Origin: Kitasatospora xanthocidica
GTDB lineage: Bacteria; Actinomycetota; Actinomycetes; Streptomycetales; Streptomycetaceae
Reading direction: 5' to 3'
Length of the DNA stretch: 64,000 nucleotides
NCBI RefSeq assembly: GCF_014656195.1
Contig: NZ_BNBY01000003.1
Location: forward strand, 62,001-126,000
Part shown: in pieces, positions 1-64,000 of the stretch
Position numbering within the stretch: position 1 is the first letter of the stretch
Layout of the letters: each line of letters starts with the position of its first letter
Notes under the pieces: model-generated
Told to the model about the DNA's origin: nothing
What the model saw: only the letters and a program-made list of their open reading frames with translations
Databases searched by the model: none
Position numbers and translations under genes: made by a program

Positions 1-366
1 TCCCACCCCTCGGAGAGCCAGCGCCACGACCAGGCGACCGCGGTGAAGGGCTTCACCGACCAGATCATGGCCGTCGACCCGAACGCCTCGGTCATCGTGC
101 TCGGCGACCTCAACGACTTCGAGTTCTCCCAGACCGCCGACATCCTCACCGCCGGCGGCTCGCTCACCGACCTGCCGCGCACCCTGCCGCTGCCCGAGCG
201 CTACACCTACGTGTACGAGGGCAACTCGCAGGTGCTCGACCACATCCTGATCTCCCGCGCGCTGGCGGCCACCTCGTACGGCTACGACATCGTGCACATC
301 AACAGCGAGTTCAGCAACCAGCTCAGCGACCACGACCCGCAGGTGGTGCGCATCCCGCTGCCGTAA
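1..366 (+). CDS. Endonuclease/exonuclease/phosphatase family protein, C-terminal part
   Basis: This is the last 121 codons of a gene that starts before the window; the frame is open from base 1. VLGDLNDFE and the terminal SDHDPQVV are the metal-binding Asn/Asp and catalytic Asp-His motifs near the C-terminus of EEP-fold (DNase I-like) hydrolases. Secreted ExeM/NucH-type nucleases of actinomycetes end this way, with no domain after the last His, so an extracellular nuclease is the best guess. The substrate cannot be decided from this fragment. The gene stops just before a strong hairpin and faces a convergent SDR gene. Confidence 0.85.
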   Translation, partial: SHPSESQRHDQATAVKGFTDQIMAVDPNASVIVLGDLNDFEFSQTADILTAGGSLTDLPRTLPLPERYTYVYEGNSQVLDHILISRALAATSYGYDIVHINSEFSNQLSDHDPQVVRIPLP

Positions 367-382
367 CGGGCCCGGCCCGGGC

Positions 383-435
383 GGTGCCGGCCTCCCCCTC
401 CCGCGCACTGGGGGGGGGGGGGGGAGGCCGGCACC
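383..435. terminator. Bidirectional hairpin terminator containing a G15 tract
   Basis: GGTGCCGGCCTCCCC at 383-397 is repeated exactly as its reverse complement at 421-435. The loop includes a run of 15 G (410-424) that extends into the right arm. It lies between convergent genes ending at 366 and 473, so it can terminate both. There is no U-tract, as is common for actinomycete terminators. Confidence 0.75.
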
Positions 436-472
436 GGTCCGTTCCAGGGCCCGGCGGTGGGCATGCCGGGGC

Positions 473-1333
473 TCAGGAGGCGGGTTCCCGGGGGACGATC
501 CGGTGGTTGAAGGGGACTGTGCCCGGGTCCAGGGCGGTGGCGCCGCCGTCGACGGTGAGGGTCGCGCCGTTGACGAAGGAGGCCGCCGGGGACAGCAGCC
601 AGGCGATGGCCTCGGCGACCTCCCGCGGGTCGGCCGGACGGCCCGCCGGGAGCAGCCGGGTGGCCTCGGCGTAGGCCGCGTCCAGACCGCCGTCGCCGGA
701 ACCGTCGCCGACGCCTCCGCCGGCACCCTCGCCGTCGCCCAGCCGCGCCTCCTCCGCGAAGCGGGCCATCCGGCGGTCGGCCATCTCGGTGCGCACCCAG
801 CTGGGGCACACCGTGTTGGCCCGCAGCCCGCGCGAGCCGTAGTCGACGGCCAGTGAGCTGCACAGCTGCAGCAGCGCCGCCTTGGACGCGGCGTAGGCGG
901 CGTTGCCCGTGCCGTTGCGCAGCGCCGAGACGGAGGCCACCGCGACGACGGCGCCGCGGGCGCGCAGCAGATGCGGCAGGGCCGCCCGCATCGTCAGGAA
1001 CGGACCGGTGAGGTTGGTGCGCAGCACCAGGTCCCAGTCCTCGTCGGAGGTCTCGCCGACGCCGCCGCCGCGGCCGACCCCCGCGTTGACGACCAGTCCG
1101 TCGAGCCGCCCGAAGCGGGCGACGGTGCTCTCGACGAGGTCGCGTACGGCCTCGGGGTCGGTCGTGTCAGCCGGGTGGGCCAGCGCGCCGGTCCGCTCGG
1201 CGACGCCGTCCAGCGGCTCGCTCCGCCGCCCGGAGACGACGACCCGGTGACCCCCCTCGCACAGCAGCCGCGCGGTGGCCGCGCCGATGCCCGTACCGCC
1301 GCCTGTCACGATGACAACTCGTTGTTCCGCCAT
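473..1333 (-). CDS. SDR family NAD(P)-dependent oxidoreductase
   Basis: A 286-residue classical short-chain dehydrogenase/reductase. The Rossmann glycine motif TGGGTGIG is near residue 10, NAG near residue 84, and the catalytic pair is in YAASK near residue 147 with the upstream Ser in VASVSAL. The C-terminal FVNGATLTVDGG is typical of the family. A Gly/Asp-rich insert (about residues 199-217, GDGEGAGGGVGDGSG) sits where the substrate-binding loop normally lies and lengthens the protein beyond the usual 250 residues. The substrate is unknown. It is transcribed alone, away from a divergent small ORF, and convergent with the nuclease gene. Confidence 0.88.
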   Translation of the reverse strand: MAEQRVVIVTGGGTGIGAATARLLCEGGHRVVVSGRRSEPLDGVAERTGALAHPADTTDPEAVRDLVESTVARFGRLDGLVVNAGVGRGGGVGETSDEDWDLVLRTNLTGPFLTMRAALPHLLRARGAVVAVASVSALRNGTGNAAYAASKAALLQLCSSLAVDYGSRGLRANTVCPSWVRTEMADRRMARFAEEARLGDGEGAGGGVGDGSGDGGLDAAYAEATRLLPAGRPADPREVAEAIAWLLSPAASFVNGATLTVDGGATALDPGTVPFNHRIVPREPAS

Positions 1334-1466
1334 GGACCTTCCCCTCCGATCGACCGCAAACCACCAGCTGTATCACAGGGCCCCGGCCGGACCGTGGCCG
1401 GACGGTGGTTCGTCCGGATGGCCACCGGCGGGTGCGGCGCGCCCGACCCCCGGCGACGTTGGGGGG

Positions 1467-1823
1467 ATGGACACCGTCATCGTGCTGGAACCCGACACCC
1501 CGACCAACGTCCGGATCCTCGGACCCGACCGCAGACCGGCGGACCCCGAGAACCCGGTGCGCCGTGCCCACGCCGCCCCGGCCGAGGCGTCCGGCCTCTG
1601 CGGCCCGCACACCCTGTGCGGCCTGGACACCTCCGACATGACCATGGCGCCACGACATTCCACCGAAACCACCGCCGACCGGCCCCGGCACCGCCCCCAC
1701 TGGAGCACCTGCGGCACCTGCCGCACCGCCGAGGAGCGCACCGGGCCCCGCACACCCCACCCGGCCACCCCCCACACCCCTCCCGATGACCACACCCCCA
1801 CCGGCGAGGCCCCGGCCCCCTGA
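1467..1823 (+). CDS. Small hypothetical protein with Cys/His-rich centre
   Basis: A 118-residue ORF from ATG 1467, preceded by a G-rich stretch (GGGGGG) that could act as a ribosome-binding site. It begins MDTVIVLEPDTPTNV. In the middle it has CGPHTLCGLD and WSTCGTCRTAEE, two Cys-x-x-(x)-Cys-like pairs that could bind a metal. The C-terminus is Pro/Thr/His-rich low-complexity sequence. I do not recognise a family. The cysteine spacing and the start after the SDR promoter region favour a real gene, but the low-complexity tail leaves the end uncertain. Confidence 0.45.
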   Translation: MDTVIVLEPDTPTNVRILGPDRRPADPENPVRRAHAAPAEASGLCGPHTLCGLDTSDMTMAPRHSTETTADRPRHRPHWSTCGTCRTAEERTGPRTPHPATPHTPPDDHTPTGEAPAP

Positions 1824-2006
1824 CCCACCCCCGGCGGCACGGCCCGAGGCGGGGAGCCCCGGGCCGGCGGCCGTGGTCCTCCGAATGCCCGAACCCCGGT
1901 AGCGCTCGGCAGAGCGGCGAGGAGGCTGGAAGGAGTACGGCAGTTCCGGGCTCCCTCCAGCGGTGAGACCGACGGTCGTTCCAGTTGTCCGTCTCCAGGA
2001 GGTCCC

Positions 2007-3008
2007 GTGGCTTACCCGCTCTCCCCCGGTCCCGACACCGCGATCACGCCCGATCCGGTACCCGACTCCCCCGGCGCCCCGTCCGGTGCTTTACCGCCGT
2101 CCCCCGGCCCCGCGTCCGAGGCGTCACCCGGCGACGAGTTCGCCGTGACGATGCTGGAGGCGGCCGCGGCCCGGCCGGTCGAGGAGGTGGCCGAGCTCCT
2201 GCGCCACCTCGGGTCCGAACGGACCTCGCGGCTCACGCCCGCCCTGCAGCGGGCGGCGGCCACCCGTCCGGTGGAGGACCTGGCCCGGCTGCTCGCGCTG
2301 CTGCGGCCCGAGGCCCCCGCCGGCGCCGACGCGATCCTGCGCACGGCCGTCCTCACCCGCTCGGCCGACGACGTCGCGCTGCTCGCCGCCCTCCTGAGCA
2401 CCGACCCCGCCAGCGGCATCCAGGACGCCCTGCGCGAGGCCGCGGCGGTCCGGCCCGTACCCGACGTCGCCCACCTCACCCAGCTGCTGCACTCCACCCC
2501 CACCGCCTCCGGCCCCGCCACCGAGGCCGCGACGGAGGAACCGGAGACCGAGGAGCCCCCGGAGGATCCGGATGCCGGCGTCCGGCCACCGGTCGACAAC
2601 GGGCGCCGTCCTTTGGCCCGCCTGCGCGGGGCACGCTCGCCGCTGCGGTGGTCGGCGGCCGCCGCCCTGGTGGCCAGCGCCGGACTGCACCTGTCGATCG
2701 TGTTCCCCTACTGGGGCCAGAGCCCGGCCGCCGATGCCGGGTTCAGCACGGCCGCCGTCCTGTGCCTGGTCCTGGCCGGGCTCGTGGTGCTCCGCGACTC
2801 GCTGTGGCTCTGGATCGCCGCCGCCGTGACGGGCGTGTCCACCGTCGTCGGCTACCTGATGTCCGACAGCATCTTCGTCCTGGACCTCGGCACGACGATG
2901 ACGCCGTGGCAGACCGGCCTCGGCTTCGCGACCATCGCCTGCGCCCTCACCCTCCTCGCCCTGACCGCCCTCCTCGCCACCACCCACCGACGCCGCCGCC
3001 CCGCGTGA
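2007..3008 (+). CDS. Hypothetical membrane protein with N-terminal repeats; contains a TTA codon
   Basis: A 333-residue protein starting at GTG 2007, five bases after a perfect AGGAGGT. Residues 1-45 are Pro/Ser-rich. Residues 45-165 contain repeated leucine-rich units of the form AAAxRPVEDVAxLxxLL (at least four copies), probably a helical-repeat cytoplasmic domain. After an acidic linker there are four hydrophobic helices at the C-terminus (from about residue 220), including WSAAAALVASAGLHLSIVF. Codon 29 is TTA (2091-2093), which is rare here and implies dependence on the bldA leucyl-tRNA. Similar repeat-plus-four-TM proteins exist in Streptomyces without a known function. Confidence 0.8.
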   Translation: MAYPLSPGPDTAITPDPVPDSPGAPSGALPPSPGPASEASPGDEFAVTMLEAAAARPVEEVAELLRHLGSERTSRLTPALQRAAATRPVEDLARLLALLRPEAPAGADAILRTAVLTRSADDVALLAALLSTDPASGIQDALREAAAVRPVPDVAHLTQLLHSTPTASGPATEAATEEPETEEPPEDPDAGVRPPVDNGRRPLARLRGARSPLRWSAAAALVASAGLHLSIVFPYWGQSPAADAGFSTAAVLCLVLAGLVVLRDSLWLWIAAAVTGVSTVVGYLMSDSIFVLDLGTTMTPWQTGLGFATIACALTLLALTALLATTHRRRRPA

Positions 3009-3166
3009 CCCATCTCACCCACGACGAGGTTTGGAGCACATCCGCGCCAGCTCAGGGCGGTGGCGCGAAGGCCTCGGAAACCGGAACTCCACCGATCGGA
3101 TCGGGCCTTTGCCTTCGATTGGTTGACCGGGGTGGCATGCACACCTAACTTTCCGGAGCAATGCAA

Positions 3167-3200
3167 CGGCTCAGGGCGCCCAACCGGGCACCCTGAGCCG
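3167..3200. terminator. Hairpin between the membrane-protein and lectin genes
   Basis: CGGCTCAGGG (3167-3176) and CCCTGAGCCG (3191-3200) form a perfect 10-bp stem with a 14-base loop. It lies 159 bases after one gene and 28 bases before the next start, so it could be a terminator or a leader structure for the lectin gene. Confidence 0.5.
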
Positions 3201-3228
3201 TAGCCCGCTTCGGGAAGAAAGGGACAGC

Positions 3229-3720
3229 ATGTTCCGGAACCTTCGGGGAGTCAGGACGACGGCGCTGCGAGCCGTCGCCGTCACGGCCGCGTCATCGGCC
3301 CTCCTCCTCGTGGCGCAGAGCGGCACGGCCAATGCCGCGTGGAAGAACGGCCCGATGTTCAACGAGGCGAAGCAGCAGTGCCTTGACGCCGGTGGCTACA
3401 TCAGCACGTACCCCTGTAACGGCTCCGGCGCCCAGTGGTGGCACGACAAATCCCCCGTGGGCGCGAACTACTACCAGCTCCAGACCAACTCCGGCTACTG
3501 CCTCGACCCGGGCGTGGGCAGCAACAACGGCGAAGGCCCGTGCAACCCCGGCGACTACCAGCAATGGACGAGGGGGGCCTCGAAGACCATCAACGGCCAG
3601 ACGTACTGGGTCTTCGTGTGGTCGCACGACTCCAGGAAGTGCCTGGACGGCGGCCAGACCGGCAACGCGGTCGCCAACTGGTGCAACGGCAGCGCCTACC
3701 AGTTCTGGCTCTGGAACTGA
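3229..3720 (+). CDS. Secreted ricin-type beta-trefoil lectin-like protein
   Basis: A 163-residue protein with a Sec signal peptide: Arg-rich start, hydrophobic core near residues 18-30, likely cut after TANA at about residue 36. The mature part has repeated CLD...G and Q-x-W elements (QCLDAGG, AQWW, YCLDPG, QQW, KCLDGG, YQFWLW), the layout of three ricin B-type beta-trefoil repeats, which usually bind carbohydrate. There is no attached catalytic domain, so it is a stand-alone secreted lectin. ATG 3229 follows AAAGGGA at a suitable distance. It is likely monocistronic. Confidence 0.8.
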   Translation: MFRNLRGVRTTALRAVAVTAASSALLLVAQSGTANAAWKNGPMFNEAKQQCLDAGGYISTYPCNGSGAQWWHDKSPVGANYYQLQTNSGYCLDPGVGSNNGEGPCNPGDYQQWTRGASKTINGQTYWVFVWSHDSRKCLDGGQTGNAVANWCNGSAYQFWLWN

Positions 3721-3798
3721 CGGTCCGGCGGAAAGACCGGCGCCCTCCGCGCGACCGCTGTGGTCGTGCGGAGGGCGCCGTCCGTGCCCGCGGGCGGG

Positions 3799-5325
3799 TC
3801 AGGCGGCCGGGCCGGGGGTGAGCAGGGTGGTGATCTCCTCGGCGAGGCGGGGGCCGAGCTCGCCCCAGCCGTCCTTGTAGCCGTAGACGCCGGCCAGGGT
3901 GCGGGCCTCGTAGTCGCCGTTCATGATCTCGATGTCGTCGGCCGTGATGAGGGCCGGGTGGGCGACGCCGACGGCCGAGGAGACCTTCATCAGTTCCCGG
4001 CGCAGGGTGCGCAGGTAGTTGGCGGCCCGGTCGGCCTTGGAGGCCGGGTCGAGGCCGCGGGCTAGCCACGCGTTCTGGGTCGCGATGCCGGTGGGGCACT
4101 TGTCGGTGTGGCACTTCTGCGCCTGGATGCAGCCGATCGACAGCATGGCTTCGCGGGCCACGTTGATCATGTCGACGCCCAGGGCGAAGGCGACCGCGGC
4201 GTTCTCGGGCAGGCCGAGCTTGCCGGAGCCGATGAAGGTCAGGTCGTCGGTGAGCCCCAGCTCGGCGAAGGTGCCGTAGACCCGGGAGAAGCCCATCCGG
4301 AACGGCAGCGACACCGAGTCGGCGAACATCCGCGGCGCCGCCCCGGTGCCGCCCTCGCCGCCGTCGATCGTGACGAAGTCGACCCCGCGGTCGCCCCGCG
4401 CCATCAGCGTGGCCAGCTCCCGCCAGAAGCCCATGTCCCCGACCGCGCTCTTGACCCCGACCGGCACGCCGGTCTCGGTGGCGAGCAGCTCGACGAAGTC
4501 GAGCATCGAGTCGACGTCCCCGAAGGCGGTGTGCCGCGACGGGGAGGCGCAGTCCTGACCGACCGGGATGCCACGGATGGCGGCGATCTCCGAGGTCACC
4601 TTGGAGCCCGGCAGCATCCCGCCCAGGCCCGGCTTGGCGCCCTGGGAGAGCTTGATCTCTATCGCCTTGACCGGGGCACCGGCGACGACCTCCTTGAGCT
4701 TGTCCAGGTTGAAGCCGCCGTCCTCGTCGCGGCAGCCGAAGTACGCCGTGCCGAGCTGGAGGACGAGGTCGCCGCCGTTGCGGTGGTACGGCGAGAGGCC
4801 GCCCTCGCCGGTGTTGTGCATGGTGCCCGCCTGGGCCGCGCCCTTGTTGAGCGCGGTGATCGCCGCGCCGGAGAGCGAGCCGAAGCTCATCGCGGAGATG
4901 TTCACCACGCTGGCCGGCCGGAACGCCTTGGCGCGGCCGCGCGGACCGCCCAGCACCTTGGCCGAGGGCAGCGCGGCCTGCGGGTCGTGCGCGTCGGGCA
5001 GCGGCCCGGCGAAGGTGCGCTGCTTCAGGTAGGCGTGGCCCTGGACGTGCTCGACGTCGACCTCGGTGCCGAAGCCGAAGTAGTTGTTCTCCTCCTTCGC
5101 CGACGCGTAGATCCAGGTCCGCTGGTCGCGGCTGAAGGGGCGCTCCTCCTCGTTGGAGGTCACGATGTACTGCCGCAGTTCCGGCCCGATCCGCTCCAGC
5201 AGGTAGCGGGCGTGCCCGGCCACCGGGAAGTTCCGGAGCAGCGCGTGCTTCTTCTGGACGAGGTCGCGGGCGGCCAGAAGCGCCACCGCTGTCGCGGCGG
5301 CCGCGCCGATCTTCCGGGCTTGCAT
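3799..5325 (-). CDS. FMN-binding glutamate synthase family protein
   Basis: A 508-residue protein of the GltB central/FMN-domain family that lacks the glutaminase domain. The first 20 residues hold a hydrophobic segment (AAAATAVALLAA), suggesting membrane association. The FMN/substrate barrel carries SFGSLSG, NTGEGGLSPYH, IEIKLSQGAKPG and DGGEGGTGAAP. The motif QKCHTDKCPTGIATQ carries cysteines typical of the 3Fe-4S cluster site. The start at 5325 is chosen because GGAGGA precedes ATG and the N-terminus MQARKIG is typical; an in-frame extension upstream is Pro/Arg-rich and unlikely to be translated. The true substrate of these single-subunit proteins is uncertain. Confidence 0.88.
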   Translation of the reverse strand: MQARKIGAAAATAVALLAARDLVQKKHALLRNFPVAGHARYLLERIGPELRQYIVTSNEEERPFSRDQRTWIYASAKEENNYFGFGTEVDVEHVQGHAYLKQRTFAGPLPDAHDPQAALPSAKVLGGPRGRAKAFRPASVVNISAMSFGSLSGAAITALNKGAAQAGTMHNTGEGGLSPYHRNGGDLVLQLGTAYFGCRDEDGGFNLDKLKEVVAGAPVKAIEIKLSQGAKPGLGGMLPGSKVTSEIAAIRGIPVGQDCASPSRHTAFGDVDSMLDFVELLATETGVPVGVKSAVGDMGFWRELATLMARGDRGVDFVTIDGGEGGTGAAPRMFADSVSLPFRMGFSRVYGTFAELGLTDDLTFIGSGKLGLPENAAVAFALGVDMINVAREAMLSIGCIQAQKCHTDKCPTGIATQNAWLARGLDPASKADRAANYLRTLRRELMKVSSAVGVAHPALITADDIEIMNGDYEARTLAGVYGYKDGWGELGPRLAEEITTLLTPGPAA

Positions 5326-5613
5326 GGACGTTCCTCCTCGGTGCGCGACTCCGTTCCCCGTGCGGTGGAGTCGTCGTGCGGTAGGGCGGGTCTGCGCACT
5401 GATCGTAGGAGGCCGTCCGAACGGGCGTGCGGGCAGGGGGCGGTCGGGCCGGCGGTCGGGCCGGCCGTGGACGGGGGCCCACCGGTGCCGGTGGCGGCGG
5501 GTGGTGCCCGGGTGTCGCGTGGTGCGCGGCCTGCCTGGCGTTCCGGCAGCGAGCAGGCCGCATTCAGCCGCCGTACACCCGGTTTCCACGTTGTGTCGCC
5601 AGAGTTCCGCCTC

Positions 5614-7581
5614 GTGCCTACCTCACACTCGCGCGTCGGCGTCGCCTCCCTGTGCGCCGCGGCTTTGACGTTTTCAGGAATGGTCGTCACCGGCATCGTC
5701 GCGGCCCAGCCGGCGGCCGCGGCGGACCCGGCCGGCTATCAGAACGTTCGGATCAACGAGGTCACCTCGTCGAACAGCGACACGGTGGAGCTGTACAACG
5801 CGGGCCCGGCCGCGGTGAGCATCAGCGGCTGGAAGATGTCGGACGACGGCTTCGTGCCGCAGTCCTTCAGCCCGTCCTCCACCACGATCCCGGCCGGCGG
5901 CTTCGTCACCTTCAACTCCCCCAAGGGACTGGGTGATTCGGACAAGCTGGTGATCTACACGGCCGACGGTACGGTGGTCGACCGGGTCGACTGGGCCACC
6001 GGTGCGGCGAAGCCGGCGATGGCCCGCTGCGGCGGCGACGGCACCGGGGCGTGGGTGACCACGACCGCCGCGACCACCTTCGGCGCCCCGAACGCCCCGG
6101 GCTGCCCGTCCTCGGTCCCCGCGGCGAGCCGGGTGCGGATCAACGAGGTCACCTCGAACGGCTCGGACACCGTCGAGCTGTACAACGGCGGCACGAGCGC
6201 CGTCAGCATCGGCTCCTGGAAGTACGTCGACGGCGACACCACCCACGCGCCGGTCTCGATCGCCTCCTCCTCCCCGAGCGCGACCACCATCCCCGCGGGC
6301 GGCTACGTCACCTTCGACTCCGCGCTGGGGCTCGGGGACAACGACTCGGTCTTCCTCCTCGACGGCAGCGGCACCACCGTCGACTCGGTGAGCTGGGCCC
6401 TCGACGGCGCCAAGCCCTCCGCCGAGCGCTGCGCCAACGGCACCGGCTGGTTCCAGACCTCCGTGACCGCCACCCTCGGCGGCGCCAACTCCTGTACGGG
6501 CGGCGGCGGTGGCGGCCAGACCGGCCACCTGCTGGGCGGCGGCGGCGCGCTCACCAGCGGCTGCACCCCCGAGGCGCCCTCCGGTACGGGTGCCACCCCG
6601 ACCGGCACCCTGGCCTGGCCGGGCGGCCCGGACGTGACGATCGCCGACAACGTCTGCGCCTTCACCACGTCCACCGGCCCCGAGGGCCGCGACCTCAGCG
6701 GCCTGGCCTTCGACCCGGCGAACCCGTCGGTGCTGTGGGCCGCCAAGAACAAGAACTGGCTGTACAAGCTGGTCAAGAGCAACGGCAAGTGGATCCCGGA
6801 CCCGTCGTGGAGCGCGACCGGCAAGCAGATCCGCTTCGCGGGCGGCACCGGCCTGCCGGACTCCGAGGGCCTGACGGTCGGCGGCAACGGCCACGTCTAC
6901 GTGACCTCCGAGCGCGACAACGGCAACAACACCGCCCCCAAGGACACCGTCATGGAGTTCGACCCGGCCGCGACCGGATCGACCCTCACCCCGATCCACC
7001 AGTGGGACATGACCTCGCAGTTCCCGCAGCTGAACACCGGCAGCAAGGACGACGCCAACCTCGGCTTCGAGGGCGTCGGCTACGTGCCGGACAGCTGGCT
7101 GACCGCCAACGGCTGGGTCGACCCGCTCACCGGAGCCGCCTACAACCCGGCGAACTACCCGCTGCACGGCGCGGGCCTGTTCTTCGCCGGCCTGGAGTGG
7201 GACGGCACCCTGCACGTGTACGGCCTGAACTCCGACGGCACGTTCACCACCTTCGGCACCGTCGCCACCGGCAAGGCCTCCGTGATGGACGTGACCTTCG
7301 ATGCCGGCACCCAGCGCATCATCGCCACCTGCGACAACACCTGCGGCGAGACCCACACCCTGATGAAGGTCGACGCCGCCGGCGCGATCGTCCCCGACGT
7401 GACCTACACCAACCCGGCCGTCATGCCGGTCGACAACCTGGAGGGCTTCGCGCTCGCGCCGACCTCCACCTGCGTCAACGGCTTCCGCGAGGCGGTCTGG
7501 AGCGACGACGGCATCTACGGCTTCGGCGCCGGCACCTCCTCGTACGGACACGCCCTGTACAGCGGCACCTTCCCCTGCTGA
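5614..7581 (+). CDS. Secreted protein with two lamin-tail domains and an esterase-like propeller domain
   Basis: About 655 residues. I start at GTG 5614, which gives a signal peptide ending near AQPAAAADPAG; GTG 5593 is an alternative. Two lamin-tail domains follow, each beginning VRINEVTSxxSDTVELYN and separated by about 125 residues. A Gly-rich linker (GGGGGGQ) leads to a C-terminal domain of about 330 residues with DLSGLAFDP, GLPDSEGLTVG and DNLEGFALAP. These resemble beta-propeller phytase/esterase-like or SdiA-regulated-like repeats. It is secreted and probably binds or hydrolyses an extracellular substrate. It is divergent from the FMN protein and followed by a strong terminator. Confidence 0.8.
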   Translation: MPTSHSRVGVASLCAAALTFSGMVVTGIVAAQPAAAADPAGYQNVRINEVTSSNSDTVELYNAGPAAVSISGWKMSDDGFVPQSFSPSSTTIPAGGFVTFNSPKGLGDSDKLVIYTADGTVVDRVDWATGAAKPAMARCGGDGTGAWVTTTAATTFGAPNAPGCPSSVPAASRVRINEVTSNGSDTVELYNGGTSAVSIGSWKYVDGDTTHAPVSIASSSPSATTIPAGGYVTFDSALGLGDNDSVFLLDGSGTTVDSVSWALDGAKPSAERCANGTGWFQTSVTATLGGANSCTGGGGGGQTGHLLGGGGALTSGCTPEAPSGTGATPTGTLAWPGGPDVTIADNVCAFTTSTGPEGRDLSGLAFDPANPSVLWAAKNKNWLYKLVKSNGKWIPDPSWSATGKQIRFAGGTGLPDSEGLTVGGNGHVYVTSERDNGNNTAPKDTVMEFDPAATGSTLTPIHQWDMTSQFPQLNTGSKDDANLGFEGVGYVPDSWLTANGWVDPLTGAAYNPANYPLHGAGLFFAGLEWDGTLHVYGLNSDGTFTTFGTVATGKASVMDVTFDAGTQRIIATCDNTCGETHTLMKVDAAGAIVPDVTYTNPAVMPVDNLEGFALAPTSTCVNGFREAVWSDDGIYGFGAGTSSYGHALYSGTFPC

Positions 7582-7605
7582 TCCCCGCCGCGAGGGTGAC
7601 ACGGT

Positions 7606-7640
7606 GACGGAGCTCCCGGCCGACGGCCGGGAGCTCCGTC
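7606..7640. terminator. Strong hairpin terminator
   Basis: GACGGAGCTCCCGGCC (7606-7621) pairs perfectly with GGCCGGGAGCTCCGTC (7625-7640) around a GAC triloop: a 16-bp stem 24 bases after the stop of the lamin-tail protein. Confidence 0.85.
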
Positions 7641-7690
7641 GCGTTCGCCGCCGCGGGCCCTGGCCCCGCGAGCTGTTGTACCGTCCGACC

Positions 7691-8584
7691 GTGACCGACT
7701 CCGCCGCCGTACGCCTCGCGACCTTCAACGTCCTGCACGGGCGGCCGCTCCTGGACGACGGCCGGCCGGTGCCGGGCTCCGACCCCGTCGGTGTGCGGCC
7801 CCTCGTCGACGCCGTCGCCGCCCTTGACGCCGACGTGGTGGCCCTGCAGGAGCTGGACCGCTTCCAGGAGCGGTCGGGCCGGGCGGACCAGGCGCGAGCG
7901 GCCGCCGAGGCCACCGGGGCCGCGGACTGGCGCTACGCCTCGGCGTTCCACGCCCGGTCCCGGCCCGGCCGGAGCTGGGTCCGCGACCGCTCCGAACCCG
8001 GGCTGCGGGTGTACGGTCCGGCGGGCACGGGGCACGACGGCGAGGTGCCCTCGCACGGCATCGCGCTGCTGTCCCGGCTGCCCGTCCTGGAGTGGCGGGC
8101 CCGGCGCTTCGGCGCGCCGCCGCTCGCCGTGCCGCTGCCGGTGTCCGGGCGGTCGGGCCTCACGGTGATCCGCGACCATCCGCGGGTGGCGCTGGCCGCC
8201 GTCCTGCGGGGGCGGCGCGGGCCGTTCACGGCGGTGGCGCTGCACCTGTCCTTCGTCCCGGGGTGGAACGTCCGCCAACTCCTGGCCGTACCCGGCTGGA
8301 TCGCCGACCTGCCCCGGCCGCACGTCCTGCTGGGCGACTTCAACCTGATGGGCGCGATCCCCACGGCCACGCTCCGCGCGGCCGGCCTGCTCGCCCGGTC
8401 GTCGGCCCCGGGGCCCACGTGGCGCCGGTCGGCCCGGGTCCGGACCTTCCCCTCCCACCGCCCGCTGGCGCAGCTCGACCACGTCCTCACGGCCGGTCTC
8501 GGGCCCCAGCCACCGACGGCGGTGCGGGCACCCAGGATGCCGGTCTCGGACCACCGGCCCGTGCTGGTCGAGCTGGCCCTGTAG
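7691..8584 (+). CDS. Endonuclease/exonuclease/phosphatase family protein
   Basis: A 297-residue cytoplasmic EEP-fold hydrolase. It opens with RLATFNVLHGRP (metal-binding Asn), then DVVALQELD (catalytic Glu), HGIALLSRLP, LLGDFNLMG (Asp/Asn pair) and ends VSDHRPVLVEL (Asp-His). All canonical active-site motifs are present, so it should be an active metal-dependent phosphodiesterase or phosphatase; the substrate is unknown. GTG 7691 starts right before the conserved N-terminus. An in-frame ATG at 7604 would put the terminator hairpin inside the gene, so I reject it. Confidence 0.85.
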   Translation: MTDSAAVRLATFNVLHGRPLLDDGRPVPGSDPVGVRPLVDAVAALDADVVALQELDRFQERSGRADQARAAAEATGAADWRYASAFHARSRPGRSWVRDRSEPGLRVYGPAGTGHDGEVPSHGIALLSRLPVLEWRARRFGAPPLAVPLPVSGRSGLTVIRDHPRVALAAVLRGRRGPFTAVALHLSFVPGWNVRQLLAVPGWIADLPRPHVLLGDFNLMGAIPTATLRAAGLLARSSAPGPTWRRSARVRTFPSHRPLAQLDHVLTAGLGPQPPTAVRAPRMPVSDHRPVLVELAL

Positions 8585-8817
8585 TCCCACCGGAAGCTGG
8601 GCCGTCTCCACCTTCCGGACGGGTTCCTTCCCAAAGCCCGGGTCAGCGCCCTGAGACGGCCGTGGGACGGCTCCGGCCGGTCCCACCGGGCGTGTGACGG
8701 GCTCTCGTGCTCCTACGGTTGACGAGGCGTCGGGGACACGAGCCGGCGCCTGCCCCATCGCACGTGAAGCACGTGAAACACCTGAAGCATCAGAAGTACG
8801 AGAGGTCAGGAAGCACC

Positions 8818-9210
8818 ATGAAGCTGAACACCAAGGCGGCCCTGCGCAAGGGGGCGGCCACCCTCTCCGTCGCCCTCCTGCTGGTCGGCGTCGGCGCCTC
8901 GGCCGCGAGCGCCCAGCCCGGCGCGCGCTACGTCCGCTACGGCGACCGCGGCTCGGCCGTGACGTGCGTCCAGCTCGCGCTCAACCACTGGAACTCCAAC
9001 CGCGGCCCCGGCCTGCCCCACCCCGAGCTGGGCCTGGACGTGGACGGGCAGTTCGGCGGCGAGACCCTGCGGGTGCTGAAGGCCTACCAGAGCGCCCAGC
9101 ACCTCGACGCCGACGGGGTCGTCGGCCCCGACACCGGCGACCTGCTGTACTGGGCGCACCTCCACCAGAGCGACCCGTACTGCTACTCGGTCCTCCCGAC
9201 CAAGCCCTGA
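8818..9210 (+). CDS. Secreted peptidoglycan-binding domain protein
   Basis: A 130-residue protein with a signal peptide (KKxA-type start, hydrophobic LSVALLLVGVGAS, cut near ASAQP). The mature part is a single PG_binding_1-like domain: VRYGDRGSAVTCVQLALN, LDVDGQFGGETLRVLKAYQ, DADGVVGPDTGDLL. It probably binds the cell wall; no catalytic domain is present. ATG 8818 follows AGGAAG. Just upstream (about 8761-8800) the leader contains short tandem GTGAA(G/A)CAC-like repeats. A strong hairpin follows the gene. Confidence 0.82.
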   Translation: MKLNTKAALRKGAATLSVALLLVGVGASAASAQPGARYVRYGDRGSAVTCVQLALNHWNSNRGPGLPHPELGLDVDGQFGGETLRVLKAYQSAQHLDADGVVGPDTGDLLYWAHLHQSDPYCYSVLPTKP

Positions 9211-9250
9211 CCCGGCGTCGGGACCGGCGGTCCTGAGACTCCCCGAACAC

Positions 9251-9289
9251 GACGGAAGCCCGGCACCACCATGGTGCCGGGCTTCCGTC
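9251..9289. terminator. Bidirectional hairpin terminator
   Basis: GACGGAAGCCCGGCACCA (9251-9268) pairs perfectly with 9272-9289 around a CCA loop: an 18-bp stem between convergent genes ending at 9210 and 9303. Confidence 0.88.
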
Positions 9290-9302
9290 GCGTTCGGGCT
9301 TG

Positions 9303-9983
9303 TCAGCTGATGGCCGCCGTGGCGGCGGTGGCGACGGTCACCGCGGTGATCGCCGCGATGGCCACCCGCATGTTCCGGAGCGCCTCGCTGACGGGCTCGC
9401 CCGCCCAGTCGCCCGCGGCGATCTCCGCGAAGCGCAGCTCGACCCGCGCGCGGGGGAGGTCGGGGAAGGCCAGGGCGTGCAGCCGGGCGGAGTGCAGCAG
9501 TGCTATCAGGGTCGCGGTGCGCATGTCGGGCGCCTCGTGATGCCGGATCACGGCGGTCAGCCTCCCGCGCAGTTCCCGTTCGACCGACCCGTCCGCCTCC
9601 GGGTAGCGCCGGACCGGGAAGAGGCCGAGGACCCGGTGGCGCTCCTCGACGACCAGACCGCGCTCACACAGCCGGTCCACGGCGGCGCGGACGGCCGTGG
9701 CACGGTCCCTGGTCAGCCACTCCGCCGCCTTCGCCTTGCCGGGAGCCTTGCCCCCGATCCACTCGACGAGCCGTTCCAGGCGCTCGTCGAGCAGCGGATC
9801 GCCGGTCGGGGTCGGGTCGATGACGCTGAGCCGGCCTTCGTCGAGCGCGACCCGGCCGGCCAGCGCGAGGTCGGCGAGCAGACCTCCCGCCACCGCCCAT
9901 GCCGCGGCCGCCCCGTCCTTCGCCACACCGGAATCGTCGTCCAGTGAGAGCAGCATCAGCTCCTCGGCGAGGGTGACGTGCAT
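9303..9983 (-). CDS. GPP34 (GOLPH3/Vps74-like) family protein
   Basis: A 226-residue protein beginning MHVTLAEELMLLSLDDDSG, the characteristic N-terminus of bacterial GPP34 proteins, which share the fold of the Golgi phosphoprotein GOLPH3. The C-terminal half is helical and ends in an Ala/Thr/Val hydrophobic segment (AIAAITAVTVATAATAA) that could contact membrane. The start at 9983 is preferred because AAAGGA lies seven bases upstream; an ATG at 9989 is too close to that site. Bacterial members are abundant in streptomycetes; their role is unknown, with lipid binding the usual suggestion. Confidence 0.85.
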   Translation of the reverse strand: MHVTLAEELMLLSLDDDSGVAKDGAAAAWAVAGGLLADLALAGRVALDEGRLSVIDPTPTGDPLLDERLERLVEWIGGKAPGKAKAAEWLTRDRATAVRAAVDRLCERGLVVEERHRVLGLFPVRRYPEADGSVERELRGRLTAVIRHHEAPDMRTATLIALLHSARLHALAFPDLPRARVELRFAEIAAGDWAGEPVSEALRNMRVAIAAITAVTVATAATAAIS

Positions 9984-10328
9984 GTGCATTCCTTTCCCTG
10001 TACGGACGGCCACCCCGCGGCGCTGCCTGCCGGCCGCCGCACCTGACTGTCCTCAGCCAGGAACGCCCGCCCGTACGCTCCGGTTCCCGGGTCGCGGACG
10101 GCGTACGAACCGCCCGGGCGCCGCGCCGCCGCCCCACCCGCCGCACGAGCGGACACCGTCACCGGTCGTCACACAAACCACACCTGACCCGCGCAGAAGC
10201 CTCGCTCCGACCGGGTGTCGCGAACCGGCCGGATCTGCGTAGGCTCGCATCCCATCCGGCCCGGTCCGCGGGCGGCGTGGCGGTCACCGCCGGGATCCCG
10301 GACGTGCCTCACCTATCGAAGAGATCCC
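9984..10328. other. Divergent intergenic region
   Basis: 345 bases between two divergent genes. I see no convincing coding frame. A TAGGCT near 10239-10244 could be a -10 element for the rightward gene, but no good -35 accompanies it. No repeat or RNA structure stands out. Confidence 0.4.
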
Positions 10329-10952
10329 ATGAGTTACTGCACCCCCTGCCGACGCCACCTCAACGGCGCGCTCTCCTGCCCCGGCTGCGGCCGGGCCGCC
10401 GAGGTCGTGGCCGGGGAGGCCGCGGGCCTGCTCCCCGAGCACCCGGGCGAACCCGCGCCCACCGGCTCCGCACCGTCCCGCCGCGCGGCGCGGCGACGGG
10501 GCGGCCGGGCGCGGGGCAAGGTCCTGGCCGTGTCGGCGGCCGGGGTGGTGGCCTGCGGGCTCGCCACCGTGCTGCTGACCGGCGGCAACTCCGACGGCGC
10601 GGTGACCCCGGCCTCGGCGGGCACCGAGTCGCCCGCCCCGCGCTCCGCGACCACCTCCGGTTCCCCGGCCGCACCGGCACCGGCACCGGTCACCACGACG
10701 GCCACCGTCGGCCCGCAGCCGTCGGCCACCGCCACCCGGCCCAAGCCGTCCACCGGCACCACCTCGGCCACGGCGCCCTCCTCGGCCCCGACCGCCGCCC
10801 CGCCCCCGCCGGCCCCGCCCGTGAAGCCCGCCCCGGGCACCGGCACGACCGCGCCGAGCACCGGCCCCGTCCCGCCGTCCTCCCCCGCCCCGCACCCGTC
10901 CACCCCGACGGCCACCCCGAGCTGCACCCGCGTCCTGTTCTGGTGCACCTGA
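10329..10952 (+). CDS. SCO2400-family protein
   Basis: A 207-residue protein. The N-terminus SYCTPCRRHLNGALSCPGCG holds two Cys-x-x-Cys pairs forming a zinc ribbon and matches the start typical of the Streptomyces SCO2400 family. A basic stretch (RRAARRRGGRARGK) precedes a single membrane helix at about residues 60-80 (VLAVSAAGVVACGLATVLL). The rest is an extracellular Pro/Thr/Ala/Ser-rich tail ending CTRVLFWCT with a Cys pair. The function is unknown; the layout suggests a cytoplasmic zinc ribbon anchored to a wall-spanning stalk. Confidence 0.78.
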   Translation: MSYCTPCRRHLNGALSCPGCGRAAEVVAGEAAGLLPEHPGEPAPTGSAPSRRAARRRGGRARGKVLAVSAAGVVACGLATVLLTGGNSDGAVTPASAGTESPAPRSATTSGSPAAPAPAPVTTTATVGPQPSATATRPKPSTGTTSATAPSSAPTAAPPPPAPPVKPAPGTGTTAPSTGPVPPSSPAPHPSTPTATPSCTRVLFWCT

Positions 10953-10983
10953 CCCGGCCGCATCCCGTACGCCCCGGGAGCCC

Positions 10984-12330
10984 TCAGCCCCGCCCGGCGA
11001 GGCCCGCGTGGACGGCGAGGAGGGCCAGGTAGCGGCGGTGGACGTCCTCGCGGTCGGCCGGTTCGGCGACCGTCTCGCGGCTGAGGCGCTCGATCATCCC
11101 GGCCTGGGCCAGGAGCACCTGGCGCTGCTGCTCGGTCCTGGTCTCCGCCATGATCTCCGTGAGGGCGTCGAGCTGGCGGATCAGCACGGCCGGCATGCCG
11201 GGGGCGGCCTGGCGGATCTTCTCGAAGGCGCGCTGGACCAGGCGTTCGTAGCTCACCGGGGCGGTCATCACCCGGATGTGTCCGCTCTCGTCCCGGTGGA
11301 CGGGGTTCGGGTGCCAGTGGGCGGCGATCCGGCACAGGCCCTCGCCGAGCCAGTCGACGCAGGTCAGACAGGTGAAGGTGTCGTTCACGGCGGTGGACAG
11401 CGCCCGGATGGCGATCTCCACCAGCTGGTCGACGGCGAAGGCGATGTCCTGGGCGAGCGTCCGGGTCGAGCCGGTGATGTGGGCGCGGGCGAAGCGCCGG
11501 GCCACCTCGGGCGCCGCCCCGGCGGGCCAGACCGTGGCGAGCTGGTGGCCCCGCACAAGGAAGTGCCCGGGCCGGTGGTCCAGGCGGATGACGGCGTCGA
11601 GCTCCGCGGCCATCCGGACCAGCGTGCGGTGCCGGACGAACTGCAGGTAGCCGCTGGCCGGCGCCGGGACGGGCGCGCCCGCGGTGTCGAGCCGGGCGTG
11701 CAGTTCGACCGCGGACGGCCCGGTGACGGCCTCTCCGGCCCGAGCCGGTTCGCCCGCGCCCGCCTCGATCGCCTCGGAGAGCTCGGCCGCGATGCTGGCG
11801 ATCACCCTGGGCAGCTGGATGGAGGTGGCGATGTGGTGGATGAAGTAGATCAGCACCGCCAGGTCGGCCATCACCAGCACCATGCAGACGGTGATGGACA
11901 GGTGCGGTACGAGGTCGCCGTGCGAGCCCGGCCCGATGACGACCAGTGACAGGATCGCGAAGACGAACGTGCCGACGAAGGTGCCCAGGGTCAGCTGGGT
12001 GGTGCGGTCGCGGATGAAGGTCCGCAGCATCCGCGGGCCGAACTGGGTGGAGGCCAGGGTCAAGGTCACGATCATGATCGAGAACACCACGCCGACGACG
12101 GTGATCAGGGAGGCCGCGATGGCGGCGAGCGTCTGCCGGGCCGCGTCCGCCGTCCCGCTGATGACCCAGGACGGCAGGGTGAGGTCCCCGCGGTAGGCGG
12201 CCCGGTCCAGGGACCAGGTGGCGACGAACAGCACCGCCGCGAGCACGACCTCCAGGATCGGCACGACCCACAGGTTCGTCCGCAGCTGCTCGCGCCGCCA
12301 CTGCGCCTCCAGGTGGACCCCACGGATCAT
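10984..12330 (-). CDS. DUF2254 family membrane protein
   Basis: A 448-residue protein. The N-terminal third has four hydrophobic helices: NLWVVPILEVVLAAVLFVA, the segment around SLITVVGVVFSIMIVTLTLA, FVGTFVFAILSLVVIG, and the one near VCMVLVMADLAVLIYFI. Between them is ASTQFGPRMLRTFIRDRTTQ, the signature of DUF2254. The soluble C-terminal half has the family motifs HRTLVRMAAEL and QLVEIAIRALSTAVNDTFT. The family has no established function. ATG 12330 is preceded by a region of tandem CCGACTCCGACC-like repeats (about 12350-12375). Confidence 0.88.
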   Translation of the reverse strand: MIRGVHLEAQWRREQLRTNLWVVPILEVVLAAVLFVATWSLDRAAYRGDLTLPSWVISGTADAARQTLAAIAASLITVVGVVFSIMIVTLTLASTQFGPRMLRTFIRDRTTQLTLGTFVGTFVFAILSLVVIGPGSHGDLVPHLSITVCMVLVMADLAVLIYFIHHIATSIQLPRVIASIAAELSEAIEAGAGEPARAGEAVTGPSAVELHARLDTAGAPVPAPASGYLQFVRHRTLVRMAAELDAVIRLDHRPGHFLVRGHQLATVWPAGAAPEVARRFARAHITGSTRTLAQDIAFAVDQLVEIAIRALSTAVNDTFTCLTCVDWLGEGLCRIAAHWHPNPVHRDESGHIRVMTAPVSYERLVQRAFEKIRQAAPGMPAVLIRQLDALTEIMAETRTEQQRQVLLAQAGMIERLSRETVAEPADREDVHRRYLALLAVHAGLAGRG

Positions 12331-12650
12331 GCCGCCGCCTCCCGTCCCTCCGACCCGACTCCGACCCGACTCCGGCCGGGCCCGGCCCGACCCCGGCGCC
12401 AGCCGGACGTGCCCACCCTAATCAATCGGACATACCAGGCCGGGTCGGACAGGCGGGGCCCGGTCGACGGGCACGCGGCGGGCAGCCGGGTCCCGTACGG
12501 CTATTGACTACTTGTCCAACAGTGGCGATTCTCGTCACACCGAGTGCGCGGTCCATGACGGCCGGCCCGGACGGGCCGGTCCGCGCGTCCCCGACGGCGC
12601 CCGGCAACCCCCGGGCCGCGCCACCCTCACTTCGGACCCGGGTGGTGACC
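12331..12650. promoter_or_regulatory. Intergenic region with a candidate vegetative promoter
   Basis: 320 bases between divergent genes. TTGACT (12504-12509) and GATTCT (12527-12532), 17 bases apart, resemble a HrdB-type promoter reading right toward the M19-like gene. The left part has short CCCGACTCCGAC repeats. No coding frame is supported. Confidence 0.4.
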
Positions 12651-14744
12651 ATGCCCCAGTTACCCCACCGCAGGCGCGGATTCGTCACGCTTCTGGCCGC
12701 ACTTCTGACCCTGACCACCATGCTCTTCGCCGCTCCGGCGCCGGCCGCTCCGGCACCCCCGGCACCCGCGCCCGCGGCCCCGGGCGAGACCGGCTGGTGG
12801 AACCCGACCGCCCGACCGGCGCCCGACTCGCAGATCAACGTCACCGGCGAACCGTTCCGCGGCACCGACGCCCAGGGGAAGGTCCGGGGCTTCGTCGACG
12901 CGCACGACCACATCATGGCCAACGAGGCCTTCGGCGGACGGCTGATCTGCGGCAAGTCCTTCTCCGAGGCAGGGGTCGCGGACGCCCTGAAGGACTGCCC
13001 CGAGCACTACCCCGACGGCTCGCTCGCGATCTTCGACTTCATCACCAAGGGCGGCGACGGCAAGCACGACCCGGTCGGCTGGCCCACCTTCAAGGACTGG
13101 CCGGCCCACGACTCGCTCACCCACCAGCAGAACTACTACGCCTGGATCGAACGGGCCTGGCGCGGCGGCCAGCGGGTGCTGGTCAACGACCTGGTCACCA
13201 ACGGGGTGATCTGCTCGGTCTACTTCTTCAAGGACCGCAGCTGCGACGAGATGACCTCGATCCGCCTCCAGGCGCAGAAGACGTACGAGCTGCAGGCCTA
13301 CATCGACACCATGTACGGCGGGCCCGGCAAGGGCTGGTTCCGGATCGTCACCGACAGCGCGCAGGCCCGCGCGGTGGTCGAGCAGGGCAAGCTGGCCGTC
13401 GTCCTCGGCGTGGAGACCTCCGAGCCCTTCGGCTGCAAGCAGGTCCTCGACGTCGCCCAGTGCTCCAAGGCCGACATCGACCGCGGCCTGGACGAGCTGT
13501 ACGGGCTGGGCGTGCGCAGCATGTTCCTCTGCCACAAGTTCGACAACGCGCTCTGCGGGGTGCGCTTCGACGAGGGCGCGCTCGGGACGGCCATCAACGT
13601 CGGCCAGTTCCTCTCCACCGGCACCTTCTGGAAGACCGAGAAGTGCGCCGGCCCGCAGCACGACAACCCGATCGGCCTCGCCCCGGCACCCGGGGCGCAG
13701 CAGCAGCTCCCGGCGGGGGTGACGGTGCCGGCCTACGCCGGCGACGCGCAGTGCAACAGCCGCGGACTGACCGACCTCGGCGAGTACGCGGTGCGCGGGC
13801 TGATGAAACGCAAGATGATGCTGGAGGTCGACCACATGAGCGTCAAGGCCGCCGGGCGCTCCTTCGACATCCTGGAGTCCGAGTCCTACCCGGGCGTGAT
13901 CTCCTCGCACAGCTGGATGGACCTCGACTGGATCGAGCGGGTCTACAAGCTCGGCGGCTTCGTCGCCCAGTACATGAACAGCGCCGAGGCGTTCAGCGCG
14001 GAGGCCGAGCGCACCGACGCGCTGCGCGACAAGTACGGGGTGGGGTACGGCTACGGCACCGACATGAACGGCGTCGGCGGCTGGCCCGGCCCGCGCGGGG
14101 CGAACACCCCCGATCCGGTGCGCTACCCGTTCCGCAGCCAGGACGGCGGCTCCCTGATCGACCGCCAGACCACCGGTTCGCGCACCTGGGACATCGACAC
14201 GGACGGCGCCGCGCACTACGGCCTGGTCCCGGACTGGCTGGAGTCGATCCGGCAGGTCGGCGGCCAGGGCGTGCTGGACGACCTCTTCCGCGGCGCCGAG
14301 TCCTACCTCACCACCTGGGGCGCCTCGGAGCGGCACGACGCCTCGGTGAACCTCGCCGCGGGCCGTCCGGCCACCGCCTCCAGCACCGAGTGGTGGAACC
14401 CCTTCGTCAGCTTCGCGCCCGGCCGGGCGGTGGACGGCGACACCGGCACCCGCTGGGCCAGCGAGTGGAGCGACGACCAGTGGCTCCAGGTCGACCTCGG
14501 CGCCACCGCCCTGGTCGGACGCGTCACGCTGGACTGGGAGCGCGCCTACGGGCGGGCGTACCGGATCGAGGTCTCCACCGACGGGAGCAGCTGGCAGTCC
14601 GTCTGGTCCACCACCACCGGACACGGCGGCCTGGACACCGCCCGCTTCACCGGCGTCCCGGCCCGCTACGTCCGCGTCCACGGGGTGCAGCGCGGCACCC
14701 AGTGGGGCTACTCCCTGCACGAGCTCGGCGTCTTCAGCGGCTAG
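12651..14744 (+). CDS. Secreted M19-like dipeptidase/amidohydrolase with C-terminal F5/8C domain; TTA at codon 4
   Basis: A 697-residue protein with a signal peptide (RRRGFVTLLAALLTLTTMLFA, cut near APAPA). The catalytic part (about residues 80-560) has a metal-dependent hydrolase layout: VDAHDHIM, VVLGVETSEPFG, LCHKFDNALCG, LEVDHMSV, VISSHSW and GYGTDMNGVGG, all carrying His/Asp/Glu that can bind metal, similar to membrane-dipeptidase (M19) relatives. The last 140 residues form a discoidin (F5/8 type C) domain: NLAAGRPATASS, AVDGDTGTRWAS, WLQVDLG, ARYVRVHG, which usually binds carbohydrate. Codon 4 is TTA (12660-12662), implying bldA control. GTG 12645 is an alternative start. Confidence 0.82.
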   Translation: MPQLPHRRRGFVTLLAALLTLTTMLFAAPAPAAPAPPAPAPAAPGETGWWNPTARPAPDSQINVTGEPFRGTDAQGKVRGFVDAHDHIMANEAFGGRLICGKSFSEAGVADALKDCPEHYPDGSLAIFDFITKGGDGKHDPVGWPTFKDWPAHDSLTHQQNYYAWIERAWRGGQRVLVNDLVTNGVICSVYFFKDRSCDEMTSIRLQAQKTYELQAYIDTMYGGPGKGWFRIVTDSAQARAVVEQGKLAVVLGVETSEPFGCKQVLDVAQCSKADIDRGLDELYGLGVRSMFLCHKFDNALCGVRFDEGALGTAINVGQFLSTGTFWKTEKCAGPQHDNPIGLAPAPGAQQQLPAGVTVPAYAGDAQCNSRGLTDLGEYAVRGLMKRKMMLEVDHMSVKAAGRSFDILESESYPGVISSHSWMDLDWIERVYKLGGFVAQYMNSAEAFSAEAERTDALRDKYGVGYGYGTDMNGVGGWPGPRGANTPDPVRYPFRSQDGGSLIDRQTTGSRTWDIDTDGAAHYGLVPDWLESIRQVGGQGVLDDLFRGAESYLTTWGASERHDASVNLAAGRPATASSTEWWNPFVSFAPGRAVDGDTGTRWASEWSDDQWLQVDLGATALVGRVTLDWERAYGRAYRIEVSTDGSSWQSVWSTTTGHGGLDTARFTGVPARYVRVHGVQRGTQWGYSLHELGVFSG

Positions 14745-14779
14745 GCACCACTGAGGCCGGGGCGCTCCGGCCCGGCCAG

Positions 14780-14829
14780 CTCCCTTATTGCTAGGATGTT
14801 GCAATTGCAGAATGCTAGCAATAAGGGAG
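14780..14829 (+). promoter_or_regulatory. Nested palindromic operator or hairpin over the promoter/RBS of the tsaD-like gene
   Basis: CTCCCTTATTGCTAG (14780-14794) is repeated as an exact inverted copy at 14815-14829, with a 20-base spacer that itself contains the palindrome TGCAATTGCA (14800-14809). TAGGAT (14792-14797) inside the left arm matches a -10 element, and AAGGGAG in the right arm is the ribosome-binding site of ATG 14837. A repressor bound here would block transcription; a transcript covering it would hide the RBS. Confidence 0.7.
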
Positions 14830-14836
14830 ACGTGTG

Positions 14837-15904
14837 ATGGCGGGACCACCGGTGGTGCTGGGGATCGAGTCGTCCTGCGACGAGACCGGTGCCGGTCTGG
14901 TGCGCGACGGCGTGCTGTTGGGGCACGCGGTGGCGTCGTCCATGGACGAGCACGCGCGCTACGGCGGAGTCGTCCCCGAGATCGCCGCCCGCGCCCACGT
15001 CCACGCCATGGCCCCCGTCGTCCAGGAGGCGCTGGACCGGGCCGGGCTCGCCCTGACCGACATCGGCGCCGTCGCCGTCACCACCGGCCCGGGCCTGTCC
15101 GGCGCCCTCCAGGTCGGCCTGGCCGCCGCCAAGAGCTACGCCTTCTCCCTCGGCGTCCCGCTCTACGGGGTCCACCACCTCGCCGGGCACGTCGCCGCCG
15201 CCACCCTCGACGGCGGGCCGCTGCCGAACCCGTGCATCGTCCTCATCGTCTCCGGCGGGCACACCTCGCTGCTGCTCGTCCGGGACCTCGCCCGCGACCC
15301 GATCGTCCACCTCGGCGACACCCTGGACGACGCCGCCGGCGAGTGCTTCGACAAGGTCGCCCGGATCCTCCGGCTCCCCTACCCCGGCGGCCCCGCGATC
15401 GACCGCGCCGCCCGCGACGGCGACCCGAAGGCCGTCCGGCTGCCCCGGCCCCTGAGCGGGCCGAACGACCCCCGGTACGCCTTCTCCTTCTCCGGCCTCA
15501 AGACCGCCGCCGCCCGCTGGGTCGAGGCCCAGCGCGCCGCCGGCACCGAACCGCACGTCCCGGACGCGGCCGCCGCCCTCCAGGAGGCCATCGCCGACAC
15601 CCTCACCCGCAAGGCCGTCCGGGCCTGCACCGACCACGGCATCGACACCCTCGTCGTGGTCGGCGGGGTCGCCGCCAACTCCCGGATCCGCGCCCTCACC
15701 GAGCGGCGCTGCGCGGCCGCCGGCATCACCCTGCGCGTCCCTGCGCTACGGCTGTGCACCGACAACGGCGCCATGGTCGCCGCCATCGGCGACCTCCTGG
15801 TGCGCTCCGGCGCCCGACCCGCCCCGATGGACATCTCCATCGACCCCTCGGCCCCGCTGGAGTACGCCGCCCTCACCCCGCTCGCCGCGATCCGCGCGGC
15901 GTGA
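14837..15904 (+). CDS. tsaD: TsaD-like tRNA threonylcarbamoyladenosine transferase
   Basis: A 355-residue member of the Kae1/TsaD family, which transfers the threonylcarbamoyl group to A37 of ANN-decoding tRNAs with TsaB and TsaE. It begins [13 protein letters not shown]. The metal ligands are in [10 protein letters not shown] and in CTDNGAM near the C-terminus. ATP-binding motifs VSGGHTSL and [10 protein letters not shown] are present. ATG 14837 is used because AAGGGAG lies seven bases upstream; GTG 14834 is possible. The usual actinomycete partners (tsaB, rimI, tsaE, alr) are absent and the promoter is heavily palindromic, so this may be a second, regulated copy; the genome must be checked. 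Confidence 0.85.
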
Positions 15905-16022
15905 CGGGGGTTCACGGGACCGGTCACCTCGGCGGGGCGACCTCGCCGGCCGCCGCTGGAGAGCCGCCCGTGAGCCGGTAAATGGCTTGCGGACCTCCGT
16001 GACGGGGTGTCGGATCCCGGGC

Positions 16023-16889
16023 ATGACGATTGTGCTGGGGACGCCCACCGCGGGCGGGGTGCGCGAGGCGATGGGCGCGCTGCGGGAGTGGCAGGACGAC
16101 GGGGCGCCGATGCAGCTGCATCCGGGGGACATCGGCTGGAACCACCGGCTCGGAGCGGCCGAGACGGCCGCGGTGGTGCGGACCTGGAGCCGGGCCGGCC
16201 GGATCCTCGCCGTCGGGATGCTGGACTCGCCGACGGTGTTCCGGATGACGGTCGCTCCCGACGCCTTCCGGGACGAGGACGTGGCGCGGCGACTCGTCGA
16301 GGACCTCTCGCTGCCCGAGCGCGGCGTGCTGCCGGAGGGAGCGGTGTCCGTCGAGGCGCCGCTGGGCCTGCTGCTGCACGACCTGCTGACCGAGGAGGGC
16401 TGGGGCGTCGACGAACCGTGGACGCCGCTCTTCCGCGACCTCGCGGAAGCGGTGGAGGACCCCGGCGTACGGATCACCGCGATCGGCCCGGAGCAGGCGC
16501 AGGACTTCGCCGACGTCCTGCGGTCGGCGTTCGGCACCTCGCGGCCCACCCGGGCGTACTGGCACGCGATGGCGGCGGGGCCGTTCTACAGCGACGCGCG
16601 ATGTCTGGGCGCCTACGACGACCAGGGCGCCCCGGCGGCGGCGGTGACGGTCTGGTCGGCCGGCCCGGGGAAGCCGGGACTGGTCGAACCGATGGGCGTC
16701 CACGAGGACCACCGCGGTCGCGGGTACGGCCGGGCGATCACCCTCGCCGGGGCGGCCGCGCTGCGGGAGCTGGGCGCGTCGAGCGTGCGGGTGTGCACAC
16801 CGAGCTCCAACGCCGGTGGCGTCGCCACGTACAAGGCGGCCGGCTTCGAGGCGAGGCCGGAGATCGGCGACCGGATCCGCACGGCCTGA
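16023..16889 (+). CDS. GNAT family N-acetyltransferase
   Basis: A 288-residue protein with a C-terminal GNAT domain: acetyl-CoA-binding EDHRGRGYGRAITLAGAAAL (R/Q-x-x-G-x-G/A) near residue 225 and the following beta-strand/helix with PSSNAGGVATYKAAGF. The N-terminal half probably forms a second, degenerate acetyltransferase fold, as in many two-domain GNAT proteins. The substrate is unknown. There is no clear operon; an intergenic stretch of about 130 bases follows. Confidence 0.82.
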   Translation: MTIVLGTPTAGGVREAMGALREWQDDGAPMQLHPGDIGWNHRLGAAETAAVVRTWSRAGRILAVGMLDSPTVFRMTVAPDAFRDEDVARRLVEDLSLPERGVLPEGAVSVEAPLGLLLHDLLTEEGWGVDEPWTPLFRDLAEAVEDPGVRITAIGPEQAQDFADVLRSAFGTSRPTRAYWHAMAAGPFYSDARCLGAYDDQGAPAAAVTVWSAGPGKPGLVEPMGVHEDHRGRGYGRAITLAGAAALRELGASSVRVCTPSSNAGGVATYKAAGFEARPEIGDRIRTA

Positions 16890-17021
16890 CGACCGTACAG
16901 CCCGGTCCGGCCCTCGGGCCCGCCCGGGCTGCAGCCGCCAGGACGCCGGGGACCGCGCCGTCGGGGGTGCACACCACCGCGTCCAGGCCGGAGCGCTGCC
17001 GAGCAGGTCCCCGGTGGTCGG

Positions 17022-17552
17022 TCAGGCGAGGGTCCGGCAGAGGTTCTCCACCTGATGCTGGACCAGCACCTCGACCTGCCGGTCCGGGTGCACCAGCAGC
17101 ACCGCGCCGCCACTGAACACGTAGTCGCCGACCGCGTAGTACGGGTTGCCGGGGTGGACCTTGGCGGAGATGTGCGAGGACGGCGGGACGTCCCACAGCG
17201 TGCTGCCGTCCGACAGCCGGTACTCGGTGGCCCGGCCGCTCTGGTCGCGGTCGACCTGGGCGCCGGTGTCCACGTTGGTGTAGCGCAGGATCAGCGGCCC
17301 GCGCCAGAGGACCTTCGCGGGCGAGCCGTCGGGGTGTCGGGCGACGGTCTTGGTCTCCTCCTGGTCGAACAGGTCGGTGATGTGCAGGTGGAACGGGCAG
17401 AGCGTCCCGGCGGGCGCGTCGTAGTCCTGGCCGTGGTACGGCTGCCAGCCGTCGTCGTCGGCCTGCGCTGCCGGGGCCGCCGGTACGAGGACGGCCACCG
17501 CCAGGACCGCGGCGAGGACGGCCGGTCGGGTGAAGTGCGACGGCATGCGCAT
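17022..17552 (-). CDS. Secreted hypothetical protein
   Basis: A 176-residue exported protein. The start at 17552 is set by AGGAGG five bases upstream. The signal peptide covers about residues 1-33 (basic start, AVLAAVLAVAVLVPAA, cut near AAQA). The mature part contains LCPFHLHITDLFDQEETK, LILRYTNVDTG and VHPDRQVEVL, and has two Cys. Such short secreted proteins of beta-strand character are common in streptomycetes and have no assigned role. It is divergent from the ArsR-type regulator, which might control it. Confidence 0.75.
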   Translation of the reverse strand: MRMPSHFTRPAVLAAVLAVAVLVPAAPAAQADDDGWQPYHGQDYDAPAGTLCPFHLHITDLFDQEETKTVARHPDGSPAKVLWRGPLILRYTNVDTGAQVDRDQSGRATEYRLSDGSTLWDVPPSSHISAKVHPGNPYYAVGDYVFSGGAVLLVHPDRQVEVLVQHQVENLCRTLA

Positions 17553-17704
17553 GGAAGCCTCCTGGGCGTCGGGGCGGGACCGGACGGCCGTCCGGAGGCC
17601 CACTGCCACCGCGGCCGCGCACTGGGTATCGTCGGACCGCGGCGGCACCGGCGCCACGTTTTCGGTCTGGGCCGAAAGCCCGGGAACGCCGGGAGGTGCC
17701 GAGC

Positions 17705-18712
17705 GTGGTGCTGCGGATCCACTTCACGGCCGAGGACCTGCTCGGCACCCGGTTCGCGGACGGGCCGGCGCCGCTTATGGAGGTCGGGCTGGCCGTCGCC
17801 ATGCTGCAACGGCCCGGTGCGGACCCGGCGTTCGCCCGGCGGCACCGACTGCTCGGTTCCACGGGCGCGCGGTCCGTCGCGCCGCTGACCGAGCTGGTCC
17901 CGGTGACCGGCGCGGGTCCGTTCTTCCTCGATCCGCTCAGCGTCGACCTGGAGCACGGGCTGGAGTTGGTGCGTTCGTCCACCAACACGCTGGTCCGCAG
18001 CGAACTCGCACGGATCTGCCGCAACGGACTGCCCGTCACCCCGCTGATGCGGGGCCTCGCGAACGAGGACCGGCAGGCCTGGCAGTACCTGGAGACCAGC
18101 CTGCGCGCCTCCCACGCGGCGCTGGTCGACGCGGTCTGGCCGAGGCTGCGCACCGGTTTCGACACGGACCTCGCCTGGCGCGGGCAGGTGCATCGCGAGC
18201 AGGGGCTGCGCGGGATGCTGGCAGGCCTCTACCCGGGCAGCCGGTGGCGCGGCAGCACACTGGAGATCGCCGTGGCCAGGGAGCTGGACTTTCGCCTGGA
18301 GGGCGGCGGCGCCCTGCTGCTGCCGTCCGCGCAGTGGACCGGGGAGCCGCTGTGCGGCCGGCTGCCGGACGGAGCGCTGCTGTTGGTCTACCCGGCGCTC
18401 ACACCGCTGCCCCATCTCTTCGAGGAGGCGCCGGCACCGGGGGCGGCCCCGGACGAGCCGGTGGCGGCCCTGCTCGGGCGGACCCGCTCGGCGGTCCTGC
18501 GGATGACGCTGCGCGAGCCGACCACCAGTCAACTGGCCGGTGAGCTGGGCATCTCGGCGGCCAGCGCCTCCGAGCACGCCCGGGCGCTGCGGCGGGCCGG
18601 GCTGGTGAGTACGGTGCGGGCCGGTCGGGCGGTGCGGCACAGCTGCACCCCGCTCGGTCATCGGCTGCTCGCCGCGGCGGTGACGGCACACCGTGCCGCG
18701 GCCGGCCCGTGA
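17705..18712 (+). CDS. ArsR-type winged-helix transcriptional regulator with long N-terminal domain
   Basis: A 335-residue regulator. The N-terminal 230 residues (RIHFTAEDLLGTRFA, APLMEVGLAVAML) match the DUF5937-type domain found before ArsR HTH domains in actinomycetes. The C-terminal winged helix is at about residues 255-325: RSAVLRMTLREPTTSQLAGE, GISAASASEHARALRRAGLV and AVRHSCTPLGHRLL. GTG 17705 is chosen because GGGAGG lies eight bases upstream. The ligand is unknown. It is divergent from the secreted protein gene. Confidence 0.82.
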   Translation: MVLRIHFTAEDLLGTRFADGPAPLMEVGLAVAMLQRPGADPAFARRHRLLGSTGARSVAPLTELVPVTGAGPFFLDPLSVDLEHGLELVRSSTNTLVRSELARICRNGLPVTPLMRGLANEDRQAWQYLETSLRASHAALVDAVWPRLRTGFDTDLAWRGQVHREQGLRGMLAGLYPGSRWRGSTLEIAVARELDFRLEGGGALLLPSAQWTGEPLCGRLPDGALLLVYPALTPLPHLFEEAPAPGAAPDEPVAALLGRTRSAVLRMTLREPTTSQLAGELGISAASASEHARALRRAGLVSTVRAGRAVRHSCTPLGHRLLAAAVTAHRAAAGP

Positions 18713-18769
18713 GGCCGTGTCCCAGCTGACGGTGGGGTGTCGGTTCGGCCGTGGGCGGGCTGGGGAGCG

Positions 18770-18862
18770 GACCGGGAGTTGTCCGGCCAGGGCGTCGCCA
18801 ACCTGATCGCTCCGCTGTTCGGCGGCGTCGCCGCCACGGCGCGGCTGATCGTCACCGCCTTC
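18770..18862 (+). pseudogene. Remnant of a SulP-family anion transporter
   Basis: The frame reads RELSGQGVANLIAPLFGG followed by VAATA, which matches the conserved SulP segment (RELxGQGxxNxxxPLFGGxPATG) of sulfate/bicarbonate transporters. Only about 30 residues of homology remain; nothing before or after fits a transporter. It lies in the leader of the next gene and in the same frame, which has no stop between, but the predicted start and RBS of the next gene are downstream at 19010. Best read as decayed coding DNA. Confidence 0.65.
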
Positions 18863-19009
18863 CTGGGGCCGGAAAGCGGGAGGTTCCGAACGGCCGCGTG
18901 CTTTCGGTTATCGCGCCGGCCGTCGCGGGTCTCCTGTTGCAGTGGGACCGAACGCCCTCGGCCCGCACGGCGCCCCCGCCTCCGCGCCCGCTCCGGGAAG
19001 GACCTGCCG

Positions 19010-19930
19010 ATGACCGCTGCTCCCCTCCGCCCGCTCTCCCGGGGCTGGCTGCTCGCGTCCTGTGTGCCGGTGCTGTTGGTGCTCGGGATGGCGGTGTCCG
19101 TCCCAGCCGCCCCCTCCGGCTCTCCACAGGACGGGACGGCGAGCGGGTCGAGCGGGTCGGAGATGGCCGGGATGCCTGGGATGGCCCACCCGGCCGGGGA
19201 CCCCGGCGCCGCCGGGAGCACCGCCCGCGGCCTCGCCGCCGAGCAGGACGGCCACCGGCTGAACCTGGTGACCTGCGGTGTGCCGGCCGGGCGGCCGACG
19301 GCCTTCCGGTTCACCGTGACCGGCCCGGGCGGCGCCCCGGTCACCGGCTTCGCCGTCCATCAGACCAAGAAGCTGCACTTCTACGCGATCCGCGCCGATC
19401 TCACCGGCTTCCAGCACCTGCACCCGGAGATGGCCGACGACGGCACCTGGACCGCCGACCTCGCTGCCCTGACCCCCGGCGCCTGGCGGCTGTACGCCGA
19501 CTTCGTCCCGGACACCGGCCCGCACGCGCCCGAGCTCGTCCTCAGCCGCACCGTGACCGTGCCCGGCCAGGACGCCCCGGTGCCGCTGCCCGCCCCGGCC
19601 GGCAGCACCACCGTGGACGGCTACACCGTCGAGCTGACCGCCCGGCCGATGGCCGGCGCGCACCAGCTGGTCGCGAGTGTCAGCCGGGACGGCCGTCCGG
19701 TCACCGACCTCCAGCCCTACCTGGACGCCTACGCCCACCTCAGCGCCTTCCACGAGGGCGACCAGGCGCTCGCCCATCTCCACCCGTCGGGCACCGTCGA
19801 CGGCGACCACGGCGGCCCGACCCTGACCTTCCAGGCCCTGTTCGCCGAACCGGGCGACTGGCGGGTCTTCCTCCAGTTCCGGACCGCCGGGCAGCTGCAC
19901 ACCGCCGAGCTCACCCTGCACGTCGACTGA
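19010..19930 (+). CDS. Membrane-anchored extracellular protein, HHLH-motif type
   Basis: A 306-residue protein. A signal/anchor helix (WLLASCVPVLLVLGMAV) is followed by a Met/Gly-rich segment with SEMAGMPGMAHPAG, a pattern seen in copper-handling proteins. The extracellular part has two beta-sandwich-like halves, each with a His-rich motif: KLHFYAIRADLTGFQHLHPE and LSAFHEGDQALAHLHP. Actinomycete relatives of this layout are often near copper or cation genes; metal binding is inference. ATG 19010 follows AAGGA. Confidence 0.7.
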   Translation: MTAAPLRPLSRGWLLASCVPVLLVLGMAVSVPAAPSGSPQDGTASGSSGSEMAGMPGMAHPAGDPGAAGSTARGLAAEQDGHRLNLVTCGVPAGRPTAFRFTVTGPGGAPVTGFAVHQTKKLHFYAIRADLTGFQHLHPEMADDGTWTADLAALTPGAWRLYADFVPDTGPHAPELVLSRTVTVPGQDAPVPLPAPAGSTTVDGYTVELTARPMAGAHQLVASVSRDGRPVTDLQPYLDAYAHLSAFHEGDQALAHLHPSGTVDGDHGGPTLTFQALFAEPGDWRVFLQFRTAGQLHTAELTLHVD

Positions 19931-19997
19931 CGCCCCGGCACCCGTGCCGCGCGAGCGCCCGGTGCCCGTACGGCACGAGCTCGCGGCGCCTACGGGC

Positions 19998-20474
19998 TCA
20001 GTCCCGCCGGGCCTCCGCCGCCGGGACGGCAGGTGCGGCCGGCGGTGTCTGCTCGGGGTCGGTGACGACGAGCCGGACGTGCCGCGCGTCCTCGCTGTGG
20101 ATGCCGTCGGCCCGGTAGCCCGGCGGGAGGTAGAGGGCCTCGCCGGTCAGGGTGGACACCTCGGCGGCGGGGTCGCCCGGTGTGCGGAGCGTCCACCGGC
20201 TCGATCCGGCGGACTGGATCACCAGGAGGTGGCCGGCGGAGGGCGGGGCGCCGGTGGTGTGCTCGACCCGCCAGCCCAGCAGGGCCGTGAGGCCGGCGGC
20301 GACGTGCCCGGCCAGTGCCGTGTCCGGCGGCCCGTCCGCGCCCGGGGGGACGACGGGGTCGTTCTCGGGCCAGAGCAGCGCGAAGGTGCGGCCGAAGTGG
20401 GCGTCCAGGAAGAGCGCCAGCTCCTGGAGGTAGGGATCCAGCCCGGGGCGCTCGCTCAGGCGTGCCCAGTCCAC
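19998..20474 (-). CDS. Hypothetical cupin-like protein
   Basis: A 158-residue protein from GTG 20474, seven bases after AAGGAG. DPYLQELALFLDAHFGRTFA begins the fold. WTLRTPGDP, LTGEALYLPPGYRADGI and ARHVRLVVTD resemble the small barrel of JmjC/cupin-type proteins, where LYLPPGY is the usual strand after the metal site. The HxD metal pair of active oxygenases is not visible, so it may be non-catalytic. It is transcribed leftward just downstream of the TrmB/LuxR-type regulator and could share its transcript. Confidence 0.6.
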   Translation of the reverse strand: MDWARLSERPGLDPYLQELALFLDAHFGRTFALLWPENDPVVPPGADGPPDTALAGHVAAGLTALLGWRVEHTTGAPPSAGHLLVIQSAGSSRWTLRTPGDPAAEVSTLTGEALYLPPGYRADGIHSEDARHVRLVVTDPEQTPPAAPAVPAAEARRD

Positions 20475-20561
20475 GTGTTGTCTCCTTCGGTGGTGCCATC
20501 CGTCACAGTGGTGCCGGAGTGTCAGCATGGTGCATGCGCCTGTCGGACGGCATCACGGTTT

Positions 20562-21587
20562 TCAGGTATCCAGCAGGCCCGCCCGGCTGGCCGCGACGCC
20601 CGCCTGGAACCGGCTGTCGGCGCCGAGGTGCTCCAGGATCTCGGCGACGTGGCGGCGGGCGGTGCGCAGCGACATGCCCAGCCGGCGGGCGATCGCCTCG
20701 TCCTTCAGCCCGTCGGCGAGCAGCCGGAGGATGGTGCGGTGCAGTTCCCGGGCGACGGCCTCCATGTCGCGTCCGGTCGACTCCTGGAACGGGGTGGCCT
20801 GGCCCCAGGTGAGTTCGAACATCTCGTACAGGTAGGCGACGGTCGAGGGTTCGCGGATGACCACGGCTCCCAGCTCGGGGCCGGCGGCGGGGAGGAAAGC
20901 GGTCTCGCGGTCCATGATGATGATCCGCCCGGCCAGTTCGTGGGTGGTGCGGTACTCGGCGCCCAGGGCGGAGGCGGCGGCGACGTAGGCCTGGCTGGGG
21001 CCGTTGAAGCGGGCGGTGTGGTGGTAGAGGGTGCGGATGCGTACGCCGCGTTCCAGCATCGCCCGGTCGCGGACCAGGGCCTCGGACATCGCCTCGGGCA
21101 GCCGGGCGCCGCCGCCGGGCTGGCAGCTGACCACCTCGGTGGTGCACTGCTCGCCCAGCTGGTTGAGCAGGAAGCGGACCTCCGCGAGGGTGGGGATGAC
21201 CTCCATGCCCGCGCCGGACTCCCGGCTGTCCGGGAAGAACGGGGCGAACTCGTCGAACCGGCCGCGCATCCTGGCGATGTCGTCCTGGCGCTGCCGGATC
21301 TCCGCCTCGACGGGGGCCGCGCGCCGGAAGTAGGCCGAGTCGGGGGACACCACCCGCAGTGCTTCCTGCCGGGCGCCGGCCGGCGCCAGCAGTCCCGCGT
21401 CGAGCAGCCGCTCGACCGCGGCCGTCACCTCGGACGGGGACAGTCCCGTCGCCTGCGCCACGACCGCCGGATCGTGGGCTCCGACGTGCCGGCTCTCCGC
21501 AAACCATGCGTAGACGGACAGATCCGATTCCTGCCCCTGACCTGCTTCGACCCGACGTTCTGTCATATCGCGAGCGCTTTTGTCCAT
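20562..21587 (-). CDS. TrmB-like/LuxR-type transcriptional regulator
   Basis: A 341-residue regulator. The N-terminal winged helix (DLSVYAWFAESRHVGA, ATGLSPSEVTAAVERLLDAGLL) resembles TrmB. The middle 180 residues (VRIRTLYHHTARFNG, GRIIIMDRETAFLP) form the PLD-like sensor domain usual in this class. The C-terminal LuxR-type HTH at about residues 280-335 reads LHRTILRLLADGLKDEAIA, GMSLRTARRHVAEILEHLGA. The start is ATG 21587; a GTG twelve bases upstream is possible. It is divergent from a small secreted peptide gene and sits at the cluster edge, so it is a candidate pathway regulator. Confidence 0.85.
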   Translation of the reverse strand: MDKSARDMTERRVEAGQGQESDLSVYAWFAESRHVGAHDPAVVAQATGLSPSEVTAAVERLLDAGLLAPAGARQEALRVVSPDSAYFRRAAPVEAEIRQRQDDIARMRGRFDEFAPFFPDSRESGAGMEVIPTLAEVRFLLNQLGEQCTTEVVSCQPGGGARLPEAMSEALVRDRAMLERGVRIRTLYHHTARFNGPSQAYVAAASALGAEYRTTHELAGRIIIMDRETAFLPAAGPELGAVVIREPSTVAYLYEMFELTWGQATPFQESTGRDMEAVARELHRTILRLLADGLKDEAIARRLGMSLRTARRHVAEILEHLGADSRFQAGVAASRAGLLDT

Positions 21588-21727
21588 ATTTACCCCCACA
21601 CCCCTTTACTGCCAGGCAAGTTGATGAACGGCTCCAAGCATGTCCGCGATCTTCGATGCCCACCAGAGTGGAGTCATGGCCCCACCGGGAAATCGGGGCG
21701 AATACCAATGAATCCACGGGAGATCTC

Positions 21728-21922
21728 ATGAAGCGCATCATTTTCACCAGCGTGGCGCTGCTCGGCGCCGCAGCCGCCTTGCTGACGCCGACCGTCTTCG
21801 ACTCCTCCTCGACCGCCCGCGACGACGTCCCCGCCGCGATCGTCCAGCCGGGCCCCGCGATGGCCACCATCCTCACCTGCCCGCCCAACACCGTCTGCGA
21901 CGACACCTCCTGGGGAGGCTGA
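21728..21922 (+). CDS. Small secreted two-cysteine peptide, possible signal
   Basis: A 64-residue peptide. It begins MKRIIFTSVALLGAAAALL, a short Sec-type signal or anchor, followed by a Ser/Thr/Asp linker and the tail ILTCPPNTVCDDTSWGG with a C-x5-C pair and a terminal Gly-Gly. GGGAGA precedes ATG 21728. It lies between a divergent TrmB/LuxR-type regulator and a downstream LuxR-only gene starting five bases after its stop, so the two rightward genes are probably cotranscribed. No modification enzyme of a recognised RiPP class is adjacent. A role as an exported regulatory peptide is inference from position. Confidence 0.7.
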   Translation: MKRIIFTSVALLGAAAALLTPTVFDSSSTARDDVPAAIVQPGPAMATILTCPPNTVCDDTSWGG

Positions 21923-21927
21923 ACCCT

Positions 21928-22140
21928 TTGTTCACGACGCGGGAGAGGGAGATCCTCGACCACCTCGCACAGGGCCGCACCTCCCGGGCGATCGCCCGCC
22001 TGCTGTACCTGAGCCACCACACCGTGGAGACCCACATCCGCAACATGCGGGCCAAGAGCGGAGCCAGCAGCCGCACCCAGTTGCTGGCGATCGCGCTCGG
22101 GCTCGACACCGCCGGGCCCGTCGGGCGCGGCAGGGGCTGA
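21928..22140 (+). CDS. Stand-alone LuxR-type HTH protein
   Basis: A 70-residue protein consisting only of a LuxR/FixJ DNA-binding domain: FTTREREILDHLAQGRTSRA, IARLLYLSHHTVETHIRNMR, SSRTQLLAIALG. There is no receiver or sensor domain. The start is TTG 21928, nine bases after GGGGAGG; no ATG/GTG in frame would keep the whole helix bundle. It is probably translationally linked to the small peptide gene just upstream. It could activate the cluster or compete with the other LuxR-type regulators nearby. Confidence 0.75.
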   Translation: MFTTREREILDHLAQGRTSRAIARLLYLSHHTVETHIRNMRAKSGASSRTQLLAIALGLDTAGPVGRGRG

Positions 22141-22164
22141 TCCAGTACGAACCGAGCAGCACTC

Positions 22165-22180
22165 TCCGACGGGGGTCGGA
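22165..22180. terminator. Short hairpin after the LuxR-only gene
   Basis: TCCGAC, four G, GTCGGA: a 6-bp perfect stem 25 bases after the stop, followed by ATATA. It may be a weak terminator or a small operator; the evidence is only the symmetry. Confidence 0.3.
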
Positions 22181-22282
22181 TATACGTCCGGCCGGTCGAC
22201 GGCCCGCCACCGCGGGGCCGGGACCGGCGGGAACCGGGGGTGCTGGGCGGACCACTCCGGTAGAGGGGGATGTCACAGACCG

Positions 22283-22927
22283 ATGGAAATACCGATTCTG
22301 ATATGTGTGGGCCAGCCGCTGATGCGCAGCGGGCTCTCCTCGGCCCTCGTGGCCGAGCCGGACATCCGGGTGGTCGGCGAGACCTCGGCCGGGAGCACCG
22401 CCAGCGAGCTGGCCCGGGAGCTCAACCCCGCCGTCGTCGTCACCGACTTCGAACTCGCGGACATGACGGGCATCGACCTCGTCCGCGACCTCCTGGGGCC
22501 CGACCAGGAGTCCCCCCGCACGCTGCTGATGGCACCCCCCGAGGACGACGCCGTCCTGGAGTCCATCCTGGCCGGCGCCACCGGGATCGTCACCCGGAAC
22601 ACCATGGTGGAGGACTTCCCCCAGGCGATAAGAGCCACGGCCACCGGCCACTCCTTCCTCTCCCCCGACATCGCGGCGCTGCTCCTGGGCTGGGTCCGCG
22701 ACAAGCAGCCCGCCCTGTTCCCCGCGCTCAGCCTCAACCTCCTCACCTACCGCGAGCGCGAGATCCTGGCGCTGCTGGCGAACGGGATGTCCAACGCCGA
22801 GATCTCCAAGCGGCTCTGCATCGTGCAGTCGACGGTCAAGTTCCATATCTCCCAGCTGCTCAGGAAACTCGGGCTCAGGGACCGCCTGCAGGCCGCCGTG
22901 TTCGCCCACCAGAACGGTGTCATCTGA
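22283..22927 (+). CDS. NarL/LuxR-type response regulator with atypical receiver
   Basis: A 214-residue response-regulator-like protein. The receiver has Asp55 in VVVTDFELADM at the phosphorylation position, but the acidic pair normally after beta-1 is replaced (ILICVGQPLMRSG) and the conserved Lys is Arg (GIVTRN), so normal phosphorylation is doubtful. The C-terminal HTH is intact: LLTYREREILALLANGMSNA, EISKRLCIVQSTVKFHISQL. No histidine kinase is nearby. Its stop overlaps the ATG of the thioesterase gene by one base, so it is coupled to the pathway. Confidence 0.85.
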   Translation: MEIPILICVGQPLMRSGLSSALVAEPDIRVVGETSAGSTASELARELNPAVVVTDFELADMTGIDLVRDLLGPDQESPRTLLMAPPEDDAVLESILAGATGIVTRNTMVEDFPQAIRATATGHSFLSPDIAALLLGWVRDKQPALFPALSLNLLTYREREILALLANGMSNAEISKRLCIVQSTVKFHISQLLRKLGLRDRLQAAVFAHQNGVI

Positions 22928-23718
22928 TGTCACGACCGAACCAGGACGGCGCCGCCCGCTGGCTGCCGTGGACCAAGGGGACGACGGGGCTGCCCCGCGT
23001 CTACTGCCTGCCCTTCGCCGGCGGGTCGTCGCACTTCTTCCGTACCTGGACCGAGCCGGCCCGGCGGCTCGACGTCGAGGTCGTCCCGGTCGAACTGCCC
23101 GGCCACGGGACCCGGTTGCGCGACCCCCTGGTGACCGGCATGGCCGCCATGGTGGACGCGCTCTGCGAGGAGGTCCTCCGGGAGGAGCGCGGACCCTACG
23201 CGATCCTCGGCCACAGCATGGGCGCCAAGATCGCGTACGCGGTGGCCGAGGAGCTGGAGCGGCGGCCCGGGGCCACCCCGCCGGCCCGGCTCTTCGTCTC
23301 CGGATCCCTGCCGGCCTCGGCCGCCGAGCCGAAGCCGCTGCACGGCCTGCCGGACGCCGCGCTGACGGCGGAGCTCTCCGCGATGGGCGGCACGCCGCCC
23401 GAGATCCTCGCCAACGCCGAACTGATGGAGTTCATGCTGCCGGTGATCCGGGCGGACCTGACCCTGCTCGAACAGTGGCACGCGCCGGCCGGGAGCCGGA
23501 TCTCCTGTCCCATCACGGCGTTCGCCGGCCAGGACGACCAGGTCGTCCGGGCCGAGCTCTCCGCCGGCTGGGCCGACCACACCTCGGCGTCCTTCGCCCT
23601 CCGGGTCCACCCCGGGGACCACTTCTTCCTCCGGGAGGAGATGGACGTGATGCTCGGCCGGATCGCGGCCGAGCTCCAGGCACACGCCGTCGACCTCCCT
23701 ACCCCGGGCGGGGCGTGA
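22927..23718 (+). CDS. Type II thioesterase
   Basis: A 263-residue alpha/beta-hydrolase of the external (editing) thioesterase family that frees misprimed or stalled carrier proteins of NRPS/PKS lines. VYCLPFAGGSSHFF is the oxyanion-region start, GHSMGA holds the nucleophilic Ser (about residue 97), GQDDQVV the Asp and HPGDHFFL the His. Translation is coupled to the regulator through TGATG. Its presence supports an active NRPS next to it. It is convergent with the leftward operon, eight bases apart. Confidence 0.92.
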   Translation: MSRPNQDGAARWLPWTKGTTGLPRVYCLPFAGGSSHFFRTWTEPARRLDVEVVPVELPGHGTRLRDPLVTGMAAMVDALCEEVLREERGPYAILGHSMGAKIAYAVAEELERRPGATPPARLFVSGSLPASAAEPKPLHGLPDAALTAELSAMGGTPPEILANAELMEFMLPVIRADLTLLEQWHAPAGSRISCPITAFAGQDDQVVRAELSAGWADHTSASFALRVHPGDHFFLREEMDVMLGRIAAELQAHAVDLPTPGGA

Positions 23719-23725
23719 CGGTCCC

Positions 23726-25993
23726 TCACCCCTCCTGGACGCCGACCTCGATCAGTCCGGCCGCCTCGGCCAGCGCCCGTCCGACCTCCTGCGGCGTCGA
23801 TCCGACGGCGATGACGTGGCCCAGCCGGTCGTAGGCGCTCCGCGGCGGCCGGACCTCGCGCCCCGGCGTCCCGCTCACCAGGACCCGCTCCACGCCCGGC
23901 ACCCGCTCGGCCGCCTCGACCCCGGTCACGGCGGTCAGCCGGCCCGGCCGCGGCGCGGTCAGGAACCGCAGGCCGGCCCGGCGGTCCTGCTCGGCCGACA
24001 GGTTCAGCGGCAGGCCGGCGGCGGCGCGGATCTGCTGCTCCAGCAGGTCGATCCCGGTGGCCGGGCGGATCAGCTCGGGGATCATGCCGCCGGCCAGCCG
24101 TCCGTTGATCTCGATGACGGCCGGGCCGTCGGCGGTCAGCCTCAGCTCGACGTGGGCCGGGCCGCGCTCGAAGCCGACGGCCTTGAGCGCCTGCCGGGCG
24201 GTGTCGGCGATCCGTTCGGCCAGCGCGTCCTCGATGTCGGCCGGGAAGAGGTGGCCGGTCTCGACGAAGTGCGGCAGCGGGCTGACGGTGCGCTGGGTGA
24301 CGCCGACGCACCGGGCCTCGCCGTCCACGCCGAACAGCTCCGCGCTGAACTCGGGCCCCTCCAGGTACTGTTCGACCAGCACCGCGCCCGGGGTCCGCTG
24401 GCCGCGCACGTTGTGGGTGACGGCGAGCAGGTCGGTGGCGTGCCCGACGGCCGTCCCGGCGTCCTCGCACCACAGCACGGACTGCGAGCCGGACTCCCCG
24501 ACCGGCTTGACCACACAGGGCAGCCCCACCTCGGCGACGGCGGCCGCGACCGCGTCCGGGTCCGGGTCCGTGACGACCGCGAACCGGGGCTGGGTCACCC
24601 CGGCCTCGTGCAGGGCGGTGCGGGTCAGCGCCTTGTTCCGGCAGCGGGTCATCGCCTCCGGCGGGTTGCCGGGCGTGCCCAGGGCGGCGGCCGCCCGCGC
24701 GGTGTGCTCCAGGTAGAACTCGCTGGTCGTCGTGACGCCCGCCACCCGGCGCCCGGCGCTCACCCCGGCGATGGCCGCGGTCAGCGCGGCCTCGTCGTCG
24801 GTGTCGCAGACCACGACCCGGCAGCCGGTGTCGGCCAGGTCCGGGTAGCGCGCCGCGTCCTTGGTGAACAGCACCGGCTCCAGGGCCAGCCGGACGGCGG
24901 TGCGCAGCGCGATCATCCCGGTGCCGGTGGTGTTGGACTCGATGAAGAGCAGCAGCCGCCGGTCCCGGCGGGGTATCCGGGCGAAGGACCAGCTGGAGAC
25001 GGTGGCGCCGTACTCCACCTTCTCCGGGGCCGTGGCGACGGCACCGGCTTCGGAGGCGCCGGCTTCGGAGGCGTCGGCGTCGGCCTCGGCGTAGACGGTG
25101 TCCACGTAGCGGTCGCCGCGGTCCGGCATGATTCCGACCAGCCGGGTGCCGGGCTCGGCGCGGGCGGCGAGGTGGGTGAGGATCCGGTAGACCGAACCGG
25201 AGGTGTTGCCGCCGAAGATCTTCTGTTCCCGGGCCAGCCGGCGGGTGGCGTCGAAGGCCTCGTCGTCGGACAGCCAGTGCACCTCGTCGAAGAGGCGGTA
25301 GTCGATGTTCTCCGGGATGAGGCTGTTGCCGAGTCCGCTCTGCTTGCGGGTCGGGCGGTCCGGCTGGCCGAAGAGCACGCTGCCCACGCAGTCCACGCCC
25401 ACCACCGAGACGTCCGGCAGGCGTTCCAGCAGCGCCCTCGATGTCCCGCAGAGCGAGCCGCCGCTGCCCACCGCCCCGACCACGACGTCCACCGAGCCCA
25501 GGTCCGCGACCAGTTCGCCGGCCAGGCTGCGGTACGCGGCGGGGTTCTGCGGGTTGCTGTACTGCTGCGGCCAGAACGCGCCGGGCAGGCCGGCCATCAG
25601 CTCGGCCAGCCGCTCCAGCCGGGCGCTCTGCCACCCCTGCCCGGTCATCGCCGCCACGACGTGGACCTCGCAGCCCAGGGTGCGCAGCTTGGCCAGGGTG
25701 ATGGGGTCGATGCGCGGGTCGGTGACGATGTGCACCGGGTGGCCGAGGTAGGTGCCGACCAGGGCGACCCCGAGCGCCATCGTGCCCGAGGAGCTCTCCA
25801 CGATCGGCGCGCCCTCGGCCAGCGCGCCGGTGCGCCGGGCGTCGAGGATGACCTGCCGGGCCACCCGGTCCTTCATCGCGAAGAGGTTCTGCATCTCCAG
25901 TTTGGCGAAGACCTCGACGCCTTCGGGGGCGTCCACCCGCAGCCGCACCGCCGGGGTGTGGCCGATGCCGTCGATGACCGATTCCTGCCGCAT
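23726..25993 (-). CDS. Cysteine-synthase-like PLP enzyme fused to an ATP-grasp domain
   Basis: A 755-residue fusion. Residues 1-330 are a fold-type II PLP enzyme: Lys41 in LFAMKDRVARQ is the expected Schiff-base lysine, SSSGTMALGVA binds the carboxylate and GAVGSGGSLCG the phosphate. Residues about 360-755 form an ATP-grasp ligase: RNKALTRTALHEAGV, LPCVVKPVGESGSQS and VIEINGRLAGGMIPELI. With the GHMP kinase and ASL-like genes upstream it fits beta-replacement of O-phosphothreonine, as proposed for 2,3-diaminobutyrate in pacidamycin- and friulimicin-type pathways. The ATP-grasp partner reaction is unknown. Between the domains is an Ala/Glu/Asp-rich linker. AAGGA precedes ATG 25993. Confidence 0.85.
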   Translation of the reverse strand: MRQESVIDGIGHTPAVRLRVDAPEGVEVFAKLEMQNLFAMKDRVARQVILDARRTGALAEGAPIVESSSGTMALGVALVGTYLGHPVHIVTDPRIDPITLAKLRTLGCEVHVVAAMTGQGWQSARLERLAELMAGLPGAFWPQQYSNPQNPAAYRSLAGELVADLGSVDVVVGAVGSGGSLCGTSRALLERLPDVSVVGVDCVGSVLFGQPDRPTRKQSGLGNSLIPENIDYRLFDEVHWLSDDEAFDATRRLAREQKIFGGNTSGSVYRILTHLAARAEPGTRLVGIMPDRGDRYVDTVYAEADADASEAGASEAGAVATAPEKVEYGATVSSWSFARIPRRDRRLLLFIESNTTGTGMIALRTAVRLALEPVLFTKDAARYPDLADTGCRVVVCDTDDEAALTAAIAGVSAGRRVAGVTTTSEFYLEHTARAAAALGTPGNPPEAMTRCRNKALTRTALHEAGVTQPRFAVVTDPDPDAVAAAVAEVGLPCVVKPVGESGSQSVLWCEDAGTAVGHATDLLAVTHNVRGQRTPGAVLVEQYLEGPEFSAELFGVDGEARCVGVTQRTVSPLPHFVETGHLFPADIEDALAERIADTARQALKAVGFERGPAHVELRLTADGPAVIEINGRLAGGMIPELIRPATGIDLLEQQIRAAAGLPLNLSAEQDRRAGLRFLTAPRPGRLTAVTGVEAAERVPGVERVLVSGTPGREVRPPRSAYDRLGHVIAVGSTPQEVGRALAEAAGLIEVGVQEG

Positions 25994-26023
25994 GTCCGTC
26001 CGTCCTTGGGAGGTTGGGGAAGT

Positions 26024-26084
26024 GCCCCTGCTGGGAGTGCCCTGCTGGGGTTGTCCCTGCTGGAAGTCGTCCCTACTGGGAGGG
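26024..26084 (-). repeat. Four imperfect tandem repeats of 15-16 bp
   Basis: Plus-strand units GCCCCTGCTGGGAGT, GCCCTGCTGGGGTTG, TCCCTGCTGGAAGTCG and TCCCTACTGGGAGGG lie end to end between the GHMP kinase and the PLP/ATP-grasp gene. They overlap the last codons of the kinase. They may form alternative hairpins in the operon transcript or be a slippage minisatellite. Confidence 0.6.
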
Positions 26085-26981
26085 CTGGGTGAGGGTCCGG
26101 AACAGCAAGGTGTCGTCGCCGAGGGCCTCGCAGGCCGCGTGCGCCTCGGCCACCTTGCGGGCGCGGTCCGGGTCCGCGTCGTCGAACAGCAGGCCCAGCA
26201 TGGTGCCGCTGTGCGCGCACACCACGCCGAGCGCCCCGGTCCGCCCCGCGATGGCGAGCATCGCGTCCAGGTGCCGCTTGGGGGCGAACCGCTGGTTGAG
26301 CACCGCGCTGCGGGTGGTCACCCGGCCCACGGCGGAGAGGTCCCCGGCGCGTACGGCGGCGGCCAGGTCGGCCAGCAGTCCGGTGAACTCGGCGGTGTCG
26401 GCCGGCGAGTAGCGCTTGGGGCGCTTGTTGAAGGTGACGGTGTCCAGGTGGCCGCCCTCGTCCACCGCCACCACGGTGGCCGGCGCCAGTTCGCCGAGGG
26501 CCTCGCGCAGCCGTACCTCGCGGTGCTCGAAGACGACGACGCCCGGGTGCATCACCCCGTCGGTCGGCTCGATCGGGCGCAGCCAGTGCTCCACCGCCGT
26601 CGGGCCGGTGTCCAGGCCGAGCGCGCCGCCGACCGCGCGGGCGGTGGCGACCAGGTCGGCCGAGGAGCTGGCCAGGCCCTTGCCGATCAGCAGGTCGCTG
26701 TCCAGGATCAGGGTCCCGCCGCCACCGGGCTGGTGGGCCGTCAGCATGGCCTCGGCCAGCCGCAGGGACTTGGTCTTGTGGGCGGGGAAGACCCGCAGCG
26801 GGCCGACCGGGTCGAAGCGGAACCAGGCCCGGGAGCGGAGCGTGATCGGCAGGGTGACGAGGAAGTCGGTGCCGTCGGGCAGCCGCCCCTGGAGCAGTTC
26901 GCCGAAGGTGCCGGGGCCGTCGGCCCGGCCGCTGCGCAGGTCGGCGCCCGGGCGGCGGGTGATCAGGCTGGGGCCGGTCAC
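26073..26981 (-). CDS. GHMP kinase, PduX-like (L-threonine kinase)
   Basis: A 302-residue GHMP-family kinase. GPGTFGELLQG at about residue 20 and LIGKGLASSSADLVATAR at about residue 95 (the GLxSSxA ATP loop) match PduX-type L-threonine kinases, which make O-phospho-L-threonine; VVCAHSGTMLGLLFD is the C-terminal GHMP motif. GTG 26981 overlaps the stop of the ASL-like gene (GTGA). In this operon phosphothreonine would feed the PLP enzyme encoded next. Confidence 0.85.
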   Translation of the reverse strand: MTGPSLITRRPGADLRSGRADGPGTFGELLQGRLPDGTDFLVTLPITLRSRAWFRFDPVGPLRVFPAHKTKSLRLAEAMLTAHQPGGGGTLILDSDLLIGKGLASSSADLVATARAVGGALGLDTGPTAVEHWLRPIEPTDGVMHPGVVVFEHREVRLREALGELAPATVVAVDEGGHLDTVTFNKRPKRYSPADTAEFTGLLADLAAAVRAGDLSAVGRVTTRSAVLNQRFAPKRHLDAMLAIAGRTGALGVVCAHSGTMLGLLFDDADPDRARKVAEAHAACEALGDDTLLFRTLTQPSQ

Positions 26982-28513
26982 GGGGTGCCCGCTTGGGTGG
27001 GGCCCTCGGTGGACGCGTTGGTCGGGCCGTCGGTGGAGGCGTCGGCGAGCAGGGCGTCCACGCGGGCCGCGGCGGCGCTCGCCGTCTCGGCGCGCAGCCG
27101 CCACTGCCCGGCCACCTCCCGGTAGCCGCGGTCCTGCGCGGCGAGCATGGCCCGGACGGCGTCGGGGTGCGTCGACCCCGTGGACCGCTTGACCCGGACG
27201 GCCCGGTCCGCGTCGAGGGAGCCGGCCAGCAGTGCGCCGGGCTCGGGCACCCGGTGGCCGTGCTCCTCGGCGACCGCCGCGAGCAGCGGGCCGTCGGGGG
27301 TGGCCGCGGTCAGGCCCTTGGCGATGGCGGCCCGGACGTACGCGCCGGCGATCACCTGCGCCGTCCGCCACGGGACACCGGCCTCCAGGGTCAGCCGGTT
27401 CGCGAGGGTGAAGGCGCCGAGGAAGTCCCCCTCGCAGGCCTCGCGCATCCGGTCGGTCCGGAAGGTGGCGGTGGCGAGCGCGGTGTGGGCCAGCCGCAGG
27501 GCCGAGCGCAGCGCGGCGAACTGCTCCCGGAGGTGCCGACCGGCCTCCTTGGAGACCTCGACGCTGTTGGCGTACGGGGTGCCGTGCTGGGCGAAGGCGA
27601 GCTGGGCCGCGCAGCCGACGACGTGCGAGCAGCGGCCGCGGATCCGTTCCAGGACCGGGAAGTTGCGCTTCTGCGGCATCGCGGCCGAGATCCCGGCCAG
27701 GTCGTCGGGGAAGTCGACGAAGCCGAACCCGGCGCCGCTCCAGGTCATCAGGTCGGTGGTGAAGCGGCTGAGGAGGACGGCGAAGGTCGACAGCTCGGAC
27801 GCGACCCCGAGGGCCCAGGAGCGGGAGGCCACCGCCATCAGGGCGTGCGGCTGGGGCTGCCGGAAGCCCAGCAGTGCGGCCATCCGCTCGCGGTCCCAGG
27901 GCAGTTCCTGGCCGGCCATGCTGCCCGCGCCGAGCGGGGAGCGGTCGATCCCGTCATAGGTGGCCAGCAGGCGGCGGGCCGCGTCGAGGGTCTCCTCGGA
28001 GAGCGCCGAGAGGTAGAAGGCGGGGGTGACGGTCTGCGCGGCCTGGGCGTGGGTGTAGCCGGGCATCGGGCTGTCCGGCAGTTCGGCGGCGCGCGCCGCC
28101 ACGGTGCGTCCGAAGGCGATCAGGCCGTCGGCGAGGGCGCGGACGTTCTCCCGGCTGGAGAGCAGTTGGCCGCAGGCCTGGAAGTCGTTGCGGCTGCGGT
28201 CCACGTGCCAGGCGGCGAACGGTGTGGTCCCGCCGCGGGCGACGTGGCGTTCCATGGCGAAGAAGATGTCCGACATGTTGTCCCGCGGGTCCGCCCGGAT
28301 CAGCTCGGGGGTCAGCTCGTCGAGCCGCCCGGCGATCGCGGCCGTCCCCTCCTGGTCGACCAGGCCCATCCGGCGGTACTCCAGCAGCAGCACCTTCTCG
28401 ATGGACACGTAGTGCGGCAGCAGGGCTTCGGCCTCGTAGCCGAACTGCGGGGCCAGCACCTCCTCGTCCCAGACCTCGCTGGGCACGCCGTCGATCCGGC
28501 CGGTCACTGCCAT
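26978..28513 (-). CDS. Argininosuccinate lyase-like enzyme
   Basis: A 511-residue member of the aspartase/fumarase superfamily closest to argininosuccinate lyase. HVDRSRNDFQACGQ matches the GRSRND motif, MPGYTHAQAAQTV the second conserved region, and ISAAMPQKRNFPVLERIRG the signature loop that carries the catalytic Ser. The predicted role is to release fumarate from an aspartate adduct, leaving an amino group on the diaminobutyrate skeleton. ATG 28513 overlaps the stop of the C-T gene by 10 bases. The last 30 residues are Thr/Ala/Gly-rich. A primary arginine-pathway role is unlikely in this setting. Confidence 0.87.
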   Translation of the reverse strand: MAVTGRIDGVPSEVWDEEVLAPQFGYEAEALLPHYVSIEKVLLLEYRRMGLVDQEGTAAIAGRLDELTPELIRADPRDNMSDIFFAMERHVARGGTTPFAAWHVDRSRNDFQACGQLLSSRENVRALADGLIAFGRTVAARAAELPDSPMPGYTHAQAAQTVTPAFYLSALSEETLDAARRLLATYDGIDRSPLGAGSMAGQELPWDRERMAALLGFRQPQPHALMAVASRSWALGVASELSTFAVLLSRFTTDLMTWSGAGFGFVDFPDDLAGISAAMPQKRNFPVLERIRGRCSHVVGCAAQLAFAQHGTPYANSVEVSKEAGRHLREQFAALRSALRLAHTALATATFRTDRMREACEGDFLGAFTLANRLTLEAGVPWRTAQVIAGAYVRAAIAKGLTAATPDGPLLAAVAEEHGHRVPEPGALLAGSLDADRAVRVKRSTGSTHPDAVRAMLAAQDRGYREVAGQWRLRAETASAAAARVDALLADASTDGPTNASTEGPTQAGTP

Positions 28514-30093
28514 GTCTCTCCTTCGGGGTCGGTCCGGTCGTCCCGGCGCGTCGCGGTGTGCCGCTCCAGTTCGGCGGCGAGCCGGGCGACGGTGGGGTTC
28601 GAGAAGAAGGCGTCGACGGTGGTCTCGACGCGGTGGTCGGCGGACAGCCGGGCGAGCAGGCGCAGCGCCTGCAGCGAGTGGCCGCCGACGGCGAAGAAGT
28701 CGTCCTCGACGCCCACCCGGTCGACGCCGAGCACCTCGGCCCACGCGCGGGCCACCAGTTCCTCGGCGGCGGTGCGCGGCGGGACGTGGCCGGGCGGCGG
28801 CACCGGCTCGGCGCCGCCCTCGGGCCCGGGGCCGGCCGGGAGCCGGGACAGCGGTGTCGCCGGGTCGGCGAGGGCCGCCGTGAGCACCGCCGCGTAGTCG
28901 GCGAGCAGCCCCGCGGCGGTCTCCGGCCCGAACAGGGCGGTGTTGTACTCGACGCGGACGGCGCCGCCGGACACCTCCAGCAGCAGGTCGTCCTCGGCCG
29001 CGGTGGACGGGGGCCCGAAGCTCTCGGCCGCCGTGACGTTGAACGCCAGCTGGTAGAGCGGTGGCAGGCCGGGGCCGCGCCGCGGGGCGAGCTGCTCGAC
29101 CACGGTCTGGAACGGCAGCTCCTGGTGGTCGCGGGCCGCCCGCCACACCGCCCGGACGCGGTCGACCAGCGCGGCGTACGAGGGGTCGCCCGAGGCGTCC
29201 ACCCGGAGCACCACCATGTTCACGAAGGTGCCGACGAGGGGCAGCAGTTCGGGGCGGTCCCGGCCGGAGAGCGGCACCCCGAGGACGACGTCGTCCCGGC
29301 CGGAGCGCCGGTGGACCAGGGCCGCGTACCCGGCGAGCAGCAGCTCGAACGGCGTGACCCCGTACCGGTCGGCGGCCTGGGCGAGCGCGGGCGCCGTGCC
29401 CGCCGGGAGCTCGGTCCGCAGCTCCGCGCCGGCGAAGGACCGCCGGGCCGGGCGTGGCCGGTCCAGCGGCAGTCCGTGCGCGGGGGGCAGCCCGGCGAGC
29501 TGCTTCCGCCAGTAGCCGGCCAGCGCGGCTGTCCCGGCGCCGTCGAGCCGCTCGCGCTGGCGGCGCGCGTAGTCGCCGTAGGAGAGGGGGAGCCGGGGGA
29601 CGCTCGGCGGCCGGTCCTGCTCGAACGCCGCGCAGAACTCGGTGAGCTCCGCGTGCAGGTTGAACAGTGACGGGGCGTCGCAGACGGCGTGGTGGGCGAC
29701 GAAGAGCAGCCGCCAGCGCCCGGCGCCGAGCCGGACCAGGCCCGCGCGCCAGAGCGGTGCCCGGGAGAGGTCGAAGGCGGTGTGCTTCAGCCGGTCGGCG
29801 AGGGCCTCGCGCGCCGCCCGCCGCTCCTCCTCGGGGCGGCCGGACAGGTCGAGGACCTCCAGGTCGGGGTCGACGCCGCCTCGGACGACCGCGTGCAGCG
29901 CGCCGTCCACGACCCGGAACCCGGTGCGCAGCGCCTCGTGCCGTGCCACCACGGCGGCCAGGGCCGCCCGGATCTGCCCTTCGGAGACGTCCCCGTGCAG
30001 CGGCCACTGGTCGGTGACGTGGTAGAGCGCGGTGTCGGCGGCGAACCGGCTGGCCAGCCAGGCGCGTTCCTGCGCGAAGGAGGCGGCGGTCAT
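28504..30093 (-). CDS. NRPS protein: condensation-thiolation (C-T)
   Basis: A 529-residue didomain with no A domain. The C domain covers about residues 5-430; the active-site motif reads HHAVCDA (usual HHxxxDG, last Gly replaced by Ala). The T domain is at about residues 450-525 with FFAVGGHSLQALRLL carrying the phosphopantetheine Ser. The T domain must be loaded by an A domain on another protein, most simply one of the free A proteins in the same operon. The start at 30093 overlaps the oxygenase stop (ATGA). Confidence 0.9.
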   Translation of the reverse strand: MTAASFAQERAWLASRFAADTALYHVTDQWPLHGDVSEGQIRAALAAVVARHEALRTGFRVVDGALHAVVRGGVDPDLEVLDLSGRPEEERRAAREALADRLKHTAFDLSRAPLWRAGLVRLGAGRWRLLFVAHHAVCDAPSLFNLHAELTEFCAAFEQDRPPSVPRLPLSYGDYARRQRERLDGAGTAALAGYWRKQLAGLPPAHGLPLDRPRPARRSFAGAELRTELPAGTAPALAQAADRYGVTPFELLLAGYAALVHRRSGRDDVVLGVPLSGRDRPELLPLVGTFVNMVVLRVDASGDPSYAALVDRVRAVWRAARDHQELPFQTVVEQLAPRRGPGLPPLYQLAFNVTAAESFGPPSTAAEDDLLLEVSGGAVRVEYNTALFGPETAAGLLADYAAVLTAALADPATPLSRLPAGPGPEGGAEPVPPPGHVPPRTAAEELVARAWAEVLGVDRVGVEDDFFAVGGHSLQALRLLARLSADHRVETTVDAFFSNPTVARLAAELERHTATRRDDRTDPEGETWQ

Positions 30094-31082
30094 CCGGTCC
30101 CTCCGCCGGGCACGACGCGGTCGGGCAGGACGTGGTCGGACAGGACGTGGTCGGGGAGGCGGACCGGGTCGCCGAGGACGACGGCGACCTCCCGGGGGCC
30201 CTCGTACGGCTCCCGGCTGTGCGCCATCCGGATGTTGTCGACGACCAGGACGTCGCCGTCGCGCCAGGACTCGCCGAAGGCCGCCGCGTCGTAGGCCGCG
30301 TTGACGGCCTCGACGGTGCCGGCGTCGATCGGCGTGGTGTCGCCGTGGGCGGTGGTGAACGGCAGGCCGGTCGGCCCGTACTGGTCGAGCAGGTACTCGC
30401 GGATCACCGGGTCCATGGTCAGTTCGTTGAGGAAGGCGATCTGGTTGAACCAGCCGGGCACGCCGGTGCGGGGGTGGGCGACGACGGCGGCGCGGCGCTG
30501 CGCGGTGCGCAGTCCTCCGTCGAACCACTCCTGCCGGATGCCCTCGGCCGCGCAGTAGGCGTCGACCAGGGCGCGGTCCTCGGTGCCGAAGGCGTCGGTC
30601 CACGGCACGCCGACGTCCTGGTACGACCGCAGCAGCAGCCAGCCGTCCCGGCGGAACGGCTCGACCAGGCCGGCCGGGAGGGCGCGCAGCACCTGCTGGG
30701 AGTCGGCGAGCATCGTCCGGCCGCCGCGGTCCGGGGCGGTGAGGCAGCCGAACACCATCAGGCCGGGGACCTCGGCGGCGTAGCTCTGCTCGTGGTGCAT
30801 GCACATCGGGGCGTCCGCGGGCCAGTGCGAGGCCGAGTAGACCGTCTCGCCGTGCCGGTCGCGGGGTGCGAACCCCTCCCGTTCGGCCATCGGCTCGATC
30901 CCGAGCGCGGCGGTGACGGCCGCGAGGTCGGCGGGCGAGGCGACGCCCGAGCCGCGCAGCAGGACGGCCCCGGAGGCCTCGACCTCGGCGCGGACCTCCG
31001 CGCGGTGCTCGGCGGCCCAGCGCGGGCCGGGGGCGGCTTCCAGGATCCGCAGGGCGGGTGCGGTGCGGGTGGCGGGGGTCAT
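30090..31082 (-). CDS. TauD/SyrP-like Fe(II)/2-oxoglutarate oxygenase
   Basis: A 330-residue non-heme iron oxygenase. MHHEQSY (His96, Glu98) is the HxD/E metal motif and NIRMAHSREPYEG supplies the distal His and the Arg for 2-oxoglutarate. SyrP-type members hydroxylate the beta-carbon of amino acids, often while bound to a carrier protein. It sits between an A-T gene and a C-T gene with ATGA overlaps on both sides, so a residue loaded by that A-T protein is the likely substrate. The resulting hydroxyl could be the site for carbamoylation or acetylation. Confidence 0.87.
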   Translation of the reverse strand: MTPATRTAPALRILEAAPGPRWAAEHRAEVRAEVEASGAVLLRGSGVASPADLAAVTAALGIEPMAEREGFAPRDRHGETVYSASHWPADAPMCMHHEQSYAAEVPGLMVFGCLTAPDRGGRTMLADSQQVLRALPAGLVEPFRRDGWLLLRSYQDVGVPWTDAFGTEDRALVDAYCAAEGIRQEWFDGGLRTAQRRAAVVAHPRTGVPGWFNQIAFLNELTMDPVIREYLLDQYGPTGLPFTTAHGDTTPIDAGTVEAVNAAYDAAAFGESWRDGDVLVVDNIRMAHSREPYEGPREVAVVLGDPVRLPDHVLSDHVLPDRVVPGGGTG

Positions 31083-33253
31083 CGCCGGGCCTCCGCGGTC
31101 CGGCCGGCCGCCTTGCGGTCGAGGAGTCCGGCCACCTCGGCCACGGTCGGGGTGGTCTTCAGCTCGCCGACCGTCACCGCGCGGTCCAGGGCGATGGCCA
31201 ACCGGATCGCGGCCAGCGAGGTGCCGCCGAGCTCGACGAAGCGGGAGCCGCGGCCGACCTGGTCGAGCGGCACGTTGAGCAGTTCGGCCCAGAGCCGGGC
31301 GACCCGGCGCTCGGTGTCGGTCTCGGGGAGCGCCACCTCGCCGTCGGCGGCCGGCCGGCCGCCCTGCGCCTTGGCCTCGGCGGTCAGCGCCTTCTTGTCG
31401 ATCTTGCCGTTCGGGGAGAGCGGCAGCCGGTCGAGGCGGTGCAGTCGGCCCGGCACCATGTAGTGCGGCAGGACGGCGGCCAGGGCCCCGTCCACGGCCC
31501 CGGGCTCCGGGGCGGCGGTGCCGCTGTAGAAGCCGACCAGCTGCGGGTCCTCGGCCGAGCCGGCGATCACCACGGCGCCGTCCCGCACGCCGGGGACCTG
31601 GAGCAGCCGGTTCTCGATCTCGCCGATCTCGATCCGGAAGCCGCTCACCTTCACCTGCGAGTCCCGGCGGCCGAGGTACTCGAACTCGCCGGAGGGCAGC
31701 CGGCGGCCGAAGTCGCCGGAGTGGTAGAGCCGTTCGCCGGAGTGGTACGGGTCCGGCCGGTACGCGGCGTCGGTGCGGGCGGCGTCGTTGACGTACCCCC
31801 GGCCGACGCAGACCCCGGCGAAGACGATCTCCCCCGGCGCGCCGTCCGGGACCATCCGCAGCCGCTCGTCCACCACGTACACCCGGACGTTGCGGGTCGG
31901 CGGGCCCAGCGGGACGAACCGGCCGGCCGGCGGGCCGTGCAGCACGCCGTGGTTGGTGTCGTCCGAGACCTCGGTGGTGCCGTAGCAGTTGACCAGCGGG
32001 ATGCCGGGGAAGGCGGCGAACCAGCGGTGCACCAGCTCGGTCTTGAGCGCCTCGCCGGTCACCGCGAGGACGCGCACCGACGGCAGGCCGAGGCTGTCCC
32101 CCTGAAGCGTCTCCAGCACCAGGTCGAGGTAGGAGGGCACCAGCTGGGCCACCTGGACGCCCGCCCGGGTGACGGTCTCCACGAAGCGGCGGACGTCGGT
32201 GACGGTGTCCTGACCGACGATCTCCGTCCGGCCCCCCACCAGCAGCGCGCAGACCAGCTGCCAGAGCGAGATGTCGAAGCACTGCGGGGCGGTCTGGGCG
32301 ATGACGTCGCCCTCGCGGACGCCCAGGTCCTCGATCTTGGAGTAGAGGTGGTTGAGGAAGCCCGCGTGCTCGCACATCGCGCCCTTGGGCTCACCGGTCG
32401 AGCCCGAGGTGAAGTAGATGTACGCCAACTGGTCGGCGCGGACGGGCAGTCCGAGGTCCTGCTCGGCGTCGGAGCCCGGGCCGGCCGGCTCCTCGGTCAG
32501 CAGCGAGACGGTCACCTCCCGCCCCCGCACCGCCTCGTCGAGCTGGGCCAGCCCCGGGTCCGCCAGCACCCGGCGGCAGTCGCTGCGCTCCAGCACCACG
32601 GAGATCCGCTCGGCCGGGAAGGACGGGTCCAGCGGGAGGTAGCAGCCGCCCGCCTTGAAGATCGCGATCACCGCGGCCATCCACTCCAGCGAGCGCTCGG
32701 CCACCACCGCCACCACGTCCTCGTCGGCCAGCCCCCGCTCCCGCAGCGACCGGGCGATCCGGTTGGCGCGGCCGTTCAGCTCCGCGTACGTCCAGCTCCG
32801 CCCGCCCTGCACCGCGGCGACGGCGTCGGGGTGCCGGCGCACCCGCTCCTCGAACAGCTCGTGGAAGCGGCGGTCCGGCAGCGGCCGGACCGGGCCGGCC
32901 GAGGCCGCGAGGGCGGCCGCCAGCTCCTCCCCGGCGACCAGGCCGTGCGCGTCGTGCGCCTCGTCCGGGGCGGCGGCCATCCGCTCCAGCACCGCCCGGA
33001 CGTAGCCCTCGGCACGGTCGGCGCCGACGTGCTCCTGCTCGCCGGCCTCCTTCCCGACCCGCTCGGCCTCGGCCCGCCCCTGCGGGGTGGCCACCCGGGC
33101 GATCAGCTCGCGCCAGCTCGCACCCTCGTCGCCGAGCGCGTCGGAGCCGGTCAGCACCGCCGCCACCTTGAACGACGCGGCCAGCCGCACGGTGTCCGGG
33201 CCGACCCCGGCCTCCACCGCCAGGGCCGCGATCGCCGCTTCGGCGTTCGTCAT
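31079..33253 (-). CDS. NRPS protein: N-terminal extension-adenylation-thiolation (A-T)
   Basis: A 724-residue protein. The first 125 residues (ending LPDRRFHELFEERVRRH) form a helical region not part of a standard A domain; I do not recognise it. The A domain is at about residues 128-640: YFTSGSTGEPKG, CFDISLWQ, NCYGTTEVSDD, YHSGDFGRR, NGKIDKK. The specificity residues read by eye are D-I-W-Q-A-T-C-D-D; two Asp late in the pocket suit a basic substrate such as diaminobutyrate (inference). The T domain has VELGGTSLAAIRL. Both ends overlap neighbours by ATGA. Confidence 0.9.
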   Translation of the reverse strand: MTNAEAAIAALAVEAGVGPDTVRLAASFKVAAVLTGSDALGDEGASWRELIARVATPQGRAEAERVGKEAGEQEHVGADRAEGYVRAVLERMAAAPDEAHDAHGLVAGEELAAALAASAGPVRPLPDRRFHELFEERVRRHPDAVAAVQGGRSWTYAELNGRANRIARSLRERGLADEDVVAVVAERSLEWMAAVIAIFKAGGCYLPLDPSFPAERISVVLERSDCRRVLADPGLAQLDEAVRGREVTVSLLTEEPAGPGSDAEQDLGLPVRADQLAYIYFTSGSTGEPKGAMCEHAGFLNHLYSKIEDLGVREGDVIAQTAPQCFDISLWQLVCALLVGGRTEIVGQDTVTDVRRFVETVTRAGVQVAQLVPSYLDLVLETLQGDSLGLPSVRVLAVTGEALKTELVHRWFAAFPGIPLVNCYGTTEVSDDTNHGVLHGPPAGRFVPLGPPTRNVRVYVVDERLRMVPDGAPGEIVFAGVCVGRGYVNDAARTDAAYRPDPYHSGERLYHSGDFGRRLPSGEFEYLGRRDSQVKVSGFRIEIGEIENRLLQVPGVRDGAVVIAGSAEDPQLVGFYSGTAAPEPGAVDGALAAVLPHYMVPGRLHRLDRLPLSPNGKIDKKALTAEAKAQGGRPAADGEVALPETDTERRVARLWAELLNVPLDQVGRGSRFVELGGTSLAAIRLAIALDRAVTVGELKTTPTVAEVAGLLDRKAAGRTAEARR

Positions 33254-36144
33254 GAGTTCTCACCTTCCAGTTCGTTCCGGCGTGCCGGCAGGGGCCAGGG
33301 CAGCCGCGCGCGATCACGTTTGTTGGTGGCGGTGCGCGGCAGGTCGGCCAGCACCGCGATCAGGTCGGGGACCGCGGGGGCCGGCAGCCGGGCCGCGACC
33401 AGCCGCCGCAGCTCCTCCCCGGTGACCCCGGCGTCGGCCACCACGTAGCCCACCAGGCAGGGGTCGCCGGCGGCGGTGGTGCGCACGGCCGCCGCGGCCT
33501 CCCGCACCCCGGGCTGCTGCTCCAGCACCGCCTCGACCTCGTCCAGCTCGACCCGGTTCCCGCGGATCTTCACCTGGTTGCCGGTCCGGCCGGTGAACGC
33601 CAGGGTGCCGTCCGCCCGCCAGTAGCCGCGGTCGCCGGTGCGGTACAGGGTCCGGCCGGTCCGCCAGGGGTCGGGCAGGTACGCCGAGGCCGTCTCGACG
33701 GGCCGGCGGTGGTAGGAGCCGGCCAGGAAGCCGCTGCGCAGATGGATCTCGCCGGGCACCCCGGCCGGGCACGGCCGGCCGAGCGCGTCCAGGACCAGCG
33801 CCTCCCGGCCCGGGATCGCCCCGCCGATCGGCACCCCGGCCGGGAACGACCCGCCCGGGGGCAGCTCGTGGTGGGTGGCCAGGACGCACTCGGTGGGCCC
33901 GTACAGGTTGTGCAGCCCCGGCCGCACCGCCCGGTGCGCCCAGGCCTCGGCCAGGTCCACCGGGAACACCTCACCGGCGATCAGGACGTGCCGCAGGTCC
34001 GGCAGTTCGCCGCCCTGCGCGTCCAGCGCCTCGGTGAGCAGCCGGAAGAACGACGGCACGGTCTGGATCTGCCCGATCCGCTCCCGCCGCAGCCAGCGCA
34101 CCACCGAGACCGGATCGCGCCGGGCCGCGTCCGGCGGCAGGCAGAGCTCGGCCCCGGCGGTGAGCGCCGCGAAGATCTCGGTGTACGCGGCGTCGTAGGT
34201 GAGCGGCGCCCACTGGGCGACCCGGCTCCCGGGCCCGATGCCGAACCGCTCGCGCTGCCACTCGGCGAACTGCGCGAAGGCGGCCCGCGACAGCGCGATG
34301 CCCTTGGGTGTGCCGGTGCTCCCCGAGGTGTGCACGATGCACAGCGGGTGGTCGGCGACCGGCGGGGCCGGGAAAGTGTCCCGCTCCCCCGGTGGCTCGT
34401 CCCCTGGGGCGGGTTCCAGCCTCAGCACCGGCAGGCCCGCGAACCGGCCGTCCGGTCCGAGCAGCGCCGGGTGCGCCGCGGTGGCGGCCTCGTCCGCGAG
34501 CACGCAGACCGCGCCGGTGCCGGCCAGGATGTCGCGCAGCCGGGCGTCCGGGTCGGCGGGGTTCAGACAGCTGAAGGTCGCGCCGATGCGCATCGCGCCG
34601 AGGACCGCCGCGATCTGCCCGGGACCGCCGCTCAGCAGCAGCGCCACCACCTGCCCGGGGCCCACGCCGTGGCCGGCCAGGGCGTGGGCGGTCCGGCCGC
34701 TCCACCGGTCGAGCCCGCCGTAGGCGAGCGTGCCCTCCGCGGAGCGCACCGCGACCGCCCCGGGGGCGTCCTTCACCCGCGCCGCGAACTCCTCGTCCAG
34801 GAAGGCAAGGTAGTCGCGGTACGGCCGGGTGGTGGCGGGGGCGGGTGCCGGGTACGGCGCGGGGCGGCCGGAGAGGTCGAGTTCGGCCAGTGGCCGGTCG
34901 GGGGTGTCCAGCCCGAACTGCAGCGCCCGGACGAGGTGGTCGGCGAAGCCCTCGGCCGTCACCCGGCCCGGCAGCGCGCCGGTGAGGACGACGGTGAACT
35001 CCGCCGGCCCGGTCAGGGCCAGGGTCAGCCGGCCCTCCGGGTCGGGCGGGCAGTCGACGGTCAGCTCGGCCGCGACGCCCGGCAGGTCCAGGGCGGCGGC
35101 CGGGAGGTGCGGCCCGGCGAACTCCGCGCGGATCGGGAAGGACGCGGCCTCGGCACCCGCCTCCGGGGCCGTCCGCACCAGGGCGGCGAGGCGAGCCGGC
35201 GTCAGGGCGTCGGAGAGGTCCAGCCGGATCACCCGCCGCGCCGGGCCGTCGGGCGGGGTGGCCGCCTCGTCGGGCGCGGTTGGCGTTCCGGCGGGCACGG
35301 GCGCCGTCCCGGCGGGCACGGGCGCCGTCCCGTCCGGCGTGGTCAGCGTTTCGTCGGGCACGGTCAGCACGGCCTCCGACGTCCCGGCGTACCGGCCGAG
35401 CACCGCCGCGAAGGCGGCGAGCAGCCGGTCCGCCGCGTCGCCGGGCTCCTCGGACTTCCCGGGCTCGCCCGGCAGTGCGCGGGACGCCCGCTCGCCGGGG
35501 AACCAGGCGCCCGGCAGGGGTCCGGTCGCGGGCGCCGGGGCGTCCGCGACCCGCGCGCGGTAGGCGGCGCCGAGGTCCCGGGTCAGCCCTGCGACCGACC
35601 AGGCGTCGGCCCGCTCCCCGTCCACCGTGAGCAGGAGTTCGTACGAGCCGGCGCCGAGCCCGGCGAGGCAGGCCCGCAGCCGGGGGCGGCCGGCGGCGCC
35701 GAGCGGCCGGGCGGCCTCGTCGGCCGCCAGCTCGGCGAGGACCCGCCGCTGCTGCTCCCCGGCGGACCGGGAGAGGTCGATGACCCTCAGCCGGACCCGG
35801 CCCGGGCGCTCCCCCGACCCGGCGAGCCCGGGACGCGCGGCCACCAGGGCCTCGACGGCCGCCGACAGCGCGGTGACGTCCGGCTCCCCGGTCAGCCGGG
35901 CCCGGAGCACGGCGTTCGCGGGCGGGGCCGCGGCGGAGGTGTTCGCGGGCGGCGCCGTCGCGGAAGTGTTCGCGGGCGGCGCTGCGGCAGAAGCGTTCGG
36001 GGGCGGCGCTGCGGCGGAACCGCTCACGGGAGCGCTCACGGGTGAGGCCGCCGCGGGAGCGTGCACGGGCGGCGCCTCGGCAGAAGCGCTCGCGGGAGCG
36101 TGCACGGGCGAGGCCGTAGCGGAAGTGTTCGCGGGAGCGTTCAC
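33250..36144 (-). CDS. NRPS protein: degenerate condensation-adenylation (C*-A), no T domain
   Basis: A 964-residue protein starting at GTG 36144 (GTGA overlap). Residues 1-75 are an Ala/Pro/Ser-rich linker containing 9-residue repeats. Residues about 75-430 look like a broken C domain: the catalytic site reads [14 protein letters not shown] where HHxxxDG is expected. The A domain follows: [38 protein letters not shown], and it ends with TNKRDR. The pocket reads D-A-T-Q-L-A-L-L-A (hydrophobic, substrate unknown). No T domain follows, so it must load a T domain elsewhere. Confidence 0.88.
35915..36022 (-). repeat. Four tandem 27-bp repeats inside an NRPS gene
   Basis: Units start at 35915, 35942, 35969 and 35996, beginning TTCGCGGGCGG(G/C)GCC on the plus strand. 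Translated on the minus strand each gives nine residues of the form N(T/A)SA(A/T)APPA. They make a flexible, in-frame, length-variable linker at the N-terminus of the C*-A protein. Confidence 0.85.
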
Positions 36145-37877
36145 GATCCGCTCCGGGCCAGGCGGTCCGTCACGGCCGAGGCGAGCCCGGCGACGGTCGG
36201 GTCCAGGAGGAACGCCCGCAGCGGGAGGTCGACCTGGTACTCGTAGCGGACCCGGTCCATCAGCCGGGCGATCGCCAGGGAGTCGCCGCCGAGCAGGGTG
36301 AAGTCGTCGTCGCGGTTGACGCCCGCCAGGCCGAGGATCTCGGTCCAGATCGCGGCGATCCGGGTCTCCTCGGGCCCCTGCGGCGGCTGGGTGGCCTCCG
36401 CCGCCCGTTGCGGCGCGACCTTCGGCAGGGAGCGGCGCTCCACCTTGCCGTTGAGCGTCCGGGGGATCGCCGCCATCCGGACGAACACCGAGGGCACCAG
36501 GCCGGGTGCGAGCCGCCGCGCGGCGTGGGCGCGCAGCTCGGCGTCGTCGACGTCCGGGGCCACCACGTAGGCGACCAGGGCGGTCGACCCGTCCTCGGTG
36601 ACCGCCGCCGAGCAGACGTCCGCCACCCCGGGGTGGCCGCGCAGGGCGTTCTCGACCTCGCCGAGGTCGATCCGCACGCCGTGGACCTTGACCTGCTGGT
36701 CGCGACGGCCGTACAGCTCCAGCGCCCCGTCCGGGCGGAACCTGCCGAGGTCGCCGGTGCGGTAGCTGCCGGCCGTGCCGCGCCACTCCTCCTCGCCGAG
36801 GTAGCCGAGCAGCGGGAACGGGACCTCCAGCTCCACCTCGCCGAGCGCGTCCGGCGCGTCCCCGGGCCCGGTCAGCACCCGGACCGCCACGCCCGGCAGC
36901 GGCCGGCCGACCGGCACCAGCCGGGCCTGGGCGTCCTCGGCCGTCGTCCGGTGGTACAGCTTGGTCATGGTCGTCTCGGACGGCCCGTACAGGTTGACCA
37001 GTTCCTTGCCGTCGCCGAACAGGCCGCGCCACCACGCGACGTCCGCGGGGTGCAGCTGCTCGCCGGCGAGCAGCACGGCGCGCAGGGCGGGGAAGGAGGC
37101 GGGGGTCAGCGCGGCGGAGCGCAGGGTGCGGAAGAGGGTCGGCACGCAGTGCAGGACCTCGACCTCGTTCTCGGTGAGCCAGCGCGCCAGGCCCTCGCCG
37201 ACCGGCGCCCCGGCGGCCGGGTTCACGCAGACGGTGCCGCCCGCGCACAGCGGGGTGAAGGCGTCGCGCAGGAAGGCGTCGAAGCCCGGGGAGGTCAGCT
37301 GGGACACCTTGGTGCCCTCGCCGATCCCGAACTCGGCGATCTCCCAGTCGACGAAGTGGTGGACGGCCCGGAGGCTGCCGCGGATGCCCTTCGGGCGCCC
37401 GGTCGTGCCCGAGGTGAAGTAGACGTAGCCGCGGTCCTCCGGGGCGGCCCGCTGCCAGGCCTCGGCGGACCACGCGCCGGACTCCACCGTCTCCGGGCTC
37501 ACCAGCCGGGCGCCGTCAGGCAGTTCGCGCCCCGCGAGCGCCTCCCGGCCCGCCGCGTCGGCGACGACCGCGCCCGGGCGGAGCGCGTCGAGCACCCCGT
37601 CCAGGACGGCGGCGGGCAGCCGGGGGTCGACCGGTGCGAAGGTACGGCCGGCGGCCATGCAGCCGAGGACGGCCGCGATCACCTCCACCGGGTCGGCGCA
37701 GGAGAGCAGGACCGGGTCCGCCGGCCGCCCGATCTCCTCGAAGGCTGCCTGGTAGCCGGCCACCCGGCCCGCGAGCTCCCGGTAACTCACCTCTCCGGCA
37801 CCGGACTTCACGGCGCACCGGGAGCCGTCGCGGGCCAGGCTGTCCGCCCACCGCCCCAGAACCGTCGGCGTTGTCAT
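36141..37877 (-). CDS. NRPS protein: adenylation-thiolation (A-T)
   Basis: A 578-residue free-standing loading didomain. A domain motifs: [47 protein letters not shown]. The pocket read by eye is D-A-R-H-L-A-L-M-T, which I cannot assign to a known amino acid. The T domain at about residues 500-570 has [15 protein letters not shown]. There is no C domain, so it is either a starter or a protein that passes its aminoacyl group to another line. ATG 37877 overlaps the racemase stop (ATGA). Confidence 0.9.
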
Positions 37878-38659
37878 ATGGATCCATCCCTCATTCGCTG
37901 TGCGATGACGGTCATCGGGTCGATGCTGGGCAGGTGCCGGGTCAGCCCGCGGGCCTCGATCGCCCTGGTCACCAGGTGCAGTTCGGTGCAGCCGGCGACG
38001 AACGCGGTGGCCCGGTACTTGGGCAGCAGCGCGCGGACGAAGTCGATCGTCGCGAGCCGGTCGCCGTTGCGCTTGAGCCGGTAGACGTGGCGGTGCAGCC
38101 GCTCCTGGTCCTCCTCGTCGGGCAGGACCAGGCGGTGCGCGAACTCGGGCCAGCGCTCGTGGTCGGTGAAGACTCCGGCGAGGACGCTGCCCCGGGTGCA
38201 CAGCACCAGGTGGCGGCCGGGGCGTTCGGCGAGCTGCTCGAAGACCAGGTCCACGAGGGAGACGCAGCGGGAGCGCAGCCGCTCCGGCAGCAGCCGGATC
38301 GCGGGGTGCGCGGTGATGCAGGCCACCACGACGACGTCGGCGCCGGCGGTGAGCAGCCGGTCGACCGAGTCCTCCAGTGCCGCGCGCACGAGGTCGACGG
38401 TGCCGGACTGGATGGCCGTGGTCCGGTCGGCCACGGCCGGGTCGGACCAGAGCAGGATCCGCGCGGCGAGCTGCTCGCGCTCGGGCGGTTCGAGGCCGTA
38501 CACCGTGTTGAGCAGTTCGGTGGAGGCCAGCGGGCCCATGCCGCCGATCACGCCGATCAGCGGTCGGCGGGCGCCGGGCTCGCCGGGGCGCGCGGGGGCG
38601 TCGGCCGCCCGCGGCCGTACGGCGCCCGGCGGGGGCGTGGTGACGCGTTCTCGGGTCAT
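37874..38659 (-). CDS. Aspartate/glutamate racemase family protein
   Basis: A 261-residue cofactor-independent racemase. [13 protein letters not shown] begins the fold. The two catalytic cysteines are in [12 protein letters not shown] (Ile where Asn is usual) and [10 protein letters not shown]. It should interconvert L- and D-Asp/Glu or a related acidic residue in the cytoplasm. No epimerisation domain was found in the NRPS genes, so this enzyme may supply a D-amino acid directly to an A domain. A leader of about 30 residues (Pro/Ala/Arg-rich) precedes the fold; a later start is possible. Confidence 0.85.
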
Positions 38660-40548
38660 CCCAGGCACGGCAGGCCGAACTCCTCCAGGAAGATCGCGAA
38701 GGTCGCGATGACGAGCAGGTAGTCCGTGTCCAGGTGCGGGTGCACGGTGCGGGCGCCGGAGGTCTGCCGGCGGATCAGCTCGGCGACGACGTCCGGGTCG
38801 AAGTAGCCCTGCCGGCGTACGGTCGCGGGTGAGAGCAGGTCGTTGAACCACTCGTCGCCGGCCAGCAGCAGTTCGGTGCTGGTCTGGCTGCGGAAGCCGA
38901 ACTTGCGGCGGTTCAGCACCTCGGGCGGGACGAGGCCCTCGGCCGCGCGGCGCAGCACCGCCTTCTCCTGGCCGCCGGCCGTCATCAGGGACGGCGGGAC
39001 CTCGGTCGCGTGCCGGACGACGTCCCTGGCCAGGAACGGGAAGCGCATCTCGACGGAGCTGGCCATGGCCATCCGGTCGCCGTGGTCGCCGAGCAGGTGG
39101 TCGGCGAGGCGCAGGTGGAAGTCGAGGTAGGAGCGCTGGTGCAGGGGGTGGCGCCCGATCAGGCGCTCCGGGTCGACCAGGCGCTGGGAGGTGACCGAGA
39201 AGCCGTCGAACTCCTCGGCGAGCGGGCCGCTGTAGAGCTGGCGGCGCAGGTCGTGGGCGGGGAACTGGTCGTTCTCGTAGCGCAGGTCCAGGCCCCACAT
39301 CCGGTGGGCGGCCTCGCGTTCGAGCTGCTCCTCCAGGAGGTCGCCGGACCCGCGGCCCGGGCCGCCGGCGTCGAGCAGGTAGCCGGGGTAGCCGCCGAAC
39401 AGCTCGTCGGCGCCCTCGCCGCTGAGCACCGCGACCGTGCCGGTGGCGCGGACCTTGCGGGCCAGCAGCATCGAGCAGACGTTGTAGGACTCCTTCACCG
39501 GGGTCTCGGCGTGCCGGACCATGCCGCTGAGCAGGCCTGCGGTGTCCGCGGCGTCGACCGGGACCTCGTGGTGCCGGGTGCCGATCTTGCCGGCCACCAG
39601 CCGCTGGTAGCGGGCTTCGTCGATGCTGCTGCCGGGGAAGGTCACCGCGTAGCTGGGCCACTGGTGGTCGGGGCGTTCGGCGGCCAGGAGGGCGCCGATC
39701 AGGCTGGAGTCCAGGCCGCCGCTGAGGTACGTCCCGACCGGGACGTCCGCGACGGAGCGGGAGCGGACGGCGGCTTCGAGCAGGTCCCTGGTCCGGTCGG
39801 CGTGGCCGTCGAACACCCGCGGGTCGGCGAGCGCGGCGGCGTCGCGGCGGCGGGCCTCGTCGTCCCAGAGCGGGTAGTCGAGGTCCCAGTAGCGCTCGGT
39901 GCGGTGGCCCGAGCGGTCCGCGACGAGCCGCTCGCCAGGGCGCAGTGACCGGATGCCCTCGAACATCGTCCGGGGGCTCACCAGCCCGGGCAGCGAGAGC
40001 ACCTGGTCGAGCCCGCGCAGGTCGACCCGGCGGGCCACCAGCGGGTGCCGGAGAATGCTCTTGATCTCCGAGGCGAAGACGATGGTCCCGGCCACCACGG
40101 TGTAGAACAGCGGCAGAACTCCGCAATGGTCGCGGGCGAGCACCAGACGGTCCTCGCGCCGGTCGTAGAGGGCGAAGGCGAACTGCCCGTCGAGGTGGTC
40201 GGTGAGTTCGGTGCCGTATTCCTCGTAGAGGTGGACCAGGACCTCCGTGTCCGATCCGCCCCGGAATCGGTGGCCTTTTCTCCGGAGTTCTTCCCGGAGG
40301 CTCCGGTGGTTGAATATCTCGCCGTTGCACACCGAGACCACGGAGGAATCCGGGGTGCTGTGGGGCTGTCCGCCGCCGGCCAGGTCGACCAGTGAGAGGC
40401 GGCGGAAACCGGCGGTGAACGCGCCGGTCTCACAGGTGGCGTGCGCGTCTGGCCCCCGGTGCACCAGCGCGTCGGTCATGGCCGTCAGGACGTCGGGGTC
40501 CAGGCCGGCCGGGTCGTCGAGTCCGTAAACCCCGGCTATTCCGCACAT
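38656..40548 (-). CDS. Asparagine synthase (glutamine-hydrolysing)-like amidotransferase
   Basis: A 630-residue AsnB-type protein. Cys2 of MCGIAGVYG is the glutaminase nucleophile, with HRGPDA, NGEIFNH and [14 protein letters not shown] in the class II amidotransferase domain. The synthetase domain has the PP-motif [28 protein letters not shown] and KFGFRSQTS. It can make Asn, or amidate a carboxyl of a precursor or product in the cluster. It is the first gene of the leftward operon. The start ATG 40548 puts Cys at position 2 as required. Confidence 0.9.
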
Positions 40549-40803
40549 CGAGCTCAGGCTCCTATCACCCGGTCGCTCACACGAATCCTGACGGAATCCG
40601 CTGCTCCTTCGATATCTCCGCCGGCCACATTAGGAGCGGCGCCGCGCACGGGTCAACGATTTGCCACTCGTCCTTTCGGCCGGAATCCCGGCCCTACCGA
40701 AGTACAGGTCGGTTCCGGACCTACGGGCGGCGACGTGCGGGGATGTCCCGGCCTAGCGTGAAGGCCGAACGATTTCGGGCGGCAACGAGGTGAGGTTGGA
40801 GAC
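40549..40803. promoter_or_regulatory. Divergent control region of the two biosynthetic operons
   Basis: 255 bases between the first genes of both operons. It is less GC-rich than its surroundings. AGGTC (40706-40710) and GACCT (40718-40722) form a small inverted repeat with a 7-base spacer, a possible regulator site. TAGCGT (40754-40759) resembles a -10 element for the rightward operon without a good -35. No open frame is supported. Confidence 0.5.
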
Positions 40804-42666
40804 ATGCGCGTCCTCGGTTACAGCGGGCTCAACGGTGGACTGGAATTCAAGCGGGAGTCTTTCCCCGGGCTCGATCCCCGGCTGCACAGGTTCGCCCAGG
40901 GCTACGACTCGGCGGCGGCCCTGGTGATCGACGGCGAGGTGGTGGCCGCCGCCGCGGAGGAGCGGTTCACCGGGGAGAAGACCACCGGGTCGTTCCCCGT
41001 CAACGCGATCGAGTTCTGCCTGGCGCAGGCCGGTCTGGGTCCGGACGACATCGACGTCCTGGCGCACGGTTTCGCCTACGGGGAGCCGGCCGGCAGCTTC
41101 GGCAGCACCTACTCCTCGACCCGGTTCCGCGAGGTGTACTCGACCGGCTCGCAGCTCGCGCTGGCCGAGAAGTTCCTGCCCGGCCGGCCCTGGGCGGACC
41201 GCTTCCGGCCTGTCCCGCACCACCTGGCCCACGCCGCCAGCACCTTCTACCCCAGCGGGTTCGAGGACTCGCTGATCGTGGTGAGCGACGGGATGGGCGA
41301 GTCGGAGAGCCTGACCGTCGCGGTCGGCCGGGGCGAGTCCATCGAGGTGCTGCAGACCGTCCCGGCGATGCACTCGGTCGGGATCCTCTACAGCCTGGTC
41401 ACCCACCACCTGGGCTTCGTCCCGTTCATGGACGAGTACAAGGTGATGGGCCTCGCGCCCTACGGCGACCCCCAGCGCTACTACGACCGCTTCGCCGCCA
41501 TGGTGCGGCTGCGCGAGGACGGCACGTACACCGTCCCCGTACTGGCCCGGGACCGCACGTCCTTCGAGCACGAGACCCACGAGGGCGTGCTGCGCGAGCT
41601 GGCCGCCGTGCTCGGCCCCGCCCGGCTGCCGGGGGAGCCGTCGACCCAGGACCACGCCGACATCGCCGCGGCCCTGCAGGCGATCACCGAGCAGTCGATG
41701 CTGCACGTCCTGCGGGCGGCCCGCGAGCGCACCGGCCTGAACCGGCTCTGCCTGGCCGGCGGGGTCGCGCTCAACTGCACGCTCAACGGCCTGGTCTCGC
41801 GCAGCCGCCTGTTCGACGACATCTTCGTCCAGCCGGCCTCCAGCGACGACGGCACCGCGATCGGCGCCGCGCTCGCGGCCGACGCCGCCGCCTCCTCCCG
41901 GGCCGGCCGGATGTCCATGCCGTACTGGGGGCCCGGGTTCTCGGACCACGAGCTGTCGGCGGCGGCCGGCGAGCCGGAGGGCTGCACCGTCGAGGAGTTC
42001 GCCACCGACGCCGAGCTCGCCGAGCGCGTCTCGGAGCTGCTGGCCGAGGGCAACATCACCGCGTGGGTCCAGGGCCGGATGGAGTTCGGCCCCCGCGCGC
42101 TCGGCAACCGCAGCATCATCGCCGACCCGCGGACCGAGGCCATGCGCGACCGGCTGAACGAGGTGGTCAAGGAGCGCGAGAGCTTCCGGCCGTTCGCGCC
42201 GGTGGTCCGGGTCCAGGACGCCGGCGACTACTTCGAGATCGCCCCCGGCACCGAATCCCGGTACGCCCACATGCTGTTCGTGACGCAGACCCGCGCCGAG
42301 CAGCGCGACAACCTCGGCGCGGTGACCCACGTCGACGGCAGCGCCCGGGTCCAGGTGCTCCACCAGGAGAGCAACCCGCGGTTCTTCGAACTGATCAGCG
42401 CGTTCGGCCGCCGCACCGGCACCCCGGTGGTGCTGAACACCTCCTTCAACCTGCGCGGCCAGCCGATCATCGCGACCCCGGAGGAGGCCCTGCGCACCTT
42501 CCTGCGCTCGAAGCTGGACGCCCTCGTCCTCGGCCGCACCGTCATCGTCAAGCACGTCAAGGGCGCCCCGGCCGTCCCGGTCGCAACGGTCGCCGAGGAC
42601 GCCCAGGTCGCGACGAACGGCAAGGACGCGAAGGACGGCAAGGAGTCGATCGCCGATGTCGGCTAG
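40804..42666 (+). CDS. Carbamoyltransferase, NodU/CmcH/TobZ family
   Basis: A 620-residue O-carbamoyltransferase, which makes carbamoyl-AMP from carbamoyl phosphate and ATP and transfers it to a hydroxyl. The Kae1-like part has PHHLAHAAS (metal-binding His), VSDGMGES, EYKVMGLAPYG and LAGGVALNC. The C-terminal YrdC-like part has GRMEFGPRALGNRSI, ESFRPFAPVV and LNTSFNLRGQPI. The substrate is probably a hydroxylated residue of the peptide, made by the oxygenase or P450. GGAG precedes ATG 40804. The tail is Lys/Asp-rich and overlaps the next gene by 11 bases. Confidence 0.9.
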   Translation: MRVLGYSGLNGGLEFKRESFPGLDPRLHRFAQGYDSAAALVIDGEVVAAAAEERFTGEKTTGSFPVNAIEFCLAQAGLGPDDIDVLAHGFAYGEPAGSFGSTYSSTRFREVYSTGSQLALAEKFLPGRPWADRFRPVPHHLAHAASTFYPSGFEDSLIVVSDGMGESESLTVAVGRGESIEVLQTVPAMHSVGILYSLVTHHLGFVPFMDEYKVMGLAPYGDPQRYYDRFAAMVRLREDGTYTVPVLARDRTSFEHETHEGVLRELAAVLGPARLPGEPSTQDHADIAAALQAITEQSMLHVLRAARERTGLNRLCLAGGVALNCTLNGLVSRSRLFDDIFVQPASSDDGTAIGAALAADAAASSRAGRMSMPYWGPGFSDHELSAAAGEPEGCTVEEFATDAELAERVSELLAEGNITAWVQGRMEFGPRALGNRSIIADPRTEAMRDRLNEVVKERESFRPFAPVVRVQDAGDYFEIAPGTESRYAHMLFVTQTRAEQRDNLGAVTHVDGSARVQVLHQESNPRFFELISAFGRRTGTPVVLNTSFNLRGQPIIATPEEALRTFLRSKLDALVLGRTVIVKHVKGAPAVPVATVAEDAQVATNGKDAKDGKESIADVG

Positions 42667-45375
42667 CCTCTTCCAGCCCCGGCAGCCCGCCGCCCACGCG
42701 ACCCTGCCGCCCGACCGGCCGCGCCCGCCGGTGACCCAGTTCCGGCGCGCGACGGTCAGCCTCGACAGCGCCGCCCTCGCCGAGGGCGTCACGGAGGTCG
42801 CGGACCGGTACGGGATCGAGCCGCAGACGGCGGCGGTCGCCGCGGTCGCCGCCGCCCTGGCCGCCCGCCACCACCGCGGCCGCACCGCGCTCGCGGTCGG
42901 CACGGTCCTCGGACCGGTCCGACTCCTGGACGTCGAGGTCGAGTTGGGCGGCCGGTCCGCGGCGACGGTGACCCTCGGCCGGCTGGACGCCGCGTTCGAG
43001 ACCGACCTGGAGACCGACCTCGGAGCCGGGCCGGAGTCCGCCGCCCGCTCCGGTGTCGCGGTGCTGTTCGGGCGCCCGGCCGAGCAGTGGCGGGGCATCG
43101 GACCCCAGCTCGCCGACCGGGACCTGGTGCTCAGCCTCGACCCGGACCGCAAGGAGGCCGGCTGCGAGTTCGACCGCGACCTCTACGACCCCGCCACCGT
43201 GACGGCCTTCTGCGAGTCCGTCCGGCAGGTGCTGGTCGCGCTGCTGGACGCGCCGGAGCTGCCCGTCCTCGACATCGAGGACGTCGAGGACGCCGAGGAC
43301 ATCGAGCAGGACCCGGCCCAGGCCGCCCCGCTGGCGCCCGGCACCGCCGAACTGACCGCCGGCGAGGGAGTCCTGGCGGGCATCTGGGCCGAGGTGCTGG
43401 ACGTCTCCCCCGCCGAGATCGACACCGACTCCGACTTCTTCGCCCTGGGCGGGCACTCCCTGCTCGCCGCCCGGGTCGCCATGCGGGCGGGCACCGTCTT
43501 CGGCGTCGAGATCACCGTCGAGGACCTCTTCCACCGCCCCACGCTGTCCGGGCTCGCCGAGTGGATCGAGCGGGCCGCGCCCGCCACGGCCCGGCCGATC
43601 CCGGCCGCCCCGGCCGGCGGCGCCCAGCCGCTCAGCTCCGTACAGACCGGGATCTGGCTCGCCGAACAGCTCAACCCGGGCGCGGCCCAGTACAACTTCC
43701 CGCTGTCCTGGCGGCTGCGCGGCACGGTGGACCCGCAGGCGCTGCGGCGGGCCCTGGACGAGCTGGTGCGGCGTCACGAGGCGCTGCGGCTGCGGATCAC
43801 CGAGTCGGAGGCCGGCCCGGTCCAGACCGTCGCCCCGGTCGCGGCGGCGCCCTTCGAGACCGTCGAGCTGCCCGGGCTCGACGAGGCCGGCCTCGCCGAC
43901 CTGGTCGAGCAGACCGTCAACGCGCCCTTCGACCTCGCCGAGAGCGCGCTGCGCGCGGTGCTGGTGCGCCTGGGCGCCGACGACTGGGCCTTCGTCCTGG
44001 TCGTCCACCACATCGTCTGCGACCAGTGGTCGCTGGCCCACCTGGTCGACGAGCTCGGCGCGCTGTACGCCGGCGGGGAGGCCGCGCCCGACGACGGCCC
44101 CCGGGACGGCTCTCCCGCCGGCTACCTGGACTACGCCGCCTGGCACCGGGACGTGCTGGCCGAGCGGCTGCCCGCGCTGCGGGACCACTGGCGGGAGAGC
44201 GTCGTCAACGCCCCCGAGGTGGACCTGACAGCCCTGCACCGCGCGGCCCCCGGCCCCGGCCTGCGCGGCGGCTGCCACCGCTTCGAGATCCCCGCCGGGC
44301 TGCTCGGCGAGGTCGAGGCCCTCGGCCGGAGCACCGGCACGACCCCGTTCATGGTGCTCTACGCCGGGTTCCTCGGGCTGCTCCACCGCTACTCGGGGCA
44401 GCACGACCTCACCGTCGGCACCTCCGTCGCCGGCCGCAACCACCCGCAGCTCGAAGCCTCGGTCGGCTCCTTCGTCAACCTGGTGCAGCTGCGCACCGGG
44501 CTGGCCGAGGGCCTGCCGTTCCGCGAGCTGCTGGACCGCGCCCGGACCACCGTCATCGACGCCTACACCCACCAGGACTACCCGCTGGAGACCGCGCTGC
44601 GGGAGCGGCGGATCCACGGCGCCCAGGGCTCGCCGCTGACCTCGGTCATCTTCGAGCTGCTGAACGTCGACCCGGTGCGGCTCTCGCTCCCGGGCGCCGC
44701 GGCCGAGGAGGTGCCGGTCCGGGTCCGCTCGGCGAAGTTCGGGCTGATGGTGACGCTGGAGACCACCACCTCCGGGACGATCGGCAACCTCGAGTACCAG
44801 GCCGACCGTTACGACGCCGCGCGGATCGCCCGGTTCGTCGAGCACTACCTGTCGCTCCTCACGGCCGTGGTCCGGGACCCGGAGCTGCGGGCCGACAGGT
44901 GGCTGCCCGCCGGGGAGCCGGCCGACGCCGGGATCACGCCCGGCCCGGCCGCGGCGGACCCGGCCTCGGTGGACCCCGCCTCGGTGGATCCGGCGGAGAC
45001 CGGCCGCCCGGAGCCGGAGGCCGACGAAGCGGCCCCGGCGTCCAGCCGGCGCGCCGCCCTGGAGACCGTCCTGGCCGACCTCTGGGCCGAGGAGCTCGGC
45101 GTCGACAGCATCGGCGCCGACCAGGACTTCTTCGCCCTCGGCGGCTACTCGCTGACCGCGACCCGGATCGTGGCGCGGCTGCGGCGCGAGCTGTCCGTCA
45201 CGGTGCCGCTGCGCGTCCTGCTCGTCGACGGGACGCTCGCCGCGCTGGCGACGTACATCGAGGAGCACGAGCCCGACCTTCCGGGCCTGCACAGGACCAT
45301 CAGGGTCATCCGGCTGGCCCGGGCGGACGAGCACCGGCAGCGGCAGACCGCCGATCAGGAGAGGAGTGGAGCGTC

Positions 45376-45379
<4 letters not shown>
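42656..45379 (+). CDS. NRPS protein without A domain: partial C-T-C-T
   Basis: A 907-residue protein. Residues about 28-205 match only the C-terminal half of a condensation domain (ending FDRDLYDPATVTAFC); the half with HHxxxDG is missing. T1 has [14 protein letters not shown] near residue 260. A complete C domain covers about 320-760, with VVHHIVCDQWSL (Gly of DG replaced by Gln). T2 has FFALGGYSLTATRI near residue 824. Neither T domain has a cognate A domain in the protein, so both must be loaded in trans. Between the last C and T2 is an Asp/Ala/Pro repeat region (PASVDPASVDPAE). Confidence 0.9.
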
Positions 45380-51672
<6,293 letters not shown>

Positions 51673-51722
51673 CGTTCCGTCCATACCTGTTCAGAAAACC
51701 CATTCCGCTTGTGGAGGTTGCC

Positions 51723-51917
51723 ATGTCCAACGACGAACTCGACCTGGACTACAAGGTCGTGGTGAACGACGAGGAGCAGTACTCGATCTGGCCCGAGGAC
51801 CGGGACAACCCGCCCGGCTGGCAGGACGCCGGCGCCCGGGGCAAGAAGCCGGACTGCCTGGAGTGGATCGAGCGGAACTGGACCGACATGCGGCCCAAGA
51901 GCCTGCGCAGCGCCTAG
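51723..51917 (+). CDS. MbtH-like protein
   Basis: A 64-residue MbtH protein, the small partner that binds and activates many NRPS adenylation domains. It has [33 protein letters not shown]: the conserved Asn, Glu, Ser, Trp and Pro residues of the family. GGAGG precedes ATG 51723. It lies between two large NRPS genes in the same operon and may serve both, as well as the A domains encoded on the other strand. Confidence 0.95.
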
Positions 51918-51953
51918 TCACCATCGTTCGGGACGGAGTTGGAGGTACATCTG

Positions 51954-54900
51954 ATGTCACACGGTCTGGACGCCCTGAAAGACGGGTCGGCTCCCGTCCC
52001 GGCACCCCTCTCGCCGGACACACCCGCCGCGGCGGGTGCCGGCCGGCTGCCGCTGTCCCTGGCACAGCAGCGGCTGTGGTTCCTCTCCAGGCTCGGGGAG
52101 TTCCGGGCCGGGTACAACATGCCCCGGGTGCTCCGGATCTCCGGGCCCCTGGACCGGGCAGCGCTGACCGCGGCGCTCGGCGACGTCGTCCGCCGCCACG
52201 CGGCGCTGCGGACGGTGTTCCCGGAGGTCGCCGGGCAGCCGTGGCAGCAGGTCGTGGCCCCCGGCGAGGTCGCCGGGCGGTTCACGGTGGAGACCGCCGA
52301 GTGCGCCGCCGGGGAGCTGGCCGGCCGGGTCGACCTGGCCTGCCGGCACGAGTTCGACCTGACCTCCGAACTCCCGGTAAGGGCCTGGCTGTTCGCGACC
52401 GGCCCGGCGGAGCACGTGCTGGTGCTGGTGCTCCACCACATCGCCGCGGACGGCTGGTCGCTCGGGCTCGTGGAGCGCGACCTCGGCACCGCCTACGCCG
52501 CCCGCCGTTCCGGCGCCGAGCCGGTCTGGCCCGCCCTGCCCCTGGAGTACCCGGAGCACGCGGTGCGCCAGCGCTCGGCGCTCGGCGCGGAGGACGATCC
52601 GCACAGCCTCCTCTCCCAGCAACTCGACTACTGGCGCGAGGAGTTGCGCGGCTCCCCGCAGGAGCTGCCGCTGCCCCGGGACCGGCAGCGGCCGCCGACG
52701 GCGGGCCCCTCGCCCGCCGGGACGGTGCGCTTCGAGGTCGACGCCGACACCCACCGGGCGCTGGCGCGGCTGGCCCGCGAGCACCGGGTCACACCCTTCG
52801 TGGCGCTGCAGGCGGCGTTCGCGGCGCTGCTGAGCCGGCTGGGGGCGGGCACCGACATCCCGATCGGCGCGCCGGTGGACGGCCGTACGGACGAGGACCT
52901 GCAGGAGCTCGTCGGCTTCTTCGTCAACACCCTGGTGTTCCGGGTCGACTGCTCGGGCGATCCGAGCTTCGGCGAGCTGCTGAAGCGGGTGCGGCGCACG
53001 GCCCTGACGGCCTTCGCCCACCAGGACGTCCCCTTCGACCGGGTGGTCGAGGCCGTCAACCCCGTCCGTACGGCGGCCGGCAACCCGCTCTTCCAGGTGA
53101 GCTTCTCGCTGGAGGCCGCCGGGGACGGCGGCGGCCTGGTCCTGCCGGGCCTGACGGTCGCCGATGAGCCGTTCGCGGCGGGCGCGGCCAAGTTCGACCT
53201 CAGCCTCGGTCTGACCGAGCACCGCGCGGACGGGCAGCCGGCCGGCCTGAGCGGCGTGCTGGAGTACGCGGAGGACCTGTTCGACCGGGCCACCGCCGAG
53301 GCGCTGGCCCGCCGCTGGCAGCTGCTGCTCGCCGGGGCGCTGGCCGAGCCGGCCCGGCCGGTCGGCGAACTCCCGCTGATGGACGGGGCCGAGCGGCAGC
53401 GGCTGCTCGACCTGGGCGACGGGCCCGAGGGCGTGCTGCCCGAGGTGGTGCCCTCGGCGGTCGAGCGGTTCGCGGCGCAGGTCGCGGCGGCCGGCGACCG
53501 CACCGCCGTCGGCGACGGCACCGGCGCCCGGCTGAGCTACCGTCAACTCGACGAGCGGGCGGGCCGGATCGCCGCGCTGCTGGCCGAGCAGGGGGTCCGG
53601 CGGGGCGACCGGGTCGGGCTCTGCCTCGGCCGCTCCGTCGACATGGTGGCCGGTGTGCTCGCCGTCCTGCGGCTCGGCGCGGCCTACGTCCCCGTCGACC
53701 CCGACTACCCGCCGGCCCGCCTGGAGTTCGTCCTCGGCGACGCCCGGGTCCCGATCGTCCTGACCGACCCCGGGACCGCCGCCCGCGTGCCGGACGGGCC
53801 GTGGCGCACCCTCGACGTCACCCGGACGACCGACGCCGCCGTCCCGGCACCGGTACGGCCCGAGCCGGCCGAACTCGCCTACGTCATCTACACCTCGGGA
53901 TCCACCGGCCGGCCCAAGGGCGTCGAGGTCACCCACGGCAACCTCGCCGTGTTCCTGGCCTCCACCCGGCTCCTCTCGGACGCGTCGGAGACCGACGTGT
54001 GGACGCTGTTCCACTCGCTCGCCTTCGACTTCTCGGTCTGGGAGATCTGGGGCCCGCTGGCCTTCGGCGGCCGCCTGGTCGTCGTCCCCCGCGAGGCGGT
54101 GATGGACCCGGACGCGCTGCACGCGCTGCTGGCCCGGGAAGGGGTCACCGTCCTCAGCCAGACCCCGTCCGCCTTCCGGCAGTTCGCGGCCCGGGAGGAG
54201 CGCCACCCGGTGGACGCGCTGGGGCTGCGGATGGTCGTGCTCGGCGGCGAGGCGCTCGACCTCGCGACGGTCGGCAAGTGGCAGCGCCGGCACCCCGCGG
54301 ACACCACCCGGCTGGTGAACGCCTACGGCGCCACCGAGAACACGGTGCTCACGACCTGGCGGGTGATGGCCCCCGTCAGCACCGGCACCGGGGCCGAGGC
54401 GAACGTCTCCCCCATCGACGGGACCATTCCGGGCTGGCGGCTGGCCGTCCTGGACGCCCGCGGCGAGCCGGTGCCCACCGGGGTCGTCGGCGAGATCCAC
54501 GTCGGCGGTCCCGGCGTGGCCCGCGGCTACCTCGGCCGCCCCGCGCTGACCGCCGAGCGCTACCTCCCGGACCCGTTCACCGACGTGCCCGGCGCCCGGC
54601 TCTACCGGACCGGCGACCTCGGCCGCTGGAACGCCGCCGGTGAGCTGGAGTACTGCGGCCGCACCGACGACCAGGTCAAGATCCGCGGCTTCCGGATCGA
54701 ACTCGGCGAGGTCGAGGCCGCGATCGCCCGGCACCCGTCCGTCCAGGGCGCCGCCGTGGTGGTCCGCGAGGACACCCCCGGCGACCGCCGGCTCGTCGCC
54801 TACGCCGCCTGCCCCGACGGGACGGACGCCCGCGAACTGCGCGAGTTCGCCACCGGCCACCTGCCCGCCCACATGGTCCCCGGGGCGATCGTCGTCCTGG

Positions 54901-57900
54901 AGGCGCTGCCGCTGACCCGCAACGGGAAGGTCGACCGCGCCGCCCTGCCCGTACCGGAGGTCTCCGCCCGGGCCGCCGGCCGCGAGCCCGCGAACCCGAC
55001 CGAGGCGGCCCTGTGCGCGCTCTTCGCCGAGGTCCTGGAGGTGGAGCGGGTCGGCGTCGAGGACGCCTTCTTCGAGCTCGGCGGGCACTCGCTGCTGGTC
55101 ATCCGGCTGGTGGACCGGATCCGCTCCGCCCTCGGCGTGGAGCTGTCCGTCCGGGCCGTGTTCGAGGCCGCGACCCCGGCCGGCCTGGCCGCGCTCGTCG
55201 ACCTCGGGCAGCGGGCCCGCCCGGCCGTGCGGCCCGCCGTCCGCCCGGAGCGCCTGCCGCTCTCCTTCGCCCAGCGCCGCCTCTGGTTCCTCAACGAACT
55301 CGACGGCGGGGCGGCCTACAACATCCCGTACGCGGCCCGGCTCTCCGGCCGCCTGGACGTCGAGGCGCTGACCGCCGCCCTGGCCGACGTCGTCGACCGG
55401 CACGAGGCGCTGCGCACCGTGCTGCCCACCGAGGACGGCCGGCCCTGGCAGCAGGTCCTCACCGGCCCGGACGCCCGGCCGGAACTGCCCGTCACCGACA
55501 CCACGCCGGAGGCGCTGGAGGCCGGGCTCACCGAGGAGAGCAACCGGGCCTTCCGGCTCACCACCGAACCCGCCCTGCGCGCCCGGCTCTTCCGCCTCGC
55601 CCCGGACGAGCACGTCCTCCTGCTGGTCGTCCACCACGTGGCCTGCGACGGCTGGTCGCTGGAGCCGCTGCTGGACGACCTCGCCGAGGCGTACGCGGCA
55701 CGCCGCACCGGCAGCGCCCCGGCCTGGCCGCCGCTGCCCGTCCAGTACGCCGACTTCACGCTCTGGCAGCGCGAGCTGCTCGGCGCCGAGGACGACCCGG
55801 CGAGCCGGCTCACCCAGCAGACCGAGTACTGGCGCCAGGCCCTGGCCGGCGTCCCCGACCAGCTCGCGCTGCCCTTCGACCGGCCGCGCTCGGGCACCGT
55901 CAGCCTGCGCGGCGGCGAGGTCGCGGTCGAGGTCGGCCCGACCCTGCACGCGGCCCTGGCCGCCGTCGCGCGGGCCCACGACTGCACCGTCTTCATGGCG
56001 CTGCAGGCCGCGGTGGGCGTGGTGCTCTCCCGCTCCGGGGCCGGGCCCGACATCCCGCTGGGCACGGCCACCTCCGGGCGCGCCGACGGCGTGCTGGACG
56101 GCCTGGTCGGCTTCTTCGCCAGCACCCTGGTGCTGCGCACCGACCTCTCCGGCGACCCGACCTTCACCGAGCTCCTCGGCCGGGTCCGGGAGACGGACCT
56201 CGGCGCCTACGCCCACCAGGACGTCCCGTTCGAGACCCTGGTCGAGGCGCTCAACCCGGCCCGGGTGCCCGGCGCCAACCCGCTGTTCCAGGTCAGCGTC
56301 TCCATGCTGAACAGCATCAGCGCGGAGCTCGCCCTCCCGGAGCTGGCGGTCGCCCCGCACGACCTGAGCATGGGGATCTCCGCCTTCGACCTGTCCTTCG
56401 TGTTCGGCGAGCGCCCGGGCGGCGCGGCCGGGGCCGGGCCGGCCACCGGCCTGGTCGCCGCGATCGGGTACGACGCCGACCTGTTCGACCACGCCACCGT
56501 CGAGGGCATCGCCGCCCGGCTGGTACTGGTGCTGGAGGCGATGGCCGCCGACCCGGGCCGCCGGATCGGCGCGGTGGAGCTGCTCTCCGCCCGGGAGCGG
56601 CAGCAGGTCCTGCGGGACTGGAACGACACCGCCACCGAGGTGCCGACGGGGACGGTGCCCGAGCTCTTCGCCGCCCGGGTCGCGCACACCCCCGCGGCAC
56701 CGGCGGTGCGCCACCTCGGCACCGAGCTGAGCTACGCCGAACTCGACGCCCGCGCCAACCGGCTGGCGCACGAGCTGATCGCCCGGGGCATCGGTCCCGG
56801 CCGTCTGGTGGCCCTCGCCCTGCCCCGCTCGGAGCAGATCGTGGTGGCCCTGCTCGCGGTCCTCAAGGCCGGGGCGGCCTACCTCCCGGTCGACCCGTCC
56901 TACCCCGCCGACCGGGTCGCCTTCATGCTGCGGGACGCCGCCCCGGCCTGTGTGCTCAGCACCGGCAAGGTCGCCGCCGCCCTGCCCGGCGGCCCGGCCC
57001 TCCCCGTCCTGGCGCTGGACGACGAGCGGGTGCGCCGCTCGGTCGCCCAGCGACCGGCCACCGCGCCCGCCGACGCCGACCGGACCGCGCCGCTGCTGCC
57101 CGCCCACCCGGCGTACGTCATCTACACCTCGGGGTCGACGGGCCGCCCCAAGGGCGTGGTGGTCTCCCACCGCGGCCTGCCCAGCATGGTGCGCGCCCAG
57201 GCGGCGACGCTCGGCGTCGACGCCGGCAGCCGGGTGCTGCAGTTCGCCTCGATGAGCTTCGACGCCTCGGTCTGGGACACCTGGATGGCGCTGCTGACCG
57301 GCGGCTGCCTGGTCGTCGTGCCGGAGTCCGACCGGATCCCCGGCCCGGGCCTGGCTGACTTCCTGCGGGTGCACGGCATCACCCACGCCACCCTGCCGCC
57401 GGCCGTGGTCCTCGCCACCGAGTTCGACGAGGACGTCGCCGGGGTCACGCTGATCACCGCCGGCGAGGCCTGCACGCCCGCCGTCCTCGACGCGGCCCGC
57501 CACTTCGCCAAGGTGGTCAACGCCTACGGCCCCACCGAGTCCACGGTCTGCGCGACCATGCGCGTCGTCGACGGGGTGCCGGAGGCCGTCCCGATCGGCC
57601 GGCCGGTGGCGAACACCCGGGTGTTCGTGCTGGACGCGCTGCGGCGCCCCGTCCCGCCCGGCGTGCCCGGGGAGCTGTACCTCGCGGGGGCCGGGCTGGC
57701 CACCGGCTACCTGAACCGGCCCGCGCTGACCGCCGAGCGCTTCCTGCCGAACCCCTTCGGCGCGCCCGGGGAAAGGATGTACCGCACCGGCGACCTGGTG
57801 CGCTGGACCGCGGACGGCGAGCTGGTCTTCCTCGGCCGGACGGACGAGCAGATCAAGATCCGGGGCTTCCGGGTCGAGCCCGGCGAGGTCGAGGCGGTGC

Positions 57901-59189
57901 TCACCGGCCACCCGGAGGTCGCCCACGCCGCGGTGATCGCCCGGGAGGACCGCCCCGGGGACGTCCGGCTGGTGGCCTACGCCGTCCTGACGGCCGGTCG
58001 GCCGCCGCAGGACGGGGACCTCGCCGCCGAACTGCGGCGGTACGCGGCCGAGCGCCTGCCGGAGTACCTGGTCCCCGGCGACGTGGTGCTCCTCGACCAG
58101 CTGCCGCTGACACCGAGCGGGAAGGTGGACCGCAAGGCCCTGCCCGCGCCCGCGTCCCCGTCCGACGGCCCCGCCGCGGCGGGCCGGGCCGACCAGGACA
58201 CCCCCGAGGACCCGCGGGTCGCCGTCCTGGTCCGGCTCTTCGCGCAGGAGCTCGGCCTGGACCGGGCCGGCCCGGACGACTCCTTCTTCGAGCTGGGCGG
58301 CCACTCGCTGCTGGCGACCCGGCTGATCGGCCGGATCCGCGCCCTGCTCGGCGTCGAGATCGGCATCACCACGCTGTTCGAGGCACCCACCCCGGCCGGC
58401 CTCGCGGCCCGGCTGGACGAGGCCCCGACCGACCCGTACGCCAACGTCATCGAGCTCCGGCGCGGCCCGGCGAGCAGCCGTCCGGTCTTCTGCATCCACC
58501 CCATCGGCGGGCTCAGCTGGTGCTACAGCTCCGTCCTGCCCCACCTGGAGCGGGACCAGCCGGTCTACGGGATCCAGGTGACGGAGAGCCACGGCCGCTT
58601 CAAGGCGGTGGAGTCGCTCGACGCGCTGGCCCGGCGCTACGCCGACCTGATCACCGCGACGCACCCCGACGGCCCGTACGTCCTCATGGGCTGGTCGCTG
58701 GGCGGGGTGCTGTGCTACGAGGTCGCCCGCCTGCTGGAGGCCTCCGGGCGGACCGTCGACCTGGTCGTCCTCTACGACGCCTGGCCGTACGAGCGGCCGG
58801 TGACGCCCGAGGAGCTGGACGGCGACTTCGCCGCCTGGGTGACCGGCGAGGTGATCGCCGGCCCGACCGCCGACGGCGCCCTGGACGCCCGCCAGAGCCG
58901 GGCCCTGGTCCGCGCGGCCAAGGGCGTCGCCGCCCTCCTCGGGCCGCCGCACCCGGACGGCTACCACGGGCGGGTGCTGAGCATCGCCGCCGCCAAGACC
59001 GTCGCCGAGCGGGGCTCCGCGGCGCAGGCCTGGCAGCCGTACCTCACCGCGGCCGAGCACCACGTGGTGGACTCCGACCACGACGCGATGATGACGGCCG
59101 CCGTCATGGAGCAGTCGGGGCCGCTGGTGACGGCCGCCCTGGCGGCCCGGCCGGCCCCGTCGACCGGGACGGAGGCCGGCCGTGACTGA
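51954..59189 (+). CDS. NRPS protein: C-A-T-C-A(Phe)-T-TE, terminal
   Basis: 2411 residues, GGAGG before ATG 51954. C1: HHIAADGWS near residue 160. A1 (about 498-990): [18 protein letters not shown]; pocket D-F-W-S-V-G-A-V-L, Thr-like frame but unassigned. T1 [14 protein letters not shown] near 1040. C2: [10 protein letters not shown] near 1226. A2 (about 1568-2058): [18 protein letters not shown]; pocket D-A-W-T-I-A-A-V-C, the classic phenylalanine code. T2 [14 protein letters not shown] near 2110. TE from about 2178 with [14 protein letters not shown] (Ser near 2247) and DSDHDAMM, which releases the product by hydrolysis or cyclisation. No E domain. Confidence 0.93.
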
Positions 59190-59940
59190 CCACCGCGCCT
59201 CCGGCCCCGCCGTCGATCCCGGCCTCGACCGGGACCTCGACCCCGACCTGGACATCCCGGACCCGCGCGATCCGCGTCCGCTCGGCGACGACCGCCTGGT
59301 CTTCATCCGCCCGGTGCTCGACCCGGGCGGGAAGGTCGTCGCCGGGAACTTCTCCTACTACGACGCCTCCGAGGACACCGCCGGGTTCGAGGAGTCCCGG
59401 GTCCGCTACGCCTTCGGCACCGAGCGGCTGTTCATCGGCCGCTACTGCTCGATCGCGGCGGGCGTGACCTTCGTGATGGCCGGCGCGAACCACGTCTTCG
59501 ACGGCCCGACGGGCTACCCGTTCCTCAGCTTCGAGGGCGACTGGCGCGACGGCCTGATCGACGACCTGATCGCCCGGGGGCCGGGCCGCAAGGGCGACAC
59601 CCGGATCGGCAACGACGTCTGGATCGGCCGCGGCGCCACCGTCATGCCCGGCGTGACCGTCGGAGACGGCGCCATCATCGGCGCCGGCGCCCTGGTCGCC
59701 TCCGACGTGGCGCCTTACACGATCGTGGGCGGCAACCCGGCCCGGGTGATCCGCGCCCGCTACGGCCCCGAGGACGTCGAGCGGCTGCTCACCGCCCGCT
59801 GGTGGGACTGGCCGGTGGCGGCCGTCTCCCGGCACCTCCCGGAGCTGGTCCTCGGCCGGCCCGAACAGATCCTGTCCATCGCGCGGGCCGAGCAACTCCT
59901 CGCCCCCGCGCCCGCGACCACCCAGCGGAGCGCATCATGA
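59182..59940 (+). CDS. CatB/Vat-type O-acetyltransferase (left-handed beta-helix)
   Basis: A 252-residue hexapeptide-repeat acetyltransferase. [20 protein letters not shown] and [20 protein letters not shown] are beta-helix turns; ANHVFDG holds the catalytic His, and [19 protein letters not shown] is the C-terminal signature. Relatives acetylate hydroxyls of chloramphenicol or streptogramins. Here it may be a tailoring enzyme acetylating the peptide or a self-protection enzyme. GTG 59182 overlaps the NRPS stop. The first 35 residues are an Asp/Pro/Leu-rich extension. Confidence 0.87.
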
Positions 59941-61157
59941 CCACAGCGACCGGAGCCCCGCCGGCGGTCGACCTCGCGGACCCCGCCCTGTACGGGGCCG
60001 GCGACCCGGAGGCGGTGTGGGCCGCCCTGCGCCGCGACCACCCGGTGCACTGGAACGAGTCCCCGGACGGCGGCGGTTTCTGGGCCGTCACCCGCCACGC
60101 CGACGTCCAGCGGGTGCTGAAGGACACCGCGACCTTCACCTCGGCCCAGGGCATGCGGATCGGCCACAACCCGACCGCCACCGCCGAGGCCGCCGGGAAG
60201 ATGCTCATCGTCACGGACGCGCCCCGGCACGGGAAGATCCGGCGGGTCATCAGCTCCGCGTTCACCCCGCGCACCGTCGCCCGCCTGGAACAGAACATGC
60301 GGACGATCGTGCGCGAGGAGCTGGAGCCGGTACTGGACGGTGAGCCCTGCGAGTTCACCGACTTCGCCGCCGTCCTGCCGGTAGCGGTGATCTGCGACCT
60401 GCTGGGCGTGCCGAAGAGCGACTGGGCGTTCATGCTGAAGTCCACCCGGGCCGCCTTCGGCGCCTCCGAGGTCGACCCGATCGCCCGGCTCGAAGCACAC
60501 GCCGGCATGCTCGCCTACTACGCCGACCTCGTCGACTTCCGCCGGGACGAACCGGGCGACGACGTCATCAGCGCCATGGTGAACGGCACGGTCGACGGCG
60601 AGCCGCTCACCGACGAGGAGATCTTCCTCAACTGCGACGGCCTCATCTCGGGCGGCAACGAGACCACCCGGCACGCCACCGTCGGCGGGCTCCTCGCCCT
60701 CGCCGCCGACCCCGGGCAGTGGCGGCTCGCGGCCGCCTCCCCGGACCGGATGGACGGCGTCGTCGACGAGATCCTGCGCTACACCAGCCCGGCCATGCAC
60801 GTGCTGCGCACGGCCTCCCGGGACACCGAGATCGCCGGCCGGCCGATCAGGGCCGGCGACCCGGTGACGGTCTGGATGCCGTCCGCCAACCGGGACGGGA
60901 CGGTCTTCGAGGCGCCCGAGCGCTTCGACGTCCGGCGCACGCCCAACCCGCACGTCGCCTTCGGCGTGGGCCCGCACTTCTGCCTGGGCGGCGCGCTCGC
61001 CCGTACCGAACTCCGGGTGCTGTTCACCGAACTGCTCGCCGCGGCCGGATCCGCCGAACCGGCCGGCCCGGCCCGCCGGCTGCACTCCAACCTCATCTGG
61101 GGCTACGAGTCCGCCCCCGTCCTGCTGCACCCCCGCGCCGAGCGGGAGCGACGGTGA
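59937..61157 (+). CDS. Cytochrome P450
   Basis: A 406-residue soluble bacterial P450. The I-helix reads LISGGNETTRHA (Gly-Gly-Asn before the usual Glu/Thr pair), the K-helix has EILR, and the heme loop FGVGPHFCLGGALAR supplies the thiolate Cys near residue 346. This class hydroxylates small substrates or carrier-bound amino acids; beta-hydroxylation of an NRPS-bound residue is a common role in such clusters. A redox partner is not encoded here. ATG 59937 overlaps the acetyltransferase stop (ATGA). Confidence 0.93.
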   Translation: MTTATGAPPAVDLADPALYGAGDPEAVWAALRRDHPVHWNESPDGGGFWAVTRHADVQRVLKDTATFTSAQGMRIGHNPTATAEAAGKMLIVTDAPRHGKIRRVISSAFTPRTVARLEQNMRTIVREELEPVLDGEPCEFTDFAAVLPVAVICDLLGVPKSDWAFMLKSTRAAFGASEVDPIARLEAHAGMLAYYADLVDFRRDEPGDDVISAMVNGTVDGEPLTDEEIFLNCDGLISGGNETTRHATVGGLLALAADPGQWRLAAASPDRMDGVVDEILRYTSPAMHVLRTASRDTEIAGRPIRAGDPVTVWMPSANRDGTVFEAPERFDVRRTPNPHVAFGVGPHFCLGGALARTELRVLFTELLAAAGSAEPAGPARRLHSNLIWGYESAPVLLHPRAERERR

Positions 61158-62416
61158 AGCCGCTCGCGGACCCCCGGTTCCGCCGCCTGCTCATCGGCCA
61201 GGCGCTCTCCGGCTTCGGCAGCAGCGCCCTCTACCTGACGCTGGGCATCTGGGCCAAGGACCTCACCGGCAGCAACGCCGCCGCCGGCGGGGTCGAGGCC
61301 GCCCTCGGCGCGCCCATGGTGCTGTCGCCGCTCTTCGGCCACCTGGCCGACCGGGTGCGGCGGCGGCCGCTGCTCATGGCCACCAACGCCCTGATGGCGC
61401 TGGCCGTGCTGTCGCTGCTCGCGGTGCACGGTGGCGAACAGCTGTGGATCATCTACCTGGTGGCGGTCTGCTACGGCGTGGCCTTCGGCGTGCTCGGCGC
61501 CGCGTCGGCCGGAATCCGCCGGGACCTCCTCCCCGACGACCAGCTGACCGGCGCCAACGCCCTGCTCCAGACGGTCAGTCAGGGGCTGCGCATCGTCGCC
61601 CCGCTGGTCGGCGTGGCGATCTACGCGGCCGCCGGCGCCGGGACGCTCGCCGTGCTCAACTCCCTGACCTTCCTGGCCGCGATCCTGGCGCTGGCCGGCC
61701 TGCGGGTCGAGGAGTCGGTGGGAGCGGAGGCGTCCGGGGAGCCGTTCCGCCGCAGCGTCCTCGCGGGCATCCGGCACATCGCCGCCACCCCGGTGCTCGC
61801 CCAGATCGGCTACGCGGCGGCCTGCGCGTTCTGCGTCATCGGCCTGAGCCAGACCGTGATGTTCGCGGTGGTGGACGAGGGGCTGGGCCGGCCGCCGTCG
61901 GCGCTGGGCCCGCTCAACGCCGTGCAGGGCGTCGGCGCGGTGATCGGCGGCCTCACGGTCTCCGTGCTGATCCGGCGGGTCGGCATGGCGCGCACCGCCG
62001 GACTCGGGATCGGCGCGTTCACGGCGGCGGCGCTCGCCTACTGCGTGCCGAACCTGGCCTTCGTGGTCGCGGGCGAGGTCGCGGACGGGATCGCCATCAC
62101 CTGGATCATGGTGGTGCTGTCGTCCGCGGCGCAGCTGCACACCCCGTCCCGGCTCCAGGGCCGCGTCAACGCCATCTGCACGATGCTGGTGCTGGTCCCG
62201 CAGTCGCTGTCGCTCGCCGCCGGCACGGTCCTGATCGACCGCTTCGACTACCGGACGCTGCTGGTCGTGATGGCGGCGGTCACCGCGGTCTGCGCCGCGG
62301 TGCTGGTGCTGAGGCCGCGCGTCGCGCTCACCGAGCGGACCTTCGTGACCTCGGGGAGCGCCGCCGGGGAGACCGATGCGGAAGCCGCCAACTCCGGCCC
62401 GGTGTCCAAGCGTTGA
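61154..62416 (+). CDS. MFS transporter, enterobactin exporter-like
   Basis: A 420-residue membrane protein from GTG 61154 (GTGA overlap with the P450). About twelve hydrophobic segments; the loop GHLADRVRRRPLLM after helix 2 is the MFS A motif. The opening FRRLLIGQALSGFGSSALYL is typical of the EntS-like and macrolide-exporter MFS group. As the last gene of the operon it probably exports the peptide and gives self-resistance. The C-terminus is a short polar tail. Confidence 0.9.
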   Translation: MKPLADPRFRRLLIGQALSGFGSSALYLTLGIWAKDLTGSNAAAGGVEAALGAPMVLSPLFGHLADRVRRRPLLMATNALMALAVLSLLAVHGGEQLWIIYLVAVCYGVAFGVLGAASAGIRRDLLPDDQLTGANALLQTVSQGLRIVAPLVGVAIYAAAGAGTLAVLNSLTFLAAILALAGLRVEESVGAEASGEPFRRSVLAGIRHIAATPVLAQIGYAAACAFCVIGLSQTVMFAVVDEGLGRPPSALGPLNAVQGVGAVIGGLTVSVLIRRVGMARTAGLGIGAFTAAALAYCVPNLAFVVAGEVADGIAITWIMVVLSSAAQLHTPSRLQGRVNAICTMLVLVPQSLSLAAGTVLIDRFDYRTLLVVMAAVTAVCAAVLVLRPRVALTERTFVTSGSAAGETDAEAANSGPVSKR

Positions 62417-62886
62417 GTCCGGGCGACCGGCCCTGGAGCCCGCTGGGGCGCGGGCGGGACCGGACGCTCCGCTCAGGCCGCCAAAATTCTGACGGCTTGT
62501 CATGACTGAAACACCGTTCGACCGGGCATAACGCAATCAGTCCGCCGAGGGTCCCGGCTGAAGCTCCCCCACGAGCCCAACCGGGACCACGGCCGGCGAC
62601 CGGGCCTGGACGTGACTCCCCCCACGGAGTGGCGACCAGGCCCGCTTGGTGTCCAACCAACGACACGCAGCGTACTTGTCATATCGACGTAACGCTACTG
62701 TGTCGTCCCGGACACTCGATCCACCCGTGCGAACCGGCCGTTCCGCTCAGGCCCGTTCCGGCGGCACCACCCCCGCACCGCCGGACGCCGGTATCATCGG
62801 TCCGGCTTCAGCGGCGCCGCGAATCACGGTGCGGTGCACACTCTTTGACGGTCCGTCGGACGTCGGACCGCGATGGGGGGCTCGCG
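62417..62886. other. Intergenic region after the cluster
   Basis: 470 bases that are less GC-rich than the rest of the window, especially 62480-62540 and 62660-62705. I see no good terminator hairpin after the exporter and no supported gene. AT-rich patches around 62680-62700 could hold the promoter of the PAP2 gene, but I cannot assign -35/-10 boxes confidently. Confidence 0.45.
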
Positions 62887-63738
62887 TTGGAAGAACGCCC
62901 GGCCGGAACGGACCCGGACGCCGGGGTGCGGACGGACCACCCCGACCGGGGCCTGCCCGACCACCCGGCCGCCGAAGTCGTCCGGAAACCGCACCCCGCC
63001 GTCGCGTCCGCGGTGCTGCCGCCGTCGCTCCGCGGGTGGCTCGGGCCGGTCGCGGCCTTCGCCGCGCTGGTGGTCACCGTGCTCGGGATCCGGTACGCCG
63101 GTGCGGGCGGGCCCGGACCGGTGGACGCCCGGATCGGGGCGGCGCTGGACGGTGCGGGGCCGCCGTGGCGGCAACTCGCCCTGGCCCTGGACGCCCTGGG
63201 CGAACCGCCGGGGGCCGCGACGCTGGTGTTCTCCGCCGTGACGAGCTGTCTGCTGCTGCGGCGTCCGCGCGCGGCGGTGTTCCTGGTGGCCGCCGTCGCC
63301 GCGGCGGTGGGGGCGGCGACGCTGCTCAAGCACCTCGCCGGACGCACCATCCACGGCGACAACCTGTCCTACCCGAGCGGGCACACCGCCTTCGCGACCG
63401 CGGTCGCCCTGGTGGCGGCCCTGCTCGCGACGGGGCGCCGGGGCCGGAGCAGAGGCCGGGACGGGGGCCGGGACGGGAACGAGCCCGGCCCCGGCCCCGG
63501 CAGGGCGGCCGCCCTCCTGCTGCTGCTCGCCCCGGCGCTGGCCGCCGGGGCCGCGATGGGCTGGGCGGAGGTCGCCCTGGGCGCGCACTACCCGACCGAC
63601 GCCCTCGGCGGCGGGTGCACCGCGCTTGCGGTGGTCCCGGCCGCCGGGTGGCTGGTCGACCGGGCGGCCGACCGGGCGGCCGCCCGAGCGGCTCGCAAGC
63701 CGGCCACCGCCGGTCGGCCCGGACGGGGGCCGCACTGA
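62887..63738 (+). CDS. PAP2-superfamily phosphatase, membrane
   Basis: About 283 residues from TTG 62887 after a G-rich stretch; the start is uncertain. Several hydrophobic helices. The phosphatase motifs are partly conserved: KHLAGRT for KxxxxxxRP, YPSGHTAFATA (PSGH intact) and EVALGAHYPTDALGG for SRxxxxxHxxxD, where the Ser-Arg pair is replaced. Members dephosphorylate lipid or polyprenyl phosphates. A Gly/Arg/Asp low-complexity insert lies at about residues 195-215. It is convergent, with a 7-base gap, with the aminotransferase gene. Confidence 0.75.
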   Translation: MEERPAGTDPDAGVRTDHPDRGLPDHPAAEVVRKPHPAVASAVLPPSLRGWLGPVAAFAALVVTVLGIRYAGAGGPGPVDARIGAALDGAGPPWRQLALALDALGEPPGAATLVFSAVTSCLLLRRPRAAVFLVAAVAAAVGAATLLKHLAGRTIHGDNLSYPSGHTAFATAVALVAALLATGRRGRSRGRDGGRDGNEPGPGPGRAAALLLLLAPALAAGAAMGWAEVALGAHYPTDALGGGCTALAVVPAAGWLVDRAADRAAARAARKPATAGRPGRGPH

Positions 63739-63745
63739 CCTCGCG

Positions 63746-64000
63746 TCAGGCCAGTCGGCGGAACACCGGCTTCACCGGCCGCCCGCCCACCCAGGGGGTC
63801 GGGTCGCCGGCCTCCAGCGCCTTCCGGTAGACGGCGCAGGCCCCGGCCACCACCTCGACGGTGTGCTCGATGTCGGCGTCGTCGAGCGCGCTGCTCACCA
63901 CGAACGACGGGGCCAGCACCCCGCCCAGGAGGAGTTGGCGCAGGAACAGGGTGCGGTACGGCTGCGACGGCTGCCCCTGCTCGTCGAGGGTGGCGAAGAC
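63746..64000 (-). CDS. Class III aminotransferase (glutamate-1-semialdehyde aminomutase-like), C-terminal part
   Basis: The last 84 residues of a gene that continues beyond the right edge. YRTLFLRQLLLGGVLAPSFV and SSALDDADIEHTVEVV are the usual C-terminal elements of glutamate-1-semialdehyde aminotransferase-like PLP enzymes (the LxxGV and SxxHTxxDI regions). The catalytic Lys lies outside the window. Whether it belongs to the peptide cluster cannot be judged from here. Confidence 0.75.
   Translation of the reverse strand, partial: VFATLDEQGQPSQPYRTLFLRQLLLGGVLAPSFVVSSALDDADIEHTVEVVAGACAVYRKALEAGDPTPWVGGRPVKPVFRRLA

Follow-up and report, generated by a model that had tools for sequence, protein, structure and literature searches.

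A 50-bp palindrome over the promoter and ribosome-binding site (RBS) of tsaD2, a second tsaD gene of Kitasatospora xanthocidica, is likely to be a double Nur operator, and the enzyme encoded behind it, TsaD2, a t6A isozyme for nickel starvation that would be able to replace its paralogue TsaD1. Nur, a repressor of the Fur family, acts in its nickel-loaded form on sodF and nickel uptake; t6A is a tRNA modification of almost all organisms. The parts of this reading that we infer are the binding of Nur, the control by nickel, the activity of TsaD2 in t6A synthesis and the reason why TsaD1 should need help at low nickel. The gene lies in a stretch of 64,000 nucleotides (the window), whose relevant features are as follows.

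14780..14829, no strand: 50-bp palindrome, consisting of two abutting Nur-box-like sites with outer arms that reach the RBS
14788..14804, + strand: Nur-box-like site 1, TTGCTA-GGATG-TTGCAA, 11/12 against the consensus of PMC3919588
14792..14797, + strand: -10-like hexamer TAGGAT within site 1 (promoter inferred from the sequence)
14805..14821, + strand: Nur-box-like site 2, TTGCAG-AATGC-TAGCAA, 10/12 against the same consensus
14823..14829, + strand: RBS AAGGGAG, read from the sequence, directly 3' of site 2 and 7 bp before the ATG at 14837
14837..15904, + strand: tsaD2, paralogous tRNA threonylcarbamoyl transferase of 355 aa (from TIGR03723 and the closest solved structures)
15176..15190, + strand: codons of the metal ligands His114 and His118 (HxxxH), from alignment, with the TsaD2-typical His113 just before
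15761..15763, + strand: codon of the third metal ligand, Asp309 (CTDN motif), from alignment

The outer arms of the palindrome are a perfect 15 bp (14780-14794 and 14815-14829) around the centre TGCAATTGCA at 14800-14809; a repeat search returned arms of 25 nt that are 88% complementary, with no spacer. The 15-bp arms, central palindrome, TAGGAT and RBS are all as described in an earlier sequence-only reading. That reading had also placed a candidate operator across the tsaD promoter and RBS, which can now be resolved into two putative Nur sites, with the -10 hexamer within site 1. For the Nur box, PMC3919588 gives the consensus tTGCaa-N5-ttGCAA, and the only sites in the 64-kb window that score at least 9/12 against it are 14788-14804 and 14805-14821. 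When other copies of the palindrome were sought in the 9.27-Mb genome, as that reading had proposed, the full pattern was found at this single place with up to 3 mismatches allowed (control pattern, 0). Both sites have the form TTGC-N9-GCAA, of which the genome holds 23, and two of these 23 abut at 14788-14821, the chance expectation for pairs within 100 bp being ∼0.005. The genome-wide list as a whole is mostly chance, since the backwards control gave 68 sites against 23. One further close pair is present in the genome, on contig C37 (L406, G000:C37:35801-35839), with its members 22 bp apart between divergent genes that we take to be SDR-like and TetR-like; it is probably a TetR-type operator. 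The protein encoded upstream of the palindrome (window positions 12504-14744) combines an M19 dipeptidase-like portion with a domain of the F5/8 type C family.

The palindrome might alternatively work as RNA, with a hairpin that masks the RBS and gates translation, as the sequence-only reading had allowed. The segment 14780-14850 does fold strongly (-34.3 kcal/mol, z -6.8), but the hairpin needs a transcription start upstream of the left arm, and a transcript from 14803 is unstructured (z +0.84). Since the left arm contains the -10-like hexamer, the transcript would probably lack that arm. Moreover, of two relatives whose sequences were folded, one has no hairpin (L010) and the other keeps part of it (L011), and an Rfam search gave no match for the palindrome, which rules out a known Rfam element. 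RNA gating is thus very improbable.

The tsaD2 product scored 396.7 bits against the TsaD model TIGR03723 (cut-off 296.1), which makes it a TsaD equivalog, and the solved structures closest to it are TsaD proteins. A GTG at 14834 is a possible alternative start. The H-H-D ligands (H114, H118, D309), whose roles in TsaD are treated in PMC4330362 and PMC11648230, are intact according to the alignment; H-H-D is the commonest state in every aligned group, and no variants were seen among those listed. Near-fixed differences between TsaD2 and TsaD1 include S12/T in the ESSCD/ETSCD motif, H113/N beside ligand H114, T143/S and C170/A. Given that H113 is common to Frankia-like TsaD1, and that S12 and C170 are missing in parts of the TsaD2 lineage, no single TsaD2 residue marks function.

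The other full-length tsaD of the genome (C6:291012-292034) is 61% identical to tsaD2 and stands in the order tsaE, tsaB, tsaD, groES/groEL. The names of the tsaE, tsaB and groES/groEL genes are presumptive, having been assigned by reading translations. With a full-length tsaD in the tsaE-tsaB locus, the window gene is a paralogue. The possibility that it was the only tsaD, which would have undermined the sequence-only reading, is thereby removed, and the expected second tsaD, with the window copy apart from the tsaB/tsaE locus, is present. TsaD1 is assumed to be constitutive.

To relate the box to tsaD2, the best consensus match (maximum 12) within 250 bp upstream of each gene was scored, with a threshold of at least 9, on comparative loci whose genes were called mechanically with a GC-bias filter and are not curated annotation. 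A box was found upstream of 101 of the 109 scored tsaD2 copies that coexist with TsaD1 (own genome 1/1, genus 26/29, other Streptomycetaceae 73/78, the outside-family genome G125 1/1). A genus copy scored later and standing outside this count (L044) has a box score of 9. Where tsaD2 is the sole TsaD, the corresponding count is 0/20 (0/3 in the family, 0/17 outside), and Fisher p-values overstate this evidence because the sole-TsaD2 genomes represent few independent lineages. TsaD1-type controls gave 1/106 (65 + 41 in two sets) and shuffled sequences 58/2160. The control count also disposes of the objection that the palindrome is an inert element common to housekeeping tsaD genes. In the 784 kb covered by 108 loci, 84 sites score at least 10, and 77 of them fall within 250 bp before tsaD2, a density ∼300 times that elsewhere in these loci. 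The distance from the box end to the tsaD2 start codon has a median of 31 bp, and in the aligned orthologous boxes the spacer is rich in A/T and YATTAT-like, thus resembling a -10 element.

The eight exceptions are of three kinds. In two (L028, L032), tsaD2 is the internal gene of an operon NiCoT-tsaD2-NiCoT, whose promoter region is shared with a divergent sodF and carries boxes scoring 10 and 11. Three copies (L008, L233, L289) score only 8 and look like weak sites. In the remaining three, the box is absent within 250 bp: L319 (G494, contamination 7%), L333 (G463) and L336 (G487). Family f13 has TsaD2-like genes (63-65% identity) that group with TsaD2 in the trees and have no box (0/4); they were left out of the 0/20 count.

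An XRE/DUF397-type operator was our first idea, and was dropped as the neighbourhoods with sodF and NiCoT genes pointed to Nur. In the first 38 loci, a sodF-like superoxide dismutase (SOD) gene was present near tsaD2 in 16 and a nickel transporter in 6, and it was these neighbours that made Nur the suspected regulator; among all 112 family loci, sodF adjoins tsaD2 in 20 and NiCoT in 6. K. xanthocidica itself has a box-like CTGCAAGTCATACGCAA upstream of sodF, a NiCoT-type transporter gene with a Nur-type box 63 bp before it, and two SODs, one sodF-type and one Ni-SOD (sodN). A perfect 12/12 Nur-box-like site also occurs at L407:1972-1988 (G000:C7:131471-131487), just 5' of a gene that we take to be SsgA-like (sporulation). 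The genome encodes a Nur orthologue (L172) that matches 3eyy at 1.9e-71, the structure 3EYY being Nur (PMC7055735).

Since Nur is assigned here from consensus and gene linkage, a different regulator with a TTGC-N9-GCAA operator might control tsaD2, and SrnR/SrnQ is described as another Ni-responsive sodF regulator in S. griseus (PMC7055735). However, the sites match the published Nur box, and like sites precede sodF and NiCoT genes in the same genome, both of which are linked to tsaD2 in relatives. We therefore consider another regulator quite improbable.

In 24 of the 112 family loci, tsaD2 is followed on its own strand by an alanyl-tRNA synthetase gene (TIGR00344), alaS2, which may be a second member of a nickel-controlled unit. 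A full-length example is L281:5161-7803, and alaS2 is also seen in the sole-TsaD2 loci L222 and L311. The HSGTH and CGGTH sequences of its product are presumably the AlaRS zinc-motif residues. As many as 15 of the 112 loci (L225, L281, L307 and L334 among them) have cobalamin biosynthesis genes next to tsaD2, which we take to be CobL/CbiD/CobM-like. The gene for another translation metalloenzyme, peptide deformylase, is found near tsaD2 in 11 loci (L204, L206, L209-L211, L213, L216, L217, L352, L353, L036). In Frankia-like loci, ureG follows the sole tsaD2 in 9 cases, and the one member scored was above the TIGR00101 cut-off. In 8 loci of Frankia-like and family genomes, including G125 and G478, the TsaD2-lineage gene has a Fur-family gene on its upstream side. 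This neighbour (L213, L206, L330 and others) is ∼34% identical to Nur, and in the Frankia-like loci it cannot confidently be called Nur.

Two further explanations keep Nur as the regulator. According to the first, TsaD2 would not spare nickel but would be a superoxide-tolerant TsaD made together with SodF, the loss of Ni-SOD exposing an Fe-loaded TsaD1 to oxidants. The adjacency of sodF in 20 of the 112 loci is consistent with this, as are the ability of TsaD to hold Fe2+, the oxidised Cys10 reported for A. aeolicus TsaD (excerpts of PMC11648230) and the position of S12, H113 and C170 within active-site motifs. It should be noted, however, that C170 is a cysteine gained and not removed, and that alaS2 has no evident superoxide link; we regard superoxide tolerance as rather unlikely. 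According to the second, Nur would act as a late-growth cue, translation being tuned during differentiation or antibiotic production by tsaD2, joined in some species by alaS2. The paralogues indeed belong to translation, and the 12/12 site stands before the presumed SsgA-like gene. Nickel limitation is also said to arise in the later phases of batch culture (PMC3919588). On the other hand, the pairing of tsaD2 with ureG in Frankia-like loci is a direct nickel link, and the patchy occurrence of tsaD2 speaks against a core developmental role, which leaves this second possibility unlikely.

Of the 70 genus genomes, 30 have a full-length TsaD2 (31 copies), as do 111 of 394 family genomes sampled. 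The full-length genus copies are 86-94% identical to the window copy, with the single exception of G040 (81%). Between the window copy and its nearest relative, 75 differences fall at third codon positions and 25 at first and second positions, which indicates constraint on tsaD2 at the protein level. Degenerate tsaD2 fragments were found in G007, G016, G034 and G041; the gene has thus been gained and lost, and its patchy occurrence and decay mark it as dispensable. A broken or partial tsaD2-like copy is also seen in G370, and sodF still adjoins the remnant in G007.

Midpoint-rooted trees based on selections of 59 and 58 rows (with G299 on a long branch) place TsaD2 as an old separate lineage, with 100/100 support against TsaD1. 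The sole-TsaD genes fall on the TsaD2 side of this split, whereas the TsaD1 genes of the family and those of ∼20 other actinobacterial genomes fall on the other. In a PF00814 scan, 21 of the 22 genomes with a TsaD2-like best match had a single full-length TsaD (G125 has two), and in a second scan the same was true of G354, G547 and G478 (G354 being common to both scans). The tsaE-tsaB locus is kept without tsaD in these three genomes and in two Frankia-like genomes; rimI was uncalled in the scanned stretches of G354 and G157. Because the lineage stands alone as TsaD where the tsaE-tsaB locus has lost its tsaD, it very probably does the essential t6A job, and TsaD2 appears able to replace TsaD1. 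The same observation disfavours a different substrate for the paralogue, which the sequence-only reading had suggested. In a single genus, both TsaDs occur without a box in G463 and G487, and G478 has lost TsaD1; from these three genomes, the expected order would be loss of the box first, with TsaD1 redundant thereafter.

We propose the following switch. With sufficient nickel, Ni-Nur would occupy the -10 region and keep tsaD2 off, most likely by blocking the promoter through site 1 and, through site 2, the region next to the RBS, while t6A would come from the constitutive TsaD1 of the tsaE-tsaB-rimI locus. When nickel is gone, Nur would be released and TsaD2 made, which together with TsaB/TsaE would support or replace TsaD1. 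Candidate reasons why TsaD1 should need help at low nickel are a nickel-loaded TsaD1, oxidative damage after Ni-SOD loss and a growth-phase cue. An alternative threonylcarbamoyl transferase made on demand, as the sequence-only reading put it, still seems the best description: its paralogue and operator have stood, its RNA gating and other substrate are disfavoured, and Nur and nickel did not figure in it. Several points run contrary to the switch: three coexisting copies are box-free and three score 8, tsaD2 is patchy (30/70) and decaying in some genomes, and many box-free Frankia-like tsaD2 genes still lie beside a Fur-family gene and ureG.

A more specific version, which we put forward only tentatively, is that in Streptomyces and Kitasatospora TsaD1 (perhaps also AlaRS1) carries nickel or depends on it, and that Nur there switches on a nickel-free TsaD2 and, in the 24/112 loci with alaS2, AlaRS2, beside SodF; after loss of the box, TsaD2 would take over permanently and TsaD1 disappear. 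Some bacteria would then have TsaD as a nickel enzyme, and nickel supply would control a universal tRNA modification. The metals named for TsaD in excerpts of PMC11648230, PMC4330362 and PMC9654439 are Fe, Zn, Mg and Mn, nickel not being among them there. Which metal TsaD holds in cells is unsettled, each of these four having been reported (PMC11648230, PMC9654439), and a nickel switch between two TsaD lineages, if true, would offer a natural handle on this question. Such a switch would also add tRNA modification to SOD and transport as processes under nickel regulation, and it is cleanly testable genetically, as tsaD1 would be dispensable at low nickel only. The history of TsaD2 offers a gradual path by which one essential enzyme may displace another.

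TsaD2 shares the fold family and H-H-D ligands of the bacterial TsaD proteins of E. coli, T. maritima and A. aeolicus. Unlike them, it belongs to an actinobacterial lineage of its own, in which fixed changes lie close to active-site motifs, and is apparently regulated and not constitutive. An older name of tsaD is gcp. The arrangement nur-gcp-ureG has been described for Frankia cluster I (PMC4531530, in part), and a Fur-family gene and ureG likewise flank the TsaD2-lineage gene in the Frankia-like genomes analyzed here. In contrast to K. xanthocidica, the Frankia-like genomes have no other TsaD, their gene lacks a box in the 250 bp upstream, and its Fur neighbour is only ∼34% identical to Nur.

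A nickel- or Nur-controlled tsaD was not found by title or abstract among open PMC papers, subscription papers being outside the scope of the search. The most similar regulon is that of Nur in Streptomyces coelicolor (sodF, nikABCDE and, inversely, sodN), with which the K. xanthocidica system shares the operator consensus, a Nur in the genome, a box over the promoter and an apparent isozyme for nickel shortage, comparable to the swap from SodN to SodF; the difference is that the predicted tsaD2 product modifies tRNA. Zur-regulated paralogues of Zn enzymes (listed in PMC2770081), e.g., thrS2 of Anabaena (PMC4787780), similarly combine a Fur-family repressor with a spare translation metalloenzyme, although the signal for tsaD2 would be nickel and the housekeeping TsaD has no known nickel use. 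By analogy, Zur control of ThrRS2 in Anabaena is the closest working model for the switch proposed here: as far as the excerpts of PMC4787780 go, the metal ligands are kept in both ThrRS copies, T1 and T2, as they are in TsaD1 and TsaD2.

Follow-up and report, generated by a model that had tools for sequence, protein, structure and literature searches.

Does a small peptide gene lying among three LuxR-type regulators, next to an NRPS cluster of Kitasatospora xanthocidica, belong to a signalling circuit, or is it a chance neighbour? The gene lies in the window, the 64,000-nucleotide stretch of DNA that was analysed here, and a sequence-only reading had proposed that its product is exported, sensed, and answered through LuxR-type proteins that control the NRPS genes. 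The four open reading frames on which that proposal was built were recovered at the same positions by our ORF calls, and Pfam backed the three regulators (a GerE domain in each) and the thioesterase (Table 1). For the peptide, no Pfam or NCBIfam family scored above cut-off.

The start codon of the TrmB/LuxR regulator is uncertain (GTG at 21599, ATG at 21587, or about 21566, where the annotated start of an ortholog maps). The mini-LuxR gene has a TTG start with ggagg in front, five bases past the peptide stop, and the two genes probably share a transcript. A TGATG overlap joins the NarL-type gene to the thioesterase gene. The NRPS cluster includes genes for a PLP/ATP-grasp enzyme, a kinase, a lyase, a C domain, TauD, an Asp/Glu racemase, and AsnB as well as NRPS genes, and is orthologous (synteny and tblastn) to one on a plasmid of Kitasatospora sp. 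NBC_00039, whose annotation calls the peptide ortholog a hypothetical protein and lists the mini-LuxR and the regulator as helix-turn-helix regulators.

Table 1. Features of the peptide locus and its surroundings (positions are those of the window).
Feature	Position	Strand	Basis
TrmB wHTH / PLD-like sensor / GerE (LuxR) regulator	20562..21599	-	ORF, 345 aa; Pfam GerE and HTH; AlphaFold fold matches; orthologs 91-94%
Conserved operator-like element CTTTACTGCCAGGCAAGTTGATGAACGG	21604..21631	+	36.2 bits; de novo motif
-10-like hexamer CAGAGT	21664..21669	+	Spacing fixed family-wide; columns 62 and 66 of aligned promoters
Putative secreted-peptide precursor, 64 aa, ends TCPPNTVCDDTSWGG	21728..21922	+	ORF; tail kept in orthologs and paralogs
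DTSWGG codons of peptide gene	21902-21919	+	
Mini-LuxR, 70-aa single-domain GerE	21928..22140	+	ORF; Pfam GerE 4e-15; recurring partner
NarL-type response-regulator-like protein	22283..22927	+	ORF; Pfam GerE and receiver domain; cluster-specific neighbour
Type II thioesterase	22927..23718	+	ORF; Pfam; coupled to preceding NarL-type gene
NRPS cluster	23735..40548	-	tblastn of annotated Kitasatospora sp. NBC_00039 proteins, 84-95% identity

Our results indicated that the peptide, the mini-LuxR, and the TrmB/LuxR regulator form a module common to many actinomycetes. When genome contigs were scanned with just the peptide, no relative came up, because its conservation is limited to a signal-like start and the tail; using the regulator as query solved this problem. 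In the genus, 9 of 70 genomes matched the peptide at E ≤ 0.1, and one match besides the window was convincing (G032, E 7e-11). With the regulator as query, a match at 1e-40 was present in 330 of the 394 genomes of the family, and in a class-wide sample, 28 of 148 genomes (10 of 82 genera) contained a member of the regulator family at 1e-45. From the regulator alignment we retained 79 distinct named loci (the best of 147 relatives), most of them from Streptomycetaceae: mostly Streptomyces, with Kitasatospora, Actinacidiphila, Streptantibioticus, Actinoplanes, and one Saccharothrix record. The sequence-only reading implied that the peptide should be conserved beside TrmB/LuxR-type regulators of actinomycetes, and it was: a small signal-peptide-like ORF with [DN][ST][SGTA]WG lay nearby in 55 of the 79 loci, where small ORFs, starts, and signal peptides were called with simple rules of our own and not with a trained predictor. 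At the remaining 24 regulator loci, no peptide was scored nearby.

The motif is concentrated around the regulator. Under one counting rule across the 79 loci, 54 motif ORFs were found in the 385 kb lying within 2 kb of the regulator versus 4 in the 567 kb farther out, and a reversed-motif control gave 2 within 2 kb and 1 outside. All but one of the 54 (53/54) run opposite to the regulator gene, either divergent or tail to tail. A set of 91 regulator loci, which overlaps the 79 in part and is not independent of them, held an ORF with [DN][STG][SG]WG in sense in the upstream 1300 bp in 42 cases and in the downstream 1300 bp in 12, compared with a single motif ORF on the antisense upstream strand. 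Two named orthologous clusters preserve the order of peptide, mini-LuxR, response regulator, and regulator; in Streptomyces sp. NRRL S-350 (L004/L120) the regulator-peptide-mini-LuxR-response regulator order is that of the window. Taken with the enrichment of motif ORFs near regulators, this conserved order amounts to more than chance.

A search at the DNA level for DTSWGG plus a stop yielded 18 matches in 394 genomes vs 2 for the reversed pattern, with TGG in place of the stop in 2 of the 18. Among the 16 with a stop (the window's included), 10 lie within 1.5 kb of a regulator-like gene, two adjoin a mini-LuxR-like ORF, one stands directly before a LuxR-type ORF, two are signal-like precursors with no such neighbour in ~8 kb, and one is unconvincing. 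For three of the six matches that lack a nearby regulator, a regulator homolog is present on the same contig at a distance of 28-35 kb. At more distant regulator loci, own-genome paralogs, and other families the WG motif was mostly absent, and looser scans there gave candidates only; receptors of sister clades may pair with different peptides that end in Trp (..PTPHW, ..DWRWE).

What the 55 precursors share is D[ST][SGTA]WG or NTSWG. In 27 of the 55, a final glycine follows it at the very end of the protein (WGG), and others continue past the motif; seven carry two to three copies, and a further locus that was first scored empty (L172) encodes five spaced copies. The motif is encoded by 21 distinct 15-mers over the 55 loci, and this variation in the codons of the tail argues that the protein itself is under selection. 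Among the window, NBC_00039, and NRRL S-350, the peptide orthologs are 50-61% identical vs 88-94% for the regulator, mini-LuxR, and response regulator. Despite this low overall identity their last six residues are identical; they keep the signal-like start and the ending CP..T.C.DTSWGG. The pro-region drifts and the short tail alone is fixed. The motif variant also follows the regulator tree, with 20 changes compared with 47.5 for shuffled labels and 0 of 200 shuffles as low, a figure inflated by near copies among the loci. Position three is mostly S or T on the window's side of the tree and G on the sister side, and NTSWG and DTGWG are each restricted to one regulator clade.

The two cysteines that the sequence-only reading named in the peptide did not generalize and were dropped as its signature: CxnC directly ahead of the motif occurs in 2 of the 55 peptides and any Cys past residue 25 in 21, and the conserved part is D[ST][SG]WG(G). 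Read by eye, the window peptide has no clear AxA cleavage site.

A short precursor with a conserved C-terminal motif and a variable middle, set in a biosynthetic cluster, is also what would be expected of a RiPP, in which the WG tail would serve a modifying enzyme as core or recognition sequence, with ordinary cluster regulators alongside. We regard this as very unlikely, considering that no maturation enzyme is annotated in the 41 kb around the NBC_00039 ortholog and that none was found among the 25 most frequent Pfam families of 61 neighbouring proteins at 12 loci (28 further families fall outside these 25). The constant partner of the peptide is instead the regulator.

The clearest sign of a circuit is a DNA element shared by the promoters of the module. 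We trained a 28-bp matrix on 23 non-redundant intergenic regions between divergent genes (the window plus 22), and the de novo motif had a likelihood ratio of 458 vs 97-112 in five shuffles. In the 64 kb of the window, the site in Table 1 is the sole one; nothing else reaches 9 bits, and the maximum in 20 shuffled windows was 14.2. Within the training set the site was recovered in 18 of 22 regions, and the four misses are the NTSWG clade, in which the element has diverged. Outside it, a site of at least 16 bits lay upstream of 32 of 33 peptide genes; since five of these held-out loci (L120, L122, L123, L156, L180) are close relatives of training loci, the convergent order was counted separately, and there the site was present in 27 of 28. 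Scanning 952 kb gave 83 sites, of which 56 precede a WG ORF, 23 stand close before a mini-LuxR, and 9 precede neither. Orphan sites also pointed to peptides in four of the 24 loci that had been scored empty (L130, L146, L147, and L168). In 121 genomes of a sister genus, a consensus scan returned 23 matches vs 7 for the reversed pattern: all nine with two or fewer mismatches lie by a mini-LuxR-like ORF, and the 14 with three mismatches had a peptide at 4 and nothing at 10.

The sequence TTGRTGA is nearly invariant, and an A and a T, with four bases from one to the other, follow it downstream at a fixed distance, like a TANNNT -10 box. This spacing holds in 45 of 56 peptide promoters, 17 of 19 mini-LuxR promoters (which played no part in finding the A..T), and 4 of 8 others, compared with the ~3% expected from base frequencies. 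The fixed spacing places the end of the element ~13 bp before the expected start of a -35 hexamer, a position that would fit an activator and not a repressor.

The mini-LuxR is the third recurring part. A single-domain GerE protein, usually of 70-90 aa, is encoded within 3 kb of the regulator in 39 of the 55 peptide loci vs 4 of the 24 others (Fisher p 1.5e-5). Its gene is found in two settings, either behind the peptide in a shared operon, which is the arrangement of the window, or separately under a promoter of its own, often divergent from the regulator; 38 of 43 small LuxR genes are downstream of an element site. In the window, the GGAGG within the tail codons of the peptide doubles as the ribosome-binding site of the mini-LuxR, which would suit a small ORF that acts as a mere leader (an attenuator or translational coupler) and encodes a functionless peptide. 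We find this hardly credible, because in the convergent order the peptide has its own promoter, separate from the mini-LuxR, because 16 of the 55 peptide loci lack a mini-LuxR within 3 kb, and because the codons of the tail vary synonymously. Of these 16 loci, 12 keep the element, so that the TrmB/LuxR protein is the likelier binder of the element than the mini-LuxR.

An AlphaFold model of the regulator was built from a 44-row alignment (pLDDT 85, pTM 0.63). From the N to the C terminus, it shows a winged helix, a long helix, a PLD-like domain (residues ~129-273), and a GerE domain. Best among the matches listed were the following fold families: NucT (Z 16.4, 2.4 A over 134) and Nuc (Z 15.3); TrmBL2, with a different domain arrangement (Z 15.4 over 235 residues; Foldseek E 5.8e-11); and NarL-type DNA-binding domains (Z ~11). 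The sensor domain matched the TrmB sugar-binding domain 2f5t (Z 13.2, rmsd 3.0 A over 128). A PDB sequence search with the regulator returned GerE relatives only, plus one weak other match. By eye, the conserved stretch YHHTARFNGPSQ does not read as an HxK catalytic motif, which suggests that the PLD-like domain is a sensor rather than an enzyme.

What this sensor would bind is the point on which the main competing explanation turns. The archaeal TrmB sensor binds sugars. Given that the receptor fold matches this sugar-binding sensor, the peptide could instead be a secreted effector or structural product whose WG tail acts outside the cell, with the TrmB/LuxR protein merely regulating it in response to another ligand, e.g., a sugar. 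We consider such a product unlikely, though less so than a RiPP. It would not lead one to expect motif variants that follow the regulator clades, a short tail that stays fixed while the pro-region drifts, or spaced tandem copies of the motif, and a promoter element that also precedes a transcription factor gene is more in keeping with a feedback loop than with an effector.

With regard to output, the element gives no direct link to the NRPS genes. Neither in the window nor in the genome (three or fewer consensus mismatches) was there any site besides that of the peptide promoter. We therefore gave up the idea that the element controls the NRPS operon directly; with one site in the genome, the module and the NRPS cluster are linked by neighbourhood alone, and the cluster is a putative beneficiary of the signal. 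Thus, of the proposed peptide circuit controlling the NRPS cluster, the core is well supported and direct control through the element is not. The NarL-type regulator, which had been counted as part of the circuit, was seen with this NRPS cluster only and was removed from the recurring module as a cluster-specific neighbour. More generally, the neighbours of 12 sampled loci (of the 79; 61 proteins) included 9 AMP-binding, 7 PP-binding, 5 condensation, and 5 MFS domains, and this richness in NRPS domains makes it likely that the module controls specialised metabolism.

We propose the following sequence of events. The precursor would be exported by general secretion and trimmed to a short peptide containing D[ST][SG]WG(G), here DTSWGG. 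An oligopeptide permease would then re-import the mature peptide; the module was not seen to include a dedicated protease or an oligopeptide transporter. Inside the cell, the PLD-like sensor domain of the TrmB/GerE regulator would bind the peptide, and the loaded regulator would bind the element, which precedes the likely start site by ~60 bp, and activate the peptide-mini-LuxR promoter. What we observe for this step is the element itself, its fixed spacing to the -10-like box, and its presence before both peptide and mini-LuxR genes. The mini-LuxR, made from the same or a second element-bearing promoter, would pass the signal on to further genes, with the neighbouring biosynthetic cluster as the probable target.

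The set of genes, their opposed strands, the tandem motif copies, the match between motif and receptor clade, and, above all, the shared activator-type box are most simply read as an autoinduction loop with a relay. Conservation, the congruence of motif and receptor, precursors with several motif copies, and the shared promoter element give strong support to the proposal that a peptide is secreted, sensed by its own TrmB/LuxR protein, and answered through LuxR-type proteins. We thus think it probable, judging from genomic patterns, that the module is a quorum-sensing-like peptide autoinduction circuit, from export to relay, with ComRS-like logic built from unrelated proteins. With somewhat less assurance, we favour the broader view that it represents a new class of actinomycete pheromones, in which clade-specific Trp-Gly peptides, intracellular TrmB/PLD/GerE receptors, a dedicated operator, and a single-domain LuxR relay act as local switches of NRPS and other biosynthetic clusters. 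The module may be a general means of signalling and gene switching among these antibiotic producers.

Many antibiotics in clinical use come from streptomycetes, whose signalling is believed to rely mainly on small molecules such as butyrolactones. To the best of our knowledge, gene-encoded peptide pheromones with identified receptors are not established in these bacteria, and excerpts of PMC10075063 describe the signals of this phylum as typically enzyme-made. Among open-licence PubMed Central papers, none on such peptides or modules was found, and the papers matched by the motif letters were unrelated by title and abstract start. If our reading is true, short synthetic peptides could activate silent clusters in many strains, each predictable from the peptide tail encoded in the genome. 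The combination of element, peptide, TrmB/LuxR, and mini-LuxR also offers a precise rule for genome mining.

Compared with known systems, the module combines familiar logic with different parts. Gamma-butyrolactone receptor systems (ArpA/AfsA type) control streptomycete antibiotic clusters by density signalling, but they use a small-molecule signal and TetR-type receptors; the sole TetR gene in the 41 kb of the NBC_00039 ortholog is ~14 kb from the module. With LuxR/LuxI acyl-homoserine-lactone systems the module shares the GerE DNA-binding domain, but Pfam found no autoinducer-binding domain in the three window regulators, the sensor is PLD-like, and no LuxI is annotated beside the NBC_00039 ortholog. 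The modelled regulator resembles archaeal TrmB/TrmBL2 in its N-terminal winged helix, coiled coil, and PLD-like sensor, the features of that family, and differs in its extra C-terminal GerE domain and in its partners, which are a peptide precursor and a mini-LuxR and not a sugar transporter operon. The proposed re-import has a streptomycete precedent in the BldK-dependent Bld261 signalling of Streptomyces coelicolor, in which an extracellular oligopeptide is re-imported as a signal (PMC11303876, in excerpt). There, in contrast, the transporter is the known component, and the excerpts of PMC11303876 name no precursor gene or receptor of the module's kind.

The closest likeness in plan is to ComR/ComS/SigX of streptococci. 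As described in excerpts of PMC4686606, a small precursor gene lies there beside an intracellular regulator, one DNA box precedes both the pheromone gene and a second transcription factor gene, and the circuit has positive feedback; the module shares the precursor-regulator pairing, the single box before two gene types, and, as proposed here, the positive feedback. As in such RRNPP systems, the regulator has a small propeptide gene beside it in the 55 loci, its export being predicted from signal-like N-termini only. The module differs in that its receptor model has no TPR repeats and is composed of TrmB wHTH, PLD-like, and GerE domains, its relay is a single GerE domain and not a sigma factor, its peptide motif is unrelated, its import is assumed, and it belongs to another phylum. 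Two-component peptide systems (agr, ComCDE) encode a membrane histidine kinase together with the peptide; beside the NBC_00039 module no such kinase is annotated as such, and a 1317-aa ATP-binding protein is encoded 1.2 kb beyond the regulator. We assigned the module to no family, considering that a TPR receptor is missing, that LuxR/LuxI sensing does not fit, and that no kinase partner was seen. By its logic it may belong with the secreted-peptide, intracellular-receptor kind of system, and by its parts it may form a class of its own.

The NarL-type protein of the window appears, on inspection by eye, to retain the likely phospho-acceptor Asp but to be without the acidic pair at its N-terminal start (ICVGQPLMRSG), and it could therefore be a response regulator of an atypical kind that is not phosphorylated. 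The neighboring NRPS cluster was also found on a plasmid of Kitasatospora sp. NBC_00039.

At the loci of related TrmB/LuxR-type regulators, DSGWG occurs five times, in spaced copies, within the L172 precursor, and L153 has DNGWG as a variant of the motif. Two copies of the operator-like element per locus were observed in some cases (L153, L154, and L174), and at L154 the regulator is flanked on either side by a peptide gene. Adjacent TrmB/LuxR-type genes, in pairs or triplets, were present in several Streptomycetaceae genomes.

Other small ORFs were also detected beside related regulators. In a sister clade (L192, L193, L194, L196, and L198), another conserved small ORF lies divergent from the regulator at a distance of ~150–225 bp; these ORFs share a TAREVLNQPPRPVRG-like stretch, end in ..PTPHW, ..PVPHW or ..PPNW, and possibly represent a second signal family. 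Secreted-looking small ORFs at two paralogous regulators (L237, in the same genome as the window, and L094) have the C-termini APGDWRWE and HGDLRWE, and a signal-like peptide adjoins a TrmB/LuxR regulator in a genome from another family (L249).

Features of the window and of related loci (positions are those of the window or of the respective locus).
Feature	Location	Position	Strand	Details
NarL-type protein	window	22283-22927	plus	
NRPS cluster	window	23735-41953		AsnB, Asp/Glu racemase, TauD, lyase, kinase, PLP/ATP-grasp enzyme, carbamoyltransferase
Precursor promoter	L172	~5915	minus	
Two elements	L154	~3715 and 8403	minus	
Secreted-looking small ORF	L237 (C1)	2437-2664	minus	
Signal-like peptide	L249	3773-3913	minus	45 aa; C-terminus DSSWGCGGACRPGH
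Element-like site	L163	10530	plus	20.8 bits
Adjacent TrmB/LuxR-type genes	L254 (G112:C1)			matches in G078, G100, G106, G115, G118, G121

With regard to the output of the circuit, the element-like site at L163 is located ~100 bp upstream of an ORF that is a possible direct target, and whose N-terminal start resembles, by eye, that of a SARP-type activator.

What the first reader, a model, noticed from the sequence alone, without database searches (positions are those of the whole stretch)
28504..45379. Fragmented NRPS modules on opposite strands requiring in trans loading
The left operon has two A-T proteins, a C*-A protein lacking T, and a C-T lacking A. The right operon starts with partial C-T-C-T lacking any A domain. 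Counting all genes, A (7) is fewer than T (9), and three T domains have no A domain in their own protein. The free A domains most simply load T domains of other proteins, making a non-collinear assembly line divided over two divergent operons.
Basis: partly seen in the sequence, partly recalled or inferred. Interest (0 to 1): 0.75.

Follow-up and report, generated by a model that had tools for sequence, protein, structure and literature searches.

The report
Split peptide synthetase with trans loading
This Kitasatospora-type gene cluster makes a peptide with an assembly line whose amino-acid-selecting parts are partly detached from the arms they must load, a known kind of trick, but the relatives found here show step by step how such detachment arises and that one detached loader family is common in Streptomyces.

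Summary
In detail: 7 A and 9 T domains, none further within 20 kb of the window. Three T (one in C-T, two in pC-T-C-T) have no A in their protein; one A (C*-A) has no T. Streptomyces sp. NRRL S-350 has the same layout, so it is no assembly error. Trans loading is the best reading. (1) C*-A descends from an intact C-A-T module still present in six related clusters; its C lost the catalytic His pair and its T is gone, yet its A is intact with an unchanged pocket code. (2) The A-T / TauD-oxygenase / A-less C-T set recurs with the same diamino-acid genes in four Streptomyces loci, A-T and TauD fused there. (3) Relatives of this A-T accompany main-line modules whose own A is missing or cut to a ~85-residue remnant. 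Seven A and six C with HHxxxD fit a heptapeptide. The mechanism class is known (syringomycin, ramoplanin, albicidin, capreomycin). New are the merger of two trans sub-clusters in one line, the decay series among relatives, and the breadth of the A-T-TauD family. No loading is proven; loading partners are inferred.

The parts
38656..40548 (-). Asparagine-synthase-like amidotransferase (N-terminal Cys2 glutaminase intact), head of left operon
   Evidence: conserved cassette partner in six related clusters
37874..38659 (-). Asp/Glu-type amino acid racemase
   Evidence: cassette partner
36141..37877 (-). Stand-alone A-T protein (ATa); code DARHLALMTK
33250..36144 (-). C*-A protein without T: C* 35910-34825 (no C1 motif, HH lost: [10 protein letters not shown]), A 34797-33280 intact, code DATQLALLxK
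31079..33253 (-). Stand-alone A-T protein (ATc) with ~110-aa N-terminal extension; code DIWQATCDDK
30090..31082 (-). TauD/SyrP-like Fe(II)/2-oxoglutarate oxygenase; fused to the A-T in four Streptomyces loci
28504..30093 (-). C-T protein without A (C 30093-28819 with HHAVCD, T 28782-28549 with GGHS)
26978..28507 (-). Argininosuccinate-lyase-family enzyme (diamino-acid sub-cluster)
26073..26981 (-). GHMP-family kinase, likely a threonine kinase
   Evidence: conserved in order; the substrate is inferred
23726..25993 (-). SbnA-like PLP enzyme fused to ATP-grasp ligase
   Evidence: relatives
40804..42666 (+). O-carbamoyltransferase (NodU/CmcH family), first gene of right operon
42656..45379 (+). 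pC-T-C-T protein without A: pC 42656-43315 (C-lobe only), T1 43361-43579, C 43619-44920 (HHIVCDQWS), T2 45023-45271
45376..51672 (+). C-A-T-C-A-T (first A code DFWNVGMVHK, Thr-like; second DVASVAAVYK)
51723..51917 (+). MbtH-like protein
51954..59189 (+). C-A-T-C-A-T-TE (A codes DFWSVGAVLK and DAWTIAAVCK, the latter Phe)
59182..59940 (+). Hexapeptide-repeat O-acetyltransferase, Vat-like but under the family cut-off
59937..61157 (+). Cytochrome P450
22927..23718 (+). Type II thioesterase with GHSMG (serine), not a cysteine-type aminoacyl shuttle

Best explanation
A nonribosomal peptide synthetase, probably for a heptapeptide ending in Phe, in which the first three residues are handled by dissociated parts. 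Three A domains outside the main line (ATa, C*-A, ATc) serve carrier domains that have no A of their own (T of C-T; one or both T of pC-T-C-T). ATa, with the racemase and the asparagine-synthase-like enzyme, supplies the first residue on its own T, as in its relatives. C*-A keeps only its A and must load a T on another protein. ATc most likely activates a 2,3-diaminobutyrate/diaminopropionate-type residue, the TauD enzyme oxidises it on the ATc carrier, and the residue reaches the A-less C-T (and perhaps the C-T2 half of pC-T-C-T) in trans. Shown by sequence: domain make-up, conservation, descent, intact motifs. Inferred: loading partners, order, substrates.
For: Counts: 7 A, 9 T, 6 C with HHxxxD, no other NRPS domain within 20 kb of the window; three A outside the line against three T without A. 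Whole-cluster conservation in a second species. C* joins the intact C domain of the C-A(DATQ)-T module of five related clusters (support 98/92) and the A of C*-A joins theirs (100/100) with an unchanged code; six such loci were seen, each with a T behind this A. C* lacks C1, the HH pair and large inner segments, while the A aligns end to end. dN/dS against NRRL S-350: A of C*-A 0.27 (0.18-0.41), C* 0.46 (0.31-0.68), half-C 0.84 (0.52-1.45). A-T/TauD/C-T with the same diamino-acid genes in G262, G220, G961, G838, A-T and TauD fused there. Main-line modules without a working A beside ATc relatives: G262, G961, G220, G256 and G330 two each, G143, G327. Precedent: CmnA-A1 loads CmnI-T in trans (PMC12400406).
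Against: No loading was measured. Two of the three outside A domains have their own T and could feed a C domain directly, so strict need for trans loading follows only for C*-A and for the A-less C-T and C-T2 halves. The T tree is poorly resolved and does not assign partners. Nine T are two more than a heptapeptide needs, and T1 may be idle (dN/dS 0.76, interval 0.30-2.35). In G220 the partner module has lost its T as well, so exact roles may differ. No product is known.
Confidence: 0.78

Rival explanations
1. Shuttle model: ATc loads only its own T; after TauD acts, the aminoacyl group is moved to the A-less carriers by a transferase (as SyrC does in syringomycin) or by the C domain of the C-T protein, and the ATc A never contacts a foreign T.
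For: The ATc T is the most conserved T (dN/dS 0.08); A-T and TauD are fused in four relatives, so oxidation on this T is likely; syringomycin works this way (PMC8949500).
Against: No cysteine-type transferase in the cluster; the lone type II thioesterase has the serine motif GHSMG. It cannot explain C*-A, which has no T of its own.
Confidence: 0.35
2. Direct-acceptor model: the C domains of C-T and pC-T-C-T take aminoacyl groups straight from the T of the A-T proteins, and some A-less T domains are idle relics.
For: ATa is a plain loading module in relatives, feeding the next protein's C; T1 and the half-C beside it show weak constraint.
Against: All A-less T domains keep the serine in both species; C*-A still needs a foreign T; the C-T carrier is conserved in six loci.
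Confidence: 0.2
3. C*-A and the fragments are decaying debris and the cluster is silent or makes a shorter peptide with the intact modules only.
For: C* and half-C are clearly broken.
Against: A domains in the left operon are under purifying constraint with unchanged codes, gene junctions are tightly coupled, and no stop or frameshift separates the two species.
Confidence: 0.07

Closest known systems
Capreomycin/viomycin synthetases (CmnA-A1 loading CmnI; PMC12400406)
   Same: [quoted passage not shown] a diamino acid, an MbtH protein and an actinomycete host are shared features.
   Different: There the A is part of a full module and serves two T; here three separate A proteins exist, one without any T, and a TauD enzyme is interposed.
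Syringomycin SyrB1/SyrB2/SyrC/SyrE (PMC8949500)
   Same: Stand-alone A-T, an Fe/2-oxoglutarate enzyme acting on its carrier, and an A-less C-T in the line.
   Different: No SyrC-like transferase found; TauD/SyrP-type oxygenase instead of halogenase; the A-less C-T is also its own protein.
Ramoplanin and enduracidin stand-alone A-T (PMC8949500)
   Same: Stand-alone A-T with an N-terminal extension that complements a module lacking a working A in a multimodular line.
   Different: Extension ~110 aa here against ~300 aa; partner modules of ATc relatives carry a ~85-residue A remnant in some clusters; different residue chemistry.
Albicidin alb04 and its inactive in-line A (PMC8949500)
   Same: A broken in-line A complemented by a stand-alone A-T that also processes the residue.
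   Different: The in-line A is inactive but present there; it is absent or cut to a remnant in the loci found here.

Membership tests
Trans-adenylation NRPS (A-T didomain plus C-T didomain in one cluster; PRISM rule, PMC4787774) | An adenylation-thiolation didomain protein | tested here: met
   ATa and ATc
Trans-adenylation NRPS (A-T didomain plus C-T didomain in one cluster; PRISM rule, PMC4787774) | A condensation-thiolation unit without A | tested here: met
   C-T protein and C-T2 half of pC-T-C-T
Trans-adenylation NRPS (A-T didomain plus C-T didomain in one cluster; PRISM rule, PMC4787774) | Loading of the A-less T by the outside A in an assay | not testable with these tools
   needs purified proteins and intact-mass measurement
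Syringomycin-type shuttle | Stand-alone A-T with an Fe/2-oxoglutarate enzyme coupled to it | tested here: met
   ATc beside TauD; fused in four relatives
Syringomycin-type shuttle | SyrC-like cysteine aminoacyltransferase | tested here: not met
   only thioesterases with serine motifs GHSMG and GWSLG
Tuberactinomycin (capreomycin/viomycin) clusters | Five-module set CmnA/I/F/G with the capreomycidine pathway | tested here: not met
   gene content and module count differ
2,3-diaminobutyrate-forming sub-cluster | SbnA-like PLP enzyme, argininosuccinate-lyase-family enzyme and kinase in one operon | tested here: met
   naming the product 2,3-diaminobutyrate rests on my own knowledge of uridyl-peptide and amphomycin-type clusters, not on a test

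The most novel reading that the evidence does not exclude
The ATc proteins form a widespread Streptomyces family of trans-acting A-T(-TauD) loaders that each serve one or two main-line modules whose A has shrunk to a conserved ~85-residue remnant; the remnant is kept because it docks the outside loader, and the present cluster is a late stage in which the remnant is gone and a second, independent module has lost its T and C function as well.
Probability: 0.3. Interest if true: 0.68.

Novelty: new variant of a known kind. Interest (0 to 1): 0.52.

Why it matters
Product prediction from NRPS genes rests on co-linearity; here three residues would be missed or misplaced. The related clusters give a natural series (intact module, A cut to a remnant, A lost, A and T lost, C broken) that makes the question of how NRPS modules come apart directly testable, and a TauD-coupled loader family found in about a quarter of the sampled Streptomycetaceae genomes could be a usable part for placing a modified diamino acid into other lines.

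Tried and rejected
Missed or hidden A domains: rejected (protein lengths). Assembly error or frameshift: rejected by the same layout in NRRL S-350. SyrC-like transferase: not found. T-domain tree to pair carriers with loaders: too weakly resolved. dN/dS of single T domains: intervals too wide to call T1 dead. AlphaFold2 model of C*-A: mean pLDDT 47 with six sequences, not used. Model of the A remnant plus T (relative G262): remnant strands at pLDDT about 85 but pTM 0.42, only indicative. Paper searches for the pocket codes DARHLALMTK, DATQLALL and DIWQATCDD: no paper; for the product: none found. A scan of species-representative genomes with pC-T-C-T: only NRRL S-350 as a close relative.

Full report
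WHAT IS THERE. The window is G000:C3:62001-126000 of a 9.27-Mb genome. Its relative G011 has the same contig size and place as Streptomyces sp. NRRL S-350 NZ_JOHO01000002.1, so the host is of that group (probably Kitasatospora in genome-based taxonomy; this naming is from my own knowledge). The left operon, on the minus strand, reads: asparagine-synthase-like enzyme, Asp/Glu-type racemase, A-T (ATa), C*-A, A-T (ATc), TauD/SyrP-like oxygenase, C-T, argininosuccinate-lyase-family enzyme, GHMP kinase, SbnA-like PLP enzyme fused to an ATP-grasp ligase. The right operon, on the plus strand, reads: O-carbamoyltransferase, pC-T-C-T, C-A-T-C-A-T, MbtH, C-A-T-C-A-T-TE, Vat-like acetyltransferase, P450, MFS exporter. 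Most neighbours overlap by a few bases.

OBSERVATION. The A-less proteins are too short to hide an A. All T keep the serine. C* has lost the HH pair ([20 protein letters not shown] in NRRL S-350) and the half-C is only the C-terminal lobe. The other six C domains keep HHxxxD. The whole cluster is conserved at 78-95% identity for nearly all genes, with the same layout, in NRRL S-350. So the pattern is real and kept by selection.

WHERE C*-A CAME FROM. Relatives of ATa at 56-62% identity were found in five other Streptomycetaceae genomes and once more in the same genome, always as asparagine-synthase-like enzyme, racemase, A-T. In all six the next protein contains an A domain about 60% identical to that of C*-A, but in a full C-A-T module. 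The ten pocket residues are the same in every copy: DARHLALMTK for ATa, DATQLALLxK for C*-A. In a maximum-likelihood tree C* joins the intact C domains of exactly that module (98/92) and the A domains form one clade (100/100). The alignment shows C* without the C1 motif, without HH and with large inner gaps, while the A aligns end to end with its core motifs. Against NRRL S-350 the A has dN/dS 0.27 (0.18-0.41), C* 0.46 (0.31-0.68) and the half-C 0.84 (0.52-1.45). The simplest account is that a normal module lost its T and the use of its C but kept the A because the A now loads a T elsewhere.

THE ATc-TauD-(C-T) UNIT. ATc has 115 further matches at E <= 2.6e-163 in 395 sampled Streptomycetaceae genomes, in about a quarter of them. 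In the ten loci inspected a TauD gene lies beside it each time, mostly with an SbnA-like PLP gene and often an MbtH gene. In four Streptomyces loci (G262, G220, G961, G838) the set A-T, TauD, A-less C-T, lyase, kinase recurs in the same order, with the PLP/ATP-grasp gene following directly in three of them and lying about 9 kb further on in G220, and there A-T and TauD are one protein. In the NRPS genes next to ATc relatives, modules without a working A recur: C-remnant-T in G262 and G961, C-remnant-C in G220, two C-remnant-T modules each in G256 and G330, C-T with no remnant in G143 and G327. The remnant is about 85 residues from the region of core motifs A6-A7 with shared invariant residues; Pfam still sees the end of AMP-binding in it. 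G359 has a visibly broken A; G257 and G229 show no module that could be judged in the stretch read. So nearly every ATc relative whose NRPS genes could be read sits with an A-less or broken-A module.

MECHANISM. Six active C domains make six bonds, so seven residues, which equals the seven A domains. My preferred line: residue 1 on ATa (its own T, as in relatives); residues 2 and 3 from C*-A and ATc onto the A-less C-T and C-T2, in an order I cannot fix; residues 4-7 by the four complete modules (codes Thr-like, DVASVAAVYK, Thr-like, Phe), release by TE. The ATc T is then the place where TauD acts, and T1 is either a further loading site or idle. Codes were read by aligning to the Phe module with the GrsA-type code DAWTIAAVCK; substrate names from codes are general knowledge, not tests. 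ATc is given a diaminobutyrate/diaminopropionate-type substrate because of its constant neighbours and the two acidic pocket residues; this is inference.

COMPARISON WITH THE KNOWN. In-trans supply of A-less or broken-A modules is established: SyrB1 for SyrE via SyrC, alb04, ramoplanin and enduracidin A-T proteins (review PMC8949500), CmnA-A1 for CmnI shown by intact mass (PMC12400406); PRISM treats 'A-T plus C-T' as the mark of trans-adenylation (PMC4787774). The finding meets that mark. It is not syringomycin-like in having a cysteine transferase (none found) and it is not a tuberactinomycin cluster. Its particular points are two independent trans sub-clusters merged in one line, an A protein with neither a working C nor a T, and the graded series of decay among relatives. 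I found no paper on the pocket codes or the product in the open-access library, which does not prove absence elsewhere.

LIMITS. Everything is from sequence. The genome samples are one genome a species and partly drawn at random. The C-tree placement of C* rests on a long branch. Single-carrier dN/dS values are imprecise. Structure prediction of C*-A failed for lack of sequences.

Noticed in passing
L097:2235-2804 (-), L126:12156-12704 (+), L153:538-1101 and 5680-6243 (+), L154:16880-17443 (-), L155:2016-2579 (-): NRPS modules of the form C-[~85-residue A remnant]-T, the remnant spanning A6-A7 with shared invariant residues, in clusters that also carry the stand-alone A-T/TauD pair; two such modules each in two genomes.
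   Followed up: partly
L100:10249-10497 (-): In G220 the in-line module keeps C and an A remnant but has lost T too, giving C-remnant-C.
   Followed up: partly
window 36141-40548 and G000:C13:80001-100000 (L056): A cassette asparagine-synthase-like enzyme / Asp-Glu racemase / A-T with code DARH(L/A)(A/S)LMTK recurs in at least ten other loci, including a second one in the same genome; the residue it makes is unknown.
   Followed up: partly
L051:105-11859, L055:1515-7085: The six close ATa relatives lie in hybrid NRPS-PKS clusters (Gly-type A, KS-AT-KR modules, interrupted A, Cy-like domain with Cys-type A), apparently one family of clusters.
   Followed up: partly
window 59182-59940: Vat-like streptogramin acetyltransferase relative (191 bits, cut-off 300) inside the biosynthetic operon: tailoring or self-protection.
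   Followed up: no
window 48523-49815: The second C of the 45376-51672 protein has a DCL-like first motif ([14 protein letters not shown]) although the upstream module has no epimerisation domain; the racemase may supply a D-residue, or the C type call is wrong.
   Followed up: no
G327 joined locus (L165, L147, L096): An asparagine-synthase-like gene and a racemase-like gene also flank an NRPS with an A-less C-T module.
   Followed up: no
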